Assembly (NCBI GenBank): GCA_013791775.1
Contig: VMTE01000003.1
Coordinates: 1 to 64,000, forward strand
DNA length: 64,000 bases
DNA from: Hyphomonas sp.
Lineage (GTDB): Bacteria; Pseudomonadota; Alphaproteobacteria; Caulobacterales; Hyphomonadaceae
Direction: 5' to 3'
Positions 1 to 64,000 of this stretch are shown here, piece by piece. The notes under the pieces were generated by a model. That model was not told where the DNA came from, searched no databases, and saw only the letters and a list, made by a program, of their open reading frames with translations. Position 1 is the stretch's first letter; each line of letters starts with the position of its first letter. The translations under genes and the position numbers were made by a program.

Positions 1-516
<516 letters not shown>

Positions 517-737
517 GCTTCAGATTGTTTTGCTCACGCGAAACTCTGACGCTCTTCAGACATAGTCTTTCTTCGGAAAGACAAAACAGAATGCGGCTTT
601 CACGCCGTCTTCGTTTCTCTTCCTTCGTTCGTAGGCCTGGTCACGCAAGTGTCCGGGTCGCATTTGCGAGCCCCGCGGGCGCCTAGCGTCGCCTGTCTTC
701 GACTTTGGCTGTGTCGCTCAATCGGGCTGCCGGTCAG

Positions 738-814
<77 letters not shown>

Positions 815-864
815 TCGAAGCCTGCACAGTCAGGTTCGGGAGCGCGCTGTTGGATGCCCGGTTC

Positions 865-940
865 GGGGCCTTAGCTCAGCTGGGAGAGCGCCTGATTTGC
901 ATTCAGGAGGTCAACGGTTCGATCCCGTTAGGCTCCACCA
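865..940 (+). tRNA. tRNA-Ala (TGC)
   Basis: A 76-nt cloverleaf. The acceptor stem ggggcct pairs with aggctcc, with one G-U pair. The anticodon loop tttgcat carries TGC, the T-loop is ttcgatc, and ACCA is encoded at the end. It is the second spacer tRNA of the rRNA operon. Confidence 0.97.
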
Positions 941-1204
941 ACCTTCCGCACACGAACGAAAGAAGTTTATCCGTTTCCGGAGCTTTTGGCTCCGGGATAT
1001 TTGTCATCGTAAGGGAAAGATTGATCCGGCAACGCGCCAGGCAGACCTGCAAAGGTCTCGTGCGTGTTTGCTTCAGCCGATAACGTGTCTGCGGTAACGC
1101 CGGCATGCAAAGGGTCAGTCTGCAAGAAACCAACAAATAGTCTGACAGAGATCTATGTAACGTGGAGCGTTCTGCGCTTTCCACTGCACATGGATTTCAT
1201 GAGA

Positions 1205-3975
<2,771 letters not shown>

Positions 3976-4066
3976 CTTTAATTCATGTGTAGTTGAAAGC
4001 GCAGGCTTTCCACGACATGATCTTTGTACAGACATTGTTGGTATTCGCATCCCTGACTGGATTCCG

Positions 4067-4188
4067 CCGACCTGGTGGTTATGGCAGGGGGTCCCCACCC
4101 GATCCCATCTCGAACTCGGTCGTTAAGCCCCCTTGCGCCAATGGTACTACGTCTTAAGGCGTGGGAGAGTAGGTCGCTGCCGGGTCTG
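4067..4188 (+). rRNA. rrf: 5S ribosomal RNA
   Basis: About 120 nt with the typical gacctggtggttatggc start, the conserved cccgatcccatctcgaactcgg, and an end whose ccgggtc pairs with gacctgg. It lies 91 bp after the 23S end. Confidence 0.95.
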
Positions 4189-4370
4189 CAGAGCCCAGTC
4201 AAATGCGAAATCTTCTTGCAGACATCTTTCACTTACACCGTTTGGTCGCTTTCGGGCGACTGGCCGCCATGATCCGGACAGGTCATTGCGGCTTCGTCCG
4301 GCCCCCGCCGCAAGGCAGGCCGGATTTTGTGTTTCGAAGGGGCAACTCTTCAATGCACAGACAGTTTTGA

Positions 4371-4447
<77 letters not shown>

Positions 4448-4450
4448 AAC

Positions 4451-4487
4451 AAGCCCCTGAAAACCGAAAGGTTTTCGGGGGCTTTTC
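4451..4487 (+). terminator. rho-independent terminator of the rRNA operon
   Basis: A 15-bp stem (4451-4465 with 4470-4484, one T-G wobble) with a GAAA loop is followed by a short T run. It lies directly behind tRNA-fMet and closes the operon. The other strand also shows a T-rich stretch after the stem, so it may also stop minus-strand transcripts from pobA. Confidence 0.88.
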
Positions 4488-4541
4488 CTGTTTGGGGCTC
4501 AGCTCGCTTTGCGGTCCGGCCGCTGCCGACGAGGGCGGAGC

Positions 4542-5707
4542 TCAGAGCGGCAGGCCGACATAGTTTTCGGCGATCACGGTGCGGGCGGCCGTTGAGCCTG
4601 CAATGTATTCGAGCTCGGCGATCTGCATCCGCCGGCCGAAGTCTCCGCCTTCCGGGAAACGGTGCATCAGCATCGTCAGCGACCAGGAGAAGCGTTCCGA
4701 CTTCCAGACGCGCGCGAGTGCGGTCTGTGAATACGTGTCGATGCCGTCGCGGCGCCCGTCCTTGAAGAACCGAATCAGGGCGCGCGAGAGATAGGCCACA
4801 TCCGACGAGGCGAGGTTCAGCCCCTTGGCGCCGGTCGGCGGGACGATATGGGCGGCGTCACCGGCGAGGAACAGATTGCCGTGGCGCATGGGTTCGAAGA
4901 CGAACGAGCGCAGCGGGGCGATCGATTTTTCGATGGATGGACCGGTCGTCATGCGTTCGCTGGCTTCCGGGCCGAGCCTCAGGCGGAGTTCGTCCCAGAT
5001 CCGTTCGTCCGGCCAGTCCTCCAGCCGCTCGGACAGATCGACCTGGACGTAGTAGCGTGAACGCGTCATCGATCTCATCGAGGCCAGCGCAAAGCCGCGA
5101 TCATGGGTGGCATAAATCAGTTCGTCCGCACACGGCGGAACGTCAGCCAGAATGCCCAGCCAGCCGAACGGGTAGATCTTTTCATACGCCTTGCCCGCGC
5201 TGTCCGGAATGGCCTGGCGCGACGGGCCGTGAAATCCATCGCATCCGGCGATGAAACGGGCGTCGAGGCGGTGATCCGCGCCGTCTTTGCGGAAGGTGAC
5301 ATGCGGCGCGTCGCTTTCGATGTCGTGAAGCGCGACGTTCTCGACTTCATAGATGACTTCAAGTCCGCGCGAGGCGGCGGCGTCCATCAGATCGCGCGTC
5401 ACTTCGGTCTGCCCATAGACCATGACGGCGTGGCCGGTCAGCGCCTGCAGGTCGATGTGGATGAGCCGGTCACCATCGGCGAGGAAGAAACCCTTGTGCG
5501 CCAGGCCCTCCTTGTGCATCCGCGCGCCGAGATCCAGCTCGTCGAGAAGATCGATGGTCACCTTTTCCAGCACGCCCGCGCGGATGCGCGAGAGGACATA
5601 GTCTGCGGATTTGTTCTCGAGGATGACGACGCTGATTCCCGCGCGGTGCAGGAGATGGCCCAGCATCAGGCCGGCCGGACCGGCCCCGACAATGACGACA
5701 TCCGTTT

Positions 5708-5711
<4 letters not shown>
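4542..5711 (-). CDS. pobA: 4-hydroxybenzoate 3-monooxygenase
   Basis: This 389-residue protein is a group A flavin monooxygenase that hydroxylates 4-hydroxybenzoate to protocatechuate with NADPH and O2. The N-terminal FAD motif GAGPAG is at residues 9-14. The DG motif (GCDGFHG) lies near residue 160 and the GD motif (LAGDAAHIVPPTGAKGLN) near 285-300. Length and motifs match PobA across the whole chain. It is the last gene of the minus-strand lig operon. Its GTG start overlaps the ligC stop (GTGA), which argues for translational coupling. It feeds 4-hydroxybenzoate into the LigAB pathway encoded upstream in the same transcript. Identification is firm. Confidence 0.95.
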
Positions 5712-7905
<2,194 letters not shown>

Positions 7906-7909
<4 letters not shown>

Positions 7910-8931
7910 TTCCCGCGTTCCTTCAGCTGGGCATCAAGCCGGGGAAAGACCCGGCGGGCATTTCCCTCGAAAACGGCGTGACGGATTTCCGGGGTCAGGT
8001 TCAGTGCTTCGATGTATCGTTTGGTATCGTCGAAATAGTGACCGGTCTCGGGGTCAATGCCGCGAACGGCGCCGACCATCTCCGAGCCGAACAGGATGTT
8101 GCGGTGATTGATCACCTCGAACAGCAGATCGACGCCCGGCTGATGATAGACACAGGTGTCGAAATAGACGTTGCGCATGACATGGCTGTCGAGCGCCGGC
8201 TTCTTCAGCATGTCGGCGAGGCCGCGGTAGCGCCCCCAATGGTAGGGAACGGCGCCGCCGCCATGCGGAATGATGAAGCGCAGCTGCGGGAAATCCCGGA
8301 ACAGATCCCCTTCGAGAAACTGCATGAAGGCGACGGTGTCGGCCGCGATGTAGAACGCGCCGGTCGCGTGAAGGCCCGGATTGCAGGAGCCGGACACATG
8401 CACCATCGCCGGCACATCGAGCTCGACCATCTTTTCATAGAAAGGATACCAGTACCGGTCCGTAAGCGGAGGATGATTGAAGTGGCCGCCGCCGGGATCC
8501 GGGTTGAGATTGCAGCCGACAAAGCCGAGTTCGTTGACGCAGCGCTCCAGTTCGCGGATCGAGCCGGCAAGATCAGCGGCAGGAGATTGTGGAAGCTGGC
8601 AGACGCCGATGAAGGTTTCCGGATACAGCGCCACCGCCCGCGCAATCAGGTCGTTGCAGCGCCGCGACCATTCGATCGACACCGTCTCGTCACCGACATG
8701 GTGGGCCATCGCGGAAGCGCGGGGGCTGAAGATCGTCATGTCGGCGCCGCGCTCGCGGATGAGCCGGAGCTGGTTGGCCTCGATCGATTCCCGGATGAGG
8801 TCGTCGGGAATGTCCGGGTACGGCGGGGGCGGGTGGCCAGCCTTGAAGGCGGCCTTTTGCGCGTCCCGCCAGTCATTGTGCGGGGCCGGGGCCGTCGTGT
8901 AGTGGCCGTGACAGTCGATCACAAGCGTCAT
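7906..8931 (-). CDS. ligJ: 4-oxalomesaconate hydratase
   Basis: This 341-residue metal-dependent hydrolase-fold protein (amidohydrolase superfamily, ACMSD-like) begins with DCHGHY at residues 6-11, the metal-binding HxH motif. Later motifs include MVHVSGS, IIPHGGGAVPYHWGR and NILFGSEMVGA. LigJ adds water to the enol form of oxalomesaconate to give 4-carboxy-4-hydroxy-2-oxoadipate, the substrate of LigK. It overlaps both neighbours by 4 bp, so the operon is tightly coupled. Length and context match LigJ of sphingomonads. Another superfamily member, LigI, lies at 12849. Confidence 0.94.
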
Positions 8932-9794
8932 GCCGGGGGCACCTCTGCGAGATTGGCAATGGCGGCGAGTTTCGACGCCAGATCAGGGGGGGGCGGGTTC
9001 AGGCCCCGCGCGCCGAGCGCCCGTTGGCGGGCGGCGGTGCCTCGGCTCAGCAGCGGATCGATCCCGAGATCGGACAGTGTGCGGCAGACCTCGTCCATTT
9101 CGGCCGCGCGGCGCAGGCCGTGAACCAGCATCCGGTCGAGATTGTAGTTGGCGCGCTCGGGCCAGTCCCCGCCGAGGGTGGCGAGCACTTCGGCCGTGAC
9201 ACCCGCGGCTTCGGCCGCCAGCAGGCATTCGGCCGTCAGCGCTTCGATGCCCTTGATCATCACGGAACGGATCATCTTGATGGCAGAGGCATCGCCGACG
9301 CGCTCACCGATGAGCCGGACCTGGGCGAACCCGAGCTGCCGGAGCGCGTCTTCAGCACTTGCGGCGTGTGGTCCACTCAGCAGGAGGGGGACATTCAGGG
9401 CGGCCGGCTGTACCGGCGCCATGACCGCGACGTCGATATAGTGCCCGCCGGCGGATGTGATTGCTTCTGACGCCGCCTGCTTGCTGGCGGGCGCGACCGA
9501 GTTCATGTCGAGATAATACGATCCCGGACGGATGTAGCTGGCCGCGTTGATGGCGGCCGCGACGGCCTGATCGGCGGTGACGAGACTGAGCACGAGGCCG
9601 GCTTCGGAGACAGCGTCCGCGCATGACATCCGCGCCTCGACGCCGGCTCGGTTGAAGTCCGCCAGCTTGGCGACCTTTGAGGCCGGCGCGTCGGTCTTGA
9701 TGTCAAAGCCAGCCGCGTCCCCTCGCCATCCCGGGGCGACCGAAAAGGTCTGCGCGGCTTCGCCGAAGCCCAGAAAGCTCAGTTTCTTCTTCAT
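8928..9794 (-). CDS. NAD(P)-dependent oxidoreductase, DUF1932 family, of the lig operon
   Basis: This 288-residue protein has an N-terminal Rossmann fold of the 6-phosphogluconate-dehydrogenase type (LSFLGFGEAAQTF, residues 5-17; DMNSVAPASKQ near 98). The C-terminal helical DUF1932 part is recognised by a conserved lysine stretch (ASAIKMIRSVMIKGIEAL near 168-185). It is the first gene of the DUF1932-ligJ-ligA-ligB-ligC-pobA operon. Its start lies 55 bp from a palindrome likely bound by LigR. None of the core pathway steps lacks an enzyme, so its substrate is unknown. I infer a reductase or dehydrogenase on a 2-oxo or hydroxy acid side product. No clear ribosome binding site precedes the ATG. 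Confidence 0.85.
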   Translation of the reverse strand: MKKKLSFLGFGEAAQTFSVAPGWRGDAAGFDIKTDAPASKVAKLADFNRAGVEARMSCADAVSEAGLVLSLVTADQAVAAAINAASYIRPGSYYLDMNSVAPASKQAASEAITSAGGHYIDVAVMAPVQPAALNVPLLLSGPHAASAEDALRQLGFAQVRLIGERVGDASAIKMIRSVMIKGIEALTAECLLAAEAAGVTAEVLATLGGDWPERANYNLDRMLVHGLRRAAEMDEVCRTLSDLGIDPLLSRGTAARQRALGARGLNPPPPDLASKLAAIANLAEVPPA

Positions 9795-9849
9795 GGCAGG
9801 GAGTTAAGTCACGCGCCGCCCACAAGCTCCAATCAGAAGTCAATGCCCG

Positions 9850-9863
9850 GTATAAGGATATAC
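9850..9863. promoter_or_regulatory. putative LigR binding site upstream of the ligJABC operon
   Basis: The 14-bp inverted repeat GTATA-AGGA-TATAC lies in the 82-bp gap between ligR and the DUF1932 gene, about 55 bp before the first start codon. Read in the direction of transcription it contains CTTATACC, which recurs in the ligK promoter at 11043-11050. Such a T-A-rich dyad fits a LysR-type site. Binding is inferred. Confidence 0.5.
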
Positions 9864-9876
9864 GAATTCACATGCG

Positions 9877-11022
9877 TCAACACACGGACTTCAAAGTTTC
9901 GATGAAGGCGCGCTGGAGGGACGTCGGCCGCCAGCCCTCGCGGCAGGTCAGGCCGATGGTGCGGGTGAGGCCGTCCGGCCCCCGTCCGACAATCGAAAGC
10001 CATCCGGCCTCCAGTTCGATCACCACCTGATCCGGCGACAGAATGGTCAGGCAGTCCGTGGTCATCAGGATCTGCCGGATCGTGATCACGGATCCGCATT
10101 CGACCCGGACATGGGGCGGCTTGACGCCCGCGTCATCGAACATCGCCTGCCAGCGCTCCCGCAGGGGCACGCCGCGCTGCGGAACGCACCAGTCGTAGCG
10201 GCTGAGCTGGTCAATGCCGGCCGCGCCGCCGCTGCCCGCAAGCGGATGGCCGCTGCGCGCGACGATGACCGGCCGGTCGTCGAAAAGCGGTTCCTGCAAC
10301 AAGTCCGGCCCGGGGGGCGGATCGCGCAGCGCGCCGATGAGGAAATCGAGTTCGCCATCCCGCAGCGGGTCCAGCAACTCCCCGTAAGAGCCTTCAGCGA
10401 CGCGGATTTCGCTTCTGGGATGGGCTTCCTGAAAGGCGACAATGCTGGCGGGCAGAACCCGCGCCCGGCACAGCGGCATCGCCCCGATGGCGATCCGGCC
10501 TGCAGCCTCGCCTTTCAGGGCGCGGATCTCCTCAAGTGCGGCAGTCAGCTCCGACTGGGCGAGGCTGAAGCGTCGCGCGGTGGCGCGCCCGGTCGGCGTC
10601 AGCTCCAGGCCCCGGCCCCGGCGCCGGAGGAGCTTCTGGCTGAGCGCCAGCTCGAGATCGGCGACCGCCCGGTGCAACGAGGCCCGCGCCAGTCCGGTCG
10701 CCGCACTCGCCTCGGCATAGTTTCCTTCCTTGGCCAGCGCCAGGAAGGCATGCATCTGCGTGTGGGTCACCCGGCTCGACCGGATGAGTTCGAGCGCGGT
10801 GACCACGCGCGGATACAGCAGTTCGGCCGCCTCAGCCGGGCGCATGCCGTCGCTCTGGCGCTCGAACAGGCGGGCATCGATCTGATCCTCGAGCCGGGCG
10901 AGTCCCTGAGTGAGCGCCGGCTGTGTGATGTGGACGGCGCGCGCGGCCGCCAGCAGGGTGCCGAGCTCGTAGGTTTTTGCGAACGCCCGCAAATGGCGCA
11001 GATTGAAACCGGGGGTATCCAT
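9877..11022 (-). CDS. ligR: LysR-type regulator of the lig genes with two tandem DNA-binding domains
   Basis: This 381-residue regulator is about 70-80 residues longer than a normal LysR protein. The extra length is a second winged helix. Residues 7-72 form one LysR-type HTH (LRHLRAFAKT..., ITQPALTQGLARLEDQIDARLFER). Residues 88-150 form another (MHAFLALAKEGNYAEASAATGLARASLHRAVADLE..., LTPTGRATAR). A substrate-binding domain follows from about residue 175. It is divergent from ligK and lies just upstream of the ligJABC operon, as LigR of SYK-6 would, so control of both by pathway intermediates is likely. Function is inferred from family and place; the duplication is read directly. Confidence 0.85.
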   Translation of the reverse strand: MDTPGFNLRHLRAFAKTYELGTLLAAARAVHITQPALTQGLARLEDQIDARLFERQSDGMRPAEAAELLYPRVVTALELIRSSRVTHTQMHAFLALAKEGNYAEASAATGLARASLHRAVADLELALSQKLLRRRGRGLELTPTGRATARRFSLAQSELTAALEEIRALKGEAAGRIAIGAMPLCRARVLPASIVAFQEAHPRSEIRVAEGSYGELLDPLRDGELDFLIGALRDPPPGPDLLQEPLFDDRPVIVARSGHPLAGSGGAAGIDQLSRYDWCVPQRGVPLRERWQAMFDDAGVKPPHVRVECGSVITIRQILMTTDCLTILSPDQVVIELEAGWLSIVGRGPDGLTRTIGLTCREGWRPTSLQRAFIETLKSVC

Positions 11023-11042
11023 AACGCGACTGTTAGCATGAA

Positions 11043-11050
11043 CTTATACC
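11043..11050. promoter_or_regulatory. putative LigR half-site in the ligR-ligK intergenic region
   Basis: The octamer CTTATACC lies 80 bp before the ligK start, in the same orientation relative to transcription as the copy upstream of the ligJABC operon (9849-9856 on the other strand). The dyad is less clear here (cttatacctattgcgaag). The shared octamer is seen; binding by LigR is inferred. Confidence 0.4.
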
Positions 11051-11129
11051 TATTGCGAAGTCTGAATGCGAAGCCCTGCGGGCCGGCGCGCTAGGACTAG
11101 TCTGGAAAGTTTTGAATGGAGGAATCCGG

Positions 11130-11796
11130 ATGGGCGGTGTTGTGGTTCAGAACATCGAACGCGCGGATGCGGAGGTCATCAACGGCCTCGCCGCTGCGGG
11201 CGTCGCGACCGTGCATGAGGCCCAGGGCCGCAAGGGGCTGCTCGCCAGCTCGCTGCGGCCGATCTATCCGGGGGCGCGCATCGCCGGCTCGGCGCTGACC
11301 ATTTCCTCGCCGCCGGGTGACAACTGGATGCTGCACGTTGCCATCGAGCAGTTGAAGGCGGGCGACATTCTGCTGCTGGCGCCGACCAGCCCTTGCGAGG
11401 ACGGCTATTTCGGCGACCTACTGGCAACATCGGCCATGGCGCGCGGGTGCCGCGGTCTCGTCATCGATGCCGGTGTGCGCGACGTGCGGGATCTGACCGC
11501 GATGGGATTTCCGGTCTGGTCGAAGGCAGTGTTTGCGCAAGGCACCGTCAAGAATACCCTGGGCTCGGTGAATGTGCCGGTCGTCTGCGCGGGTGCGTAT
11601 ATCGAACCGGGAGACGTGATCGTGGCGGATGATGACGGCGTCTGCGTCGTGAAGCGGGCAGAGGCCGCCGACGTGCTCAAGAAGGCGCGCGACCGCGAGG
11701 CGAAGGAAGAGGAAAAGCGCAAACGCCTCGCCGCCGGAGAACTCGGACTCGACATCTACGACATGCGCGGGCGGCTGAAGGAGATGGGGCTGAAAT

Positions 11797-11804
<8 letters not shown>
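11130..11804 (+). CDS. ligK: 4-carboxy-4-hydroxy-2-oxoadipate aldolase / oxaloacetate decarboxylase
   Basis: This 224-residue class II pyruvate aldolase of the RraA/HMG aldolase family splits the last intermediate of the 4,5-cleavage pathway into pyruvate and oxaloacetate. The catalytic stretch [12 protein letters not shown] carries the Arg-Asp pair of this family. [14 protein letters not shown] and ADDDGVCVV are also typical. I chose the ATG at 11130 because GGAGG at 11118-11122 lies 7 bp before it; the TTG at 11112 would put that site inside the gene. It overlaps ligU by 8 bp and leads the plus-strand operon ligK-ligU-ligI. Confidence 0.95.
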
Positions 11805-13718
<1,914 letters not shown>

Positions 13719-13720
13719 GA

Positions 13721-13740
13721 CGCGCGGACTGGTCCGTGCG
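13721..13740. terminator. possible bidirectional terminator hairpin
   Basis: An 8-bp GC-rich stem (13721-13728 with 13733-13740, one G-T wobble) with loop CTGG lies in the 30-bp gap between the convergent ligI and DUF35 genes. There is no T run, so it may only pause polymerase or protect mRNA ends. Confidence 0.4.
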
Positions 13741-13748
13741 CGGTTGAT

Positions 13749-14132
13749 CTATCCAGTCGTCAGGCGTCTGAAGAATGGGGTCATGCGGCCGGATGCATCG
13801 GCTTCAAACACCAGGGTCACGGAATCGCCGATGCGGATCGCTTCCAGACCGGAAAGATCATCCGCGAGGATATTGCTCATCACGATCGGGCCTTCTTCGA
13901 GCTGGACATAGGCGATGCAGTAGGGCTCCTTCGCGCGGTAGGCGACCGAGTGGGCGTAGACGGTGCCGCGTCCGCTGGCGGTGATCGTGTCTGCGGGCCC
14001 GCCCGTGAACGGGCTGTGGTCGCGCGGATAGAAGAATGGCTTGCCCGTGTCGATGCAACGACCGAGCATCAACTGGCCACCGGCGGCGGCTTGCCAGAAC
14101 TTTTCCTGCTCATCGTGTGGTGCGGCGCTCAT
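13749..14132 (-). CDS. DUF35 OB-fold protein, thiolase partner
   Basis: This 127-residue protein has the layout of DUF35 proteins: an N-terminal segment where a zinc ribbon normally sits, then an OB-fold (SGRGTVYAHSVAYRAKEPYCIAYVQLEEG, near 52-80). Such proteins pair with SCP2-type thiolases and are thought to help position acyl-CoA. Here only one cysteine remains (GRCIDTG, near residue 26) and the ribbon's CxxC pairs are missing. It starts 3 bp after the thiolase stop, with GGGAG before the ATG, and ends the operon ADH-ALDH-thiolase-DUF35. Confidence 0.85.
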   Translation of the reverse strand: MSAAPHDEQEKFWQAAAGGQLMLGRCIDTGKPFFYPRDHSPFTGGPADTITASGRGTVYAHSVAYRAKEPYCIAYVQLEEGPIVMSNILADDLSGLEAIRIGDSVTLVFEADASGRMTPFFRRLTTG

Positions 14133-14135
14133 GTC

Positions 14136-15317
14136 TCACTCCCTTTCCAGGATCAGCGTCGAAGCGCCGTGCCGGCCGCCAAGCTGGCCGCCGGTTCCGT
14201 GCGCCAGGGCGAGCTGGCAGTTCGCCACCTGAACGGCCGGATGGGCTTCGCCGCGCAACTGGCGCACTGCCTCGATCACCTTGGTCATGCCGCCGCGATT
14301 GGCGGGGTGATTGTTGCACAGGCCGCCGCCGTCGGTGTTGACGGGCAGTTTCCCGACGCCCGAGATCAGGCCGCCGTCCTGGACAAACCGGCCGCCCTTG
14401 CCGTCCTCGCAGAAGCCAAGGTTTTCAAGCTGCACCAGCACGGTGATCGTGAAGCTGTCATAGAGGGACGCATACTGAATATCAGACGGCGTCACGCCGG
14501 CCTGCTGGAAGGCTTCGGCGCCTGACCGGACGCCCCCGGATTTCAGGATATCGAAGTATCCGCCGTTCAGCTGTCGCAGGTGAAAGCCGGCACCGATGGG
14601 CGTGATCAGGGGCCGGTTCAGGCTGCGGGCGATGTCGGGGTGAACGACCACCAGCGCGCCGCCGCCATCCGAAACCACGCAGCAGTCAAGCCGGTGCAAC
14701 GGGCTGGCAATCACGGGCGAGTTCACGACATCCTCGACCGTCACCACATCGCGCAGCATCGCATGAGGATTGTGCTGAGCATGGTGGGAGGCGGCCACCT
14801 TGATCCAGGCGAGCTGTTCGGAAGTTGTTCCGTGTTCGTACATATGCCGGTGCGCGACCATGCCGTAAACATTGGTCACGACGGGCCGGTAGGGCGCCTC
14901 GAAGTCATATTCCGGGCTGTCATAGCGCTTGCCGTGCGCGGCGTCGGGGCGCTCCGCCTCGGCGCGGGGGCGCCCGGCGAGGGTAATCAGCGCAACCCGG
15001 CACTTGCCGGCGGCAATCGCGTCCACGGCATGCGCGACATGATTGATATAGGCCGAGCCCCAGCTCTCCGTGGTGTCGAGGTGGCGCAGGTTCAGCCCGA
15101 GATATTCCGCGATGCCGAACGGGCCAATTCCGGGGGCGGACCAGCCCGGAATGTCGCCGGCGCAGAAATAGCCGTCCACATCGCTCAGGCTGAGGCCGGC
15201 ATCCTTGAGCGCGCCGAGGGCGACATCGGCGTGCAACTGCGCCACGCTGCGATCAACGGCCTTGCGCGTCGGATGTTCGTAGGCTCCGACAATGTAGGCC
15301 TTGCCCTTGAGGCTCAT
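14136..15317 (-). CDS. SCP2-type thiolase / acetyl-CoA acetyltransferase-like
   Basis: This 393-residue thiolase-fold protein has an N-terminal part (KAYIVGAYEHPTRKA..., VDGYFCAGDIPG) and a C-terminal part (VNTDGGGLCNNHPANRGGM near 340, ALAHGTGGQLGG near 375) typical of non-specific lipid-transfer thiolases that work with DUF35. The open frame runs upstream to 15509, but that would overlap the ALDH gene. The ATG at 15317 with GGGAG about 7 bp upstream is the likely start. With the upstream alcohol and aldehyde dehydrogenases it could cleave a beta-keto acid formed by side-chain oxidation. The substrate is an inference. Confidence 0.88.
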   Translation of the reverse strand: MSLKGKAYIVGAYEHPTRKAVDRSVAQLHADVALGALKDAGLSLSDVDGYFCAGDIPGWSAPGIGPFGIAEYLGLNLRHLDTTESWGSAYINHVAHAVDAIAAGKCRVALITLAGRPRAEAERPDAAHGKRYDSPEYDFEAPYRPVVTNVYGMVAHRHMYEHGTTSEQLAWIKVAASHHAQHNPHAMLRDVVTVEDVVNSPVIASPLHRLDCCVVSDGGGALVVVHPDIARSLNRPLITPIGAGFHLRQLNGGYFDILKSGGVRSGAEAFQQAGVTPSDIQYASLYDSFTITVLVQLENLGFCEDGKGGRFVQDGGLISGVGKLPVNTDGGGLCNNHPANRGGMTKVIEAVRQLRGEAHPAVQVANCQLALAHGTGGQLGGRHGASTLILERE

Positions 15318-15345
15318 GTGGCGGCTCCCGCACCGGCGTGACAGC

Positions 15346-16908
15346 TCAGCTGCGTGTGAACAGCCGGGCGATAAGTGACTTTCGGCGTCCGTCTCCGGAG
15401 GCGCCGACGGATTCAAGCTTACTGCGGTCCGGCGCCGGTGAGGAGACTGCGGGCGCCGATTTTGTGGCGGCCGCCGCTGCCGTGCGGCGGGCCGGGCCCA
15501 TCGCGGCAAGATTCACGTTCACGACCGAGGCCTGGGTGAAATCGTGGAGTCCTTCTTCGCCTTGCTGGCGCCCGATGCCGGATTGCTTCGCGCCGCCGAA
15601 CGGAATGTCGAACGGCACATCCATGTGCTTGTTGACCCAGACCGTGCCGGTGACCATGCGGCGGGCGATGGCTTCCCCGCGGGCCGGATCGGAGGTCCAC
15701 ACGGTGCCGGCCAGGCCGTAGATGGAATCGTTGGCGCGGTGCAGCGCCGATTCCAGGTCGTCATAGGCCAGAACGGGCAGAATGGGCCCGAATTGTTCCT
15801 CGCGCACGAGCCGCGCGCCATCCGGCAGGTCGGCCACGATGGTCGGGTGCACAAAGTATCCCTTGCGCTCAAGTATGCCTTTGCCGCCGACGATCCGTCC
15901 CTTAGCGGCGGCTTCGTTATGGAAGCCCACGAGCTTCTGGAATTGCGGCAGGTTCTGGATCGGGCCGATCTGCGTGCCTTGCTCGAGCCCGTCACCGACG
16001 ATCGCCTGGTCCGCCAGTTGTCCGAGCGCTTCGCACAGGGGGCCATACAGCGCGCGCGGCGCATACACCCGCTTGGCGGCCATGCAGACCTGACCGGCAT
16101 TCATGGTGGCCGCGCCGTAGATTCCGGCGGCGACGGTCTCCACGTCGGCGTCGTCGAGAACGATGGCCGCATCATTGCCGCCGAGTTCCAGCGTGAAGCG
16201 CTTGAGCGTGTCGGCGCCAGCGGCGTAGACGCGTTTGCCGGTCGGCGTGGAGCCCGTGAAGCTGACATAGGCGATGCGCGGATCGCTTGTCAGCATGCCG
16301 GCAAGGTCGTTACCGGTCACCAGCGTCTGGAAGACGCCCGGCGGCAGGATGCCGGCGGCCGTTTCCCCGAGCAGCAGCGTCGTCAAAGGGGTCGTCGGCG
16401 CCGGCTTTGCGATGACCGTGTTGCCGGTGATCAGCGCCGGGCCGATCTTGATCATCAGCAGGATCATCGGAAAGTTCCACGGCGTGATCGCCGCGACGAC
16501 GCCAAGCGGCCGGCGATGCTCGATGATCCGCGAGGTGTCATCCTGGCGCAGCACCTTGTCGCCGACGCGCTGGGCCGCGTAGTAGCGCAGGCAGGCGATA
16601 GTTCCGCCCATTTCATAACTGGCCTGGTCGAGCGGCTTGCCCTGTTCGAGCGTCAGGAGGCGGGCAAAATCAGGGAAGCGGGCCTCAATGGCATCGGCCC
16701 ATTTCAGCATCAGTCCCGCGCGCACTTCGAAGGACAACGCCGACCAGGACGGGAAGGCGGCAAGGGCGGCATCCAGGCTCCGGTCCACAATGGCGCGATC
16801 CGCAACCGGAGCTTCGGCGAAGGCCTCCCCGGTGGCGGGATTGATGACGCCATAGGCGCCCGCGCCCGCAACCAGCGCACCGTTCACAAGCATCTTGTAG
16901 GTTGGCAT
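15346..16908 (-). CDS. aldehyde dehydrogenase with C-terminal extension
   Basis: NAD(P)-dependent aldehyde dehydrogenase (520 residues) with general base Glu241 (LELGGNDAA) and nucleophile Cys275 (NAGQVCMAAKR). The NAD-binding segment is ITPWNFPMILL near 141-151. The enzyme core ends near residue 470. A further 50 or so residues rich in Ala, Pro, Ser and Arg follow, ending in a basic stretch (RRKSLIARLF), which the related ALDH at 25360 lacks. It lies 10 bp after the alcohol dehydrogenase gene, with GGAG before its ATG. It probably oxidises the aldehyde that enzyme makes. Confidence 0.9.
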   Translation of the reverse strand: MPTYKMLVNGALVAGAGAYGVINPATGEAFAEAPVADRAIVDRSLDAALAAFPSWSALSFEVRAGLMLKWADAIEARFPDFARLLTLEQGKPLDQASYEMGGTIACLRYYAAQRVGDKVLRQDDTSRIIEHRRPLGVVAAITPWNFPMILLMIKIGPALITGNTVIAKPAPTTPLTTLLLGETAAGILPPGVFQTLVTGNDLAGMLTSDPRIAYVSFTGSTPTGKRVYAAGADTLKRFTLELGGNDAAIVLDDADVETVAAGIYGAATMNAGQVCMAAKRVYAPRALYGPLCEALGQLADQAIVGDGLEQGTQIGPIQNLPQFQKLVGFHNEAAAKGRIVGGKGILERKGYFVHPTIVADLPDGARLVREEQFGPILPVLAYDDLESALHRANDSIYGLAGTVWTSDPARGEAIARRMVTGTVWVNKHMDVPFDIPFGGAKQSGIGRQQGEEGLHDFTQASVVNVNLAAMGPARRTAAAAATKSAPAVSSPAPDRSKLESVGASGDGRRKSLIARLFTRS

Positions 16909-16917
16909 CTCGCGCTC

Positions 16918-18024
16918 CTAGGTCATTGTCACGACGGGCTTGATCACGCGGCCGGATTCGCCCGCTTCGATGGCCTCGTTGATCGCCGAGAAGGGGAAGA
17001 ACTCTATCAGCCGGTCGAAGGGGAGGAGACCGCGACGGTGATAGGCGATGAGTTTGGGGATGAAGTCCTGGGGGTCAGAGCTGCCTTCGACGATGCCCTG
17101 TATCCGCCGTCCGCCGCTCATCAGATAGGCGAGTTCGGCGCTGAGATTGACACCTGGCGGATAGGCCGCCACCAGTCCCAGCACGCCGCGCGCATTCAAT
17201 GCCATCAGGGCCTGGCTCAGCAGGGCGGGAACCCCTGTCGTGTCGATGGCATAGTCGACCCCGGAGAGGCCGGCAGCCCGCAGCAGTTCTGAGACCGGCC
17301 GGCCATCGGAGACAAGGGCGTGCGTCGCGCCGAGTTCCCTCGACAGGTCGAGCCGCGTCTGGGACAGGTCGAGGGCGATGATCGACTGCGCGCCGGCGAT
17401 ACGCGCGGCCATGATGGCGGCCATGCCGACTGCGCCGGCGCCCATCACCAGCACGCTCGATCCGGCCTGAACGTTCAGCGAATTGAGGACCGCGCCGGCC
17501 CCGGTCTGGATACCGCATCCGAGCGGGGCCAGCCGGTTCAGCGGCAGATCGGCGGGCGCCTTCACGACATTGCGTGCCGGGGCGATGGCGTGCGTGGCGA
17601 ATGCTGACTGGCCGAAGATGTGAGAATGGACGGGCTGACCCTGGGCGGACAGTGCTGTCGAGCCATCAGAACGTTTGGCGAAGAAATTCAGCGGGAAGAA
17701 CTCATGGCAATAGGCGGGGTCGTGAGAAACACAGGAGGGGCATGTGCCGCAGCTGGCGAAGCTCATGATCACCGGGTCGCCGGGCTTCACATTTGTGACG
17801 GCCGATCCGACGGCCACGACATGACCCGCGCCTTCGTGCCCCAGCACAACAGGTACCGGGATGGGCAAGTGCCCGTCCCGCATCACCATGTCGGTATGGC
17901 AGATGCCGCAGGCGGCAATCTCGACGAGCACTTCGTTTTCCATCGGCTCGCCGACATCGACAGACTCGATTGTCATCTTGCCGGCGGGTTCCCGCAGGAC
18001 GGCTGCCTGGGCCTGGAATTTCAT
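16918..18024 (-). CDS. zinc-dependent alcohol dehydrogenase
   Basis: Medium-chain dehydrogenase (368 residues) of the aryl-alcohol/class III type. CGICHTD near residue 40 and GHEGAGHV near 63-70 bind the catalytic zinc, and a structural-zinc cluster follows (CGTCPSCVSHDPAYC near 92-106). The NAD motif is VMGAGAVGMAA near 195. A TTG-initiated frame starts at 18042, but it covers the strong GGGAGGAA at 18031-18038; the ATG at 18024 just behind it is the likely start. First gene of the ADH-ALDH-thiolase-DUF35 operon, with an AraC gene upstream. The substrate is likely a lignin-derived alcohol. Confidence 0.9.
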   Translation of the reverse strand: MKFQAQAAVLREPAGKMTIESVDVGEPMENEVLVEIAACGICHTDMVMRDGHLPIPVPVVLGHEGAGHVVAVGSAVTNVKPGDPVIMSFASCGTCPSCVSHDPAYCHEFFPLNFFAKRSDGSTALSAQGQPVHSHIFGQSAFATHAIAPARNVVKAPADLPLNRLAPLGCGIQTGAGAVLNSLNVQAGSSVLVMGAGAVGMAAIMAARIAGAQSIIALDLSQTRLDLSRELGATHALVSDGRPVSELLRAAGLSGVDYAIDTTGVPALLSQALMALNARGVLGLVAAYPPGVNLSAELAYLMSGGRRIQGIVEGSSDPQDFIPKLIAYHRRGLLPFDRLIEFFPFSAINEAIEAGESGRVIKPVVTMT

Positions 18025-18142
18025 TCGGCATTCCTCCCTCAACCCTTTGGACGGGTCGTGATTTCATTCCGCAACAACTAGCGGAGGAGGAAAGGTTGTC
18101 TTGCACGTTGGCGCGCGGGTATTTTGAACGCGCGCGGCGGCG

Positions 18143-19123
18143 TCAGGCGTTGGCCTGCAAGACCCGGCGCTGATACTCGCTTGGCGTGACACCGAAGAAC
18201 GACTTGAACCTGCGGGAGAAGTGCGCCGAGTCGGAGAACCCCAACTCGTAGGCCAGATCGGTAAGGGTTCCGTCATGCTCCCGGGCGCGCAGCCGGTCGC
18301 GTGCGAGGTGAAGCCGCCGGTTCTGGATGTAGGCCGTGGGCGTGGTGGCATAGCGGGCAAATGCCCGCTGAATCTCGGTCTCGCTGAGCCCCAGGCGCTT
18401 CGCAATCGAACCTGTCCGCATGCCGCTGTCATAGAGGTGGCAGTTTATGAACTCCACGGCGAGACGGTATATGTCCGCATCACTGATCTTGCCGCCGGCA
18501 GACGTCTGATATTGGGCGTCGTCTGTCGTGGATGAAATACAGCCGCGGAGAAGCGCATACAGCGCTTCGACGAGGCAGCTTTCCTCCGCATCGCCTGGTG
18601 CGTTGTCGTGCCAGCCCTGCTTGAAGAGCGATGCGATGAAATCGCGGAGAATGTGCAGGTGAGCATTGTGGGAGGCTGACGTCGAACGGCCCACGAGCTG
18701 TCGAAACGGAACGGCCTCGTCCGGGCAGTCGATGACAATGCACTCGTTGCGATTCGAAATTTCGATCGCATAGGGCAAGTCGCTCCAGCAGGCGGTCAGT
18801 TCACCCGATGCCGTAACGACGCTGCGGCCCGACTGGATCGTGGCGGTCGTTCCGCGGGTCTGGAGGTGAAACAGGGCGCGCCCGGAACTGTCGACCGGCC
18901 GGCTGTCATGCCAGCGGTGCACCCGCGATTGAGGGGCTGATGCGATGCACAGATGCACATCGCCAAGGCGCAGGGAGCGCCAGCTCGCCTCGATGTCCTT
19001 CGACGCGTCGATGGTCATTCCGGGGAAAAAGGCCGACGTCAGATCGTTCCACCGCTCAAGGCGGCGATCGGACGCTACGTCCAGCGTCGAGTAATTTGCA
19101 AACTGCATTCCTCCCATCTCCAT
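18143..19123 (-). CDS. AraC/XylS family regulator
   Basis: This 326-residue regulator has an AraC-binding-like N-terminal domain (about 5-190) and a C-terminal double HTH: first HTH near 240-262 (SIAKRLGLSETEIQRAFARYATTP), second with LTDLAYELGFSDSAHFSRRFKSFFGVTPSEYQRR at the end. It lies upstream of, and on the same strand as, the ADH-ALDH-thiolase-DUF35 operon, which it probably activates. The start is uncertain: ATG at 19123 or at 19108, where GGGAGGA sits too close. A FerC-type motif lies upstream at 19167. Confidence 0.88.
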   Translation of the reverse strand: MEMGGMQFANYSTLDVASDRRLERWNDLTSAFFPGMTIDASKDIEASWRSLRLGDVHLCIASAPQSRVHRWHDSRPVDSSGRALFHLQTRGTTATIQSGRSVVTASGELTACWSDLPYAIEISNRNECIVIDCPDEAVPFRQLVGRSTSASHNAHLHILRDFIASLFKQGWHDNAPGDAEESCLVEALYALLRGCISSTTDDAQYQTSAGGKISDADIYRLAVEFINCHLYDSGMRTGSIAKRLGLSETEIQRAFARYATTPTAYIQNRRLHLARDRLRAREHDGTLTDLAYELGFSDSAHFSRRFKSFFGVTPSEYQRRVLQANA

Positions 19124-19166
19124 GCTTGGTGGAGCCTCTTCAGACGTCGTTACTTTTGCGCCCTAT

Positions 19167-19182
19167 AGCTATGTCACATAGG
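19167..19182. promoter_or_regulatory. FerC-type operator copy, araC side
   Basis: AGCTAT-gtcac-ATAGG. The left arm and spacer length match the ferB-promoter site; the right arm diverges after ATAG. It lies 44 bp upstream of the AraC gene start, so it may control that gene. Confidence 0.4.
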
Positions 19183-19440
19183 TTTTTTTCTGTTGCGTCA
19201 AGCGGTCGCGGTTTACCTCGCGAAAGGAGGTTGCGGCTTGTTGCATTCGCGCAACACACTTTCCGCTTGGGGCCGGCCGCCTCAAGGTAACTTTCTCACT
19301 TGTGAAAGCGCGTGGAGAGCCGCTGGATGGCCGGCGGCGCCGGGGAATCGGGCCGGGCGAGGCGCTGAGACGCCTGCAGGATCATTCTCTGCAACCGGCG
19401 CCCGGTCCCCACAAAACTGCCCCAAAAATTGATATTGTGC

Positions 19441-19471
19441 ATAGCAATCGATAGCTATATGATATAGCAAT
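19441..19471. promoter_or_regulatory. FerC-type operator upstream of vdh-ferA
   Basis: ATAGCA-N6-AGCTAT (19441-19458) overlaps AGCTAT-N5-ATAGCAAT (19453-19471). The same composite of ATAGCA and AGCTAT elements occurs between the MarR gene and ferB at 42145-42176. It lies about 100 bp before the vanillin dehydrogenase start. Recognition by the MarR protein at 41604 is inferred. Confidence 0.6.
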
Positions 19472-19568
19472 AGAAAAGAAGATTGGAGACCCGGAATACA
19501 GATCCGGGTCCCGGCTAGCGGGCATTCGGGCGCAAAGCACGAAGCCCCGGACTGGAGGGAGACGAACG

Positions 19569-20966
19569 GTGCTGTTCAACAGGTTGAATCCGCTGACCGG
19601 AGACGTCGCGAGCAGTGCAACTGCGATGACGGCCGAGGCTGCCCGTGCGGTTGTGGACAAAGCGGCTGCGGCCTTCCCGGCCTGGTCTTCGATGGGCCCG
19701 AACGCGCGCCGGGCGTGCCTGATGAAGGCCGCAGCGGAGCTGGAAGCCCGCGCGGATGCCTTCGTCGAGGCGATGATGGGTGAGATCGGATCGACGGAAG
19801 GCTGGGCCCGGTTCAATCTGATGCTGGCTGCCTCGATGGTTCGCGAAGCGGCGGCCATAACCACCCAGATTTCCGGGGAAGTCATTCCCTCCGACAAGCC
19901 GGGATGTATCGCGATGGCGCTGCGTGAACCGGTGGGCGTCGTTCTGGGCATTGCGCCCTGGAATGCGCCGATCATTCTGGGCGTCCGGGCCATTGCCGTG
20001 CCGCTTGCCTGCGGCAATGCGGTCGTGCTGAAGGCGTCCGAAATCTGTCCGCGTACGCACATGCTTATCGTGGAGGCATTCGCCAAGGCGGGCTTCCCGG
20101 AGGGCGTGGTCGGTGTGGTGACTAATTCGCCTGACGATGCAGGCGAAATCGTGGGGGCTCTGATCGACCATCCCGCCGTGCGGCGAATCAATTTCACGGG
20201 CTCCACCCGGGTCGGGCGGATCATTGCCCGGCGCGCCGCCGAGAATCTCAAGCCATGCCTTCTGGAGCTCGGCGGCAAGGCGCCGCTGATTGTGCTTGAG
20301 GATGCTGATCTTGATGAAGCGGTGAAGGCTGCGGCCTTTGGCGCCTTCATGAACCAGGGGCAGATCTGCATGTCGACAGAGCGGATCATCGTCGTGGACG
20401 CAGTGGCCGATGCCTTCGTGCAGCGGTTTTCTGCGAAGGCGGCTTCGCTCGCATGCGGCGATCCGCGCGAAGGGCGCGCGCCTCTGGGCGCTGTCGTCGA
20501 TGCCAGGACCGTCAGTCACGTGAACCATCTGATTTCTGATGCGAGAAACAAGGGCGCGGCAATTGTCGTCGGCGGCGAGGCGAAAACCGTGCTCATGCCG
20601 GCGACGGTCGTGGACCGTGTGACGGACGATATGGAAATCTACAGCGACGAGAGCTTCGGACCTGTCGTGGCGGTCATCCGGGCGAAGGACGAGGCCGATG
20701 CGATCCGGCTGGCGAACGATTCCGAGTATGGCCTGTCGGCTGCAGTGTTTACGCGGGATACCGCGCGCGGCCTGCGCGTGGCCCGGCAGATCCGGTCGGG
20801 TATCTGCCACGTCAATGGTCCCACGGTGCACGACGAGGCACAGATGCCGTTCGGGGGCGTGGGCGCATCCGGTTATGGCCGCTTTGGCGGACGGGCCGGG
20901 ATCGATCAGTTTACGGAGCTGCGCTGGATCACGGTTGAGACCCAGCCCGGCCATTTTCCGATATAG
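19569..20966 (+). CDS. ligV: vanillin dehydrogenase-like aldehyde dehydrogenase
   Basis: Aldehyde dehydrogenase (465 residues) with Glu234 (LELGGKAPL), Cys267 (NQGQICMST) and the C-terminal GPTVHDEAQMPFGG and GYGRFGG stretches typical of the vanillin/salicylaldehyde dehydrogenase subgroup. It would oxidise vanillin to vanillate, the substrate of LigM in this window. The GTG start has GGAGGGA upstream. It is followed by a feruloyl-CoA-synthetase-like gene, and a FerC-type operator lies before it. The subgroup is clear; vanillin as the main substrate is inferred from the FerA and FerB context. Confidence 0.85.
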   Translation: MLFNRLNPLTGDVASSATAMTAEAARAVVDKAAAAFPAWSSMGPNARRACLMKAAAELEARADAFVEAMMGEIGSTEGWARFNLMLAASMVREAAAITTQISGEVIPSDKPGCIAMALREPVGVVLGIAPWNAPIILGVRAIAVPLACGNAVVLKASEICPRTHMLIVEAFAKAGFPEGVVGVVTNSPDDAGEIVGALIDHPAVRRINFTGSTRVGRIIARRAAENLKPCLLELGGKAPLIVLEDADLDEAVKAAAFGAFMNQGQICMSTERIIVVDAVADAFVQRFSAKAASLACGDPREGRAPLGAVVDARTVSHVNHLISDARNKGAAIVVGGEAKTVLMPATVVDRVTDDMEIYSDESFGPVVAVIRAKDEADAIRLANDSEYGLSAAVFTRDTARGLRVARQIRSGICHVNGPTVHDEAQMPFGGVGASGYGRFGGRAGIDQFTELRWITVETQPGHFPI

Positions 20967-21080
20967 TTCCGGCAGAACAGGGGCCCACGGATGACCATTG
21001 CGGGCACCGAGAAGCGGACGAACCAAGGTATGACAGCTGGCGATTTTTCGCGGTTGTTCGGATAGGCTGGAGCGGCGAAT

Positions 21081-22568
21081 ATGCCAGGCGGCGATTCAAT
21101 TGCGTTTCACGCGCGGCTGCAGCCCGCGAAGACGGCGATTGTCGATCTTGTGCGCGGCCGCAAGTGGTCCTACGCCGAGCTCGAAATGCTCGTGGCCCGG
21201 ACGGTGAGCGCCCTCCGCCGGAAGGGACTGCGCCGGGGCGACCGTCTGGCCGTTCTGGCCAGGAACGGACCCGAGATTCCAGCGCTGCATTTTGCCTGCG
21301 CGCGCATCGGCGCGATGATCGTGCCCTTGAACTGGCGGCTCGCTCCATCGGAGCTTGTGTCGCTGCTGGCGGATGCAGAGCCGAAATTCCTGCTCGGCGA
21401 CACGCTGCTTGAGGAGAAGGGCCTTGCGGGCACCGACCTCGACACCTTTTTCGCCAAGGACGTGGCCGGATCGCGGCCGGCGCGCACACGGCCGTTGAGC
21501 CGGGACCTGCCCTCGCTCATCCTCTATACGTCAGGCACGTCGGGGCGCCCGAAAGGCGCGCTTCTCTCCGAGCGCAATCTGACCGAGACGGCGATCAATT
21601 TCTCGCTCCTGGCGGATGTCACCAGCAAAAGCGTTTTCCTCTGTGATGCGCCGATGTTCCACATCATCGGCCTGGCGACCAATGTGCGCCCGGTGCTGAT
21701 GCGGGGCGGCACCATGCTCATTTCGGATGGCTTTCGGGCGGACGTTACGCTGGAACGTCTCGCAGATCCTGCGCTGGGCATCACGCACTATGTCTGTGTA
21801 CCCCAGATGGCGGCGGCGATCAGATCGGTGGAGGGTTTCGACGCGGCGAAGCTGCGCGGTCTCACAGCTCTGGTGACCGGCGGGGCGCCGCATGCGCCGG
21901 CGAGTGTCCTCGAATGGATCGAAGACGGCGTGCCTCTCACCAACGGCTACGGTATGACCGAGGTGGGGACGGTGTTCAACATGCCGCTCGATCCCGAGAT
22001 CAACAGGTCGAAGGCCGGCTCGGTTGGAATCGCCACGGACCGGGTCCAGACGCGTATCGTCGATTCCCAGGGCCAGGACGTGAAGGACGGGGAAGCCGGC
22101 GAATTGCTCGTGCGGGGCGAGAATGTCGCTGCGGGCTACTGGCGGCGCGCCGAAGAGACAGGCGAGGCTTTCATCACGGGACGCTGGTTCCGCACCGGCG
22201 ATATTGCCGTGCGGGATACGGATGGTTTCCACTGGTTGATCGACCGCCGGAAAGACATGTTCATTTCCGGCGGTGAGAATGTCTATCCCGCCGAAATCGA
22301 GGCGGCGCTCGCCGATGTGGCCGGCGTGTCCGAATGCGCGGTCGTGGGTGTCACGGACGAAAAATGGGGAGAAGTCGGCCATCTGTTCTGGGTCGGCGCG
22401 GGAACGGCTGCGGGACGTGAGGACGAGCTTCGCCGGATCCTCCGGGAACGTCTGGCAAGCTACAAGGTGCCCCGGTACTTCACGAAGCTGGACACGCTTC
22501 CCAGAAACGGGGCCGGGAAAATCCTGAAGACCGAGCTGCGCAAGCGCGCGCTCGAGGGGGCAGGATGA
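21081..22568 (+). CDS. ferA: feruloyl-CoA synthetase-like acyl/aryl-CoA ligase
   Basis: AMP-forming ligase (495 residues) that activates a carboxylic acid with ATP and CoA. The P-loop is YTSGTSGRPKGA near residue 153-164. NGYGMTEVG near 292, the adenylate motif WFRTGDIAV near 372, and the C-terminal catalytic lysine in GAGKILK near 483 are all present. It follows the vanillin dehydrogenase gene by 114 bp, with GGAG before the ATG. With FerB (42268) it would convert ferulate through feruloyl-CoA to vanillin. Other hydroxycinnamates or an unrelated acid remain possible, since ligase specificity cannot be read from motifs. Confidence 0.78.
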   Translation: MPGGDSIAFHARLQPAKTAIVDLVRGRKWSYAELEMLVARTVSALRRKGLRRGDRLAVLARNGPEIPALHFACARIGAMIVPLNWRLAPSELVSLLADAEPKFLLGDTLLEEKGLAGTDLDTFFAKDVAGSRPARTRPLSRDLPSLILYTSGTSGRPKGALLSERNLTETAINFSLLADVTSKSVFLCDAPMFHIIGLATNVRPVLMRGGTMLISDGFRADVTLERLADPALGITHYVCVPQMAAAIRSVEGFDAAKLRGLTALVTGGAPHAPASVLEWIEDGVPLTNGYGMTEVGTVFNMPLDPEINRSKAGSVGIATDRVQTRIVDSQGQDVKDGEAGELLVRGENVAAGYWRRAEETGEAFITGRWFRTGDIAVRDTDGFHWLIDRRKDMFISGGENVYPAEIEAALADVAGVSECAVVGVTDEKWGEVGHLFWVGAGTAAGREDELRRILRERLASYKVPRYFTKLDTLPRNGAGKILKTELRKRALEGAG

Positions 22569-22834
22569 AAAACGCTGCGGGTGTTCCGGTCAGAAGGACG
22601 GGTCGACAACCGGCCGTTGCCAAGGTTGCGGAAACACGGTCCGTAGCCCATCCGGCGCAGCCTGTGGGTGAACGAAACAAGCCTGACAGGGAGCCGGTCA
22701 GGATTCGTACAAGCGGCTCCGCATCAATCGTTCAAGACACGACGCTCGCGCGCGTACTCAACATCAAACAGACCACTGCCATTCGGCTCGCGAGAAGCCG
22801 GGGCGTGAATCAGGGTTTCATCGGGAGGACTTAA
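22565..22834 (+). CDS. small hypothetical protein, doubtful
   Basis: An 89-residue frame whose ATG overlaps the ferA-like stop (ATGA) and whose TAA lies directly before the TonB receptor start. The product is rich in Arg, basic and without a recognised domain. The 4-bp overlap suggests coupling, but the frame may simply be the leader of the receptor gene. A weak helix-turn-helix look (TLARVLNIKQTTAIRLARSR) near residues 59-78 could be chance. Confidence 0.3.
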   Translation: MKNAAGVPVRRTGRQPAVAKVAETRSVAHPAQPVGERNKPDREPVRIRTSGSASIVQDTTLARVLNIKQTTAIRLARSRGVNQGFIGRT

Positions 22835-22835
22835 G

Positions 22836-25205
22836 ATGAACTACATAACAAAATTGCTTGGCATGAGTGCACTTGCGGCTGGATTGATTCCCGCCGCGTA
22901 TGCGCAGGAAGCCGAACAGGACAAGGAAGCCGTTCTTGGAACGGTCGTTGTCACGGCTCAGTTCACTGAGCAAAATCTCCAGGATACGCCGATTGCCATC
23001 ACCGGCTTTTCGGGCGACATGCTGGATACGCGGGGCATGAGCAATGTTCTCGATATCTCGGCCCAGTCGCCGAACGTCACCCTGACACCCGGCGGCGCGT
23101 TTTCCGGTCCTTCGCTCGTCGCGTTCATCCGCGGCGTTGGCCAGACGGATTTCAACCCGGCGCTCGAGCCCGGCGTCGGCATGTATGTCGATGACGTATA
23201 CTACGCGACACTGACCGGCTCCGTTCTTGACCTGCTCGACCTCAACCGCGTGGAAATCCTGCGCGGACCGCAGGGCACGCTTGCCGGCAAAAACTCGATC
23301 GGCGGCTCGATCAAGCTGTTCTCCGAGCAGCCGAGCGATGATCCGAACGGCTATGTCGAGGTTGCCTATGGCGACTATGACGCCCTGAAACTCCGTGCCG
23401 CCTCGAACTTCACCCTGATCGAAGACAAGCTCTGGGCCCGTGTGTCCGGCGTTTCCAATTCGCGCTCGGGATATGTCGACACCTACAGCTATGGCTGCCT
23501 GTTCCCGGGATCCGGATTCCCGAACCAGCGCCTTGATGCCGGTTGCAAGACCGGGGCTGACGGCGACATCGACTACAGTGCGGCCAGGGCTGCCCTGCGC
23601 TGGCTGGCATCCGATACGGTCGAGGTGAATGCGTCGGTTGATTTTACCGACGACAACAGCGGCGCGACCGCCAACACGTTGCTTGGCTTCGGTCCCACCG
23701 TTGCGCCGGTCATCGTGAACGGCCAGCTGCAGTGGCCCACCGTTGCCGCCGTTCCGTTCACGCCGCTTGATCCGTCCCAGTTCCTGGCGACGGATCCCTA
23801 TGTGAGCTACGCAGACTATACCGATCCGCGTACGGGCCTGGTGGTTCCGCGTGACCGCATCATGCAATCGACGGGGGCGTCCCTGTCCGTTGACTGGGCG
23901 CTCTCAGACACGCTCCAGCTTCAGTCGATCAGCGGATACCGCCAGTATGACAGCAGCTTTGCGGGTGATTATGATGCCTCGCCGGTTCCGGTTGCGATCC
24001 TCTACCAGACGAACACGCATGAGCAGTATTCGCAGGAGGTCCGCCTCAATGGCCAAGTCGGTGACTTCGCTGAATGGACCGTGGGCGGCTTTTACTTCAA
24101 GGCCGATACCGACCTGACCGGTCGTATTGATCTTGGCTATGTCGGGTTCGATTTCATCCACGGGCCTGACCCGGTTGAGACGACCAACTGGGCCCTGTTC
24201 GGAAACGGGATCTTTCATCTGACCGATCAATTGGTCCTGTCGGCCGGTTTGCGCTTCTCCGAGGACGAGAAGGACTACACCTTCCGCCGCAGGAACCCTG
24301 ATCTGGGTCCGATCCAGCCCTGCCTCGGGCCGCCGGGAACGCCGGGCAACCCCCCAAACTGCCTGATCTCTTCACTTGACGGCACCAACAGCGTGTTCTC
24401 GGACGACCGCCTCGATTACCGGGCTTCGCTCAGCTACAGCTTCACGGACGATACGATGGCGTATGCATCCTACTCGACCGGCTACAAGGGCGGCGGTGTC
24501 AACCCGCGTCCGTTCTTCAACGTCCAGGCAGAGACCTTCCAGCCGGAAGAGCTTGTAGCTTACGAGATCGGCGCGAAGACGGAACTGTTCAACAATACGC
24601 TTCGTCTCAACGGCGCCGTGTTCTTCAATGAGTACACGGATGTTCAGCTCACGTTGAACGACTGTACCGCGATCTTTGGTCCGGTGTTCGGGCGTCCGTG
24701 CCTCGCCAACCGGAATGCGGGCGATGCGGATGTGAAAGGTGCTGAAGTCGAGTTCCAGTGGGCTCCGATCGACGGTCTGTCCATCGACGGTTCGGCCAGT
24801 ATGCTCGACTTCGAGTTTACGCGTCTGGATGCGGCGACCGGCCTGTCGATCAATGGCGTGCCGGCGTTTACACCCGAAAGCAGCTGGAGCCTCGGTGCCC
24901 AGTATGACATCCAGCTGCCTTACGGCACGGTCCGCCCGCGTGTGGACGTATCCTATCAGGATGACGTGTACGGTGAAGCCAACAACACGGCCAGAAACCG
25001 CATCGAAGCCTATACCCTCGTGAATGGGTCGATCCGTTGGATCTCTCCGGACGAGGATTGGGTTCTTGCTGTCGAGGGTCGCAACCTGACGGACGAACTC
25101 TACTATCTCAGCAAGATCGACTCGACGCCGGGACTTGGCGGTGTCGTATACGGAACACCGGCGATGCCGCGCACCTTCATGGTGTCGGTCCGCCGCAACT
25201 TCTAG
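22836..25205 (+). CDS. TonB-dependent outer-membrane receptor
   Basis: A 789-residue outer-membrane receptor: signal peptide with cleavage after Ala23 (AAYA-QE), TonB box near 36-41 (TVVVTA), plug domain to about residue 165 (EILRGPQGTLAGKNSIGGSI), then a beta barrel ending in the aromatic terminus RRNF. GGGAGG precedes the ATG. Receptors of this type import bulky substrates in sphingomonads, and the DDVA importer DdvT is a lignin-related case. Placed behind the ferulate genes, it may take up feruloyl esters or lignin oligomers. Specificity is inference. A strong terminator follows. Confidence 0.93.
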   Translation: MNYITKLLGMSALAAGLIPAAYAQEAEQDKEAVLGTVVVTAQFTEQNLQDTPIAITGFSGDMLDTRGMSNVLDISAQSPNVTLTPGGAFSGPSLVAFIRGVGQTDFNPALEPGVGMYVDDVYYATLTGSVLDLLDLNRVEILRGPQGTLAGKNSIGGSIKLFSEQPSDDPNGYVEVAYGDYDALKLRAASNFTLIEDKLWARVSGVSNSRSGYVDTYSYGCLFPGSGFPNQRLDAGCKTGADGDIDYSAARAALRWLASDTVEVNASVDFTDDNSGATANTLLGFGPTVAPVIVNGQLQWPTVAAVPFTPLDPSQFLATDPYVSYADYTDPRTGLVVPRDRIMQSTGASLSVDWALSDTLQLQSISGYRQYDSSFAGDYDASPVPVAILYQTNTHEQYSQEVRLNGQVGDFAEWTVGGFYFKADTDLTGRIDLGYVGFDFIHGPDPVETTNWALFGNGIFHLTDQLVLSAGLRFSEDEKDYTFRRRNPDLGPIQPCLGPPGTPGNPPNCLISSLDGTNSVFSDDRLDYRASLSYSFTDDTMAYASYSTGYKGGGVNPRPFFNVQAETFQPEELVAYEIGAKTELFNNTLRLNGAVFFNEYTDVQLTLNDCTAIFGPVFGRPCLANRNAGDADVKGAEVEFQWAPIDGLSIDGSASMLDFEFTRLDAATGLSINGVPAFTPESSWSLGAQYDIQLPYGTVRPRVDVSYQDDVYGEANNTARNRIEAYTLVNGSIRWISPDEDWVLAVEGRNLTDELYYLSKIDSTPGLGGVVYGTPAMPRTFMVSVRRNF

Positions 25206-25229
25206 CTCCTCCCTGGAGCTTGCAGTTCT

Positions 25230-25262
25230 GAAGGGGGGAGCGATCCCCCCTTCTTCTTTTTG
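25230..25262 (+). terminator. rho-independent terminator of the TonB receptor transcript
   Basis: A perfect 10-bp stem (GAAGGGGGGA / TCCCCCCTTC) with loop GCGA is followed by TTCTTTTTG. It lies 25 bp behind the receptor stop codon. Confidence 0.9.
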
Positions 25263-25300
25263 TGGCGACAGTGACGAGCGGCGCCTGGGCGCGCCAGATT

Positions 25301-25334
25301 AAGAAAAAGGGGCCGGCATGATGCCGGCCCCTCT
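25301..25334 (-). terminator. rho-independent terminator of the minus-strand ALDH gene
   Basis: Read on the minus strand, AGGGGCCGGCAT pairs with ATGCCGGCCCCT and is followed by TTTTTCTT. It lies 26 bp behind the stop of the ALDH gene at 25360. Confidence 0.9.
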
Positions 25335-25359
25335 TGTTCATGTATTGGCGGGTTGCCTG

Positions 25360-26769
25360 TCAGGCCAGGGCAGCATTCACGACGCGGGCCTGCGTGTATT
25401 CGTGCAGGCCGGCTTCTCCGAGTTCGGCGCCGAGGCCGGACTGCTTCGAACCGCGGAAGGGAATTCCGGCTTCGATCGCAAGGTGCTGGTTTACCCAGAC
25501 GGTGCCGCTGTCGATCCTCGACGCGACGTCCATCGCCCGGTTAACATCCTTGCCCCAGACCGTCCCGGCCAGGCCGTAGTCGGACTCGTTCACCCGGTCG
25601 ATCACGTCATCGATGTTTGTGTAGGACATCACTGGCAGCACGGGGCCGAACTGTTCTTCGGAGACAATCCGCGAGTCTTCGCCGATGTCCCGCACGATGG
25701 TCGGGGCGATGAAGTAGCCCGGGCGATCCAGGGGGGCGCCGCCGGCAATCACGGTGCCGTTGGCCTTGGCGTCGGCAAGGAACTCCTTGAGTTTCTCGTA
25801 CTGGGCCTTGTTCTGCACCGGGCCGATCTGGGCGCCTTGTTTGGAGCCGTCATCGACAATCGCCGCATTCGCAAGCCGGGCGAGCTCGTCGCAGAAGGTG
25901 TCGTACATCTTTTCAGGCACGTAGGTGCGTTTGACGGCGACACAGATCTGGCCGGCATTGGTCATCGCGCCGGTAAACACTTTCTGCGCGGTTGCAACGG
26001 GCTCGACATCGTCAAGCACGATGGCCGCGTCATTGCCGCCGAGCTCAAGCGTCACGCGTTTCACGCTTCCAGCTGCCGATGCCATGACTTTCTTGCCGGT
26101 CGCGGTCGAGCCGGTGAAAGCGATCTTGGCAATGTCCGGGTGAGAAGTCATCAAGCCGCCGAGATTGTTGCGGTCGCAGACGACGTTGAAGACACCCGGC
26201 GGCAGGATGGCGTTGGCGAGTTCGGCGAACAGCAGGGTTGTCAGCGGCGTGGTCGGCGCCGGTTTGGAGACCATGGTGTTGCCGGCCAGCAGCGCCGGTC
26301 CGAGCTTGTTCATCAGCAGAACAACCGGGAAGTTCCACGGCGTGATCGCGCCCACCACGCCAAGCGGCGCGCGAAACTCGATGACGCGGTTTTCAGGTGT
26401 CTCGCGCAGGACTTTCGGTTCAAGGCGCATATCGACGAAGCCCTTGAGCGTGAAGACCGAGGCGAGGATTTCATATCCGGCCTGGTCCAGCGGCTTGCCT
26501 TGTTCCGTTGTCAGAAGGCTCGCAAACTCGTCCTTGCGCGCCATCAGCGCGTCGGCGAGGCGGTCAATCAGCTTGGCGCGCTCTTCAATCGGGCGCTTGG
26601 ACCATGCGGGGAAAGCCGCCTTGGCGGCGGCGACCGCCTGATTGAGCTGTGCTTCATCGGCAATCGGGCACTGCGCGAATACTTCTTCCGTGGCCGGATT
26701 CACGACACCGGCCGTGCCGGCCGCGCCATCCACCAACTGACCATTGATCAACAGTTTGAACGTCTTCAT
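25360..26769 (-). CDS. aldehyde dehydrogenase
   Basis: Aldehyde dehydrogenase (469 residues) with Glu242 (LELGGNDAA), Cys276 (NAGQICVAVKR) and the NAD-binding ITPWNFPVVLL near 142-152. It is a close relative of the ALDH at 15346, sharing KPAPTTPLTTLL and EEQFGP, but lacks that protein's C-terminal tail. GGGAG lies 6 bp before the ATG. It is divergent from the quinohemoprotein alcohol dehydrogenase. Two operator types sit in the shared promoter, so it likely oxidises an aldehyde of the lignin pathway in step with that enzyme. Substrate unknown. Confidence 0.9.
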   Translation of the reverse strand: MKTFKLLINGQLVDGAAGTAGVVNPATEEVFAQCPIADEAQLNQAVAAAKAAFPAWSKRPIEERAKLIDRLADALMARKDEFASLLTTEQGKPLDQAGYEILASVFTLKGFVDMRLEPKVLRETPENRVIEFRAPLGVVGAITPWNFPVVLLMNKLGPALLAGNTMVSKPAPTTPLTTLLFAELANAILPPGVFNVVCDRNNLGGLMTSHPDIAKIAFTGSTATGKKVMASAAGSVKRVTLELGGNDAAIVLDDVEPVATAQKVFTGAMTNAGQICVAVKRTYVPEKMYDTFCDELARLANAAIVDDGSKQGAQIGPVQNKAQYEKLKEFLADAKANGTVIAGGAPLDRPGYFIAPTIVRDIGEDSRIVSEEQFGPVLPVMSYTNIDDVIDRVNESDYGLAGTVWGKDVNRAMDVASRIDSGTVWVNQHLAIEAGIPFRGSKQSGLGAELGEAGLHEYTQARVVNAALA

Positions 26770-26861
26770 TTTTCACTCCCTGAGCTGTGCTTCTGATCCT
26801 CGTCCGGCCAGCCATGCCTGGAGAAAACCGGCCTTCATTTTAAGCATGGTTTTGCACCGAT

Positions 26862-26880
26862 AGCTATGCGCCATAAAACT
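26862..26880. promoter_or_regulatory. degenerate FerC-type operator copy
   Basis: ATAGCTAT (26860-26867), then GCGCC and ATAAAACT: AGCTAT-N5-ATA matches the left arm and spacing of the ferB site, but the right arm is poor. It adjoins the TAACGATCGTTA palindrome in the same divergent promoter. Confidence 0.35.
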
Positions 26881-26891
26881 AACGATCGTTA
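26880..26891. promoter_or_regulatory. TAACGATCGTTA operator, copy 1
   Basis: A perfect 12-bp palindrome TAACGATCGTTA between the divergent ALDH (25360) and quinohemoprotein (26954) genes. The identical 12-mer occurs at 35660-35671, and variants lie at four other promoters in this region. Confidence 0.6.
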
Positions 26892-26953
26892 TTTACAAAC
26901 AAGGGCAGGCGTTGGCATATGGCACCATACAAATACATGAAGTGGGGAACGCC

Positions 26954-29200
26954 ATGCGAAAAATCTTACTTGTGTGCGTCATTGGCCTGCTGACCGCCTG
27001 CGGAAACCCGGGTGATCGCGGATCAGCTTCGAAACAATTGCCGGCCGATCCGGGCCCGCCCTCGGCGGAGGCCCGGGGCTGGGTGGATGAAGCGCGCCTC
27101 AAGTCAGAGGCTGCGGGCGGTGCCATGTGGCTCACCACGGGCGGCGATGCGGGCAAGACCCACTATTCACGTCTCGACCGGATCAACCGCAGCAATGCCG
27201 CCAGTCTCGGCGTCGCCTGGGAATACGAGACCCTGACGAAACGCGGGCTGGAAGCCACGCCGATTGTCGTGGACGGCGTCATGTACACGAGCGGCGTCCT
27301 GGGCGCTGTCTATGCCCTCGATGCCCGGACCGGCGAGGAACTCTGGACGTTCCAGCCGGAGGTCGACATGCAGGTCAACCGGGCAGCCTGCTGCGACATG
27401 GTCAACCGCGGTGTCGCGGTCTGGAAAGGGCAGGTGTACGTCGCGGCGCTCGACGGCATTCTCTATGCGCTCGATGCCGCGACCGGCGAGATTGCCTGGC
27501 AGGCCGATACGATTGTTGACCGGGGCAGAGGATACACCTCGACGGGGGCGCCGCAGATTGCCGGCAGTGTCGTCGTGATCGGCAATGGCGGCGCAGAATT
27601 CGATGCGCGGGGCTATGTCTCTGCCTATGATCTCGGCTCCGGCAAACTGGCCTGGCGCTTCTTCACGGTTCCCAATGATCCGGCGCTCGGCCAGGAACAT
27701 CCGGCGCTGGAAATGGCCGTTCAGACCTGGGACGCGAACAGCCGCTGGGATCTCGGGCTCGGCGGCACGGTCTGGGACGGGCTCGCCTATGACGATGAGC
27801 TCGACCTGGTCTATCTCGGGGTCGGCAATGGCGGTCCCTATCCGCAGGCGATCCGCAGTCCGCAAGGCGGGGACAATCTTTTCCTGAGCTCCATCGTCGC
27901 GCTTGATGCCAAGACCGGAGACTATGTCTGGCACTATCAGGCCACGCCGTCTGACAACTGGGACTATACCGCATCGCAGCCTTTCATTCTTGCGGACCTC
28001 GAAATTGACGGCGCGACCCGCCAGACCTTGATGCAGGCGCCGAAGAACGGCTTTTTCTTCGTCCTCGACCGGAAAACCGGCGAACTGCTCCGCGCCAACG
28101 CACTGGCCTACCAGAACTGGTCCGACGGTATTGATCCCGAAACCGGAAAACCGATCCCGTCGTCCGGGCGCGCCGATTACTGGAACGGGCCAAGGATCAT
28201 CTACCCGGCTGCATCCGGCGCGCACAACTGGCACCCCATGTCGTTCGATCCCGAACGGGGGCTCGTCTACCTGGCCACGCAGGAGATGGGCAACCTGATG
28301 TTCATGATCAGTCCGCCGGACGTGCCACGCAAGCCGCGCCGGCTGAGTGCGGGCACGGGCATTGTCTTCACGCCGCACCTTGAAGCTGCGCTTCCCGGTC
28401 TGCCGCCGGCGATTCAGGACGCCGTGCGCCATCTGCCGGAATTCCAGGACAAGGAACGGCTGAAGGGGCGCTCCTTCCTCAAGGCGTTCGACCCGGTCAG
28501 CGGAGAGGTGAAGTGGCAGGTCGAGACCTCCGGCTGGTGGGACCGGGCGGGCGTACTTTCGACCGCCGGCGGGCTCGTCTTCATGGGATCGGCTACCGGA
28601 CACCTGAATGTCTACGATTCCGATACCGGTGACTTGCTGAAAAGCCTCGACATTGGCACGGCGATCATTGCGGCGCCGATGACGTACGAACTGGACGGTG
28701 TGCAATACGTATCCGTCATGGCGGCCACGGGCGGCGGGGGCTGGTCCTATCCCAATCCCACCAGCGCCCAGTACAAGTATGGCAACCAGGGACGCCTCCT
28801 TACTTTCCGGCTGGGCGGCGCGCCGCCGGTCAAGCCGGAGCCCGCGCCCGATCCGGGCCCGGTCCCCCCGCCGCCGGCACAGTTCGGTACGCCGGAGGTG
28901 ATTGCGGAAGGCGGCTTCCTGTTCATGGAGAATTGCGCGATCTGCCACTCCAACGCCAAACGCTCGAATGTCGCCAACCTGAACTACATGTCTGCCGGCA
29001 CGCACGAGGTGTTCGAAAAGATCCTGCTTGAAGGGCTGATGCTGCCGCTCGGCATGCCGCGCTGGGACGATGCCTTTTCCGCAGACCAGGTTCGGTCGAT
29101 CCATGCCTATCTGATTGCGATGCAGAGCGAGACCTACGCAAACGAACAGCGCGGGGATCTCGATCAGCGCGACGAGGCGGTGGTGCGGACGGGTAACTGA
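26954..29200 (+). CDS. quinohemoprotein (PQQ) alcohol dehydrogenase with fused cytochrome c
   Basis: This 748-residue type II PQQ dehydrogenase begins with a lipoprotein signal (LLTACG, Cys16), so it is probably anchored in the periplasm. It has the vicinal Cys146-Cys147 pair of PQQ alcohol dehydrogenases (AACCDMVNRG) and the active-site DNWDYTA. Repeated W-motifs (PQQ propeller) precede a Pro-rich linker and a cytochrome c domain with CAICH at 661-665. An open frame starts at 26912, but the ATG at 26954, with GTGGGGA upstream, gives the signal peptide. It oxidises alcohols and passes electrons through heme c. The exact alcohol is unknown; aryl or arylpropanoid alcohols fit the context. No pqq synthesis genes are in the window. 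Confidence 0.92.
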   Translation: MRKILLVCVIGLLTACGNPGDRGSASKQLPADPGPPSAEARGWVDEARLKSEAAGGAMWLTTGGDAGKTHYSRLDRINRSNAASLGVAWEYETLTKRGLEATPIVVDGVMYTSGVLGAVYALDARTGEELWTFQPEVDMQVNRAACCDMVNRGVAVWKGQVYVAALDGILYALDAATGEIAWQADTIVDRGRGYTSTGAPQIAGSVVVIGNGGAEFDARGYVSAYDLGSGKLAWRFFTVPNDPALGQEHPALEMAVQTWDANSRWDLGLGGTVWDGLAYDDELDLVYLGVGNGGPYPQAIRSPQGGDNLFLSSIVALDAKTGDYVWHYQATPSDNWDYTASQPFILADLEIDGATRQTLMQAPKNGFFFVLDRKTGELLRANALAYQNWSDGIDPETGKPIPSSGRADYWNGPRIIYPAASGAHNWHPMSFDPERGLVYLATQEMGNLMFMISPPDVPRKPRRLSAGTGIVFTPHLEAALPGLPPAIQDAVRHLPEFQDKERLKGRSFLKAFDPVSGEVKWQVETSGWWDRAGVLSTAGGLVFMGSATGHLNVYDSDTGDLLKSLDIGTAIIAAPMTYELDGVQYVSVMAATGGGGWSYPNPTSAQYKYGNQGRLLTFRLGGAPPVKPEPAPDPGPVPPPPAQFGTPEVIAEGGFLFMENCAICHSNAKRSNVANLNYMSAGTHEVFEKILLEGLMLPLGMPRWDDAFSADQVRSIHAYLIAMQSETYANEQRGDLDQRDEAVVRTGN

Positions 29201-29209
29201 CCGGCTGGT

Positions 29210-29238
29210 CCCGGTATCACGTGAAGGGTGATACCGGG
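29210..29238. terminator. convergent terminator hairpin
   Basis: A perfect 11-bp stem CCCGGTATCAC / GTGATACCGGG with loop GTGAAGG lies between the convergent quinohemoprotein and dioxygenase genes. A T run is lacking on both sides. Confidence 0.6.
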
Positions 29239-29257
29239 GGCCATGGGAAAAGCGGGA

Positions 29258-30736
29258 TCAGCCCGCTTTGTGAACGGCGCTGTCCAACTGCTGGCGGCTG
29301 ACCCAGGTGCCGTGCACCTGGCTTCGAAGCGGGCGGCCAATCTTGATGATCGCCACCGGCGGGGCTGAAATCCGGTCCGCCTCCACGATCCAGACTTCCG
29401 AGAGATAATCTCCGGGGACGGGGCTGCGGGGAATGTCGATGACCATCAACAGCCATCCCCCATGGCCCGGCGTTGACGAGACGACATGAGCCGGCTCGCT
29501 GATCGCAGCGCCGGGCGGCAGTCCCATCAGATCGAGTTTCCCGGTCTCCGGCTCGATCCGCAGGAGCGCGTTGAAGTTGACTCCGACCGGGCCGCCAAGC
29601 ATCGGCGGTCCGCCCTGCGGGTTCATGCTGAGATACCAGCCGCCGGCGTAGGCACGCCCCTGGTCCTGATCGCGCAATCTGGGCAGATCGCCGGGCGGAC
29701 CGAGCGGACGTTCGATGATGACATCATCGGGTTTGTTCATGTCGAATGACCAGCGGGTGAGCGCGCCCTGGATTTCGCGCTGGTCCTTATGGATGCCGCC
29801 AGCCTCGCGCATGAAGGGGAAGGCATTGGTTTCACTGAGGCAGATATCGACATGGACCGTTCCGTCCACATCAAACGCGTTCAGATGGTGAAAGCCGGAC
29901 ACGCCCTTTGGTCCGCGGAACCAGCGTATGTCAGCGGCCTTTCCGTATCGCGGCAGGATGGCGACCCAGCTTTCGAGGTCCTGCTGGTGGGCCCAGTGTT
30001 CCCCGCCCGCCTTCAGGCGATCCAGATCGGCGGTGGTCGGGAAAATCGGGAAGACCGCGTAGTTCTCGGTGATGCAGAAATCGTGGATGGCAGAGCAATA
30101 GGGGGCATCAAACCACTGCTCCGAGACCAGGTTGCCCGCGCGGTCGGCGATGCAGTAGGCCACATCCCGGCTGCAGAGGCCGCCCGCTTCATAGCCGAAG
30201 AAGAACATCTCGCCCGTCTCGGGGTCGATGCGCGGATGCGCGGTCATCGTTTCCGATCTGAGTTTGCCGAGATAGTCCCAGCTGCCGATTGTCTCCAGTG
30301 TGTGGGGATTGATCTCATACCCCCGGCCGTCCTCCTTGGTCATGAGCAGCCGGTTGCCGTGCCAGACAGGCGTTGTGTTCGCGACCGTCCGATCCACGCC
30401 GGCGACAGACGGATCGTCCGTGAACGGGTTGCGATAGCGGCCGAACAGCGCGCGTCCGGCAGCTTTCTCTGCTAGAAAGCGCGCCGTTTTGACGTACCGG
30501 ATATCAAAGCCCACCCGGCCGTTCTCGAACAACACGCGGCTGATCATGCCGTCTGCCGACAGCGCGACATCGTCCTCGAACATCGGAACCTGGGCGTTTT
30601 CGGGAACGGCTCTGAAGAAGGCGCCGTCGATCTCTTTCGGGATCGTCCCGATGATTTCGAGGTCAGAGAGCGAATATTCTTCCCGGCGGGGCGTGTTGCT
30701 GCCGATGAAGTGAATGGTCTGCGGAAACTGTGGCAC
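29258..30736 (-). CDS. lsd: lignostilbene-alpha,beta-dioxygenase
   Basis: Carotenoid-cleavage-type dioxygenase (492 residues) that splits the central double bond of stilbenes such as lignostilbene into two aldehydes (vanillin) with Fe(II) and O2. Four iron-binding histidines are visible at 167, 218, 283/284 and 475. Tyr101 and Lys134, which bind the 4-hydroxyl in lignostilbene dioxygenases, fall at the family numbering when the GTG at 30736 is used. That start also has GGGAGGA 5 bp upstream; the longer frame to 30772 would bury it. A TAAC-type operator lies upstream, and the MarR gene is divergent. Confidence 0.93.
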   Translation of the reverse strand: MPQFPQTIHFIGSNTPRREEYSLSDLEIIGTIPKEIDGAFFRAVPENAQVPMFEDDVALSADGMISRVLFENGRVGFDIRYVKTARFLAEKAAGRALFGRYRNPFTDDPSVAGVDRTVANTTPVWHGNRLLMTKEDGRGYEINPHTLETIGSWDYLGKLRSETMTAHPRIDPETGEMFFFGYEAGGLCSRDVAYCIADRAGNLVSEQWFDAPYCSAIHDFCITENYAVFPIFPTTADLDRLKAGGEHWAHQQDLESWVAILPRYGKAADIRWFRGPKGVSGFHHLNAFDVDGTVHVDICLSETNAFPFMREAGGIHKDQREIQGALTRWSFDMNKPDDVIIERPLGPPGDLPRLRDQDQGRAYAGGWYLSMNPQGGPPMLGGPVGVNFNALLRIEPETGKLDLMGLPPGAAISEPAHVVSSTPGHGGWLLMVIDIPRSPVPGDYLSEVWIVEADRISAPPVAIIKIGRPLRSQVHGTWVSRQQLDSAVHKAG

Positions 30737-30766
30737 TAGATTCCTCCCTTTTTTGCGTGCTAACAA

Positions 30767-30778
30767 TAACAAATGTTA
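30767..30778. promoter_or_regulatory. TAAC-N4-GTTA operator, copy 2 (lsd promoter)
   Basis: TAACAAATGTTA, followed by GTAATATT on the plus strand. It is 31 bp upstream of the dioxygenase GTG, in a 200-bp region shared with the divergent MarR gene. Confidence 0.55.
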
Positions 30779-30938
30779 GTAATATTTTGCCAGTCTCTGC
30801 GCAAGGACGGTTTTGTTGAGACACATCGCCGTACGGAAAGTTCCTTAGCCGGCGCCGGATTCCGGCCTTGTGGTTTCAGGCCCATTTCGGCCTTGCGGCC
30901 TGGGCGGGTGCCTGAGTAGGGATGCAGACTGAATCGGA

Positions 30939-31469
30939 ATGGATATCGAGATCGGACCTGAACACATGAAACAACGAACACGGTCGCCAAAGAACAAGGT
31001 TCAGCCTGCGGAGACGCTTCACCTTATCCTGCGGCTGTCCAACAAGCTGATGGCGCCTTTCTCGGCGTATCTCGAAAATCAGTACGATATCTCCGTGAAT
31101 GAGTTCCGTGTCCTGATGTTCATCGGGCGAAAGGGCGAAACGGCGTCCCATGAAGTGGCCCACGAAACCGGGGTCAACATCATGAGCGTGTCGCGCGCTG
31201 TGTCCACGCTTGAGCGGGACAAGCGCATCACCGTGATCCGCGATCCCGCCAACCGTCGCCGCAAGATGCTGCGGCTGACGGAGGAGGGCAAGCGCCTCTT
31301 CATCATCATGAGTCCCCAGGCCAACCGGGTCGCGGATTATCTCCTGTCGAATCTCGAGGAAAAGGAGATCCTGTTGCTCGATCAGTTCCTGGAAGCGATG
31401 GTCAATACGCTGGAAGCGGTTGATGAAACGGGCCGCTCTGTTTTCCTGGAACGTACACGGCCGTCCTGA
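30939..31469 (+). CDS. MarR family transcriptional regulator, lsd cluster
   Basis: This 176-residue MarR-type regulator has a winged helix from about 55 to 120 (ISVNEFRVLMFIGRKGETASHEVAHETGVNIMSVSRAVSTLERDK; wing with RDPANRRRKMLRLTEEG). It is divergent from the stilbene dioxygenase gene and centrally placed among six TAACGATCGTTA-like palindromes, so it is the best candidate to bind them. The ligand could be a stilbene or an aromatic aldehyde or acid. The start could also be the ATG at 30966; neither has a strong ribosome binding site. Confidence 0.9.
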   Translation: MDIEIGPEHMKQRTRSPKNKVQPAETLHLILRLSNKLMAPFSAYLENQYDISVNEFRVLMFIGRKGETASHEVAHETGVNIMSVSRAVSTLERDKRITVIRDPANRRRKMLRLTEEGKRLFIIMSPQANRVADYLLSNLEEKEILLLDQFLEAMVNTLEAVDETGRSVFLERTRPS

Positions 31470-31497
31470 CAGGCAGGTATGAAACGTCCGGGCGCGG

Positions 31498-32409
31498 TCA
31501 ATCCGGCCACAGGTGCATGTTCTCTTTCAGAACGGCTTCCAGTGACTTCGGCTTCTGCCCCGTGATACGTTCGACGTGATCGGTCCGTTTCGCGAAGAAC
31601 CCCTCCCGGATCGCCTGACCGAAGGTGACCATGTCATCGCTGCTCCAGGGAATCGGTCCGTCGGGCACGACATCCGATGCGTGCCGGGCAATGCCCAGCG
31701 TATCGAAATAGGCGAACATTGCGTCGTCACTGACAGCCTCGACACGGATGGGTTTTCCGGAGAGCCTTGAGACCATGGCGAGCGCTTCCGGGATGGTCAG
31801 CAGGTCCGGTCCGGTCAGCGTGTAGGCTTTGTTCTCGTGGTCCGTACCCGTCAGGATGCAGGCGGCCGTTGCCACGCAGTCGTCGCGGCTGACAAAGGCA
31901 ACCTGTCCGGCGCCGCAATTGTCAGGCTTCGAACCGGACACCAGCGCCGGAATGGCCATCGCGGTTGCGATGGCTTCGGCGTACTGGCTGTCGCGCAGGA
32001 AAGTCCAGTGCGCGCCGGACGCCTCGATCAGCTTCTCGGTGGCGCGATGCTCGGTCTTGACGATGGCGGGATTGGCCTCTTCGTCGGCGGCAATGATCGA
32101 GGTGTAGATGATGTGTCCGACGCCGGCTTCGACCGCAGCGCGGATCGCATTGGCGTGCTGGGGCACCCGGCTGCCGACCCTCGCGGTCGAGATCAACAGC
32201 ATGCGTTGACCGCCTTGCATGGCCTTCGGCAGATTTTCCGGATCGTCAAAGTCGGCCTGGCGGACGTCGGCTCCGGCTTCGGCGAATCGGGACAGTTTCG
32301 CCGGTGTCCGCGAGAGCAGGATCAGGTTCGCCGGATCCATCTGTTTCAGCAGGCGCTCGGCGGCGGCCGATCCAAACTGTCCGGATGCCCCGGTCACGAT
32401 CACTTTCAT
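31498..32409 (-). CDS. NmrA-like NAD(P)-binding reductase
   Basis: An atypical short-chain dehydrogenase (303 residues) of the NmrA/QOR2 type with N-terminal VTGASGQFGSAAAERLL (residues 4-20) and the central SIIAADEEANPAIVKTEHRATEKLIEASG. I chose the ATG at 32409 because GGGAGGTT lies 6-7 bp before it; the longer frame has no such site. Relatives include quinone reductases and phenylcoumaran/isoflavone-type reductases. In this cluster it may reduce a quinone-methide or cleave an ether-type lignin dimer, but that is a guess. It is divergent from the NTF2-fold gene across a shared operator. Confidence 0.85.
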   Translation of the reverse strand: MKVIVTGASGQFGSAAAERLLKQMDPANLILLSRTPAKLSRFAEAGADVRQADFDDPENLPKAMQGGQRMLLISTARVGSRVPQHANAIRAAVEAGVGHIIYTSIIAADEEANPAIVKTEHRATEKLIEASGAHWTFLRDSQYAEAIATAMAIPALVSGSKPDNCGAGQVAFVSRDDCVATAACILTGTDHENKAYTLTGPDLLTIPEALAMVSRLSGKPIRVEAVSDDAMFAYFDTLGIARHASDVVPDGPIPWSSDDMVTFGQAIREGFFAKRTDHVERITGQKPKSLEAVLKENMHLWPD

Positions 32410-32466
32410 GGCTAACCTCCCGTTTGATTTTCGACTTGCTCGCCGAAACAGTATTTTGCAAAACAA

Positions 32467-32478
32467 TAACGAATGTTA
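32467..32478. promoter_or_regulatory. TAAC-N4-GTTA operator, copy 3
   Basis: TAACGAATGTTA, followed by GTGTGG on the plus strand, in the 112-bp gap between the divergent NmrA-like and NTF2-fold genes. The flanking aacaataacRaatgttagt is shared with copy 2 almost base for base. Confidence 0.6.
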
Positions 32479-32521
32479 GTGTGGTTGCAAGCTGCCACAC
32501 AGATTGACCGGGAGACGACCG

Positions 32522-33019
32522 ATGCCTGCACTTTCCGCCGACACGCGCTTTGCCTTGCAGGATCTGATTGCCGACTATGGATGGGCGCTGGACATGGGCG
32601 AGGTTGACCGTCTGGTGGCCTGCTTCACGCAGGACGCCTCGCTCGTCGAGGAGGTGTTTGACGAACCCGACATCTGGGATGGCCATGACGGCATCCGGCA
32701 ACTGGCCGAACACTATCGCAATGCGCCAGGCTTTCCCGGGCGCCAGCATCACGTCACGCAAACGCAGTATTTTCCGGAGACGGATGACAGGGTGAGGATG
32801 CGCAGCTTTGCCTTCGTGACGGAGTGCGAGGGTGAGCCGCCTTATCTGCTGCGGTTCGCCGGCTGGTATGATGACCTTGCCGTGCGCTGCGAGGATGGCC
32901 GGTGGCGGTTCAGGAACCGGACCATCCGCCTCTGGGACGGCGAAATCCTGAAGAACTTTCCCGGGCGCGGCACGTGGACCCCGCGCAAGCGGCCGGACTC
33001 CCTCAAGATCCGTGGCTGA
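32522..33019 (+). CDS. SnoaL/NTF2-fold protein, candidate LdpA-type diarylpropane lyase
   Basis: This 165-residue single-domain protein has the SnoaL/NTF2 cone fold: an N-terminal helix pair (LQDLIADYGWALDMGEVDRLVACFTQDAS) and a beta sheet ending with GRWRFRNRTIRLWDGE. In Novosphingobium the cofactor-free lyase LdpA, which turns a beta-1 diarylpropane into lignostilbene by loss of formaldehyde, has this fold and works with a lignostilbene dioxygenase. Here the gene lies next to such a dioxygenase and shares its operator type. LdpA identity is inferred from fold and context; a steroid-isomerase-like or binding role is possible. The ATG follows GGGAG. Confidence 0.72.
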   Translation: MPALSADTRFALQDLIADYGWALDMGEVDRLVACFTQDASLVEEVFDEPDIWDGHDGIRQLAEHYRNAPGFPGRQHHVTQTQYFPETDDRVRMRSFAFVTECEGEPPYLLRFAGWYDDLAVRCEDGRWRFRNRTIRLWDGEILKNFPGRGTWTPRKRPDSLKIRG

Positions 33020-33028
33020 GCTTCCCGG

Positions 33029-33559
33029 TCACGCGCGCCGCTCCAGAATCCACGCCGAGCCGGCACTGTCTGCGAGGCTCGCAAGGGGGCGAGGGCAAGG
33101 CGTATCCGGCGCGTGGCCCGCCAGAGCCAGGTCTGCAAACAAGGCGGGCCAGTCGGCCGAGGGCATCATTCCGAACAAGCTGAGATCCGCGCAGGCGGAA
33201 TGGGAGTGCGTCACCGTCGATCCGTTCCGGCGCCGGTGCATTTCCGCCAGGACCTGAAAGCCAAGTTCCCGGGCAACATCACTGAGCAGCAGGAAATCGG
33301 CATACTTGGTCACGCCCGCGATCCGCCGGGTTTCGGGACGGACGGCGGCGCGCAGGAACCGGATGCGGTCGCCTGAGACCGGGCGCGCGGTAACATTTCG
33401 CTGATCGGCGCGACCAGCGAAAAGACATCCGGCCGGCGCCGCAGTGTCGTACAGCGCAAGGATGGTCCCCGGCGCCCTTGCCGGGACAGCTGCGCCGGAC
33501 AGGGGCAGTGCCAGGGCGGCCGCGGCGGTCAAGGTGAAACTGCGCCGGGTCAGGGTCAT
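33029..33559 (-). CDS. exported hypothetical protein with Tat-like signal
   Basis: This 176-residue protein begins with TRRSFTLTAAAALALPLSGA (residues 4-23), an RR signal peptide of the Tat type. I recognise no domain in the mature part, which has several His and Cys residues (THSHSACADL near 117-126). Its start overlaps the cytochrome c stop (ATGA), and it is the third gene of the flavoprotein-cytochrome operon. It may be a periplasmic accessory factor of the flavocytochrome. Confidence 0.8.
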   Translation of the reverse strand: MTLTRRSFTLTAAAALALPLSGAAVPARAPGTILALYDTAAPAGCLFAGRADQRNVTARPVSGDRIRFLRAAVRPETRRIAGVTKYADFLLLSDVARELGFQVLAEMHRRRNGSTVTHSHSACADLSLFGMMPSADWPALFADLALAGHAPDTPCPRPLASLADSAGSAWILERRA

Positions 33560-33951
33560 GGTGCGATTTCCTCGCTGGCCGCCAGATAGTCCGCGATCTG
33601 CCGAAGTCCGTCATCAGACAGTTCGCCGCGCGTGACCGGCGGCATGTTCCCGATCCCGAGCCGGACGGCGGTTTCGACATAGTCAGTAGACAGATCTTCC
33701 CGCTTTTCCAGCAGGGGCTGGTCCGTCCGCCGGGCAAGCAGCCCGGTGCCCATGCCGACCGGGCCGTGACAGGCGGCGCAGTGCTCAAGGAAGAGCTTTT
33801 CGCCGGGGCCCGCTGAGGGGCGCGACGACACCGTTTCCGGAATGGGCATCGGTGGCGGGCCTGTATTGGCCGGCTTCTCCGGTGCGGGCGGGGCACAGGC
33901 TGCCATCAACAGCAGGCCGGCCGCCAGCAGGGCATGGACTGCGCGCGTCAT
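33556..33951 (-). CDS. cytochrome c subunit of a 4-alkylphenol-type dehydrogenase
   Basis: A small monoheme cytochrome c (131 residues) with a lipobox-like LLMAAC (Cys19) and heme motif CAACH at 58-62. The likely axial Met is in GNMPPVTRGEL. The preceding flavoprotein stop overlaps this ATG (ATGA at 33948-33951), so I chose it over the ATG at 33966. The pair resembles 4-cresol dehydrogenase (PchF/PchC) and eugenol hydroxylase (EhyB/EhyA), in which the cytochrome takes electrons from the flavoprotein. Confidence 0.9.
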   Translation of the reverse strand: MTRAVHALLAAGLLLMAACAPPAPEKPANTGPPPMPIPETVSSRPSAGPGEKLFLEHCAACHGPVGMGTGLLARRTDQPLLEKREDLSTDYVETAVRLGIGNMPPVTRGELSDDGLRQIADYLAASEEIAP

Positions 33952-35492
33952 GTCTGTGCCGGCCATATGCCGCTTTTCCCCGGCGCGATGATCCCGGCGG
34001 GGTCGAGCGCATTCTTCACTTTCTGGTTCAGTTTCCAGAGCGCGTTGTCGTTGAAGCCATAGGTCGAGGCGACGAGATCCATGTAGTCGAGATGGGTCCG
34101 GTATTCGCCGTACCCGTGCGCGGCGGCGTCGGCGACGAGCGTTCTGAAAAACGGATCGACACGCGCCATCATCTCCGGATCGTCCTTGTCCAGAAGAACG
34201 ACGTTGACGTTGATGAGATGGCGTTCGCCGAAGGCGAAGCTGGCCTGGTAGTCCATGCCGAATTCTCGGTATCTCTCATACGTTCGCTTGAACTGCGCCA
34301 TCGCCGCACTGCCCGATTGTGGCAGCACAGGCGAGAACCCGACATGACCGCCCCGGCCGCCATGCCAGTTCGCGTTCTGCATGGGGAAGGTCAAAGGCGT
34401 ACCGGTCCAGCCGCTCGATTCGATGGGCTCTCCGCGCCGCCAGGTCGTCGGACGCATCACCATCGGCTTCAGCTTGTTCATCTCGGCTTCGAGGATCCTG
34501 TAGGCTTCCCGGTTGACCGATTCCCGTCCGTAAAGCCGCAGGGATACGCCCCACCAGCCGACATTGAACTTTTTGCGGATCGCATCAATGACCGTATCCG
34601 GAAGATAGCCTTTCTCGTCCGTCCATTGGTCACGGGTCGTCAGCACGGCGGCGGCCCGGAGCCAGTTGCCGATGGTCGGTGATTGCTGCAGCAGCCCTTC
34701 GCGGCGCAGCGGTGCCAGGGCATCGATCAGCGGTCCCAGATCTTCGGGCCGGTCGAATTCGAGGTCCATGCCCATCAGCGATTCCGGTTCCGGCATCAGC
34801 CAGAGTCCCATCCGCGTGACGATGCCGAAATTGGACTGGACAAACATCTGGTCCCAGGCCGGACCAAATCCATAGCGATAGAGCTGCCAGGTGGGTGAGC
34901 CCTCCACAGCGCCCATGCCCGTCCGGACAAGGCTGGAATCGGCCATGACGACTTCCAGACCGCAGATCTTCGAGGCGTGCTCGCCATAAGGCGTGTAGCC
35001 CATGCCGCGGTCGAGCGCGTTGCCGAGGACAGAGCCCCAGCTGTTTCCGGGGACTGATATCCAGTGTTTCAGGCCGCGTTGCCGGAGGAAGTCGTACAGG
35101 TCGTAAAAGCTGACGCCCGGCTCGACGAGGACGGTTCCGTTCTCTTCGTCATACTCGATGGCTTTCATCCGCGAGAGATCAAGGATGATCGTTCCCTCAA
35201 GCACGGGAGCAGAGCCGCCATAGCCGAGATTCTTGCCCCGGCTGATCGGCCAGAGGGCCACGCGGTGTTCATTGGCAATCCGGACGATTGCCTGAATCTC
35301 CTCGGACGTTTCGGCCGCGATCGCGCCGCCCGGCTGATGGAGCCGGTCATCGACAGCGAACTTGTCGGCGTAGGACCGGATGTCCTGTTCGCCGAAGAAG
35401 GTGCGGTCGCGTCCGAGCAACTGCTCAAACGCGGCTTTCGCGCGCCCGAGCCGGGCAGGATCAACCCGTTGAGGGCGTTTCACGGGCTTCAT
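33948..35492 (-). CDS. FAD-linked 4-alkylphenol oxidase/hydroxylase, flavoprotein subunit
   Basis: This 514-residue protein belongs to the vanillyl-alcohol oxidase / 4-cresol dehydrogenase family. The N-terminal FAD domain has WPISRGKNLGYGGSAP near 81-96 and SVPGNSWGSVLGNALDRGMGYTPYG near 148-172. The C-terminal cap has GHVGFSPVLPQSG near 385 and RTHLDYMDLVASTY near 478. The cytochrome c gene directly behind it points to a flavocytochrome (4-cresol methylhydroxylase or eugenol hydroxylase) rather than an O2-using oxidase. Substrates would be 4-alkyl- or 4-allyl-phenols from lignin. The binding residue of covalent FAD cannot be assigned by eye. Two operators lie upstream. Confidence 0.9.
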   Translation of the reverse strand: MKPVKRPQRVDPARLGRAKAAFEQLLGRDRTFFGEQDIRSYADKFAVDDRLHQPGGAIAAETSEEIQAIVRIANEHRVALWPISRGKNLGYGGSAPVLEGTIILDLSRMKAIEYDEENGTVLVEPGVSFYDLYDFLRQRGLKHWISVPGNSWGSVLGNALDRGMGYTPYGEHASKICGLEVVMADSSLVRTGMGAVEGSPTWQLYRYGFGPAWDQMFVQSNFGIVTRMGLWLMPEPESLMGMDLEFDRPEDLGPLIDALAPLRREGLLQQSPTIGNWLRAAAVLTTRDQWTDEKGYLPDTVIDAIRKKFNVGWWGVSLRLYGRESVNREAYRILEAEMNKLKPMVMRPTTWRRGEPIESSGWTGTPLTFPMQNANWHGGRGGHVGFSPVLPQSGSAAMAQFKRTYERYREFGMDYQASFAFGERHLINVNVVLLDKDDPEMMARVDPFFRTLVADAAAHGYGEYRTHLDYMDLVASTYGFNDNALWKLNQKVKNALDPAGIIAPGKSGIWPAQT

Positions 35493-35602
35493 GAGTCGCT
35501 CCCCGGACTCGGTTGTTTCCGCCAGGTTGAGGCGCTTCGCCCCCAGTCTTCAGCCGCAAGGCCCGTCCAGACTGAGGGGCCGCACCTGCCCGGCTGTAAT
35601 TA

Positions 35603-35614
35603 TCACGAACGTTA
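35603..35614. promoter_or_regulatory. TAAC-N4-GTTA operator, copy 4
   Basis: TCACGAACGTTA, followed by GTATTT. One arm is imperfect. It lies 111 bp upstream of the flavoprotein start and 93 bp before the ALDH start, in a divergent promoter. Confidence 0.5.
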
Positions 35615-35659
35615 GTATTTCGGTGATCACGAGGCCCTGTCAAGTGTTGCAAGAAAGCC

Positions 35660-35671
35660 TAACGATCGTTA
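35660..35671. promoter_or_regulatory. TAACGATCGTTA operator, copy 5
   Basis: A perfect palindrome TAACGATCGTTA, followed by GTGTTG, 36 bp before the ALDH ATG at 35707. It is identical to copy 1. Its spacing of 57 bp (about 5 to 6 helical turns) to copy 4 would allow cooperative binding. Confidence 0.62.
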
Positions 35672-35706
35672 GTGTTGCGACAAAGCCCAGGGAGGAGACC
35701 CAGACA

Positions 35707-37182
35707 ATGTTGCCTGCAGGCGTGAGCATACAGCATCCGGACAAACTTTACATCGACGGTCAGTGGACCGCCGCCGGCAGCGGGCGTTCCCTCGAACTCG
35801 TTTCTCCAAACAGCGGGCAGGTTGTCGGCCGGGTGGCCGAAGCCTCGGCAGCCGACATGGACCGCGCGGTCGATGCCGCGCGCAGGGCGTTCGACAACAG
35901 CGGATGGCCCGGTCTCGCGCCCGGCGAACGGGCCGCGTACCTGATGCGTATGGCGGACTTCCTGGAAAAGCGGGAAGCGGACCTGTCGAAAGCCTGGACG
36001 GCGCAGGTCGGCGGCCTTGCGGGTTTCGCGCCGCACATGACGGCCGGGGCAACCGGCGGGCTTCGCTACATCGCCTCGCTTGCGCAGACGGTCCGGTTTG
36101 TCGAGCGGCGCGACAGCATGATGGTGAACACGGCCATCGTCGCCTATGAGGCGGTTGGCGTTGTTGCGGCCATCGCGCCCTGGAACGCGCCGTATGGCAT
36201 TATGTTGCCGAAGGTCGCCTGCGCGCTTCTGGCCGGCTGTACGGTGATCATGAAGCCGTCGCCCGAAACGCCGCTCGAGGCGTACATCATCGCGGAGGCT
36301 GCAGAGGCCGCCGGGCTGCCCAACGGGGTTCTGAACCTCGCCTGCGGTGACCGGGACGCCTCCGATCACCTCGTCCGGAATCCGGGAATCGACAAGGTCA
36401 GTTTCACCGGCTCCACGGGGGTCGGAAAACGCATCGGTGAAGTCTGCGCCGGGCGGGTCGCGAGATGCACGCTGGAGCTTGGCGGGAAATCGGCCGCCAT
36501 CGTGCGGGACGATTTTCCGGTGGAGCAGGCGGCCGCGATCCTGGGGAACACGATCACGGTCATGAGCGGCCAGGTCTGCGCCATGCTGAGCCGGGCGATT
36601 GTTCCGCGCAAAATGCATGACGAACTGGCCGACGCGATTGCGAAGGTGATGCAGTCGATCCGTATCGGATACAGCGATGCGCCGGATACACAGCTCGGGC
36701 CGGTGGCCATGAAACGCCAGCTGGAGCGTGTGGAGTCCTATATCGAGCTGGGCCGGCAGACAGCCGATCTGGTGACCGGCGGCCGGCGGCCGGTCCACAT
36801 GAACACCGGCTATTTCATCGAGCCGACCTTGTTCGCCAACGTGAACAACCAGAGCCAGATTGCGCAGGAAGAAATCTTTGGACCCGTGCTCTGCCTGATC
36901 CCGGCGGACGACGAAGACCACGCCATCCACCTCGCCAATGAGAGCACCTATGGCCTGAACGGATCGATCCTGACGCATGACGCGGATGCGGCTTACCGGA
37001 TTGCACGGCGGGTCCGGGCCGGCGGGATCGGGCAGAACGGGATGAAGCTGGAGTTCAGCCTGCCATATGGCGGCTTCAAACAATCGGGCATCGGCCGCGA
37101 AGGCGGTGTCGAGGGCCTGTTCGGTTATCTGGAGAGCAAGACAATCCTGCTCGATTCGCCGCCCAGCCTGCCGCTGAACTGA
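35707..37182 (+). CDS. aldehyde dehydrogenase
   Basis: Aldehyde dehydrogenase (491 residues) with Glu257 (LELGGKSAA), Cys291 (SGQVCAML) and NAD-binding IAPWNAPYGIML near 156-167. It belongs to a different subgroup from the two related ALDHs at 15346 and 25360. The frame extends upstream to 35491, but GGAGGAG 10-14 bp before the ATG at 35707 marks the start. It is divergent from the flavocytochrome genes across two operators, so it probably oxidises the benzaldehyde or cinnamaldehyde they lead to. Confidence 0.9.
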   Translation: MLPAGVSIQHPDKLYIDGQWTAAGSGRSLELVSPNSGQVVGRVAEASAADMDRAVDAARRAFDNSGWPGLAPGERAAYLMRMADFLEKREADLSKAWTAQVGGLAGFAPHMTAGATGGLRYIASLAQTVRFVERRDSMMVNTAIVAYEAVGVVAAIAPWNAPYGIMLPKVACALLAGCTVIMKPSPETPLEAYIIAEAAEAAGLPNGVLNLACGDRDASDHLVRNPGIDKVSFTGSTGVGKRIGEVCAGRVARCTLELGGKSAAIVRDDFPVEQAAAILGNTITVMSGQVCAMLSRAIVPRKMHDELADAIAKVMQSIRIGYSDAPDTQLGPVAMKRQLERVESYIELGRQTADLVTGGRRPVHMNTGYFIEPTLFANVNNQSQIAQEEIFGPVLCLIPADDEDHAIHLANESTYGLNGSILTHDADAAYRIARRVRAGGIGQNGMKLEFSLPYGGFKQSGIGREGGVEGLFGYLESKTILLDSPPSLPLN

Positions 37183-37198
37183 TCAGGCCCCGCCGCCG

Positions 37199-37714
37199 TC
37201 AAGTCAGGGCGTAGTAGCGCAGCACATTCCCATCGGCCCGGCGTTCGCCGACGCCGATGAAGACGTGCTTCGTCAGCCAGTCATGTTTGCCGGTCGGGCA
37301 TTCGAAGACAGGGTTGCCGCGCAGGTAGTATTCCTGCTGGTCAACCGGTTTGCCCGCATTGAAGGCCCAGTCTCGCAACCGGTCCATCGTGTCGGGCTTG
37401 CGGCCCCACAGGAAGCCCCGGTTGTGCAGGAGTATGAGCGTTCCATCCTCTTCTTCGAGCAGGTAGCGGGCATCGAACACGGCGACGTCATCAGGCCGGA
37501 AATAGGCATAGTCTCCGCCGGAATTGGGCACGGCCCTGCCTTTCAGCAGCGGTCCTTCGAAGGCGCCGCCGGATACCAGCACGGCGCTGCGGTTGCCGCC
37601 GGCCGGGGTATTGGCAATCGTGTAGACGCTGGGAAAGGTCAGCCGCACCTCCATGGCAAACTCGAGCCGCGGATTTTCAAAGGTCGAGTAGGGCGGATCG
37701 AAGGGACCGTTCAT
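37199..37714 (-). CDS. DUF3237 family protein
   Basis: This 171-residue protein shows the DUF3237 beta-barrel pattern: PAGGNRSAVLVSGGAFEGPLLKGRAVPNSGGDY split over about residues 37-70 and the terminal YYLRGNPVFECPTGKHDWLTKHVFIGVGER. No catalytic role is established for the family. The start was set at the ATG at 37714, with GGAG about 10 bp upstream. It is divergent from an alpha/beta hydrolase gene, with a TAAC-type operator between them, so it belongs to the same regulon as the stilbene dioxygenase. Confidence 0.82.
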   Translation of the reverse strand: MNGPFDPPYSTFENPRLEFAMEVRLTFPSVYTIANTPAGGNRSAVLVSGGAFEGPLLKGRAVPNSGGDYAYFRPDDVAVFDARYLLEEEDGTLILLHNRGFLWGRKPDTMDRLRDWAFNAGKPVDQQEYYLRGNPVFECPTGKHDWLTKHVFIGVGERRADGNVLRYYALT

Positions 37715-37771
37715 GGTGCATTTCTCCACGGGCTTGGTTCAGGTGCGGTTCGCGCTGGGCGATCTTATTGC

Positions 37772-37783
37772 TAACGATAGTTA
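37772..37783. promoter_or_regulatory. TAAC-N4-GTTA operator, copy 6
   Basis: TAACGATAGTTA, followed by GTATCT on the plus strand. It is 58 bp upstream of the DUF3237 start. Confidence 0.55.
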
Positions 37784-37959
37784 GTATCTGCTGGTGGTCA
37801 GCCCGGTCAAGGCATAGCCAGGCGGTGGGCGGCCCCGGACCGGGATCGTCCGGGTCGGGGCGCGGCAAGCGTTCAAGCCATCGCAAGGCAGGTTCACTAG
37901 GATGGGGTACCGAACGCCGTGAGGGAAGCCCGACACTCGCGGAGTTCAGTAACCAACTA

Positions 37960-37987
37960 GCCGGCTCGTCCAGCAGGACGGGCCGGC
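37960..37987. terminator. strong hairpin, possible terminator
   Basis: A 12-bp stem GCCGGCTCGTCC / GGACGGGCCGGC (one T-G pair) with loop AGCA, followed by GTTT. It could terminate a short leader transcript or be a leftover of a removed gene. Confidence 0.4.
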
Positions 37988-38114
37988 GTTTCTGGCGTTG
38001 CAGCAGAAACTTTGCCTGATCCGGTTTCGTGCGGCTCAGACCCGGGTAAAGATGCCCCGTCAGGGCGGATCAGCTTCGCCGGCGGCGCAGACTTTGAGGA
38101 AAGACCAGACAGGT

Positions 38115-38807
38115 ATGCAATCTGAAACACTCCTGCTTCCGGGACTTATCTGCAACGAGACCATCTTTGCCGGTCAGGTGGACGTGCTCGGCCACAAGGG
38201 CGTTCGGGCGATGCATGGCTATGCGCAGTGCCGGACGATCGAGGCCATGGCAGAGCGCGTGCTCGAGCAGGCGCCGGACCGGTTCAACCTGTGCGGCCAC
38301 TCCATGGGCGCGCGGGTCGCGCTGGAAGTCGTCCGCCGGGCGCCGGAGAAGGTCGCGAAGCTCGCTCTTCTCGATACGGGTGTGCATACCTGCCGGCCGG
38401 GTGAAAAAGAAAAGCGCTATGCGCTGTACGAGGTCGGTCGTGCGCAGGGCATGGCCGCGCTGGTCGATGAATGGTTGCCCCCGATGGTGGGGGAGCCTGC
38501 GCGCGGCGACCGGGCGTTGATGGCGCGCATGCACGCCATGGCGTGCGGCGAAGGCCTTGAAGCGTTTGAAGCCCAGATCAACGCCTTGCTCAGCCGGCCG
38601 GAGGTCGAGTCCCTACTGCCGCAGGTTTCTGTGCCAACCCTGATCGGCGTCGGATCGCTCGATATCTGGAGCCCGCCTGCGCAGCACGAACATATCGCCA
38701 GCCTGATCCCGGATTCGCGGCTGGTGGTATTCGAAGGCGCCGGTCACATGGCGCCAATGGAAACCCCGGACGCCGTGACGGCCGCCCTCGCAGAGTGGAT
38801 CGGATAG
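38115..38807 (+). CDS. alpha/beta hydrolase
   Basis: Alpha/beta hydrolase (230 residues) with nucleophile Ser63 in GHSMG, an acid candidate in the GVGSLDIWSPP loop near 178-188, and the catalytic His in EGAGHMAPME near 210. The ATG at 38115 starts the conserved part; the ribosome binding site is weak. It is followed with no gap by an NTF2-fold gene. It may hydrolyse an ester or a meta-cleavage-like C-C bond; the substrate is unknown. Confidence 0.85.
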   Translation: MQSETLLLPGLICNETIFAGQVDVLGHKGVRAMHGYAQCRTIEAMAERVLEQAPDRFNLCGHSMGARVALEVVRRAPEKVAKLALLDTGVHTCRPGEKEKRYALYEVGRAQGMAALVDEWLPPMVGEPARGDRALMARMHAMACGEGLEAFEAQINALLSRPEVESLLPQVSVPTLIGVGSLDIWSPPAQHEHIASLIPDSRLVVFEGAGHMAPMETPDAVTAALAEWIG

Positions 38808-38809
38808 AC

Positions 38810-39238
38810 ATGGATGCCGAGGCTGTTTTCCGTATCGAGCATGCCTGCGCCCGGCTGATCCGGCACTATGCCAACCTGAATGATGCAGGCCGGTGGGAAG
38901 ACGTGGCAGACCTCTACACCGAGGATGCCATCTTCTGCCGTCCGTCCGCGCCGGATGAAGAGATACACGGGCGCGCCGCGATTCTGAGCAGTTTCCTCGC
39001 CCGGCCCGGGCGGATGACCTGCCACCTCGTCACCAACATTGTCGTCGACGTTGCCAGCGACCGCGAGGCTGCCGCGTTCAGCCGTATCGTGCTCTATCAG
39101 GCAGACCCGGCGCCGGATGGCCCGGTCGCCCGGCATACCCTGGCGCAGCCGCTGATCGGTACGTTCACAGACCGGCTGGTTCTGCTCAAAGCAGGCTGGC
39201 GGTTCTCCGAACGGCGCGGATCGCTCACAATCCGCTGA
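38810..39238 (+). CDS. SnoaL/NTF2-like protein
   Basis: This 142-residue NTF2-fold protein has the helix pair ARLIRHYANLNDAGRWEDVADLYTEDA and a sheet ending GWRFSERRGSLTIR. It is a second NTF2 protein in this cluster, different from the LdpA candidate at 32522. The start is the ATG at 38810, or a GTG at 38795 overlapping the hydrolase. Members of this family act as isomerases, lyases, hydratases or small subunits of ring hydroxylases; no large subunit lies nearby. Confidence 0.82.
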   Translation: MDAEAVFRIEHACARLIRHYANLNDAGRWEDVADLYTEDAIFCRPSAPDEEIHGRAAILSSFLARPGRMTCHLVTNIVVDVASDREAAAFSRIVLYQADPAPDGPVARHTLAQPLIGTFTDRLVLLKAGWRFSERRGSLTIR

Positions 39239-39258
39239 GCCAAGGGAGACGATCATTG

Positions 39259-40197
39259 ATGCAGCTGAACGCGGTCCGGAACTTCTCCACGCACGTCCTG
39301 CCGGAATGCCGCCGTCTGGATGCCTGGAATGCGCTCATTTCCGCGACCTATCAGGGCATGAAGGCGATTCCTGCAAGTTCCGGCTTCGAAGGGCAACTGT
39401 TCACACGGCAGGTCGGGCCCTTCACCCTGGCGCGCGTTCGCTCGTCGTCTGTGACGGTCACGCGCACAAGGGAAAAGCTGACGGCTGCCCCGGGCAGGCT
39501 GATCGTCCAGGCGCTGCATGCGGGCCGGACGAGCCTGCATGGCGGCGGCGGCACGGTAAATCTTCTGCCCGGCGACGTGATCGTGGGGGAGAGCGACATC
39601 CCTTACACGATAACATCGGATGAGCCGCACGACGTGCTTCTGATGGAGTTTGATCGAAAGGTCCTGGAGCCGTGGGTGCCTCGTCTCAGGGACCGGACTG
39701 ATGGGCAGGCCCGCGTGAATCCGGCTGCGGCGACCCGTCTGCGCAACGTGCTTCTCACGCTGTCGAAGGCGGAGGGCAGCCTGCCTCCGGGTGGGTACGC
39801 AACCGGTCGCAGCGGCCTGCTCACTCATCTGATTGCGGCCTTGTTCGACGAAAGCGAGCTGCCAGCCGGCATCCTGGATTCGCCGCTCGTGGCCCACTTC
39901 CGAGCGATCATCAACGCACGATATGCCGATCCCGGTCTCAGCGTGACCGCTGTGGCGCGCGAGTTGGGAGTCAGCTTGCGCACCCTTCAGACAACACTGG
40001 CAAGAACCGGCTGGACCCCCTTGGGCGTGCTGCTGGCGCGCCGCCTGGATGCGGCAGCGGAACAGCTTCTCCTGCACCGCCAGGCGAGCGTGACCGAGAT
40101 TGCGTTCTTGGTCGGCTTCAATGACAGCGCCTATTTCAGCCGACGTTTCCGGATCAGGTTCGAACGCTCACCCCGGGAGTTCCGGCGAACGCATTAG
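39259..40197 (+). CDS. AraC family regulator
   Basis: This 312-residue AraC/XylS regulator has an AraC-binding-like N-terminal domain (to about 170) and a C-terminal double HTH (LSVTAVARELGVSLRTLQTTLARTG and VTEIAFLVGFNDSAYFSRRFRIRFERSPREFRR). The ATG at 39259 is preferred over a TTG one codon earlier; GGGAG lies about 10 bp upstream. It has the same layout as the AraC protein at 18143. It precedes a serine hydrolase gene, the most likely target. Confidence 0.88.
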   Translation: MQLNAVRNFSTHVLPECRRLDAWNALISATYQGMKAIPASSGFEGQLFTRQVGPFTLARVRSSSVTVTRTREKLTAAPGRLIVQALHAGRTSLHGGGGTVNLLPGDVIVGESDIPYTITSDEPHDVLLMEFDRKVLEPWVPRLRDRTDGQARVNPAAATRLRNVLLTLSKAEGSLPPGGYATGRSGLLTHLIAALFDESELPAGILDSPLVAHFRAIINARYADPGLSVTAVARELGVSLRTLQTTLARTGWTPLGVLLARRLDAAAEQLLLHRQASVTEIAFLVGFNDSAYFSRRFRIRFERSPREFRRTH

Positions 40198-40292
40198 GCG
40201 GCGAATTTCCGCAAGGGTTTCGCTTTTGTCCGCGAATGCGCAGCCGAATTGCGAAATGCTGACAGGAAACATCACTGATCCTGGAGGACAGC

Positions 40293-41576
40293 ATGACTAA
40301 CTCGATAAGCCGGAGTGGACGTATTCTGGTTCTGGTATCGGCGGCCGCGATGGCGTTGGTGAGTTGCCAGAGTGCGCCTGCCGCGCAGCCGGCCACACCG
40401 CAGGCGGCGCCCCCGGAGACTTCGCGCAATTCCGTCGAGCCGCCGTCTCCTTCCATGGTGGCGCTGCGCTGGAACCTGCTGAATCCGGCCGTCGAGTCCC
40501 TGTACTTCCACAACATGGACGAACTCTTCGAGACGCGCCGGGTTCAGCCAGCGTCCGTCGCCTCGGTTCTGGCAAGCTCGCCGGAGCCGCTACCGTCCTA
40601 CACCTTCAACGGGACCGTGTTTACCTATGAGGAGTTCGCCGAGCGCACGATGACGAATGCGTTCCTCGTCATCCGGGACGGGCAGATTACGTTTGAAGAC
40701 TATCGCAATCGCACACGGGCAGACGACCGGTTTGCCTCCTTCTCGATGGCAAAGTCGATCGTGTCCATTCTGGTCGGAATCGCCATTGAGAAAGGCGCGA
40801 TCGGGACCGTCGATGACCTCGCCAGCGCCTATGTTCCGGAGTTGAAAGGCACAGGCTACGAAGGCGTCAGCCTGCGGCACATCCTGCAGATGCGGTCAGG
40901 CGTCGCCTACGAAGAACGCTATGATTTCGGGGAGAATCCGAGTCTCGCCGCCCAGGTTCACGAGAATGCGATTGTCCTGAACCGGGCGCGGTTCACGGAT
41001 GCCGTCTCCGGAATAGCGGGTCGTGATGCGCCGGGCAGCCGCTTCAACTATGCCACCATGGACACAGCGGTGCTCGGGCGGGTGCTGGAGGCGGCGAGCG
41101 GCCGGCCCCTGGCCGAGATCACGCAGGAATGGCTCTGGCAGCCAGCCGGAATGGAGCATGGCGGCTTCTGGATCGCTGACGGGCCGGCAGGCGTGGGCCG
41201 GGAACTTGCCGGTATGGGGTATAATGCGACGCTCCGGGACTTCGGACGCCTCGGCCAGTTGATGCTCAACGGCGGCCATGCCGGCGAGCGTGCCGTCATC
41301 CCCGAAGCATGGGTGAGAGATGCGACGCAGATGATTGCCTTCAAGGCGGGCGAAAGCGACGATATCGGCACAGGCTATGGCTATCAATGGTGGCAGCTCG
41401 ATGACGAGCCCGGCGCATTCGCGGCGGTCGGTCTGGCGGGCCAGTTCATCTATGTGCACCCGGCCAGCCGCACGGTGATCGTCAAGCTGAGTTTCTTCCC
41501 GGTCGCCGAGCAGGCGGCGTTGACGGCGGAATCGGTTGCCTTCTTCGGCGCTATCGCTGCGGCGAACACGCGCTGA
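40293..41576 (+). CDS. beta-lactamase-family serine hydrolase, lipoprotein
   Basis: This 427-residue serine hydrolase of the class C beta-lactamase / 6-aminohexanoate-dimer hydrolase family has a lipoprotein signal (ALVSC, Cys25), nucleophile Ser151 with Lys154 (SMAK), and a tyrosine in RFNYATMD near 250. The end has the VGLAGQFIYVHP strand in place of KTG. GGAGG precedes the ATG. Such enzymes are esterases or amidases at the cell envelope. With aromatic pathways around it, it could release hydroxycinnamates from esters. That is a guess. Confidence 0.87.
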   Translation: MTNSISRSGRILVLVSAAAMALVSCQSAPAAQPATPQAAPPETSRNSVEPPSPSMVALRWNLLNPAVESLYFHNMDELFETRRVQPASVASVLASSPEPLPSYTFNGTVFTYEEFAERTMTNAFLVIRDGQITFEDYRNRTRADDRFASFSMAKSIVSILVGIAIEKGAIGTVDDLASAYVPELKGTGYEGVSLRHILQMRSGVAYEERYDFGENPSLAAQVHENAIVLNRARFTDAVSGIAGRDAPGSRFNYATMDTAVLGRVLEAASGRPLAEITQEWLWQPAGMEHGGFWIADGPAGVGRELAGMGYNATLRDFGRLGQLMLNGGHAGERAVIPEAWVRDATQMIAFKAGESDDIGTGYGYQWWQLDDEPGAFAAVGLAGQFIYVHPASRTVIVKLSFFPVAEQAALTAESVAFFGAIAAANTR

Positions 41577-41577
41577 C

Positions 41578-41600
41578 GGCGCCGCTGCGGCTGGCGCCGG
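41578..41600. terminator. possible convergent terminator hairpin
   Basis: CGGCGCC / GGCGCCG, a 7-bp stem with a 9-nt loop, between the convergent serine hydrolase and MarR genes. No T run. Confidence 0.35.
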
Positions 41601-41603
41601 CGT

Positions 41604-42038
41604 TCACTCGGAGACCCCGCTGAGATGGCGGAGGGCTTCGAGGAAGGGCTTGCGGAGATGGGAGGGAACGCGGGCAATCAGGCCGGCTTCGAAGTCGGCC
41701 ATCCGGCGCGCCGCAGTCGCGACAATCTTCTCGCCCTGGTCGGTCAGGTGGAGCGCGTTTGAGCGTCCGTCGGCGGCTTCCCGGCGGATGATTCCGCGTT
41801 CCTCAAGTCGTGTGATCAGCGGCGTCATGTTGGCGCTGGAAATGTTGAGCACCTTTCCGATCTGGCTCTGCCGGCAGCCGCGATTGTCGTAGACGACAAT
41901 GAGAATGGTCGCTTCGACAATCCTGAGACCGCTTTCAGCCAGAATCCCCGTGAGCTGGCTCATCGCGGAATTGGTCGCCATGCGCAGATTGTACCCGGGA
42001 TGGTTCGTGAAACGCAGAATCAGTTTTTTGTCAGCCAT
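41604..42038 (-). CDS. ferC: MarR family repressor, FerC-like
   Basis: This 144-residue MarR regulator has a winged helix at about 40-105 (GLRIVEATILIVVYDNRGCRQSQIGKVLNISSANMTPLITRLEERG; wing REAADGRSNALHLTDQG). It is divergent from the hydroxycinnamoyl-CoA hydratase-lyase gene, as FerC is from ferBA in SYK-6, where the inducer is feruloyl-CoA. The intergenic region contains ATAGC-type inverted repeats that recur before the vdh-ferA genes. The ATG at 42038 is the likely start; the frame runs on to a TTG at 42065. The FerC assignment rests on family and context. Confidence 0.8.
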   Translation of the reverse strand: MADKKLILRFTNHPGYNLRMATNSAMSQLTGILAESGLRIVEATILIVVYDNRGCRQSQIGKVLNISSANMTPLITRLEERGIIRREAADGRSNALHLTDQGEKIVATAARRMADFEAGLIARVPSHLRKPFLEALRHLSGVSE

Positions 42039-42144
42039 GCCCGCTTCTTGTCCTCCGGTCCGCAATGGGCCCTGTTTGCCCGGTTTTGCCAGCCATCGCC
42101 ACCCCTCAGCTTGTTGGGCAACCGACCCTTCGTCAATAATAGCA

Positions 42145-42176
42145 AATAGCTATTGAGCATAGCAATTAAATGCTAT
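42145..42176. promoter_or_regulatory. FerC-type double operator in the ferC-ferB intergenic region
   Basis: The palindrome AATAGCTATT (42145-42154) starts the motif AGCTAT-tgagc-ATAGCAATT (42148-42167), which runs into the inverted repeat ATAGCA-N6-TGCTAT (42159-42176). The overlapping arrangement matches 19441-19471. It lies about 90 bp before ferB and 107 bp before ferC. Confidence 0.65.
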
Positions 42177-42267
42177 AGTTGATATCTGTTGTCGGGACGA
42201 GGAGTGCGACCGGATCTTTTCGGAATCCGGCTGGCTTGTGCCCCTTTTTGTCCATTTGGAGGCCTGC

Positions 42268-43149
42268 ATGACAAGTAACCTGACCGGGAAAACCGCCGCA
42301 AGAAAAAGCCCGCCCGCAAAGCGTGCGGCGAAGGATACGGTGGCCTTTGAAGTCAAGGACCGGATCGCGTGGGTGAAATACAATCGCCCCGAGAAGCGCA
42401 ATGCGCAGAGCCCGGATCTGAACCGTCGGATGACCGAGGTTATCAGCGAGCTGGAGTTTCGAGATGATGTCGGTGTCCTCGTTCTGACGGGCGAGGGAGA
42501 TGCTTTCTGTGCGGGCATGGATCTCCAGGAGTATTTCCGCGATTCGGCGGCCAAGGGACTCGGCGGCGTGCGCAAGGCGCAGAGGGAAGCCTATGCCTGG
42601 TGGTCCCAGCTGCGCTGGTACCAGAAGCCGACCATCGCCATGGTCAATGGCTGGTGCTTCGGCGGCGCTTATGGGCCGCTGTTTGCGTGCGATCTTGCGT
42701 TCTGTGCGGATGATGCACAGTTCGGCTTGTCGGAAATCAACTGGGGCATCCTTCCGGGCGGCGGCGCGTCCAAGGTCGCCGTCAACCTGATGAACCATCG
42801 CAACGCCATGTATCATGCGATGATGGGTGAAACCCTGAACGGGCCGCAGGCGGCTGCGCAGGGATTGGTCAACGAGTCGGTTCCGGCCGACAAGCTCAAG
42901 GCGCGCGTGGATGCCGTGTGCAGGGAGCTCCTGAAAAAGAACCCGGTCGCCCTCAAGGCGACGAAAGATGCCATCCGTCGTGTCAGCGAAATGACCTACG
43001 ACAGCGCGGAAGACTATCTGATCCGCGCCCAGGAGGCGGCCGATTCCTTCGACAAGTCCGGCCGTATCGAAGGCATGAAACAATTCCTGGATGACAAGAC
43101 ATACAAGCCGGGCCTTGGTGCCTACAAGCGGCCCGTGGACGCTGACTGA
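42268..43149 (+). CDS. ferB: p-hydroxycinnamoyl-CoA (feruloyl-CoA) hydratase-lyase
   Basis: Crotonase-fold enzyme (293 residues) that hydrates feruloyl-CoA and splits it to vanillin and acetyl-CoA. Met84 and Tyr89 (AGMDLQEYF) and Glu156 (LSEINWG) match the spacing of Met70, Tyr75 and Glu143 in Pseudomonas HCHL. QLRWYQKPTIAMVNGWCFGG and ILPGGGASK are signature stretches. GGAGG lies 5 bp before the ATG at 42268. An N-terminal Lys/Ala-rich leader of about 20 residues is extra. It is divergent from the FerC-like repressor; ferA lies 20 kb away but shares the operator. Confidence 0.93.
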   Translation: MTSNLTGKTAARKSPPAKRAAKDTVAFEVKDRIAWVKYNRPEKRNAQSPDLNRRMTEVISELEFRDDVGVLVLTGEGDAFCAGMDLQEYFRDSAAKGLGGVRKAQREAYAWWSQLRWYQKPTIAMVNGWCFGGAYGPLFACDLAFCADDAQFGLSEINWGILPGGGASKVAVNLMNHRNAMYHAMMGETLNGPQAAAQGLVNESVPADKLKARVDAVCRELLKKNPVALKATKDAIRRVSEMTYDSAEDYLIRAQEAADSFDKSGRIEGMKQFLDDKTYKPGLGAYKRPVDAD

Positions 43150-43462
43150 CGCAGGAAAATGGACGGCCCGGATCCGAGGCGTGCACGGCAACCGGGTTGT
43201 TGTCCACTTGGGCTGACCCTCTGTGTACGGAACCATTTCCAATAGCCTGGCAGTCTGTCAGGGTAAGGTGTTCGCAAGGTGCGAGCTGAAGCATTAGGGT
43301 CCGGTCTGCAACTATTGCCGCAGACGGGTCTGGCAGGGCGGCCTGCACAGGGCTATGCCTGTTGTCTGATGTGGCTATCAATACTGCGCTTCAGCGGGCT
43401 GGAGCAGATACAATGCAAATAACGATCGAGCAGGAAACCTGCCGGTACGAGGGGGAACGCAA
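43150..43462. other. intergenic region before the MFS transporter
   Basis: A 313-bp region without a gene. It contains a half operator ATAACGATCGAG at 43419-43430, related to TAACGATCGTTA, and GAGGGGG before the transporter ATG. No other feature is clear. Confidence 0.5.
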
Positions 43463-44779
43463 ATGTCAGGTCAGGATCCATCGGCAATCGTCGCCAAGGG
43501 GCGGATGGGCCCGCTTCAGATAGCGGCTGTTTTCCTGTGCATCCTGCTGAATGCAGTCGACGGGTTCGACGTGCTGGCGATCAGCTTTGCCTCGCCCAGC
43601 ATTGCGAAGGAATGGGGCATCGACCGGGCCACCCTCGGTATCGTCCTTTCAATGGAACTGATCGGCATGGCCTTCGGGTCTGTCCTGATCGGGGGACTCG
43701 CGGACCGCGTCGGGCGCCGGCCGGTCATCCTGGGCTGCACGCTGGTGATGGCGTCGGGCATGTTCGCGGCGTCTCATGCCGGCGATGTCGCGACCCTCTC
43801 CGCATTTCGCTTCTACACCGGACTTGGCATCGGCGGCATGCTGGCATCTGTGAACGCCATGGTCGCGGAGTATGCCAATGATCGCTACAAGCATCTCAGC
43901 GTCACGATCATGGCTGCGGGTTTCCCGATCGGCGCCGTCGCCGGGGGAAGCGTAGCCACGCAGCTGCTCGCACAATTCGGCTGGCACTCGGTGTTCCTGC
44001 TGGGCGCGGCGGCGACGCTTTCCCTCTTTCCCCTGATCTTTTTCCTGATGCCGGAGTCGATCTCCTATCTGGCCAGGGTCCGGCCCAAAGGCGCGCTGGA
44101 AAAGATCAACAAGACGCTGGCGCGAATGGGACATCCCGGCGTCACTGAACTTCCGCCCCGCGCAGACAGCGCGCCGCCGGCCAACTGGAGTCAGCTGTTC
44201 TCGCGCCGCTGGCTGGCGACGACGGTTGCTTTGACGGTGGCCTATTTCGCCCACATCATGGCGTTCTATTACATCCTGAAGTGGATTCCCAAGATCGTTG
44301 TCGATATGGGGCATCCGCCGCCGCTCGCCGGCGATGTGCTTGTCTGGGCAAATGTCGGCGGTGCGTGCGGCGCCATTGTTCTCGGGCTGGCGAGCCAGAA
44401 GATCGGTGTGCGCAGCCTGGTTGTTGTGTGCCTCATTGTGTCGGCCGTGATGATCAGCGTCTTCGGATTCGGATCGGATTCGTTGGGGCAGCTCTCCAGG
44501 ATCGCGGCCTTCACGGGCTTCTTCACGAATGCTGCCGTGGTCGGACTGTATGCGATCATGGCGAGCACGCTTCCCACCGAACTGAGAGCGGGAGGGACAG
44601 GTTTCGTGATCGGCATCGGACGCGGAGGCGCAGCGCTCGGCCCGATCATTGCGGGATTCCTGTTTGCCGCCGGATCCGGATTGCTGACGGTCTCGGTTCT
44701 CATGGCTCTTGGCTCGGCGCTGGCCGCCATAGCCGTTCTGCTCTTGCCGCGTCACCGCGAAGCCGAGGCTGTCGTCTGA
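43463..44779 (+). CDS. MFS aromatic acid:H+ symporter
   Basis: This 438-residue major facilitator protein of the AAHS family (PcaK/VanK-like) has 12 predicted membrane segments. LNAVDGFDVLAISF in the first helix carries the conserved DGFD. GGLADRVGRRPVI in the loop between helices 2 and 3 is the MFS signature. It would import an aromatic acid such as vanillate, protocatechuate or 4-hydroxybenzoate. It is transcribed away from ferB and converges on fdhD. A half operator at 43419 suggests membership of the lsd regulon, with low certainty. Confidence 0.9.
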   Translation: MSGQDPSAIVAKGRMGPLQIAAVFLCILLNAVDGFDVLAISFASPSIAKEWGIDRATLGIVLSMELIGMAFGSVLIGGLADRVGRRPVILGCTLVMASGMFAASHAGDVATLSAFRFYTGLGIGGMLASVNAMVAEYANDRYKHLSVTIMAAGFPIGAVAGGSVATQLLAQFGWHSVFLLGAAATLSLFPLIFFLMPESISYLARVRPKGALEKINKTLARMGHPGVTELPPRADSAPPANWSQLFSRRWLATTVALTVAYFAHIMAFYYILKWIPKIVVDMGHPPPLAGDVLVWANVGGACGAIVLGLASQKIGVRSLVVVCLIVSAVMISVFGFGSDSLGQLSRIAAFTGFFTNAAVVGLYAIMASTLPTELRAGGTGFVIGIGRGGAALGPIIAGFLFAAGSGLLTVSVLMALGSALAAIAVLLLPRHREAEAVV

Positions 44780-44802
44780 CGTGTGGGGCCGGTCTGCGGA
44801 CG

Positions 44803-45591
44803 TCAGAGGCCGGGCAGGAACTCCAGCATGGAATCCGGACGCGCGAGCGTGATCAGGCGCAATCCCGCCTCCCGGGCTCGGCTCACCGCCAGGCTGGTTG
44901 CCGTTGAAATCGTGACTAGGACCGGGCAACCGGCAACCGCCGTCTTTTCAACGAGCTCATAGCTGCACCGGGAAGACAGCAGAAAGAACCCGTCAGTAGG
45001 CTGCAGACCGCTGCGCGCCAGGGCCCCGATGAGCTTATCCAGTGCATTGTGCCGTCCCACGTCTTCGCGTGCTCGCAGGATTTCGCCCGCCGGCGAACAG
45101 AAGGCCGCTGCATGCGTGCCGCCTGTCGCCTGGTTCAGCGGTTGGTGACCGCGCAAGGCGGCGAGCGCCTTGAACAAGGCGCCGTCGGCAATTTCGGCGG
45201 CCGCCGTCACTTTCGGAAGAGGGCGGGCCACCAGATCCAGGTTCTCGAGCCCGCAAATGCCGCAGCTGCTCTCCGATACCCGGGTTCTCACCCGCTCGAG
45301 CAGGGGCTGCGAAAGCTGGGCATTGATCCGGATCCGGACGATCCATCCCTTTTCGGTCTGGTGAATGTCGATACTGTCGATTTCCGACACCGACCGCACA
45401 ATGCGTTCGGACAGAGCAAACCCGGATGCGAAGTCTTCAAGATCGGCAGGCGTCGCCATCATCACGGCGTAGCCGATGCCGTTGAACTCCAATGAGATCG
45501 GCGCCTCTATGGGTATGTTTCTGGTGCCGCGTTTGTGTGCATCCGGAAAAATCTCCGTGACGCTGGCTGGCTCATGCGTTTGGCGTGTCAT
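44803..45591 (-). CDS. fdhD: formate dehydrogenase sulfurtransferase FdhD
   Basis: This 262-residue protein delivers sulfur to the molybdenum cofactor of formate dehydrogenase. The conserved cysteine pair is in SSCGICGLE near 117-125; REDVGRHNALDKLIG near 183-197 is the family signature. The frame extends to 45780, but the ATG at 45591, which overlaps fdsD by 20 bp, gives the family length. It is the last gene of the long minus-strand transcript beginning at purU. Confidence 0.93.
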   Translation of the reverse strand: MTRQTHEPASVTEIFPDAHKRGTRNIPIEAPISLEFNGIGYAVMMATPADLEDFASGFALSERIVRSVSEIDSIDIHQTEKGWIVRIRINAQLSQPLLERVRTRVSESSCGICGLENLDLVARPLPKVTAAAEIADGALFKALAALRGHQPLNQATGGTHAAAFCSPAGEILRAREDVGRHNALDKLIGALARSGLQPTDGFFLLSSRCSYELVEKTAVAGCPVLVTISTATSLAVSRAREAGLRLITLARPDSMLEFLPGL

Positions 45592-45820
45592 GTGCCGCTC
45601 CGCTGGCCAATCCGATCTGGCGAAAAGCCTGAAGGGCAATCTCCGAAAGGCCCCGTCCGCACTCCCGCTCGATGTGGTCTTGCACGGCCGCGCGCATGCG
45701 CGGGGCCCAAAACTTCCGGATATGGTCAGCCGTCGCTGCAGCGGCGGCTTCCGGACCATGGGTTTCAAGGTTTCGCGCAATCTGGTTCGCCATCCGGATC
45801 AGGTTTTCAAGCGTACTCAC
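45572..45820 (-). CDS. fdsD: NAD-dependent formate dehydrogenase delta subunit
   Basis: This 82-residue protein resembles FdsD (LENLIRMANQIARNLETHGP, residues 4-23; ATADHIRKFWAPRMR near 29-43). FdsD is needed for maturation and stability of Fds-type formate dehydrogenase. The GTG at 45820 overlaps the fdsA stop (GTGA), which I prefer to the longer frame to 45943. It sits between fdsA and fdhD, as in Cupriavidus and Rhodobacter. Confidence 0.88.
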   Translation of the reverse strand: MSTLENLIRMANQIARNLETHGPEAAAAATADHIRKFWAPRMRAAVQDHIERECGRGLSEIALQAFRQIGLASGAAHDTPNA

Positions 45821-48663
45821 TCGGACGGCTCCGCCGCAATCGTGCGCCGCGCAGCCTTGGCGTGCGCCTCGTAGGAGTCCTGCCAGGCAGATCTCCCGTT
45901 GGTTGCGCTGACTTGAACGGCCGTCACCTTGTATTCCGGACAATTCGTTGCCCAGTCAGAATACTCCGTGGTCACCACATTCGTCTGGGTGTCGGGATGG
46001 TGGAAGGTGGTGTAGACGACGCCGGGCGCCACCCTGTCCGTAACTTTGAGCCGAAGGGCGGTGGCGCCCATCCGGCTGGACAATTTGACCCAATCTTTGT
46101 CCAACAAACCCCGATCTTCAGCATCGACCGGGTGCATCTCGAGAAAATCCTCCTGATGCCAGTCGACGTTCCGAGTGCGCCGCGTCTGCGCGCCGACATT
46201 GTATTGGCTGAGAATTCTCCCGGTCGTCAGGAGCAGCGGAAATTTCGGTCCTGTCTTCTCGTCGGTCGGAACATATTCGGTAACAATGAACTTGCCCTTT
46301 CCCCGTACGAAGCCATCGACATGCATGATCGGTGAGCCTTCCGGGGCCGCATCGTTCACTGGCCATTGCAACGAGCCGGCGCGGTCCAGCTTCTCGTAGG
46401 ACACGCCCGAGAAAGTCGGAGTCAGGCGCGCGATCTCATCCATAACCTCAGATGGGTGGCTGTAATTCCAGCCGAGACCCAACGCGTTCGCCAGCGCCTG
46501 TGTAACTTCCCAATCTTCCATGCCGTTGAGCGGCGTCATCACACGCCGGACCATCTGTATGCGGCGTTCGGCATTCGTGAACGTGCCGTTCTTCTCGAGA
46601 AATGACGAGCCCGGCAGGAACACGTGCGCGTAGTTCGCCGTCTCATTCAGAAAGAGGTCGTGGACGATCACGCAGTCCATCGCCTCGAGACCTGCGGCGA
46701 CGTGCGCCGTGTTGGGGTCTGACTGCAGGATATCCTCACCCTGAATATAGATGCCTCGGAACGAACCATCGAGGGCCGCGTCCAGCATGTTGTTGATGCG
46801 AAGGCCGGGTTCCGGATCAAGTTTCGTATTCCACGCGGTTTCAAACATCTGGCGCACCTCCGTGCCGGAGATGTGCCGGTATCCCGGCAATTCGTGCGGA
46901 AAACTGCCCATGTCGCAGGCGCCCTGCACGTTGTTCTGGCCGCGCAAGGGATTCACCCCAACGCCCGGCCGGCCGATATTGCCGGTCGCCATGGCAAGAT
47001 TGGCAATCGCGATGACCGTGGAAGATCCCTGGCTGTGCTCGGTGACGCCAAGACCGTAATAGATGGCGCCGGCTCCGCCCGTTGCGTAGAGCCTGGCCGC
47101 TTCGCGCAGTTCGGAAGCGGGCACCTGTGTCAGCGCCTCGGTCGCCTCTGGTGATCGCTTCGGGTCGGACACGAAATCGGCCCAGTCCTGATATTCGTCC
47201 GCGTCGCACCGCTCACGAATGAAATCCTTGTCGGCGAGGCCTTCGGTGACGATCACATGCGCCATGGCAGTCAGCACGGCGACGTTGGTTCCGGGTCGCA
47301 AGGCGAGGTGCTGTGCCGCCCGGATGTGCGGTGAGCGCACCAGGTCGATCCGCCTTGGATCGATGATGATAATTCGGGCGCCCTGACGAATGCGCGCTTT
47401 CATGCGGCTGGCAAAAACGGGATGCGCGTCGGTCGGATTCGCCCCGATCAGGAGGATGACATCGGTGTGCATCACGCTGTCGAAATCCTGGGTGCCCGCA
47501 GATGTTCCAAAGGTAACCGACAGGCCATATCCTGTGGGCGAGTGACAAACTCGAGCGCAGGTATCCACATTGTTATTGCCGAAGCCGGCGCGAACCAGCT
47601 TCTGGACCAGGAAGGTTTCTTCATTGGTGCAGCGGCTGGATGTTATGCCGCCCAGCGCGTCTTTGCCATGCGTGTCGCGGATGGCCTTGAGTTTTCCGGC
47701 CGCAAAGGTCAGTGCCTCATCCCAGCTCACTTCCGTCCAGGGGTCGTTGATCCGCTCCCGGATCATCGGCTTGGTAACGCGCTCCTGATGGTGGGCATAG
47801 CCCCAGGCAAACCGTCCCTTGACGCACGAATGGCCACGGTTCGCCTTGCCATCTTTCCAGGGCACCATCCGAACGAGCTCCTCGCCGCGCATTTCGGCGC
47901 GAAAGGTGCAGCCGACACCGCAATAGGCGCAGGTCGTGATTACCGCGCGTTCCGGCACCCCGATTTCGATGACCGACTTTTCCTGCAGCGTGGAGGTCGG
48001 GCAGGCCTGTACGCACGCACCGCAGGACACGCATTCGGACGTGAAAAAATTGTCTGACCGCAGCCCTGCCGACACCTTCGAATCAAAGCCGCGGCCCTCG
48101 ATGGTCAGCGCAAGCGTGCCCTGAACCTCGTCGCAAGCCCGCACGCAGCGCGAGCAAACGATGCATTTGGACGGATCAAACGCGAAATAAGGGTTTGATG
48201 TGTCCTTCTCCTGCTTCCGGTGATTTTCGCCGTCAATCCCGTAGCGGACATCTCTCAGGCCGACCGCGCCCGCTTGATCCTGCAATTCGCAATCTCCGTT
48301 CGCGGCGCAGGTCAGGCAGTCGAGCGGATGATCCGAGATATAAAGTTCCATGACGCCGCGCCGGAGCCGCTTCAGGCGTTCGGTTTGAGTGCGGACAATC
48401 ATGCCGTCTGCAACAGGCGTGGTGCAGGAGGCTGGTGTGCCGCGCATACCCTCGATCTCGACGAGGCACAGGCGGCACGACCCGAAACTGCCGAGCATGT
48501 CCGTGGCGCAGAGCTTGGGGATGGATTGTCCGAGCTCAGCCGCCGCCCTCATCACCGAAGATCCTTCGGGCATGTTGATCCGGCGGCCGTCAATCGTCAC
48601 GGTGACGGTCCGGTCGGACGCAGAGCGGGGCGTTCCGAGGTCCTTATCGCGCTGGTACGTCAT
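45817..48663 (-). CDS. fdsA: NAD-dependent formate dehydrogenase, molybdenum alpha subunit
   Basis: Catalytic subunit (948 residues) oxidising formate to CO2. In order: an N-terminal [2Fe-2S] domain (CATDMLGSFGSCRLC near 52-66), a CLTCAANGDCE cluster, two [4Fe-4S] ferredoxin motifs (CIVCSRCVRAC near 167-177, CVSCGACVQAC near 211-221), and the [4Fe-4S] CAYCGVGCTF of the Mo-bisPGD domain. The catalytic cysteine is near 373 (ARVCHSPTG), not selenocysteine. The start at 48663 overlaps fdsB by 20 bp. Electrons flow to NAD through FdsB and FdsG. Its formate comes from PurU in this module. Confidence 0.96.
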   Translation of the reverse strand: MTYQRDKDLGTPRSASDRTVTVTIDGRRINMPEGSSVMRAAAELGQSIPKLCATDMLGSFGSCRLCLVEIEGMRGTPASCTTPVADGMIVRTQTERLKRLRRGVMELYISDHPLDCLTCAANGDCELQDQAGAVGLRDVRYGIDGENHRKQEKDTSNPYFAFDPSKCIVCSRCVRACDEVQGTLALTIEGRGFDSKVSAGLRSDNFFTSECVSCGACVQACPTSTLQEKSVIEIGVPERAVITTCAYCGVGCTFRAEMRGEELVRMVPWKDGKANRGHSCVKGRFAWGYAHHQERVTKPMIRERINDPWTEVSWDEALTFAAGKLKAIRDTHGKDALGGITSSRCTNEETFLVQKLVRAGFGNNNVDTCARVCHSPTGYGLSVTFGTSAGTQDFDSVMHTDVILLIGANPTDAHPVFASRMKARIRQGARIIIIDPRRIDLVRSPHIRAAQHLALRPGTNVAVLTAMAHVIVTEGLADKDFIRERCDADEYQDWADFVSDPKRSPEATEALTQVPASELREAARLYATGGAGAIYYGLGVTEHSQGSSTVIAIANLAMATGNIGRPGVGVNPLRGQNNVQGACDMGSFPHELPGYRHISGTEVRQMFETAWNTKLDPEPGLRINNMLDAALDGSFRGIYIQGEDILQSDPNTAHVAAGLEAMDCVIVHDLFLNETANYAHVFLPGSSFLEKNGTFTNAERRIQMVRRVMTPLNGMEDWEVTQALANALGLGWNYSHPSEVMDEIARLTPTFSGVSYEKLDRAGSLQWPVNDAAPEGSPIMHVDGFVRGKGKFIVTEYVPTDEKTGPKFPLLLTTGRILSQYNVGAQTRRTRNVDWHQEDFLEMHPVDAEDRGLLDKDWVKLSSRMGATALRLKVTDRVAPGVVYTTFHHPDTQTNVVTTEYSDWATNCPEYKVTAVQVSATNGRSAWQDSYEAHAKAARRTIAAEPSE

Positions 48664-50149
48664 CTGGAGCCTCAAGGTTGGGAGTGTTGTGCGCCTTGGC
48701 CCGGCGGAAATCCTCCGGGAAATGTCTGATGGCGGAAAGCACCGGGTACGGCGTAAATCCGCCCATCGCGCACAGGGAACCGAAGGTCATGGTCTCGCAG
48801 AGGTCCTCGATGAGTTCGAGATTCGCCTCTGTTTGTTCGCCGGCGATGATCTTTTCCATGGTTTCCCGTCCGCGCACGGAACCGATGCGGCACGGCGTGC
48901 ATTTACCGCAGCTCTCGATCGCGCAGAATTCGAGGGCGAAGCGCGCCTGCTCAGCCAGATCAACCGTATCGTCGAAAACGACCACGCCGCCATGCCCGAT
49001 GAGGCCGCCGGCCGCCGCAAACGCTTCATAGTCAAACGGCGTGTCGAACAGGGCAGGGGGAAAATAGGCGCCGAGAGGGCCTCCCACCTGGACGGCGCGC
49101 ACCGGCCGGCCGGTCTCGGTTCCGCCGCCGATCTCGTTGACCAGATCGCCTAGCGTCACTCCAAAGCTGGTTTCGAAAAGGCCGCCGTGGCGGATGTTTC
49201 CGGCAAGCTGAATGGGCATGGTTCCGCGTGATCGCCCCATGCCGAAGTCGCGGTAAGCGTCCGCCCCATGCCTGAGAATCCACGGCACGGCGGCGAGCGT
49301 GAGTACGTTATTGATGATGGTGGGCTTGCCAAAAAGTCCGGCATGGGCGGGCAGGGGCGGCTTGGCTCTCACTTCGCCGCGTTTGCCCTCCAGGCTGTTG
49401 AGGAGGGCTGTTTCCTCACCGCAGACATATGAGCCTGCGCCGGCGCGGACCTCGACCGAGAACGGGGCAAGAATATCACGGCAAAGCCGGACCGCTTGCT
49501 CCAGTTTGGCGATGGCGTGGGGGTATTCCGAGCGGACGTAGACATAGCCCTTGCTGGCGCCCGCCGCGTGGCCCGCAATGGCCATGCCTTCCAGCAGCTG
49601 GAAGGGATCGCCCTCCATGGCCATTCGGTCCGCAAATGTGCCGCTGTCGCCTTCATCGGCGTTGCAGACGATGTATTTCTGATCGCCCGGCGCTTCGAGA
49701 ACGGTGCGCCACTTTATGCCGGCCGGAAAACCGGCGCCACCTCGGCCGCGCAGACCTGAACCCGCAACGATCTCCACAACCTCCAGCGGGCTCATGGCGC
49801 GTGCAAGCGACAAGCCTTCCCACCCGGCTGTTGCCGTGTAGTCCTCAAGCGACAAGGACCGGGTCTTGCCGGCGCGGGCGAATGTGAGGCGTGTTTGCCG
49901 GGCGAGAAAGGGATGCGACCCGATCACGCCGATGCACTTGTCATCCAGTTCGCCGGCCAGAAGTTTCGCAACATCCGGCACAGCCAGCGGCCCGTATCCG
50001 ACGCCGTCGATCTCCGCCAGGGGCTCCAGCCAATGCATGCCCCACGATGATACGCGCTCTACCTCGGCCCCGCCCGCCGTGAGCGCGCGGGCGATCGCGT
50101 CTGCGCCGCAGGCGATGGCCAGCGCATCATCGGACAAGCGCACCTTCAT
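48644..50149 (-). CDS. fdsB: NAD-dependent formate dehydrogenase, flavoprotein beta subunit
   Basis: NuoF-like diaphorase subunit (501 residues). FMN and NADH binding is seen in GSGLRGRGGAGFPAG near 131-145 and VCNADEGDSGTFADR near 162-176. The [4Fe-4S] motif SCGKCTPCRIGSVRG lies near 410-424. The N-terminal 90 residues are a thioredoxin-like extension. The ATG at 50149 overlaps the fdsG stop (ATGA), so the upstream frame to 50242 is not the start. It passes electrons from FdsA to NAD. Confidence 0.95.
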   Translation of the reverse strand: MKVRLSDDALAIACGADAIARALTAGGAEVERVSSWGMHWLEPLAEIDGVGYGPLAVPDVAKLLAGELDDKCIGVIGSHPFLARQTRLTFARAGKTRSLSLEDYTATAGWEGLSLARAMSPLEVVEIVAGSGLRGRGGAGFPAGIKWRTVLEAPGDQKYIVCNADEGDSGTFADRMAMEGDPFQLLEGMAIAGHAAGASKGYVYVRSEYPHAIAKLEQAVRLCRDILAPFSVEVRAGAGSYVCGEETALLNSLEGKRGEVRAKPPLPAHAGLFGKPTIINNVLTLAAVPWILRHGADAYRDFGMGRSRGTMPIQLAGNIRHGGLFETSFGVTLGDLVNEIGGGTETGRPVRAVQVGGPLGAYFPPALFDTPFDYEAFAAAGGLIGHGGVVVFDDTVDLAEQARFALEFCAIESCGKCTPCRIGSVRGRETMEKIIAGEQTEANLELIEDLCETMTFGSLCAMGGFTPYPVLSAIRHFPEDFRRAKAHNTPNLEAPDDVPAR

Positions 50150-50571
50150 CGCGGATCCTCCAGCAATTGCCTCAGCGATCCAGCGTCCAGGCGGGCATGG
50201 ACGCCGCCGTTCGGAGACATCGCAGCGGGCCCCACCGCGCAAAGGCCCAGGCAGTAAACCGGCTCCAACTGCTCTTGTTCGATCCGTGTCATTTGCGTGA
50301 GGAGCTGTCGCAGTCCGCGCGCCTGGCAGGCCTCGCCATGGCAGAGTTTCACAACCGGTTGGGCGGGCGGCTCCATACGAAAATCATGGTAGAAGGAAAC
50401 GACGCCGTACACCTCGGCACGGGACAGGTTGAGGGCATTCGCAATCTCGCGCATGGCCGCTTCGCTGACGAAGCCGAACTCTGCCTGCACGGCTTGCAGA
50501 ACCGGCAGCAGCGGCGCATCTGTGCTGCGGAATGCGTCGAGGATGCGGGTGACGTTGTCTTGATCTTGCAT
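50146..50571 (-). CDS. fdsG: NAD-dependent formate dehydrogenase gamma subunit
   Basis: NuoE-like [2Fe-2S] protein (141 residues) with helical N-terminus and thioredoxin-fold C-terminus. Cluster cysteines are in VKLCHGEACQARG and YCLGLCAVGPA. The ATG at 50571, with GAGGA about 10 bp upstream, gives the family length. ATGs at 50595 and 50598 or the frame to 50721 are alternatives. It is the first of the fds genes, 97 bp behind folC. Confidence 0.93.
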   Translation of the reverse strand: MQDQDNVTRILDAFRSTDAPLLPVLQAVQAEFGFVSEAAMREIANALNLSRAEVYGVVSFYHDFRMEPPAQPVVKLCHGEACQARGLRQLLTQMTRIEQEQLEPVYCLGLCAVGPAAMSPNGGVHARLDAGSLRQLLEDPR

Positions 50572-50668
50572 GCCTGGATCCTCATTCCTGTTCATCATAC
50601 CAGCAGAGTGCAGGCTGGGAACCGCCCGGCGCACCGAGCCGCTTTCTTTTTCCAGCTTACACCCTCGT

Positions 50669-52048
50669 TCAGACCTCCGGCCACCTTCCGGCGGCCGGAA
50701 ATGATTCGAGAACGTCGCCAACCAGATAAAGTGAGCCTGCGATCAGAACTCTTGGCGCCCTTGCGCTTTCCCCAGCCGCCAAGGTGATGGCCTGGAGCGC
50801 ACTGATGACATCGGGCACAGGTGTCGCGGCGAACCCCAGGCTGCTTGCGATCTCCGCCAGTTCCCGCGGCAGGTACATATGGGCGGATGTCCGCAGCGGC
50901 ACGGTGTAGATGTGGGCAGCAAGTTTGGCAAAGTTGCGTAGATAACCAGCGGCGTCCTTGTCCCGGTTCATTCCGGTTATGAGATGAAACGTGTGCCTGT
51001 CTGCGTCTGCTCCAGAGCGGAAATACTCTGAAATCCGTTGGCCGGCTGACGGGTTATGTCCGCCGTCCAGCCAGATCTCCGCACTTGGCGGCGCACGACC
51101 TGAAAACCCATCCGGGCGAACTTTCTGAAGCCGTCCGGGCCAGTCCACCGCGCGCATTGCTCTCTGCGCCGCCTGATCGAGTCGCGGAACGCCGGCTAGT
51201 CGCGCGGCCTTTATCGCCGACGCCGCATTCTCGACCTGATGGCAGCCGCAGAGCTTTGGCGCCTCGAGCTCGAGCGTTATCTCGGTATCTTCGTAGCGCA
51301 GTGTATCACCAATCATCCGTGCGCCGAAGTCATCGCCATGAGCGAAGACCGGGCTCCCCAGTCCGGCCGCTTCAGACCTGATCACGTCCAAAGCTTCCTT
51401 GTACTCCTGGCGGCCGACGACAACGGGTCGCCCGGGCTTGATGATTCCGGCCTTTTCCCGGGCGATCTGGTCTATCCTGTCCCCCAGCGCCGCCTGATGA
51501 TCGTATGAAATTGACGTGATGACGCTCGCCGCCGGCGTCTCGATGAGATTGGTCGCATCGCGCCGGCCGCCGAGCCCCGTTTCGACGATGGCCACATCCG
51601 CCGGATGGTCCGAGAACAGAAGAAAAGCCGCGAGGGTGAGTTTGCCGAAAATACTGGCAGCACCCGTCTCGTCGGCTTCCATCACATGGTGAAGTGTTTG
51701 CGCGAGCTTTTCGTCGCTGACGATCCGCGCACCGGTCGCGCCGCCCATCTGAAACCGCTCGTTCCAGCGGACCAGGTGAGGCGAGGTATAGACGTGCGCG
51801 GCGAGGCCGGCCGATTGGCAGATGGCTTTGAGAAAAGCGACGGTTGATCCCTTGCCGTTGGTGCCGGCCACGTGGATGACCGGCGGCAATGTCAGATGCG
51901 GCCGGCCCAGCGCATTTGACAGGTCGCGCAACCGTTCGAGGGTGCGGGAAGGGTCGGTCCCGGCGCTGCCCAGGAGGCGCGCCAGGACAACCGGCAAAGG
52001 CGGAACAGGGACCAGCCCAACGTCAGCCGGTGCGGCCGCGCCTCTCAT
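50669..52048 (-). CDS. folC: dihydrofolate synthase / folylpolyglutamate synthase
   Basis: Mur-ligase-type enzyme (459 residues) that adds glutamate to dihydropteroate and to folates. The P-loop is HVAGTNGKGSTVAF near 43-56. IVETGLGGRRDATN near 131-144 and WLDGGHNPSAG near 314 are typical. The start is uncertain: ATG at 52048 has no strong ribosome binding site. Placed between folB and the fds genes, it suggests that folate cofactor is supplied for LigM. It may be a second folC beside a housekeeping copy elsewhere. Confidence 0.9.
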   Translation of the reverse strand: MRGAAAPADVGLVPVPPLPVVLARLLGSAGTDPSRTLERLRDLSNALGRPHLTLPPVIHVAGTNGKGSTVAFLKAICQSAGLAAHVYTSPHLVRWNERFQMGGATGARIVSDEKLAQTLHHVMEADETGAASIFGKLTLAAFLLFSDHPADVAIVETGLGGRRDATNLIETPAASVITSISYDHQAALGDRIDQIAREKAGIIKPGRPVVVGRQEYKEALDVIRSEAAGLGSPVFAHGDDFGARMIGDTLRYEDTEITLELEAPKLCGCHQVENAASAIKAARLAGVPRLDQAAQRAMRAVDWPGRLQKVRPDGFSGRAPPSAEIWLDGGHNPSAGQRISEYFRSGADADRHTFHLITGMNRDKDAAGYLRNFAKLAAHIYTVPLRTSAHMYLPRELAEIASSLGFAATPVPDVISALQAITLAAGESARAPRVLIAGSLYLVGDVLESFPAAGRWPEV

Positions 52049-52144
52049 CCGGAGGCCGTTCTGCGAAGGGCTGACACCCGGCGTCCGGCACCCCGGGCGA
52101 CCGGCGCCGAGGCCGTACCATAGACGCACGCGTGGCAAATCCGG

Positions 52145-52546
52145 TCAGCGGGTCTCCGCATATTCGACCTCGGCAAAATCGAGCACGCCCGGAACGCTGG
52201 CGCCCGGCTTGCGAATGCTGACCGTCACGGCGTGCGCCAGTTCGAACGTGTCGAGCAGCGATCTGGCAATCTCCTGCGACAAGGTTTCAATGAGATTGCG
52301 CCGGGATCCGAGAATGCTCCGCTCGACGATTTGGTAGACGCTCGCATAGTTGACCGTGTCATGGATGCTGTCGGAGAGGGGCGCATCACTGTGTGAAACA
52401 CCGAGCTCGACATCCACGAAGAAGCGCTGCCCGAGGCGTTTTTCCTCATCGAACATTCCGTGATGAGCGAAGAATGCACAGTTCTTGAGGCGAACGGTGA
52501 GGCGCCTCGACAAGCTGTTCGTCCGTGTTCCTGCCAGGGCGGTCAT
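52145..52546 (-). CDS. folB: dihydroneopterin aldolase
   Basis: This 133-residue FolB-type protein has KNCAFFAHHGMFDEEKRLGQ with the family's HGxxxEE pattern near 22-41, VDVELGVSHSDAP near 43-55, YASVYQIVERSI near 64-75, and the C-terminal VSIRKPGA. It makes 6-hydroxymethyl-dihydropterin for folate synthesis. The ATG at 52546 lies 13 bp after the purU stop. It is part of the transcript purU-folB-folC-fdsGBAD-fdhD. Confidence 0.9.
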   Translation of the reverse strand: MTALAGTRTNSLSRRLTVRLKNCAFFAHHGMFDEEKRLGQRFFVDVELGVSHSDAPLSDSIHDTVNYASVYQIVERSILGSRRNLIETLSQEIARSLLDTFELAHAVTVSIRKPGASVPGVLDFAEVEYAETR

Positions 52547-52559
52547 GGTCGTGATCCCG

Positions 52560-53414
52560 TCAGCTGTGGAAGACAACGGTTCGGGAACCATTGAGCAGGA
52601 TGCGGTCGTCCAGATGCAGGTGAACGGCGCGCGCGAGCACGCGGCGCTCTATGTCACGGCCCTTCATCACCAGGGTGTCCGGGGAATCGGCGTGCGAGAC
52701 GTGCTCCACATCCTGTTCGATGATCGGGCCTTCATCGAGATCCTTGGTAACATAGTGCGCCGTGGCGCCGATCATCTTCACGCCTCTCTCGTAGGCCTGA
52801 TGGTAAGGCTTCGCGCCCTTGAAGCCCGGCAGGAACGAATGATGGATGTTGATGCAGCGTCCATGCAGGAACTCGGACATTTCGTTCGAAAGGATCTGCA
52901 TGTACCGGGCAAGGATGATCAGCTCCGCGCCGGTCGCCGTGACGACCTCCCGGATCCGGGCTTCCTGCTGCGGCTTGGTGGCGGTAGTCACCGGGAGATG
53001 GTGATAGGGGATGTCGCCGATCAGCGAAATCGAAAGCGCTTCGCGCGGGTGGTTGGACACGATTCCGACGACGTCCATCTCCATCTCGCCGATCCGGTTC
53101 CGGTAGAGCAGATCGCCGAGGCAGTGATCAAACTTTGAAACCAGCATCAGGACCTTCGGCTTCTGATCGGTGTCTCGGAGGCGCCAATCCATGCCGTACT
53201 GCTCGATCGCCGGTCGGAGCAGGCTCTGCAGATCGGCCGCGGTCAGCGATCCTGTCTCGAGCACGAGGCGCATGAAGAACTTGTGGGTGACCCGGTCGGT
53301 ATGCTGCTGGGCTTCGAGGATGTTCACGTCCCGGCCAAGCAGTTTTCCGGTGACAGTTGCCACAATTCCCGGCTTGTCGGCGCACGACAGGGTGACATGA
53401 TAGGTTTTCATCAT
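52560..53414 (-). CDS. purU: formyltetrahydrofolate deformylase
   Basis: PurU (284 residues) hydrolyses 10-formyl-THF to formate and THF. The N-terminal ACT domain (CADKPGIVATVTG near 11-23) and the C-terminal formyltransferase-like hydrolase domain (VSNHP near 121, ARYMQILS near 168-175, NIHHSFLPGFKGAKPYHQAY near 186-205, TAHYVTKDLDEGPII near 214-228) are complete. The frame runs to 54038, but GGAGG 7 bp before the ATG at 53414 fixes the start. As first gene of the long transcript it releases the C1 unit for formate dehydrogenase and recycles THF for LigM. VanR-type operators lie upstream. Confidence 0.95.
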   Translation of the reverse strand: MMKTYHVTLSCADKPGIVATVTGKLLGRDVNILEAQQHTDRVTHKFFMRLVLETGSLTAADLQSLLRPAIEQYGMDWRLRDTDQKPKVLMLVSKFDHCLGDLLYRNRIGEMEMDVVGIVSNHPREALSISLIGDIPYHHLPVTTATKPQQEARIREVVTATGAELIILARYMQILSNEMSEFLHGRCINIHHSFLPGFKGAKPYHQAYERGVKMIGATAHYVTKDLDEGPIIEQDVEHVSHADSPDTLVMKGRDIERRVLARAVHLHLDDRILLNGSRTVVFHS

Positions 53415-53565
53415 CCGGTTTCCTCCACTTTTCCCGACACATTCTGCCCAACGCTCCTGGTCTTTTTGCGGCTGGTCGGACGCAGGAGGGCGTGGCGTTT
53501 GCGTACTGAATTCAGGCGCGGAACCCGCGGGCGCCCGCGATTGGGAATCCGCAGCTGCGCCTGAA

Positions 53566-53576
53566 TTTGGGATACA
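53566..53576. promoter_or_regulatory. VanR-type operator, imperfect copy (purU side)
   Basis: TTTGGGATACA shares its left arm with the perfect copy 53 bp away. About 152 bp upstream of purU. Confidence 0.45.
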
Positions 53577-53618
53577 TATATACGCGGTATCCGCAATAGC
53601 AACACAAAAAGCGGCTAT

Positions 53619-53630
53619 TTGGGATCCCAA
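53619..53630. promoter_or_regulatory. VanR-type operator TTGGGATCCCAA, perfect copy
   Basis: A perfect 12-bp palindrome, 132 bp before metF. It resembles the Caulobacter VanR operator ATTGGATCCAAT, which is also bound by a GntR-family repressor. A second near-perfect copy lies before folD at 58354. Confidence 0.65.
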
Positions 53631-53761
53631 CAAGTTGCGCCGGGGCGAAAGGCGTGATACGCAACCTGAACAGGCGCTGGCCTCCCTTCGGAGCAGGCGG
53701 CGTTTACCCGGCGATTGTAACGGCCGGGCCCGGTTTCCCAGATAGAGGTGCAAAGACAGGC

Positions 53762-54625
53762 ATGTTTGATGAGAGCGCACGCGGGAGTTCATTGCTTTTT
53801 CGTCCTTACACGGTCGAAGTGACCTCTGGTGACAGGAAGTCGGTTGCAGTCGCCATCGAGAGCTTGCCCAAAGGGACCGAAGTGTTCGTGGCGAACCTGC
53901 CCACCGACACGTCCGCCGATCTGGTCGACGCCTGCAAACAGCTCTCCGCAGCCGGTCTGTCTCCGGTGCCGCATATCGTGGCGCGCAACATTCCGGACGA
54001 ACCGACGCTGAAAAATTTACTTCGCGAACTTGCCGCACAGGCCGACGTGAAGAGTGCGCTCTGCCTTGCCGGAGACCGGGACAAGCCGGTCGGCGCCCTG
54101 TCAGACAGTCTGCAGCTGATCAGAACGGGCGCCTTTCAGGACGCTGGTATCGGCAGGTTGTTCATTTCGTGCTATCCAGAAGGCCATCCACGTATCCCGG
54201 ATGGCGTGATCCGGCAGGCGCGGCTCGACAAACTCAAGGCAATCAACGACGCCGGCCTCGAGGCGGTGTTGATGAGCCAGTTCTGCTTTGAATCCGGGCC
54301 CTATCTGAGTATGCTTCGGGAGATCAGGTCACAAGGCATCACGGCGCCAGTCAGGATTGGCGTTTCCGGTCCGGCCAATGTTGCGAAGCTGATGAAGTAC
54401 GCCATTGCCTGCGGCGTCGGCGCCTCTATGCGCGCCCTCAAGGAAAAGCAGGGGTTGGCGTCGATGGTGTTGTTTGGAGAAACGCCGGACGAAATCATTG
54501 CGGACGTGTCCGCGGCTGTGGAGCAGGATCCCTCGCTCGGTGAGGTGGGTATTCACTATTTCACGCTCGGGTCGCTGAAAAAGACGCTGGAATGGTTGCA
54601 AAGGCATCGGGCCGAGATGGCCTGA
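53762..54625 (+). CDS. metF: 5,10-methylenetetrahydrofolate reductase-like protein
   Basis: This 287-residue protein is of the MetF type (TIM barrel, FAD). VTSGDRKSV replaces the usual EFFPP region; CLAGDRDKPVG near 101-111, ISCYPEGHPR near 137-146, and MSQFCFES near 178-185 with the QFxF motif are visible. In THF-dependent O-demethylation, MetF works backwards and oxidises 5-methyl-THF from LigM to 5,10-methylene-THF. The frame begins at 53654, but the ATG at 53762, with GAGGTG upstream, is the likely start. It is followed by ligM on the same strand, as in SYK-6. Confidence 0.9.
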   Translation: MFDESARGSSLLFRPYTVEVTSGDRKSVAVAIESLPKGTEVFVANLPTDTSADLVDACKQLSAAGLSPVPHIVARNIPDEPTLKNLLRELAAQADVKSALCLAGDRDKPVGALSDSLQLIRTGAFQDAGIGRLFISCYPEGHPRIPDGVIRQARLDKLKAINDAGLEAVLMSQFCFESGPYLSMLREIRSQGITAPVRIGVSGPANVAKLMKYAIACGVGASMRALKEKQGLASMVLFGETPDEIIADVSAAVEQDPSLGEVGIHYFTLGSLKKTLEWLQRHRAEMA

Positions 54626-55041
54626 AGCGGTAGTAAATGGACACAAACGAGATTTGGTGGCTGAATTGGATTTCCGGGCATCTCGGTGCGAAGCGACGGG
54701 AAGGATTCAGAAATGGCCTGCAGCTGCTTTCAGAAGCAAGCGCTAAAAAGATAGAAAAAACAACTTAATATCGGTCCGTCTGTGAGTTGAGTTGACGGTT
54801 TGGCAGGTAAAAAGCGGGGCGCGCCCGCTTGAATCACGGGCATGGAGTGGATGGGCGCTCTATGGGAATTGGGTTGACAAATGTATCCCAAAATGTTCTC
54901 CCAAAGAGGTATCCGCCACGGGGAATATCTCGCGGCCCGTCAATCGGAAGAGACCGGACGACCGGGTCGCATTCCGGACAGAACCTGGCCGGTAAATCCG
55001 GCCGCTGGCAATAACACTAATCAGTATACAGAAGAGAGGAA
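54626..55041. other. metF-ligM intergenic region and ligM promoter
   Basis: A 416-bp gap without a gene. TTGACA at 54874-54879 may be a -35 element; the -10 region after it is poor. TGTATCCCAAA (54882-54892) and GGTATCC (54908-54914) are VanR-type elements. A long leader with a small hairpin (GGCCGGtaaatCCGGCC near 54989-55005) precedes ligM. Confidence 0.55.
54882..54892. promoter_or_regulatory. VanR-type operator, imperfect copy (ligM promoter)
   Basis: TGTATCCCAAA directly behind a TTGACA hexamer, so a bound repressor would cover the promoter. A second GGTATCC element follows at 54908-54914. Confidence 0.5.
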
Positions 55042-56433
55042 ATGCTTGTGAAAAGTCTGGAAGATAAACTGGCAGGTTTCAGCAGCCCGGCGGCCATGCT
55101 CCGTGAGGCTCAGGTGGGCCCGAACGTGTATCCCGGCGTGGCATCGGAGTTCACGAACTGGCGCGACGAACAACGGGGCTGGCAGGACACCTGCGTCCTG
55201 TTCAACCAGTCCTACCACATGGCGGACCTTTTCATCGAAGGTCCGGATGCGCTCAAGCTCCTCACGGAACTAGGCATCAACAGCTTCAAGAATTTCAAGG
55301 TTGATCAAGCCAAGCAATTCGTGCCCGTCAACTATGATGGCTACGTGATCGGCGACGTCATCCTGTTCTATCTGGATACGAACAAGTTCAGCCTGGTCGG
55401 CCGTGCGCCCACGCTCAACTGGGTCACCTATCATGCGCAGACAGGCGGTTACAATGTCGAGGTCAAGCTCGACCAGCGCTGGGCGCTGCGCAATGACGGC
55501 AAGCGGATCTTCTATCGCTACCAGGTGCAGGGTCCCAATGCCATGAAGGTCATAGAGAAGGCGACCGGTGCAAAGCCGCCCGAGCTCAAGTTTTTCAACA
55601 TGACCGTGATGAAAATCGGTGGCCGCACCGTGCGGGCGCTGCGACACGGTATGGCTGGCCAGCCGGGCTTTGAACTGTTTGGTCCCTGGGAAGAGCGCGA
55701 GGAAGTCCATCAGGCGCTGGTCGAAGCCGGTCGCGATTTCGGCATGTACCTCGTCGGCGGTCGCGCCTATTCGACGAACACGCTGGAGTCCGGCTGGATT
55801 CCGTCTCCGCTTCCGGCCGTCTATACCGGCGAGAAGATGAAAGCCTATCGCAAGTGGCTGCCCGCCGCGGGCTATGAAGGCTCCTGCTCGCTGGGTGGCA
55901 GCTTCACATCCGCGAACGTCGAAGACTATTACCTCACGCCCTGGGATCTCGGTTATGGTCCCTTCGTGAAATTCGACCACGACTTCATCGGCCGCGATGC
56001 GCTGGAGAAGAAAGCCGCGAGCGATCACCGCAAGAAGGTCACGCTGGCGCTCAACACAGACGATGTCATGGCCGTCATCCGGTCGCAGTTCGAAAAGGGC
56101 CAGCCGGGCAAGTATATCGACTTCCCGTCGGCGGTTTATTCGATGCACCCGTTCGACAAGGTGACGGTGAAGGGCAGCACGGTCGGCCTCTCCACCTGGA
56201 TCGGTTATAGCTACAGTGAGCGGACGATGCTCGCGCTCGGCATCCTGGAGCCGGATTTTGCGGGTCCCGGCCGGGAAGTCACGCTGGTGTGGGGCGAGGA
56301 AAACGGCGGCACATCCAAGCCGACCGTCGAGCGCCACCGCCAGATGGAAATCCGCGCGATTGTCAGCCCGGTGCCTTACGCGCAAACCGCGCGCAAGGAC
56401 TATGCGGAAGGCTGGCGGACCCAAACCGCCTGA
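55042..56433 (+). CDS. ligM: vanillate/3-O-methylgallate O-demethylase, THF-dependent
   Basis: A GcvT-family aminomethyltransferase homologue (463 residues) that moves the methoxyl methyl of vanillate or 3-O-methylgallate to THF, giving protocatechuate or gallate and 5-methyl-THF. Stretches shared with SYK-6 LigM include YHAQTGGYNV, LKFFNM, LRHGMAGQPG, NTLESGWIPSPLPA, YGPFVKFDHDFIGRDALE and WGEENGGT. Length equals LigM rather than the longer DesA. GAGAGGA lies only 2 bp before the ATG at 55042; the GTG at 55048 is better spaced and may be the true start. MetF, PurU, FolD and formate dehydrogenase around it handle the methyl group. Confidence 0.95.
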   Translation: MLVKSLEDKLAGFSSPAAMLREAQVGPNVYPGVASEFTNWRDEQRGWQDTCVLFNQSYHMADLFIEGPDALKLLTELGINSFKNFKVDQAKQFVPVNYDGYVIGDVILFYLDTNKFSLVGRAPTLNWVTYHAQTGGYNVEVKLDQRWALRNDGKRIFYRYQVQGPNAMKVIEKATGAKPPELKFFNMTVMKIGGRTVRALRHGMAGQPGFELFGPWEEREEVHQALVEAGRDFGMYLVGGRAYSTNTLESGWIPSPLPAVYTGEKMKAYRKWLPAAGYEGSCSLGGSFTSANVEDYYLTPWDLGYGPFVKFDHDFIGRDALEKKAASDHRKKVTLALNTDDVMAVIRSQFEKGQPGKYIDFPSAVYSMHPFDKVTVKGSTVGLSTWIGYSYSERTMLALGILEPDFAGPGREVTLVWGEENGGTSKPTVERHRQMEIRAIVSPVPYAQTARKDYAEGWRTQTA

Positions 56434-56459
56434 TTGCAGCGCCTCAAGGCCTGAACTGA

Positions 56460-56499
56460 TTGCGGGCGGCAGGTTTGACCCTGCCGCCCGCAACTTTTT
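56460..56499 (+). terminator. rho-independent terminator of ligM
   Basis: A perfect 14-bp stem TTGCGGGCGGCAGG / CCTGCCGCCCGCAA with loop TTTGAC, then CTTTTT. It lies 26 bp after the ligM stop. Confidence 0.93.
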
Positions 56500-56526
56500 G
56501 GAATGGCGACGCGCAGAGGCTGCGAA

Positions 56527-57222
56527 TCAGCCGGAGGTTGCTTCCGCCTTTTGTCGGGAGCGGATCAACATGCTGATCACCTGCTGGTGCGCGTGTTCCC
56601 TGAACAGGCTTTCGGCCCGGCTGCCATCCCGGTCGCGGATGGCTTCGACGATCGCATGATGCACGCCGTGTGCGCGGAACAGGATCGTGAACGCGGCATT
56701 CACGCCCACTTCCTCAAAGGAAATGGCAGACGGCGCAACGAACGGCACCATGTTGAGGCGGGCGATGAAGGACCTCAGGAGGTCCGAGCCGCAATTGTCA
56801 GCAATCACGCTGTGAAAGTTTGCGTTCATTTGCCGGTAGCGTTCTTCATCCTCAGCTTCGAGCTGAAGTTTGACGAATATCTCGTCGCCTTCGCGGAGGC
56901 AGGCTTCCAGTGCAGCGAAGACTTCAGGGCTTGCCCCGGTCTCGGCCAGGCGGCGCGCCGCCAGGCCTTCGAAAGCGGAGCGAAGCTGCAGCGCTTCCTC
57001 GCAGTCCTGTTCGCTGAAGGCCTTCACGGCATAGCCGCGTTTCCCGACCGGCTCGAGGAATCCTTCCGCCGCGAGCGCTGGAAGCGCGTTGCGAACCGGT
57101 GTCCGGGAGACGCCGAGAAGATCCGCAAGATAGGCCTCGGTGATCCGCATTTCCGGCGTGAGTTCGCCGTTGAGGATCATCTCGCGCAATGTGCAAAGCG
57201 TTTCATCGCCGTTCAGTCTCAC
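56527..57222 (-). CDS. vanR: GntR/FadR-family regulator, VanR-like
   Basis: This 231-residue regulator has an N-terminal GntR winged helix (TLREMILNGELTPEMRITEAYLADLLGVSRTPVRNALPALAAEGFLEP, about 10-57) and a C-terminal FCD effector domain with metal-binding His candidates (NANFHSVIADN, FRAHGVHHAIVEAI, FREHAHQQ). The start is GTG at 57222, with AAGGAG 6 bp upstream. It lies between ligM and folD. The TTGGGATCCCAA-type sites before purU/metF, ligM and folD resemble the VanR operator, so it is the likely repressor of the one-carbon module, released by vanillate. The VanR assignment is inference. Confidence 0.78.
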   Translation of the reverse strand: MRLNGDETLCTLREMILNGELTPEMRITEAYLADLLGVSRTPVRNALPALAAEGFLEPVGKRGYAVKAFSEQDCEEALQLRSAFEGLAARRLAETGASPEVFAALEACLREGDEIFVKLQLEAEDEERYRQMNANFHSVIADNCGSDLLRSFIARLNMVPFVAPSAISFEEVGVNAAFTILFRAHGVHHAIVEAIRDRDGSRAESLFREHAHQQVISMLIRSRQKAEATSG

Positions 57223-57349
57223 CTAGCGCTCCTTCTGCCGCCGCCTGTTCGGGCCGCACTTTAGATCAAGCTCACTCAAACAGTGAAGACCCAGTCATTA
57301 CAAGGCGCAATCCTGCAGAATTACTGCCAGATCCGGTGCGGCGCCCGGT

Positions 57350-58228
57350 TCAGGCCGGCTCGCTCACGGGCGCGGGCTGGCGCGTGTGCCGTTCGGCGCT
57401 GGCAATCGTGTTCTCCAGCAGCATCGTCACGGTCATCGGCCCCACGCCCCCGGGAACGGGGGTGATGTACGACGCTTTCTTCGACACACCTTCGAAATCG
57501 ACATCGCCGACAATCCGGCCGTCGCTGAGCCGGTTGATCCCGACATCAATCACGACCGCGCCGGTTTTCACCATCTGCGGAACAATCAGTCCGGGTACGC
57601 CGGCAGCGACCACAAGGATGTCAGCCAGGATGGTGAACTGCGCCAGGTCCCGGGTTTTTGCATGGCAGATCGCCACCGTCGCATCTTTGGCCATGAGCAT
57701 CAGGGCCATCGGCTTTCCGACAATGTTCGAGGCGCCCACGACGACGACATTCTGCCCCTCAACGGGAATATGTTCACTTTCGAGCAGTTTGCACACGCCG
57801 TAGGGCGTGCACGGCGAGAAGACGGTCTTTCCGACAACCAGTCCGCCGACATTGTAGAGGTGAAATCCGTCCACGTCCTTTTCAGGCGAGATGGCTTCGA
57901 GCACGGCTGTCATGTCCACATGCTTCGGCAAGGGGAGCTGGACGAGGATTCCGTGGATCTCGGGATCGGAATTCAGGGACTCAATCAGCGCGACGAGCTC
58001 ACCGGTCGAGATGGACGTCTCGCGCGTCAGCCTGACCGACCGGATGCCCACCGCTTCACAGGCGCGTACCTTGTTGCGGACATAGACCGCCGAGGCAGCG
58101 TCTTCGCCCACCAGGATCACCGCCAGGCCGGGCCGGATGCCAGCGCGCCGCGTGAGCGCCGAAACGCGCTGCGCATATTCCTGGCGCAAGGAAGAGGCCA
58201 GAGCCGCGCCATCAATCACTTTGGCCAT
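57350..58228 (-). CDS. folD: methylene-THF dehydrogenase / methenyl-THF cyclohydrolase
   Basis: Bifunctional FolD (292 residues) converts 5,10-methylene-THF to 10-formyl-THF with NADP. Motifs: YVRNKVRACEAVGI near 49-62 with the catalytic lysine, VQLPLPKHVD near 96-105, PCTPYGVCKLLE near 138-149, VVVGASNIVGKPMALMLMAKDATV near 161-184, and PVPGGVGPMTVTMLLENT near 258-275. All are intact. It links MetF to PurU in this module. Upstream lie a perfect hairpin (58258-58281) and two VanR-type operators. It may be a pathway-specific copy. Confidence 0.96.
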   Translation of the reverse strand: MAKVIDGAALASSLRQEYAQRVSALTRRAGIRPGLAVILVGEDAASAVYVRNKVRACEAVGIRSVRLTRETSISTGELVALIESLNSDPEIHGILVQLPLPKHVDMTAVLEAISPEKDVDGFHLYNVGGLVVGKTVFSPCTPYGVCKLLESEHIPVEGQNVVVVGASNIVGKPMALMLMAKDATVAICHAKTRDLAQFTILADILVVAAGVPGLIVPQMVKTGAVVIDVGINRLSDGRIVGDVDFEGVSKKASYITPVPGGVGPMTVTMLLENTIASAERHTRQPAPVSEPA

Positions 58229-58257
58229 GGAACCCGTTCACCATGAATGCCGGGAAC

Positions 58258-58281
58258 CTCGGTTCAGCCTTGAACCGAGGC
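58258..58281 (-). promoter_or_regulatory. perfect hairpin in the folD leader
   Basis: CCTCGGTTCA pairs with TGAACCGAGG around a 4-nt loop, 30 bp upstream of the folD start and downstream of the operators, so it would lie in the mRNA leader. No T run follows on the minus strand. It may affect mRNA stability or translation; its function is unknown. Confidence 0.5.
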
Positions 58282-58300
58282 GGACCCATCGAAGGAGCTC

Positions 58301-58313
58301 ATTGGTATCCAAA
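58301..58313. promoter_or_regulatory. VanR-type operator, folD promoter copy a
   Basis: ATTGGTATCCAAA, which is the Caulobacter VanR operator ATTGGATCCAAT with one inserted base and one end change. It is 73 bp upstream of folD. Confidence 0.6.
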
Positions 58314-58353
58314 AATGCCGAAAAGTCAAGCGATTGACGAACAAAACGTCGAA

Positions 58354-58366
58354 ATGGGATCCCAAT
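58354..58366. promoter_or_regulatory. VanR-type operator, folD promoter copy b
   Basis: ATGGGATCCCAAT, with core TGGGATCCCA identical to the perfect copy before metF. It lies 53 bp (five helical turns) from copy a, so the two could be bound on the same face of the DNA. Confidence 0.62.
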
Positions 58367-58637
58367 AGTGAATTCCGATGGTCCGTTCGGTCAACTGGAA
58401 TTTGAGGATTGTGCCGGGGGCTACCTGACGCACTTCAGACCGCCCTCACGACATCGGCCCCGGCTTCCCTTGATCCGAAAAGACAGTGTGCGGAGGAAAA
58501 ATGCAGGGCAAGCGAGGCGGAAGGGTTGCCTGCGCAGCAACGCACACAAAACACGAAAGCCGGATCTTCCGACAAGAATCGAACACCGTACGGACTGTTA
58601 CGTATAACCGTGAGGCATCAAAGCAACTAAGGGTAAA

Positions 58638-58656
58638 AGCTATAGAACATAGCAAT
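58638..58656. promoter_or_regulatory. FerC-type operator upstream of the second ligAB genes
   Basis: AGCTAT-agaac-ATAGCAAT, which agrees with the ferB-promoter motif (42148-42167) in all arm positions. It lies 107 bp before the alpha-subunit start. Confidence 0.58.
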
Positions 58657-58762
58657 TCAAAACGAAGGATGGGGTGGTCTAGGAACTCGGCTCTTTATCG
58701 AGGCTGTTGTCCGGAAGTCCCATCAGCCGCGTTCGGAATTTGCAAGGCAGGGGAGTAACACG

Positions 58763-59116
58763 ATGACGAGTACCAAAAGGCAGATACCAGGCACACTGGT
58801 CTTCGACGGGGATGTTGCGCAACGGGGCTATGAGCTCAACGCAATGTGCTTCTCGTTCAACAAGGTCGAGAACAGGCAGGCATTTCTCGGGGATGAGGAA
58901 GCCTACTATGACAAGTTCAAGCTGACGGACGCTCAGAAGCAGGCCGTCCGCTCCCGGAACGTTTTGAAGATGCTCAATGCCGGGGGCAATATATACTACC
59001 TCGCAAAGCTCGCGGGAATTCTCGGCCTGTCGGTTCAGGATGTTGGCGCCCAGCAAACGGGCATGAGCGTCGAAGAGTTCAAGGCCCGTCTTCTGGCGTA
59101 CGGAAAGGAGAACTGA
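58763..59116 (+). CDS. LigA-type dioxygenase alpha subunit, second copy
   Basis: This 117-residue protein is homologous to LigA at 7499 (LNAGGNIYYLAKLAGILGLSVQDV and GMSVEEFKARL in the C-terminal half) but differs in the N-terminal part (PGTLVFDGDVAQRGYELNAMCFSF). It is the small subunit of an extradiol dioxygenase with the next gene, which starts after a 1-bp gap. GGGGAG precedes the ATG. The substrate is likely a relative of protocatechuate such as gallate or 3-O-methylgallate, or protocatechuate itself. Confidence 0.88.
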   Translation: MTSTKRQIPGTLVFDGDVAQRGYELNAMCFSFNKVENRQAFLGDEEAYYDKFKLTDAQKQAVRSRNVLKMLNAGGNIYYLAKLAGILGLSVQDVGAQQTGMSVEEFKARLLAYGKEN

Positions 59117-59117
59117 A

Positions 59118-59987
59118 ATGGCCGAGATTCTCGGAGGCATTTTTGCAAGCCATGTCCCGGCGATCGGCAATGCGATCGCCAGGGGACTGCAGGAGGATCC
59201 GTACTGGAAGCCCTTCTTTGACGGATTCAAGCCCATTCGGGAATGGCTGGAGCGGGTCCGCCCGGACACGGTCGTTGCGTTCTACAATGATCACGGCCTG
59301 AACTTTTTCCTGGACAAGATGCCGACCTTTGCAGTCGGGGCGGCGGCCACCTACCAGAATTCCGACGAAGGCTGGGGGCTGCCTGTGGCGCGTCCTGTCA
59401 GCGGTGACGCAGGCCTGTCATGGCATGTCATCGAAAGCCTGATCGCTGATGAGTTTGACGTGACGACGTGCCAGGAAATGCTGGTCGATCATGCCCTCTT
59501 TGTTCCGCTGCAGCTCTGTTGGCCGGATGCCGCCTCCTGGTCGTTCCGCCTGGTGCCGATTGCGATCAACACGGTTCAGCATCCGCTGCCCTCGCCGAAG
59601 CGATGTCTTGCGCTCGGGCAGGCGGTCGGCCGCGCGCTCGCGCGCTATGACAAGGACGCGCGGATCGTCGTCATGGGCACCGGCGGTCTCTCGCACCAGC
59701 TGGATGGTGAGCGCGCCGGGTTCATCAACAAGGACTATGACCGGTTCTGTCTCGAGAACCTGTGCCCGAAGCCGGAGCTTCTGGCGCAGCATTCGTCGCT
59801 CGAAATTGTCGAGTTGTCAGGCAGTCAGGGGATCGAAGTGCTGAACTGGATCGCGGCACGCGGCGCGCTCGGCAGCGCCGGGAACCTCGAAGAAGTCGCG
59901 CGAAACTATCACATCCCGATTTCGAACACGGCGGCGGCTTCGGTCCTCATCTCGGACAAGGCTCACGCGAAGCGGGAGCTGGCCTGA
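59118..59987 (+). CDS. LigB-type extradiol dioxygenase beta subunit, second copy
   Basis: Type II extradiol dioxygenase (289 residues) with iron ligands His12 (SHVP), His59 (YNDH) and Glu240 (GIEVL) and the catalytic His193 (GGLSHQL), aligned with LigB at 6649. The rest is divergent, so it is not a recent duplicate. AGGAG precedes the ATG. Placed beside the LigM module, it may open gallate or 3-O-methylgallate from syringyl lignin; the known gallate dioxygenases DesB and GalA are single fused chains, unlike this pair. Specificity cannot be read by eye. Confidence 0.9.
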   Translation: MAEILGGIFASHVPAIGNAIARGLQEDPYWKPFFDGFKPIREWLERVRPDTVVAFYNDHGLNFFLDKMPTFAVGAAATYQNSDEGWGLPVARPVSGDAGLSWHVIESLIADEFDVTTCQEMLVDHALFVPLQLCWPDAASWSFRLVPIAINTVQHPLPSPKRCLALGQAVGRALARYDKDARIVVMGTGGLSHQLDGERAGFINKDYDRFCLENLCPKPELLAQHSSLEIVELSGSQGIEVLNWIAARGALGSAGNLEEVARNYHIPISNTAAASVLISDKAHAKRELA

Positions 59988-60042
59988 ACCCGGCTCACCG
60001 GAATTCAGCGCATGCGAAGGCGCCGGGTGATGGGGCTCGTTC

Positions 60043-60870
60043 TCATCGCCTCGCGCCTTCCACCGCTGCCCACATGGCAATCGTGTCCCGGTGTTCCGCG
60101 ACATCGTGGACCCGGAGAATCCGGGCGCCGCGCTGCAGGGCGATCAGATGCACGGCAAGTGTGCCGGCGAGCCTCTCCGCCACTGGCCGGCCGGTGACGT
60201 GCCCGACAACACTCTTCCTGGAAACGCCCGCCAGGACAGGGCAGTCATAGCGTTCGAGCGTGTCGAGATTGGCGAGGATGGCAAGATTCTGCATCTGGGT
60301 TTTTGCAAAACCGATCCCGGGATCGAGCCAGATGTGCGCTTTCGGAATGCCGGCCTTCGCCGCCGCGCTGAAGGCCCGTCCGAAGAACGCGTGCATGTCG
60401 TCGACTGCATCGAGCGCCTCGTCCGTGGTGCCCCGATGATAGGTGATGACAACGGCCGCGCCTGTTTCCGCAACCGTGTCGGCCATGGCCGCATCACCTG
60501 TCATGCCGGTCACGTCATTGATGATCACGGCGCCTGCCTCGACCGCTGCTCTGGCTACGGACGACTTTACCGTGTCGATGGAAAGGGGGACGGCGTTCTC
60601 GGCCGTCAGGTGGCGGATCATCGGCAGGACGCGGAAAATCTCTTCCTCTGCGGGCACAAGGCTCGCCCCCGGCCGTGTGGATTCGCCGCCGACATCAATG
60701 ATGTCTGCGCCGTCCGCCAGCATCCGGACGGCTTGCGCGCGTGCAGCCTCGAATGAGTTGTGGCGCCCCCCATCGGAGAAGCTGTCGGGCGTCAGGTTCA
60801 GGATACCCATGATCGCAGGGGCCGCGCGCACTCGCGCAAGAACCCGGTCGCGTTTTTCCGCGTCAATCAT
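60043..60870 (-). CDS. folP: dihydropteroate synthase
   Basis: FolP (275 residues) joins 4-aminobenzoate to 6-hydroxymethyl-dihydropterin diphosphate. Signatures: MGILNLTPDSFSDGG near 21-35, DIIDVGGESTRPGA near 55-68, INDVTGM near 117, WLDPGIGFAKT near 180-190, and the C-terminal RVHDV. The start overlaps the pabC stop by 8 bp. It is the last gene of pabB-pabA-pabC-folP. Confidence 0.95.
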   Translation of the reverse strand: MIDAEKRDRVLARVRAAPAIMGILNLTPDSFSDGGRHNSFEAARAQAVRMLADGADIIDVGGESTRPGASLVPAEEEIFRVLPMIRHLTAENAVPLSIDTVKSSVARAAVEAGAVIINDVTGMTGDAAMADTVAETGAAVVITYHRGTTDEALDAVDDMHAFFGRAFSAAAKAGIPKAHIWLDPGIGFAKTQMQNLAILANLDTLERYDCPVLAGVSRKSVVGHVTGRPVAERLAGTLAVHLIALQRGARILRVHDVAEHRDTIAMWAAVEGARR

Positions 60871-61690
60871 CGCTCCGTCCTTCCAGCAGCGCCTTGCCCA
60901 GACCGATCAGGTCCGGCGGCAGCATCACGTCATAATCCCGGCCTCCGAAGGTGCTCACCGGCTGAAAAATTCGCAGACTGTTGGTCAGGAATATTCCGTC
61001 GGCCTGCAGCAGTCTTTCAGGTGAGAGGCTCTCCTCCATCACTTCGAAGCCAATAGCGGCGCCCTGTCCGATCAGCCAGGCGCGCACAATGCCGCCCAGC
61101 GCCCCGTCGCTCGGCGGTGAGGTCACAAGCCGGTGCCCAAATCTTGCGAAGACGTTCGCGGCGGTGGCGCAGGCGACGTCTCCGCCGGGCGACAGCAGGA
61201 AGGCATCATCAAATCCCGCCGCGACCGCGCCGCGTAGTGCCATGACATTGTCCGTGTACGCAAGCGTCTTGTGCCGCGCGGTGGGCGATGTCGGGTTGCG
61301 CCGGATCGTGCTGGTTGTCATCCGGACGGGCGAAGCTGGGTAGGCCAGCTCCATCGGCGTGAAGCGGGAGATCAGGGTCGGCGCACCGCTTGTGTCCCCG
61401 GCAAGGCCCCGTGCGCCGGGCCCCCTCGTGACCGTGAGGCGTAGCGCCCCGTCCGCGTTGGCCGGGACGGCCTTGCTCGCCAGTTCATCCAACGTCGCCG
61501 CGCTCACCGCAATACCCAGCGCTGCCGCGTCTCGCACGAGGCGCTGGAGATGCGCGCCCCGCAGGATGATCCGCCCACTGGCGATGCGGGACGTATCGAA
61601 CACGCCATCCGCAAGCAGCAATCCCCGATCCGTCAGATCAAACGGCTGCACATTCTCCGGCGAGACCGCCGACTGGGTCAGGTGCTGCAT
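60863..61690 (-). CDS. pabC: aminodeoxychorismate lyase-like PLP enzyme
   Basis: Fold-type IV PLP enzyme (275 residues) like PabC, which splits aminodeoxychorismate to 4-aminobenzoate and pyruvate. RGLLLADGVFDTSRI near 22-36 and the presumed PLP lysine in ARHKTLAYTDNVMAL near 137-151 are visible; ATAANVFARFG near 174-184 is typical. GGAGG 5 bp before the ATG at 61690 sets the start inside the pabA end (13-bp overlap). The place behind pabA and pabB supports PabC over a branched-chain or D-amino-acid aminotransferase. Confidence 0.88.
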   Translation of the reverse strand: MQHLTQSAVSPENVQPFDLTDRGLLLADGVFDTSRIASGRIILRGAHLQRLVRDAAALGIAVSAATLDELASKAVPANADGALRLTVTRGPGARGLAGDTSGAPTLISRFTPMELAYPASPVRMTTSTIRRNPTSPTARHKTLAYTDNVMALRGAVAAGFDDAFLLSPGGDVACATAANVFARFGHRLVTSPPSDGALGGIVRAWLIGQGAAIGFEVMEESLSPERLLQADGIFLTNSLRIFQPVSTFGGRDYDVMLPPDLIGLGKALLEGRSDD

Positions 61691-62271
61691 GTCTGCCTCC
61701 AATCACGGGCGATGCTGAGGAAATTCCTCAGGATGGCCGGCCCATGTTCCGTGAGGATCGATTCAGGGTGAAACTGGATGCCGTACACCGGCCTCTCCCG
61801 GTGCGAAAGTGCCATGACCTCTCCCGCCGGAGAGACGGCATCGACCCGCAATTCTCCGAGGCCGGGCGGCGCTTCGGCAATCAGCGAGTGATACAGTCCG
61901 GCCTCGAATTCAGCCGGTATCCCGTCGAACAGACGCCCGCCGCTGTGCACGATGCGCGCCGCCTGTCCGTGCGTCGGCGCCTTTGCGCGTGTGATCTGCC
62001 ATCCATGCGCGGCCGCAATCGCCTGATGACCGAGGCAGACGCCCAGGATGGGAAGACGGCTCCCCAGCGCCCGGATTGCCTCCAGAGATACGCCAGCGTC
62101 CACCGGTGTGCAGGGTCCGGGAGAGATCACCAGCGCTTCAGGCGCGATGCGTTCGATGTCGGACACATCAACCCGGTCGCTGTCGAGCACCTCGATATCG
62201 CATCCGAGCACAGTGAAATAGCGCGCCAGGTTGAAGACAAAGCTGTCCTTATTGTTCAGCATAAGGATCAT
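61678..62271 (-). CDS. pabA: aminodeoxychorismate synthase glutaminase
   Basis: Class I glutamine amidotransferase (197 residues) with Cys79 (GVCLGHQA) and the His-Glu pair in FHPES near 171-175. NNKDSFVFNLARY near 6-18 is the N-terminal signature. It supplies ammonia to PabB, whose stop it overlaps by 4 bp. By sequence alone it could also serve anthranilate synthase, but no trp genes are present. Confidence 0.92.
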   Translation of the reverse strand: MILMLNNKDSFVFNLARYFTVLGCDIEVLDSDRVDVSDIERIAPEALVISPGPCTPVDAGVSLEAIRALGSRLPILGVCLGHQAIAAAHGWQITRAKAPTHGQAARIVHSGGRLFDGIPAEFEAGLYHSLIAEAPPGLGELRVDAVSPAGEVMALSHRERPVYGIQFHPESILTEHGPAILRNFLSIARDWRQTCST

Positions 62272-63626
62272 GTGGACTTCACCGGAAATCTCAGGGGCGC
62301 CATGATCCGTTCCGCCTTGAGGCAGATCTCGTCATGCTCTGCCCGTGGATCGGACAGCAGTGTGATACCGGCCCCGGCCCATAGCCGCGTCTCTTCGGGC
62401 AAGATGTCCAGTGTACGGATCAGGATGGAGAAATCCATCGCCCCATCGAACCCGATCCACCCAAGCGATCCGCAGAAAATTCCGCGTGCCGCCGGTTCGA
62501 GTTCGTCGATCACTTCCATGGCGCGCAGCTTCGGCGCGCCCGTGATCGACCCGCCCGGAAAGACGGCGTCAATCAGGTCCACCGCGTCTCGTCCCGTTTC
62601 CAGCTGGCCTTCGATCGTCGAGACAAGGTGATGAAGGTTGGCGAAGGTCTCCGTCCGGCAGAGCGACGACACGCTGACCGAAGCCGCTTCGCAGACCCGC
62701 GAGAGATCATTGCGCAAGAGATCGACGATCATCACGTTCTCGGCGCGGTCCTTGGCCGAGGCGGCCAGTTCGGCGCGCAGCGCCCTGTCCTCATCCTCAG
62801 TCGATCCCCGCCGGATCGTGCCCTTGATCGGCTCTGCACGGACATACCCCTCGCCAGTCGCCGCAATCAGGCGCTCGGGTGAAAAACTGGCGATCAGGCG
62901 ACCGCCGAAAACACCAAAAGCGGAAAACGGCGCGCGCAGCTGCTGCCGCAGTGACAGGTAATGCGCAAACGCGTCGGTGCGCGGCAGCGCCCGGGCCGTC
63001 CAGAGGCCCGCAATATTCGCCTGATAGATATCACCGGTCCGGATGAAATCCTGCGCTTTGCGCACGGAAGCAATGTAGTCTGAGGAACTGGTCCGGGCGC
63101 TCCAGTGGAGCAGCTCCGGCGCCGAAGGAGCAGGCTTTCCGGCCGCAAGCATTTCCTTCAGCCGGCGGATTTTCTCGGCAGCAACCGCAAGATCGGCCGC
63201 GCGACCTGCCTCGCTGATGCCTGCCGAATAGATGGTCGCTTCGCCCGCCGTGTGATCGAAAGCGATGACCGTATCATAGAGGCCGAACTCCAGCGCCGCA
63301 GCCGTGCCGGGCGCATGGCGCGACGCGAAACGCGGCATCAGCGCCGGCGCAATGTCATAGGCGATGTAACCCACCGCGCCCCCCTGGAAGGGGGCCCCTC
63401 CCTGTGTTCGCTCGGCCCGGAACCCGCGGAGCCAGGCGCGAAGGCGCTCCGCCGCCCCGGGCGTGTTGCCAAGGCAGATGCGGCTGACCGGCCAGAGGCA
63501 GATATATGAGAATTTCGCGCCGGGATGGCCTTCTGCGGCGCTGTCCAGCCAAAGGAACCCGGACTCGCCGCTCAGCGCCGTAGCGGCGGCGACAGGATCA
63601 AACACGGACAAACGTTCAGCCAACAT
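62268..63626 (-). CDS. pabB: aminodeoxychorismate synthase component I
   Basis: Chorismate-using enzyme (452 residues). The motif PIKGT at 266-270 carries the lysine (Lys268) that marks PabB; anthranilate synthase has PIAGT. DLLRNDLSRVC near 300-310, HHLVSTIEG near 332-340 and FPGGSITGAPKLRAMEVIDELE near 355-376 are the chorismate-family signatures. It is the first gene of the folate-supply operon. No VanR-type site was seen in the 89 bp before it. Confidence 0.95.
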   Translation of the reverse strand: MLAERLSVFDPVAAATALSGESGFLWLDSAAEGHPGAKFSYICLWPVSRICLGNTPGAAERLRAWLRGFRAERTQGGAPFQGGAVGYIAYDIAPALMPRFASRHAPGTAAALEFGLYDTVIAFDHTAGEATIYSAGISEAGRAADLAVAAEKIRRLKEMLAAGKPAPSAPELLHWSARTSSSDYIASVRKAQDFIRTGDIYQANIAGLWTARALPRTDAFAHYLSLRQQLRAPFSAFGVFGGRLIASFSPERLIAATGEGYVRAEPIKGTIRRGSTEDEDRALRAELAASAKDRAENVMIVDLLRNDLSRVCEAASVSVSSLCRTETFANLHHLVSTIEGQLETGRDAVDLIDAVFPGGSITGAPKLRAMEVIDELEPAARGIFCGSLGWIGFDGAMDFSILIRTLDILPEETRLWAGAGITLLSDPRAEHDEICLKAERIMAPLRFPVKST

Positions 63627-63715
63627 GGACGGCTATCTAGCCCGGCGGTCTGCCATCGCAAAGGTGGCCAATGTGCTTCAGGCCGGAAATCCCGGCTATT
63701 TCAGCACTCGGGTTT

Positions 63716-64000
63716 CTAGCCGAAGGCGCCGTAAGCGTGCGACAAAGCAAGGCTGATCGCATGCAGGCAGCGGTCGATCTCGTCCAGTGGCTCGATGATG
63801 TCCCGGTGGATCCGGTCATAGCCATAGCCGGACGTCTGGCCGGACCCCGGCTCGCTCAGCTGGGTCAGGGGCGCATCATCCGCTTCGGCGCGCGGAAAGA
63901 TGCGGCCCAGCAGTTCCACCGCTTCGGACAGGCGCAGCTGCGTCACCATGCCGATGATGTCGCGCTGGCTGGCGTCATGGCGTTCGGAAATCCGGGGAAT
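63716..64000 (-). CDS. unidentified protein, C-terminal part
   Basis: The reading frame is open from the window edge (64000) to the TAG at 63716, so this is the C-terminal 94 residues of a longer protein; an internal ATG at 63949 need not be the start. Visible: SERHDASQRDIIGMVTQLRLSEAVELLGRIFP, partly helical and acidic, and a tyrosine-rich GYGYDRIHRDIIEP. I do not recognise the family. Confidence 0.6.
   Translation of the reverse strand: MPRISERHDASQRDIIGMVTQLRLSEAVELLGRIFPRAEADDAPLTQLSEPGSGQTSGYGYDRIHRDIIEPLDEIDRCLHAISLALSHAYGAFG

Follow-up and report, generated by a model that had tools for sequence, protein, structure and literature searches.

Described systems

Sphingobium sp. SYK-6 encodes a tetrahydrofolate (THF)-dependent aromatic O-demethylase in a ligM-metF-ligH operon (PMC6888825). 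In Methylobacterium extorquens CM4, plasmid pCMU01 carries chloromethane genes together with metF2, folD, purU and folC2, and metF and purU are essential on the methyl donor (PMC3621897). Agrobacterium fabrum SpG8-1b has a demethylase (Atu1420), a MetF (Atu1418), a VanR-group GntR regulator (Atu1419) and the MarR regulator HcaR (PMC7797058). The NADH payback from THF-dependent demethylation is already published for Novosphingobium aromaticivorans, where iNovo479, which models flux and describes no gene block, counts the NADH from folate recycling and formate oxidation (PMC9028409). These sources were available in part, and statements about them refer to the parts available.

Layout and gene content

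The window, the whole 64,000-nt stretch of DNA analyzed here, contains at 44803..58228 a block composed of a minus-strand run, a divergent metF and demethylase, and a regulator with folD. The run, purU-folB-folC-fdsG-fdsB-fdsA-fdsD-fdhD, diverges from metF and the predicted THF-dependent O-demethylase gene, downstream of which lie a GntR/FCD regulator gene and then folD. The features of the block and its flank are as follows.

44803..45591, minus: fdhD, formate dehydrogenase accessory sulfurtransferase (TIGR00129 181.7 bits, cut-off 140.9; PF02634)
~45572..45826, minus: fdsD, NAD-linked formate dehydrogenase delta subunit (PF11390 74.1 bits, cut-off 27)
45817..48675, minus: fdsA, molybdenum catalytic subunit (TIGR01591 915 bits, cut-off 666)
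48644..50149, minus: fdsB, NADH/FMN subunit (PF01512 and PF10589 above cut-off)
50146..~50598, minus: fdsG, 2Fe-2S thioredoxin-like subunit (PF01257 98.3 bits, cut-off 24.8)
50669..~52063, minus: folC, folylpolyglutamate/dihydrofolate synthase, second copy (TIGR01499 338 bits, cut-off 163)
52145..52591, minus: folB, dihydroneopterin aldolase, second copy (TIGR00525 107 bits, cut-off 72)
52560..53414, minus: purU, 10-formyl-THF hydrolase (TIGR00655 319 bits, cut-off 286; PDB 3nrb E=3.2e-117)
53415..53761, no strand: purU/metF divergent promoter region (candidate operators at 53567 and at 53619, spaced 52 bp)
53762..54625, plus: metF, methylene-THF reductase, demethylase-linked type (PF02219 26.7 bits, cut-off 24; PDB 7xg9 E=9.7e-56)
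54626..55041, no strand: demethylase promoter region (one candidate operator, 54879-54891)
55042..56433, plus: predicted DesA-type THF-dependent aromatic O-demethylase (DesA 831 bits, LigM 632 bits; tree; PDB 5x1i, 5tl4 E=7.1e-163)
56527..57222, minus: GntR/FCD regulator, Atu1419-related (Pfam GntR and FCD above cut-off; PDB 6z74 E=1.2e-34)
57350..58228, minus: folD, methylene-THF dehydrogenase/cyclohydrolase, second copy (PRK14189 430 bits, cut-off 421)
58229..58762, no strand: folD/ligA divergent promoter region (candidate operators at 58302 and at 58354, spaced 52 bp)
58763..59116, plus: ligA-like subunit, second ring-opening dioxygenase (PF07746 126.5 bits; PRK13378 185 bits, cut-off 161)
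59118..59987, plus: ligB-like subunit, second ring-opening dioxygenase (PRK13364 470 bits, cut-off 290)

The preliminary description of this DNA had placed purU, metF, folD, fdsGBAD and fdhD in one block, and the protein families and reading frames bear this out; it had overlooked folB and folC, which lie between purU and fdsG, and the GntR/FCD gene. The start codons of fdhD and fdsB were chosen by us and those of fdsD, fdsG, folC and folB are uncertain; with starts as chosen, five of the seven junctions between the eight consecutive minus-strand genes from purU to fdhD overlap, and a gap of about 70 bp precedes fdsG. We judge the layout to be beyond chance from this eight-gene same-strand run with its overlaps and from other genomes in which a demethylase gene, metF and purU again lie together, in one case with fds nearby. 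FdsA matches PDB entries 9wxb (1599 bits) and 6tg9 (1577 bits) over nearly its full length, FdsB scores below the cut-offs of the NuoF models, and by profile or PDB matches all of the FdsA, FdsB, FdsG and FdsD subunits, together with FdhD, are encoded. The best solved relative of the window MetF, 7xg9, is presumably the SYK-6 MetF. Promoter and terminator sites were no more numerous in a scan than in shuffles; a terminator-like stem of 14 pairs lies at 56460, just 3' of the demethylase gene.

Like the block, the SYK-6 operon has a THF-dependent aromatic O-demethylase gene adjoining metF, but it pairs LigM with a formyl-THF ligase, whereas the block has a predicted DesA-type enzyme with PurU, FolD, FolB, FolC and Fds, and the ligase lies elsewhere. 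On pCMU01, as in the reading of the block favored here, methyl carried on THF passes through MetF, FolD and PurU to formate, an extra folC is present, and a formate-THF ligase (FtfL) is also encoded in the genome; the donor, however, is chloromethane, acting through a corrinoid enzyme, and no formate dehydrogenase is among the plasmid C1 genes given in the available text. Plasmids of Croceicoccus marinus and Novosphingobium pentaromativorans US6-1 also carry metF, purU, folD and folB next to demethylase genes; in Sphingobium sp. TomTYG64 metF, purU and folD are so placed, and a small gene 3' of folD is annotated 'hypothetical'. All three resemble the block in combining C1 genes with a demethylase that the tree places on its DesA side and with 4,5-cleavage genes, but neither fds nor folC is annotated in the stretches examined.

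Identity of the demethylase

The demethylase passes the cut-offs of both NCBIfam models (800 bits for DesA, 580 for LigM). In a 95-row tree built by a quick method, which contained SYK-6 LigM but was made without a SYK-6 DesA sequence, SYK-6 LigM groups with proteins of two other genomes (G069 and G098) in a clade separate from the window demethylase; on the DesA model these two LigM-type proteins reach 656 and 686 bits, short of its cut-off. Judged from its sequence the enzyme is of DesA type (syringate O-demethylase family) and is not an orthologue of LigM, the vanillate/3-O-methylgallate O-demethylase; the label 'ligM' given to it earlier does not hold, because the DesA score is the higher and SYK-6 LigM lies in another clade, although the LigM cut-off is passed.

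No relative fetched is more than 70-71% identical to the window enzyme, and dicamba demethylases are named among reported THF-dependent demethylases in the available part of PMC9404685, both of which would suit a substrate other than vanillate or syringate, such as a methoxybenzoate or a xenobiotic like dicamba. We regard such a substrate as unlikely, since the DesA cut-off is passed and genes for protocatechuate 4,5-cleavage and hydroxycinnamate metabolism are close by: pobA, ligB, ligA, ligK and oxalomesaconate tautomerase score above cut-off at 4.5-12.9 kb of the window, and a hydroxycinnamoyl-CoA hydratase/lyase lies at 42.2 kb.

PurU and formyl-THF ligase

PurU is present in 18 and MetF in 20 of 80 stretches surrounding demethylase genes, and formyl-THF ligase in none. 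The window PurU clusters (support 100/99) with PurUs of other orders whose genes lie beside LigM/DesA genes, and apart from seven PurUs of its own family, in a tree that is biased in that linked rows were gathered because they adjoin a demethylase. The linked clade includes one row (L106) whose genome has no LigM match, and one linked actinobacterial row falls outside it.

The earlier statement that LigH is absent applies to the block, in which no formyl-THF ligase is found, but not to the genome: a full-length copy is encoded outside the block (G000:C43:72076-73734; 577-codon open frame; PF01268 848.7 bits, cut-off 27), and 41 of 42 genomes of the genus carry one. The proposal that PurU and formate dehydrogenase replace ATP-yielding recycling therefore does not follow from the gene content. 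Nor is formate dehydrogenase an alternative to LigH, since PurU and LigH both yield formate; the alternative is PurU only.

This ligase could itself be the main exit for 10-formyl-THF, running in reverse with a gain of ATP as proposed for SYK-6 LigH, with PurU an overflow valve or purine supply and Fds burning formate from either route. Its occurrence across the genus is consistent with this, as are the SYK-6 operon as precedent (PMC6888825, available part) and the presence of both PurU and ligase in eight of the 20 genomes with a demethylase-linked PurU; since no other gene of this genome passes the PurU cut-off, the block PurU may have a housekeeping role as well. We nevertheless think a ligase exit rather unlikely: the block carries PurU and not the ligase, the other 12 of those 20 genomes have no ligase match, and the ligase gene, missing from all 80 demethylase stretches, appears to serve a housekeeping function in the genus.

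Linkage of the formate dehydrogenase

An Fds-type subunit scores above cut-off in nine of the 20 genomes with linked PurU, and on inspection fds lies near the demethylase or purU in one of these nine; in the remaining 11 no Fds-type subunit reaches the cut-off, and other formate dehydrogenase-like subunits score below it. A second demethylase-metF-purU-fds neighborhood was found in a Cellvibrionales genome, with ligAB, a desA-type gene, metF, purU, a GntR gene, a ligM-type gene and fdsGBA-fdhD within ~21 kb. Linkage of fds to the demethylase as a general rule is ruled out by these counts, by the absence of FdsA from all 80 demethylase stretches, and by four annotated plasmid fds regions, whose feature tables list no demethylase or purU beside fds; a fifth such region is unannotated.

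Operons for Fds are widespread on plasmids, and two of the four annotated regions adjoin formaldehyde genes, while the other two do not. Biosynthesis, too, draws on methylene-THF as an intermediate. Both points would fit a general role of Fds in formate/formaldehyde detoxification, with its genes adjoining purU and folBC by chance and the methyl carbon mainly assimilated into serine, purines and methionine. This seems to us quite improbable, as fds lies in a same-strand run with purU, a similar neighborhood exists in the distant Cellvibrionales genome, and methoxylated aromatics should supply C1 units beyond biosynthetic need.

Duplicate folate genes

Compared with genus copies, the block proteins show low identities—48% for PurU (one genus PurU), 44% for FolD, 40% for FolC and 29-36% for FolB—and the products of folP and pabCAB, which adjoin the block, are 55-75% identical. 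Other copies of folC, folB and folD lie at C7:58659, C22:43100 and C43:22554, and a second, ordinary metF scores 301.5 bits, the block gene 26.7 bits (PF02219); PurU is the exception to this pattern of duplication, with no second copy above cut-off. As in the chloromethane-type module, metF, folD and purU stand beside a predicted methyl-to-THF transferase gene, apart from housekeeping copies.

The genes folP-pabC-pabA-pabB (60.0-63.6 kb) were considered as part of the module and excluded because the same order is found in two other genomes, pabB-pabA-pabC-folP-folB in G058 and pabA-pabC-folP-folB in G057, whose stretch ends at that point, with pab and folP products 60-75% identical. FolP proteins of seven loci are 55-71% identical.

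Regulator and candidate operators

By sequence comparison the GntR/FCD regulator resembles Atu1419, the methylene-THF-responsive repressor of the VanR group. All four zinc ligands of Atu1419 (Asn137, His141, His192 and His214) are kept, as N133, H137, H188 and H210, as are all of the DNA contacts Glu34, Arg45, Thr46 and Arg49. Among the contacts to citrate, an effector mimic, Arg86, Tyr133 and Ser169 are kept and Asn221 is outside the alignment; Lys175 and Arg183, contacts in one citrate orientation, are Glu and Thr here.

Candidate operators, TGGGATCCCA and TGGGATACAT, are present in three promoter regions: purU/metF, demethylase and folD/ligA. Shuffles reached the observed values in 13 of 1000 cases for region pairs and 24 of 1000 for total words, the pattern having been drawn from the same regions in which it was counted and the four regions chosen after seeing nine. 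A looser pattern is not enriched (8 matches, where shuffles average 7.2), and the placement alone is notable. No such site was found near promoters in five of seven other loci with a GntR relative, including the nearest two (L034 and L042). The SpG8-1b region is like the block in bringing together a demethylase, MetF and an FCD regulator, in also having a MarR regulator, and in having operators (here candidate ones) before metF and the demethylase; unlike the block, no PurU, FolD or Fds is named for it in the available text, and its Atu1419 operator, ATGTATACAT, is not matched by the candidates here (PMC7797058).

Proposed pathway

The preliminary description had proposed a chain from methyl-THF through methylene-THF and 10-formyl-THF to formate and then CO2 plus NADH. 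Its demethylase label and its replacement of the ligase aside, this chain accounts best for the gene content, with a gene for each step at 44.8-58.2 kb; a MetF-FolD-PurU-Fds chain is also in keeping with the layout, the phylogeny of PurU and the candidate operators. We consider it probable that the block was acquired as a module which demethylates methoxylated aromatic acids, of vanillate and/or syringate type, and oxidizes the methyl group fully along this chain. The reading rests on what is observed: which genes are present and how they are arranged, their protein families and copy numbers, the phylogenetic association and the repeated candidate operators.

The DesA-type enzyme would transfer the methoxyl methyl to THF, and the dedicated MetF and FolD would oxidize methyl-THF to 10-formyl-THF, which PurU would hydrolyze to formate and free THF with no ATP made. 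NAD-linked Fds, whose genes share a run with purU, would then oxidize formate to CO2 plus NADH, and the extra folB and folC could enlarge or retain the THF pool. The GntR/FCD repressor, possibly sensing folate C1 species like Atu1419, would switch on purU-fds, metF, demethylase, folD and ligAB together. Within this scheme we infer co-transcription, the substrates, the direction of MetF, the effector, and flux via PurU rather than via the formyl-THF ligase encoded at C43. More tentatively, the block may possibly be a self-sensing methoxyl-oxidation regulon, in which a methylene-THF-responsive GntR repressor, bound as a tetramer to operator pairs spaced 52 bp, would co-induce the demethylase, the whole THF chain and a PurU-Fds exit trading ligase ATP for speed and NADH, with private FolB and FolC building a catabolic folate pool.

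Implications for folate recycling

The chemistry is already known from other pathways, with precedents—in the available parts of the sources—in chloromethane metF2-folD-purU-folC2 (PMC3621897) and in the flux model that counts demethylation NADH (PMC9028409); what is uncommon is the packaging of these genes together with a dedicated formate dehydrogenase. The block offers a test of folate recycling in such bacteria. For Novosphingobium rhizosphaerae LY and N. aromaticivorans F199, a table in a 2026 review, available in part, records ligM and metF as present and gives ligH as 'None found' (PMC12997858), so that THF recycling without LigH is a question in these strains. The presence of PurU in 18 of 80 demethylase loci, together with the 12 of 20 linked-PurU genomes that have no ligase match, provides a direct and testable answer, and we suggest metF, folD, purU and fds as a cassette when THF-dependent demethylases are moved to other hosts.

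Organization of the C1 gene block

The genome that holds the window is 3.93 Mb in 51 contigs, with the window on contig C24. Because the window begins inside an rRNA operon followed by tRNA-Met, its layout suggests a chromosomal replicon, though 23S rRNA is also found on some large plasmids. The genes listed in the preliminary description are borne out by profile matches at 44.8–58.2 kb. The relevant features of the window are:

4.5–12.9 kb: protocatechuate 4,5-cleavage genes (pobA, ligB, ligA, ligK and oxalomesaconate tautomerase), all over cut-off
41604–42065: MarR-family protein
42.2 kb: p-hydroxycinnamoyl-CoA hydratase/lyase gene
44803..58228: C1 block
55042..56433, plus strand: THF-dependent aromatic O-demethylase gene
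58763–59987, plus strand: second LigAB-like pair, near the demethylase gene
60043–63626: pabB-pabA-pabC-folP, resembling the folate operon native to the genus

The minus strand carries, in order, purU, folB, folC, fdsG, fdsB, fdsA, fdsD and fdhD; with the starts chosen in this analysis, five of the seven junctions overlap, the others being gaps of at least 6 bases before folC and about 70 before fdsG. The metF and demethylase genes run in the opposite direction, and downstream of the latter are a GntR/FCD gene and folD on the minus strand, then the second LigAB-like pair.

The demethylase and formyl-THF ligase

The demethylase gene, initially called ligM, encodes the only family member in the genome to exceed the LigM cut-off (632 bits; cut-off 580), but its score is higher against the DesA model (831 bits; cut-off 800). 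A 95-row tree built by a quick method clusters SYK-6 LigM with the LigM-type proteins of genomes G069 and G098 (883 and 807 against the LigM model, 656 and 686 against DesA), on the opposite side from the window demethylase, which has two Cellvibrionales rows as its sister group (support 86). Five scored rows on this latter side pass the DesA cut-off, and locus L089 falls just under it (797.6).

Formyl-THF ligase (LigH) had been described as absent and replaced; this is true of the block but not of the genome, which has a full-length ligase gene at C43:72076-73734. Across the genus, 41 of 42 genomes have a ligase match (G066 through fragments alone), as do 60 of 105 genomes of the family. Contig C46 of family genome G021 has weak GcvT-like matches, fdsGBA-fdhD and the ligase inside ~24 kb, perhaps another THF-linked C1 island with ligase in place of PurU.

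Linkage of C1 genes to demethylases

A demethylase search of named genomes gave at least 589 relatives, of which the best 80 loci were kept and examined by tblastn (E 1e-8, 35% query coverage; short or divergent genes may escape). Matches were found for PurU in 18, MetF in 20, FolD in nine and FdhD in two of the 80, counts that are lower bounds because many stretches are short (45 are ≥20 kb, 20 are <12 kb). At the same thresholds, formyl-THF ligase, FdsA, FdsB, FdsG, FolB and FolC matched in none of the 80. A LigAB-like pair directly follows the demethylase in four (L034, L042, L084 and L087).

Twenty genomes have demethylase-linked PurU: 18 underlie the named records, and G069 and G098 are the other two. 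Eight of the 20 have a ligase match and nine have an Fds-type catalytic subunit over cut-off; six have Fds and no ligase match, and six have neither over cut-off, some with sub-cut-off formate dehydrogenase-like subunits, absences that are provisional because several of the 20 are drafts or metagenome genomes. One of the nine, Cellvibrionales bacterium Ww495 (L034, G106), has fds on the demethylase contig, in the order ligAB, desA-type, metF, purU, PcaK-like, GntR, ligM-type, ~5 kb, fdsG-fdsB-fdsA-fdhD, spanning ~21 kb from ligAB to fdhD; by eye, a small frame beyond fdhD resembles fdsD. In the other eight, fds and demethylase are on different contigs or >100 kb apart.

The C1 genes without fds are not peculiar to the window, since they are annotated by demethylases on plasmids: metF-purU-folD-folB in Croceicoccus marinus, metF-purU in N. 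pentaromativorans US6-1 (folD and folB some kilobases away) and metF-purU-folD in Sphingobium sp. TomTYG64; a Rhizobium plasmid has just GntR, metF and a LigM-type gene together. Near demethylases in other genomes metF and purU recur, and among the genomes inspected fds joins them nearby only in Ww495. On a Sphingobium sp. EP60837 plasmid (L137), fdsGBAD-fdhD is adjoined by pabB. Near the demethylase, annotation places a cobalamin-independent methionine synthase II-type gene in Croceicoccus and Novosphingobium, and a frame judged by eye to resemble it is present at the Cellvibrionales locus (loci L139, L141 and L159); it is possibly an additional methyl exit.

Relationships of PurU and origin of the block

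The PurU tree has 34 rows (32 different): 26 linked rows, chosen for lying by a demethylase, and eight window-family rows found by PurU alone. One clade (support 100/99) unites 25 linked rows (23 different), the window included, with L106 of family genome G035, in which the LigM search found no match; as linked rows were sampled by linkage, the clade need not always be demethylase-linked. Seven other window-family rows and the lone actinobacterial linked row fall outside. By sequence, the tree shows that the closer kin of the window PurU are demethylase-linked PurUs from other orders, not the PurUs of its own family.

The block as a whole looks foreign to the genus. LigM is over cut-off in 3/105 family and 2/42 genus genomes, and the Fds catalytic subunit in 5/105 and 2/42. 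Block proteins have lower identities to genus copies (PurU 48% to one, FolD 44% to one, FolC 40% to two, FolB 29–36% at eight loci) than the adjoining folP and pabCAB (55–75%). The genome has two over-cut-off copies each of folB, folC, folD and MTHFR-family genes, its MetF proteins scoring 26 bits (block) and 301 bits (native) against PF02219; the block PurU is the only one over cut-off. Window folP is the sole DHPS over cut-off and is therefore taken as native, outside the module.

In G057 and G058 folB follows folP, not so in the window; the other folB of this genome is at C22:43100. Eight of the 42 genus genomes, some incomplete, have no over-cut-off match to folB or DHPS (G051, G052, G060, G066, G069, G071, G072 and G073), possibly reflecting folate auxotrophy or an unrecognised route; G069 nevertheless carries a LigM-type gene.

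A predicted C1-sensing regulator

The best solved relative of the window GntR protein is Atu1419 (PDB 6z74; E=1.2e-34, 78/211 aligned columns identical), a repressor of A. fabrum metF and demethylase genes that is released by N5,N10-methylene-THF (PMC7797058). Its zinc ligands (Asn137, His141, His192, His214), DNA contacts (Glu34, Arg45, Thr46, Arg49) and citrate contacts Arg86, Tyr133 and Ser169 are kept, whereas two further citrate contacts differ, with Glu in place of Lys175 and Thr in place of Arg183; Asn221 is beyond the alignment.

The motif TGGGATMCMW occurs at four places in the 64 kb, exclusively in the purU/metF, metF/demethylase and folD/ligA regions; two places are palindromic, so these count as six matches, a number reached in 1/100 shuffles. 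A looser pattern has eight matches, confined to the same promoter regions and not above chance in the window (shuffle mean 7.2). Among four regions, chosen after inspecting nine, three pairs share a 13-mer when a single mismatch is allowed (equalled in 13/1000 shuffles; the total in 24/1000); these statistics are no more than suggestive, the pattern having been derived from the tested regions. Candidate site pairs 53567/53619 and 58302/58354 are each spaced 52 bp apart. With at most one mismatch, TTGGGATCCCAA was found twice among 13 other loci scanned, ~100 bp upstream of the GntR match in L036 and ~250 bp upstream of the demethylase in L089, which has further two-mismatch sites upstream of demethylase and GntR; five of the seven GntR-relative loci among the 13 have no such site near promoters.

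A 24-base stretch with four differences is common to the marR/hydroxycinnamoyl-CoA hydratase promoter (42148–42171) and the folD/ligA promoter (58638–58661). It may be bound by the MarR-family protein, which by analogy could pair with GntR as in A. fabrum.

Proposed route

The best reading is a route in which the DesA-type demethylase would pass the methyl to THF, MetF and FolD would oxidize it, PurU would hydrolyse the product, forgoing ATP that the ligase could return, and Fds would oxidize formate as the last step. With the ligase at C43, either PurU or the ligase may be the dominant exit; Fds would be useful with either, as both yield formate.

For chloromethane, metF, folD, purU and folC2 are established as serving methyl oxidation (PMC3621897). 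An N. aromaticivorans model has THF-dependent demethylation returning NADH (PMC9028409), and a later in-silico study of that model includes deletion of purU and vanillate-derived formate in its listings (PMC13066346). Among the matches listed in open-licence PMC literature, none connects LigM/DesA with purU and fds at gene level. New here are the purU-folB-folC-fds gene run, the kinship of its PurU with demethylase-linked PurUs, and the predicted regulator, which is likely to sense C1 status.
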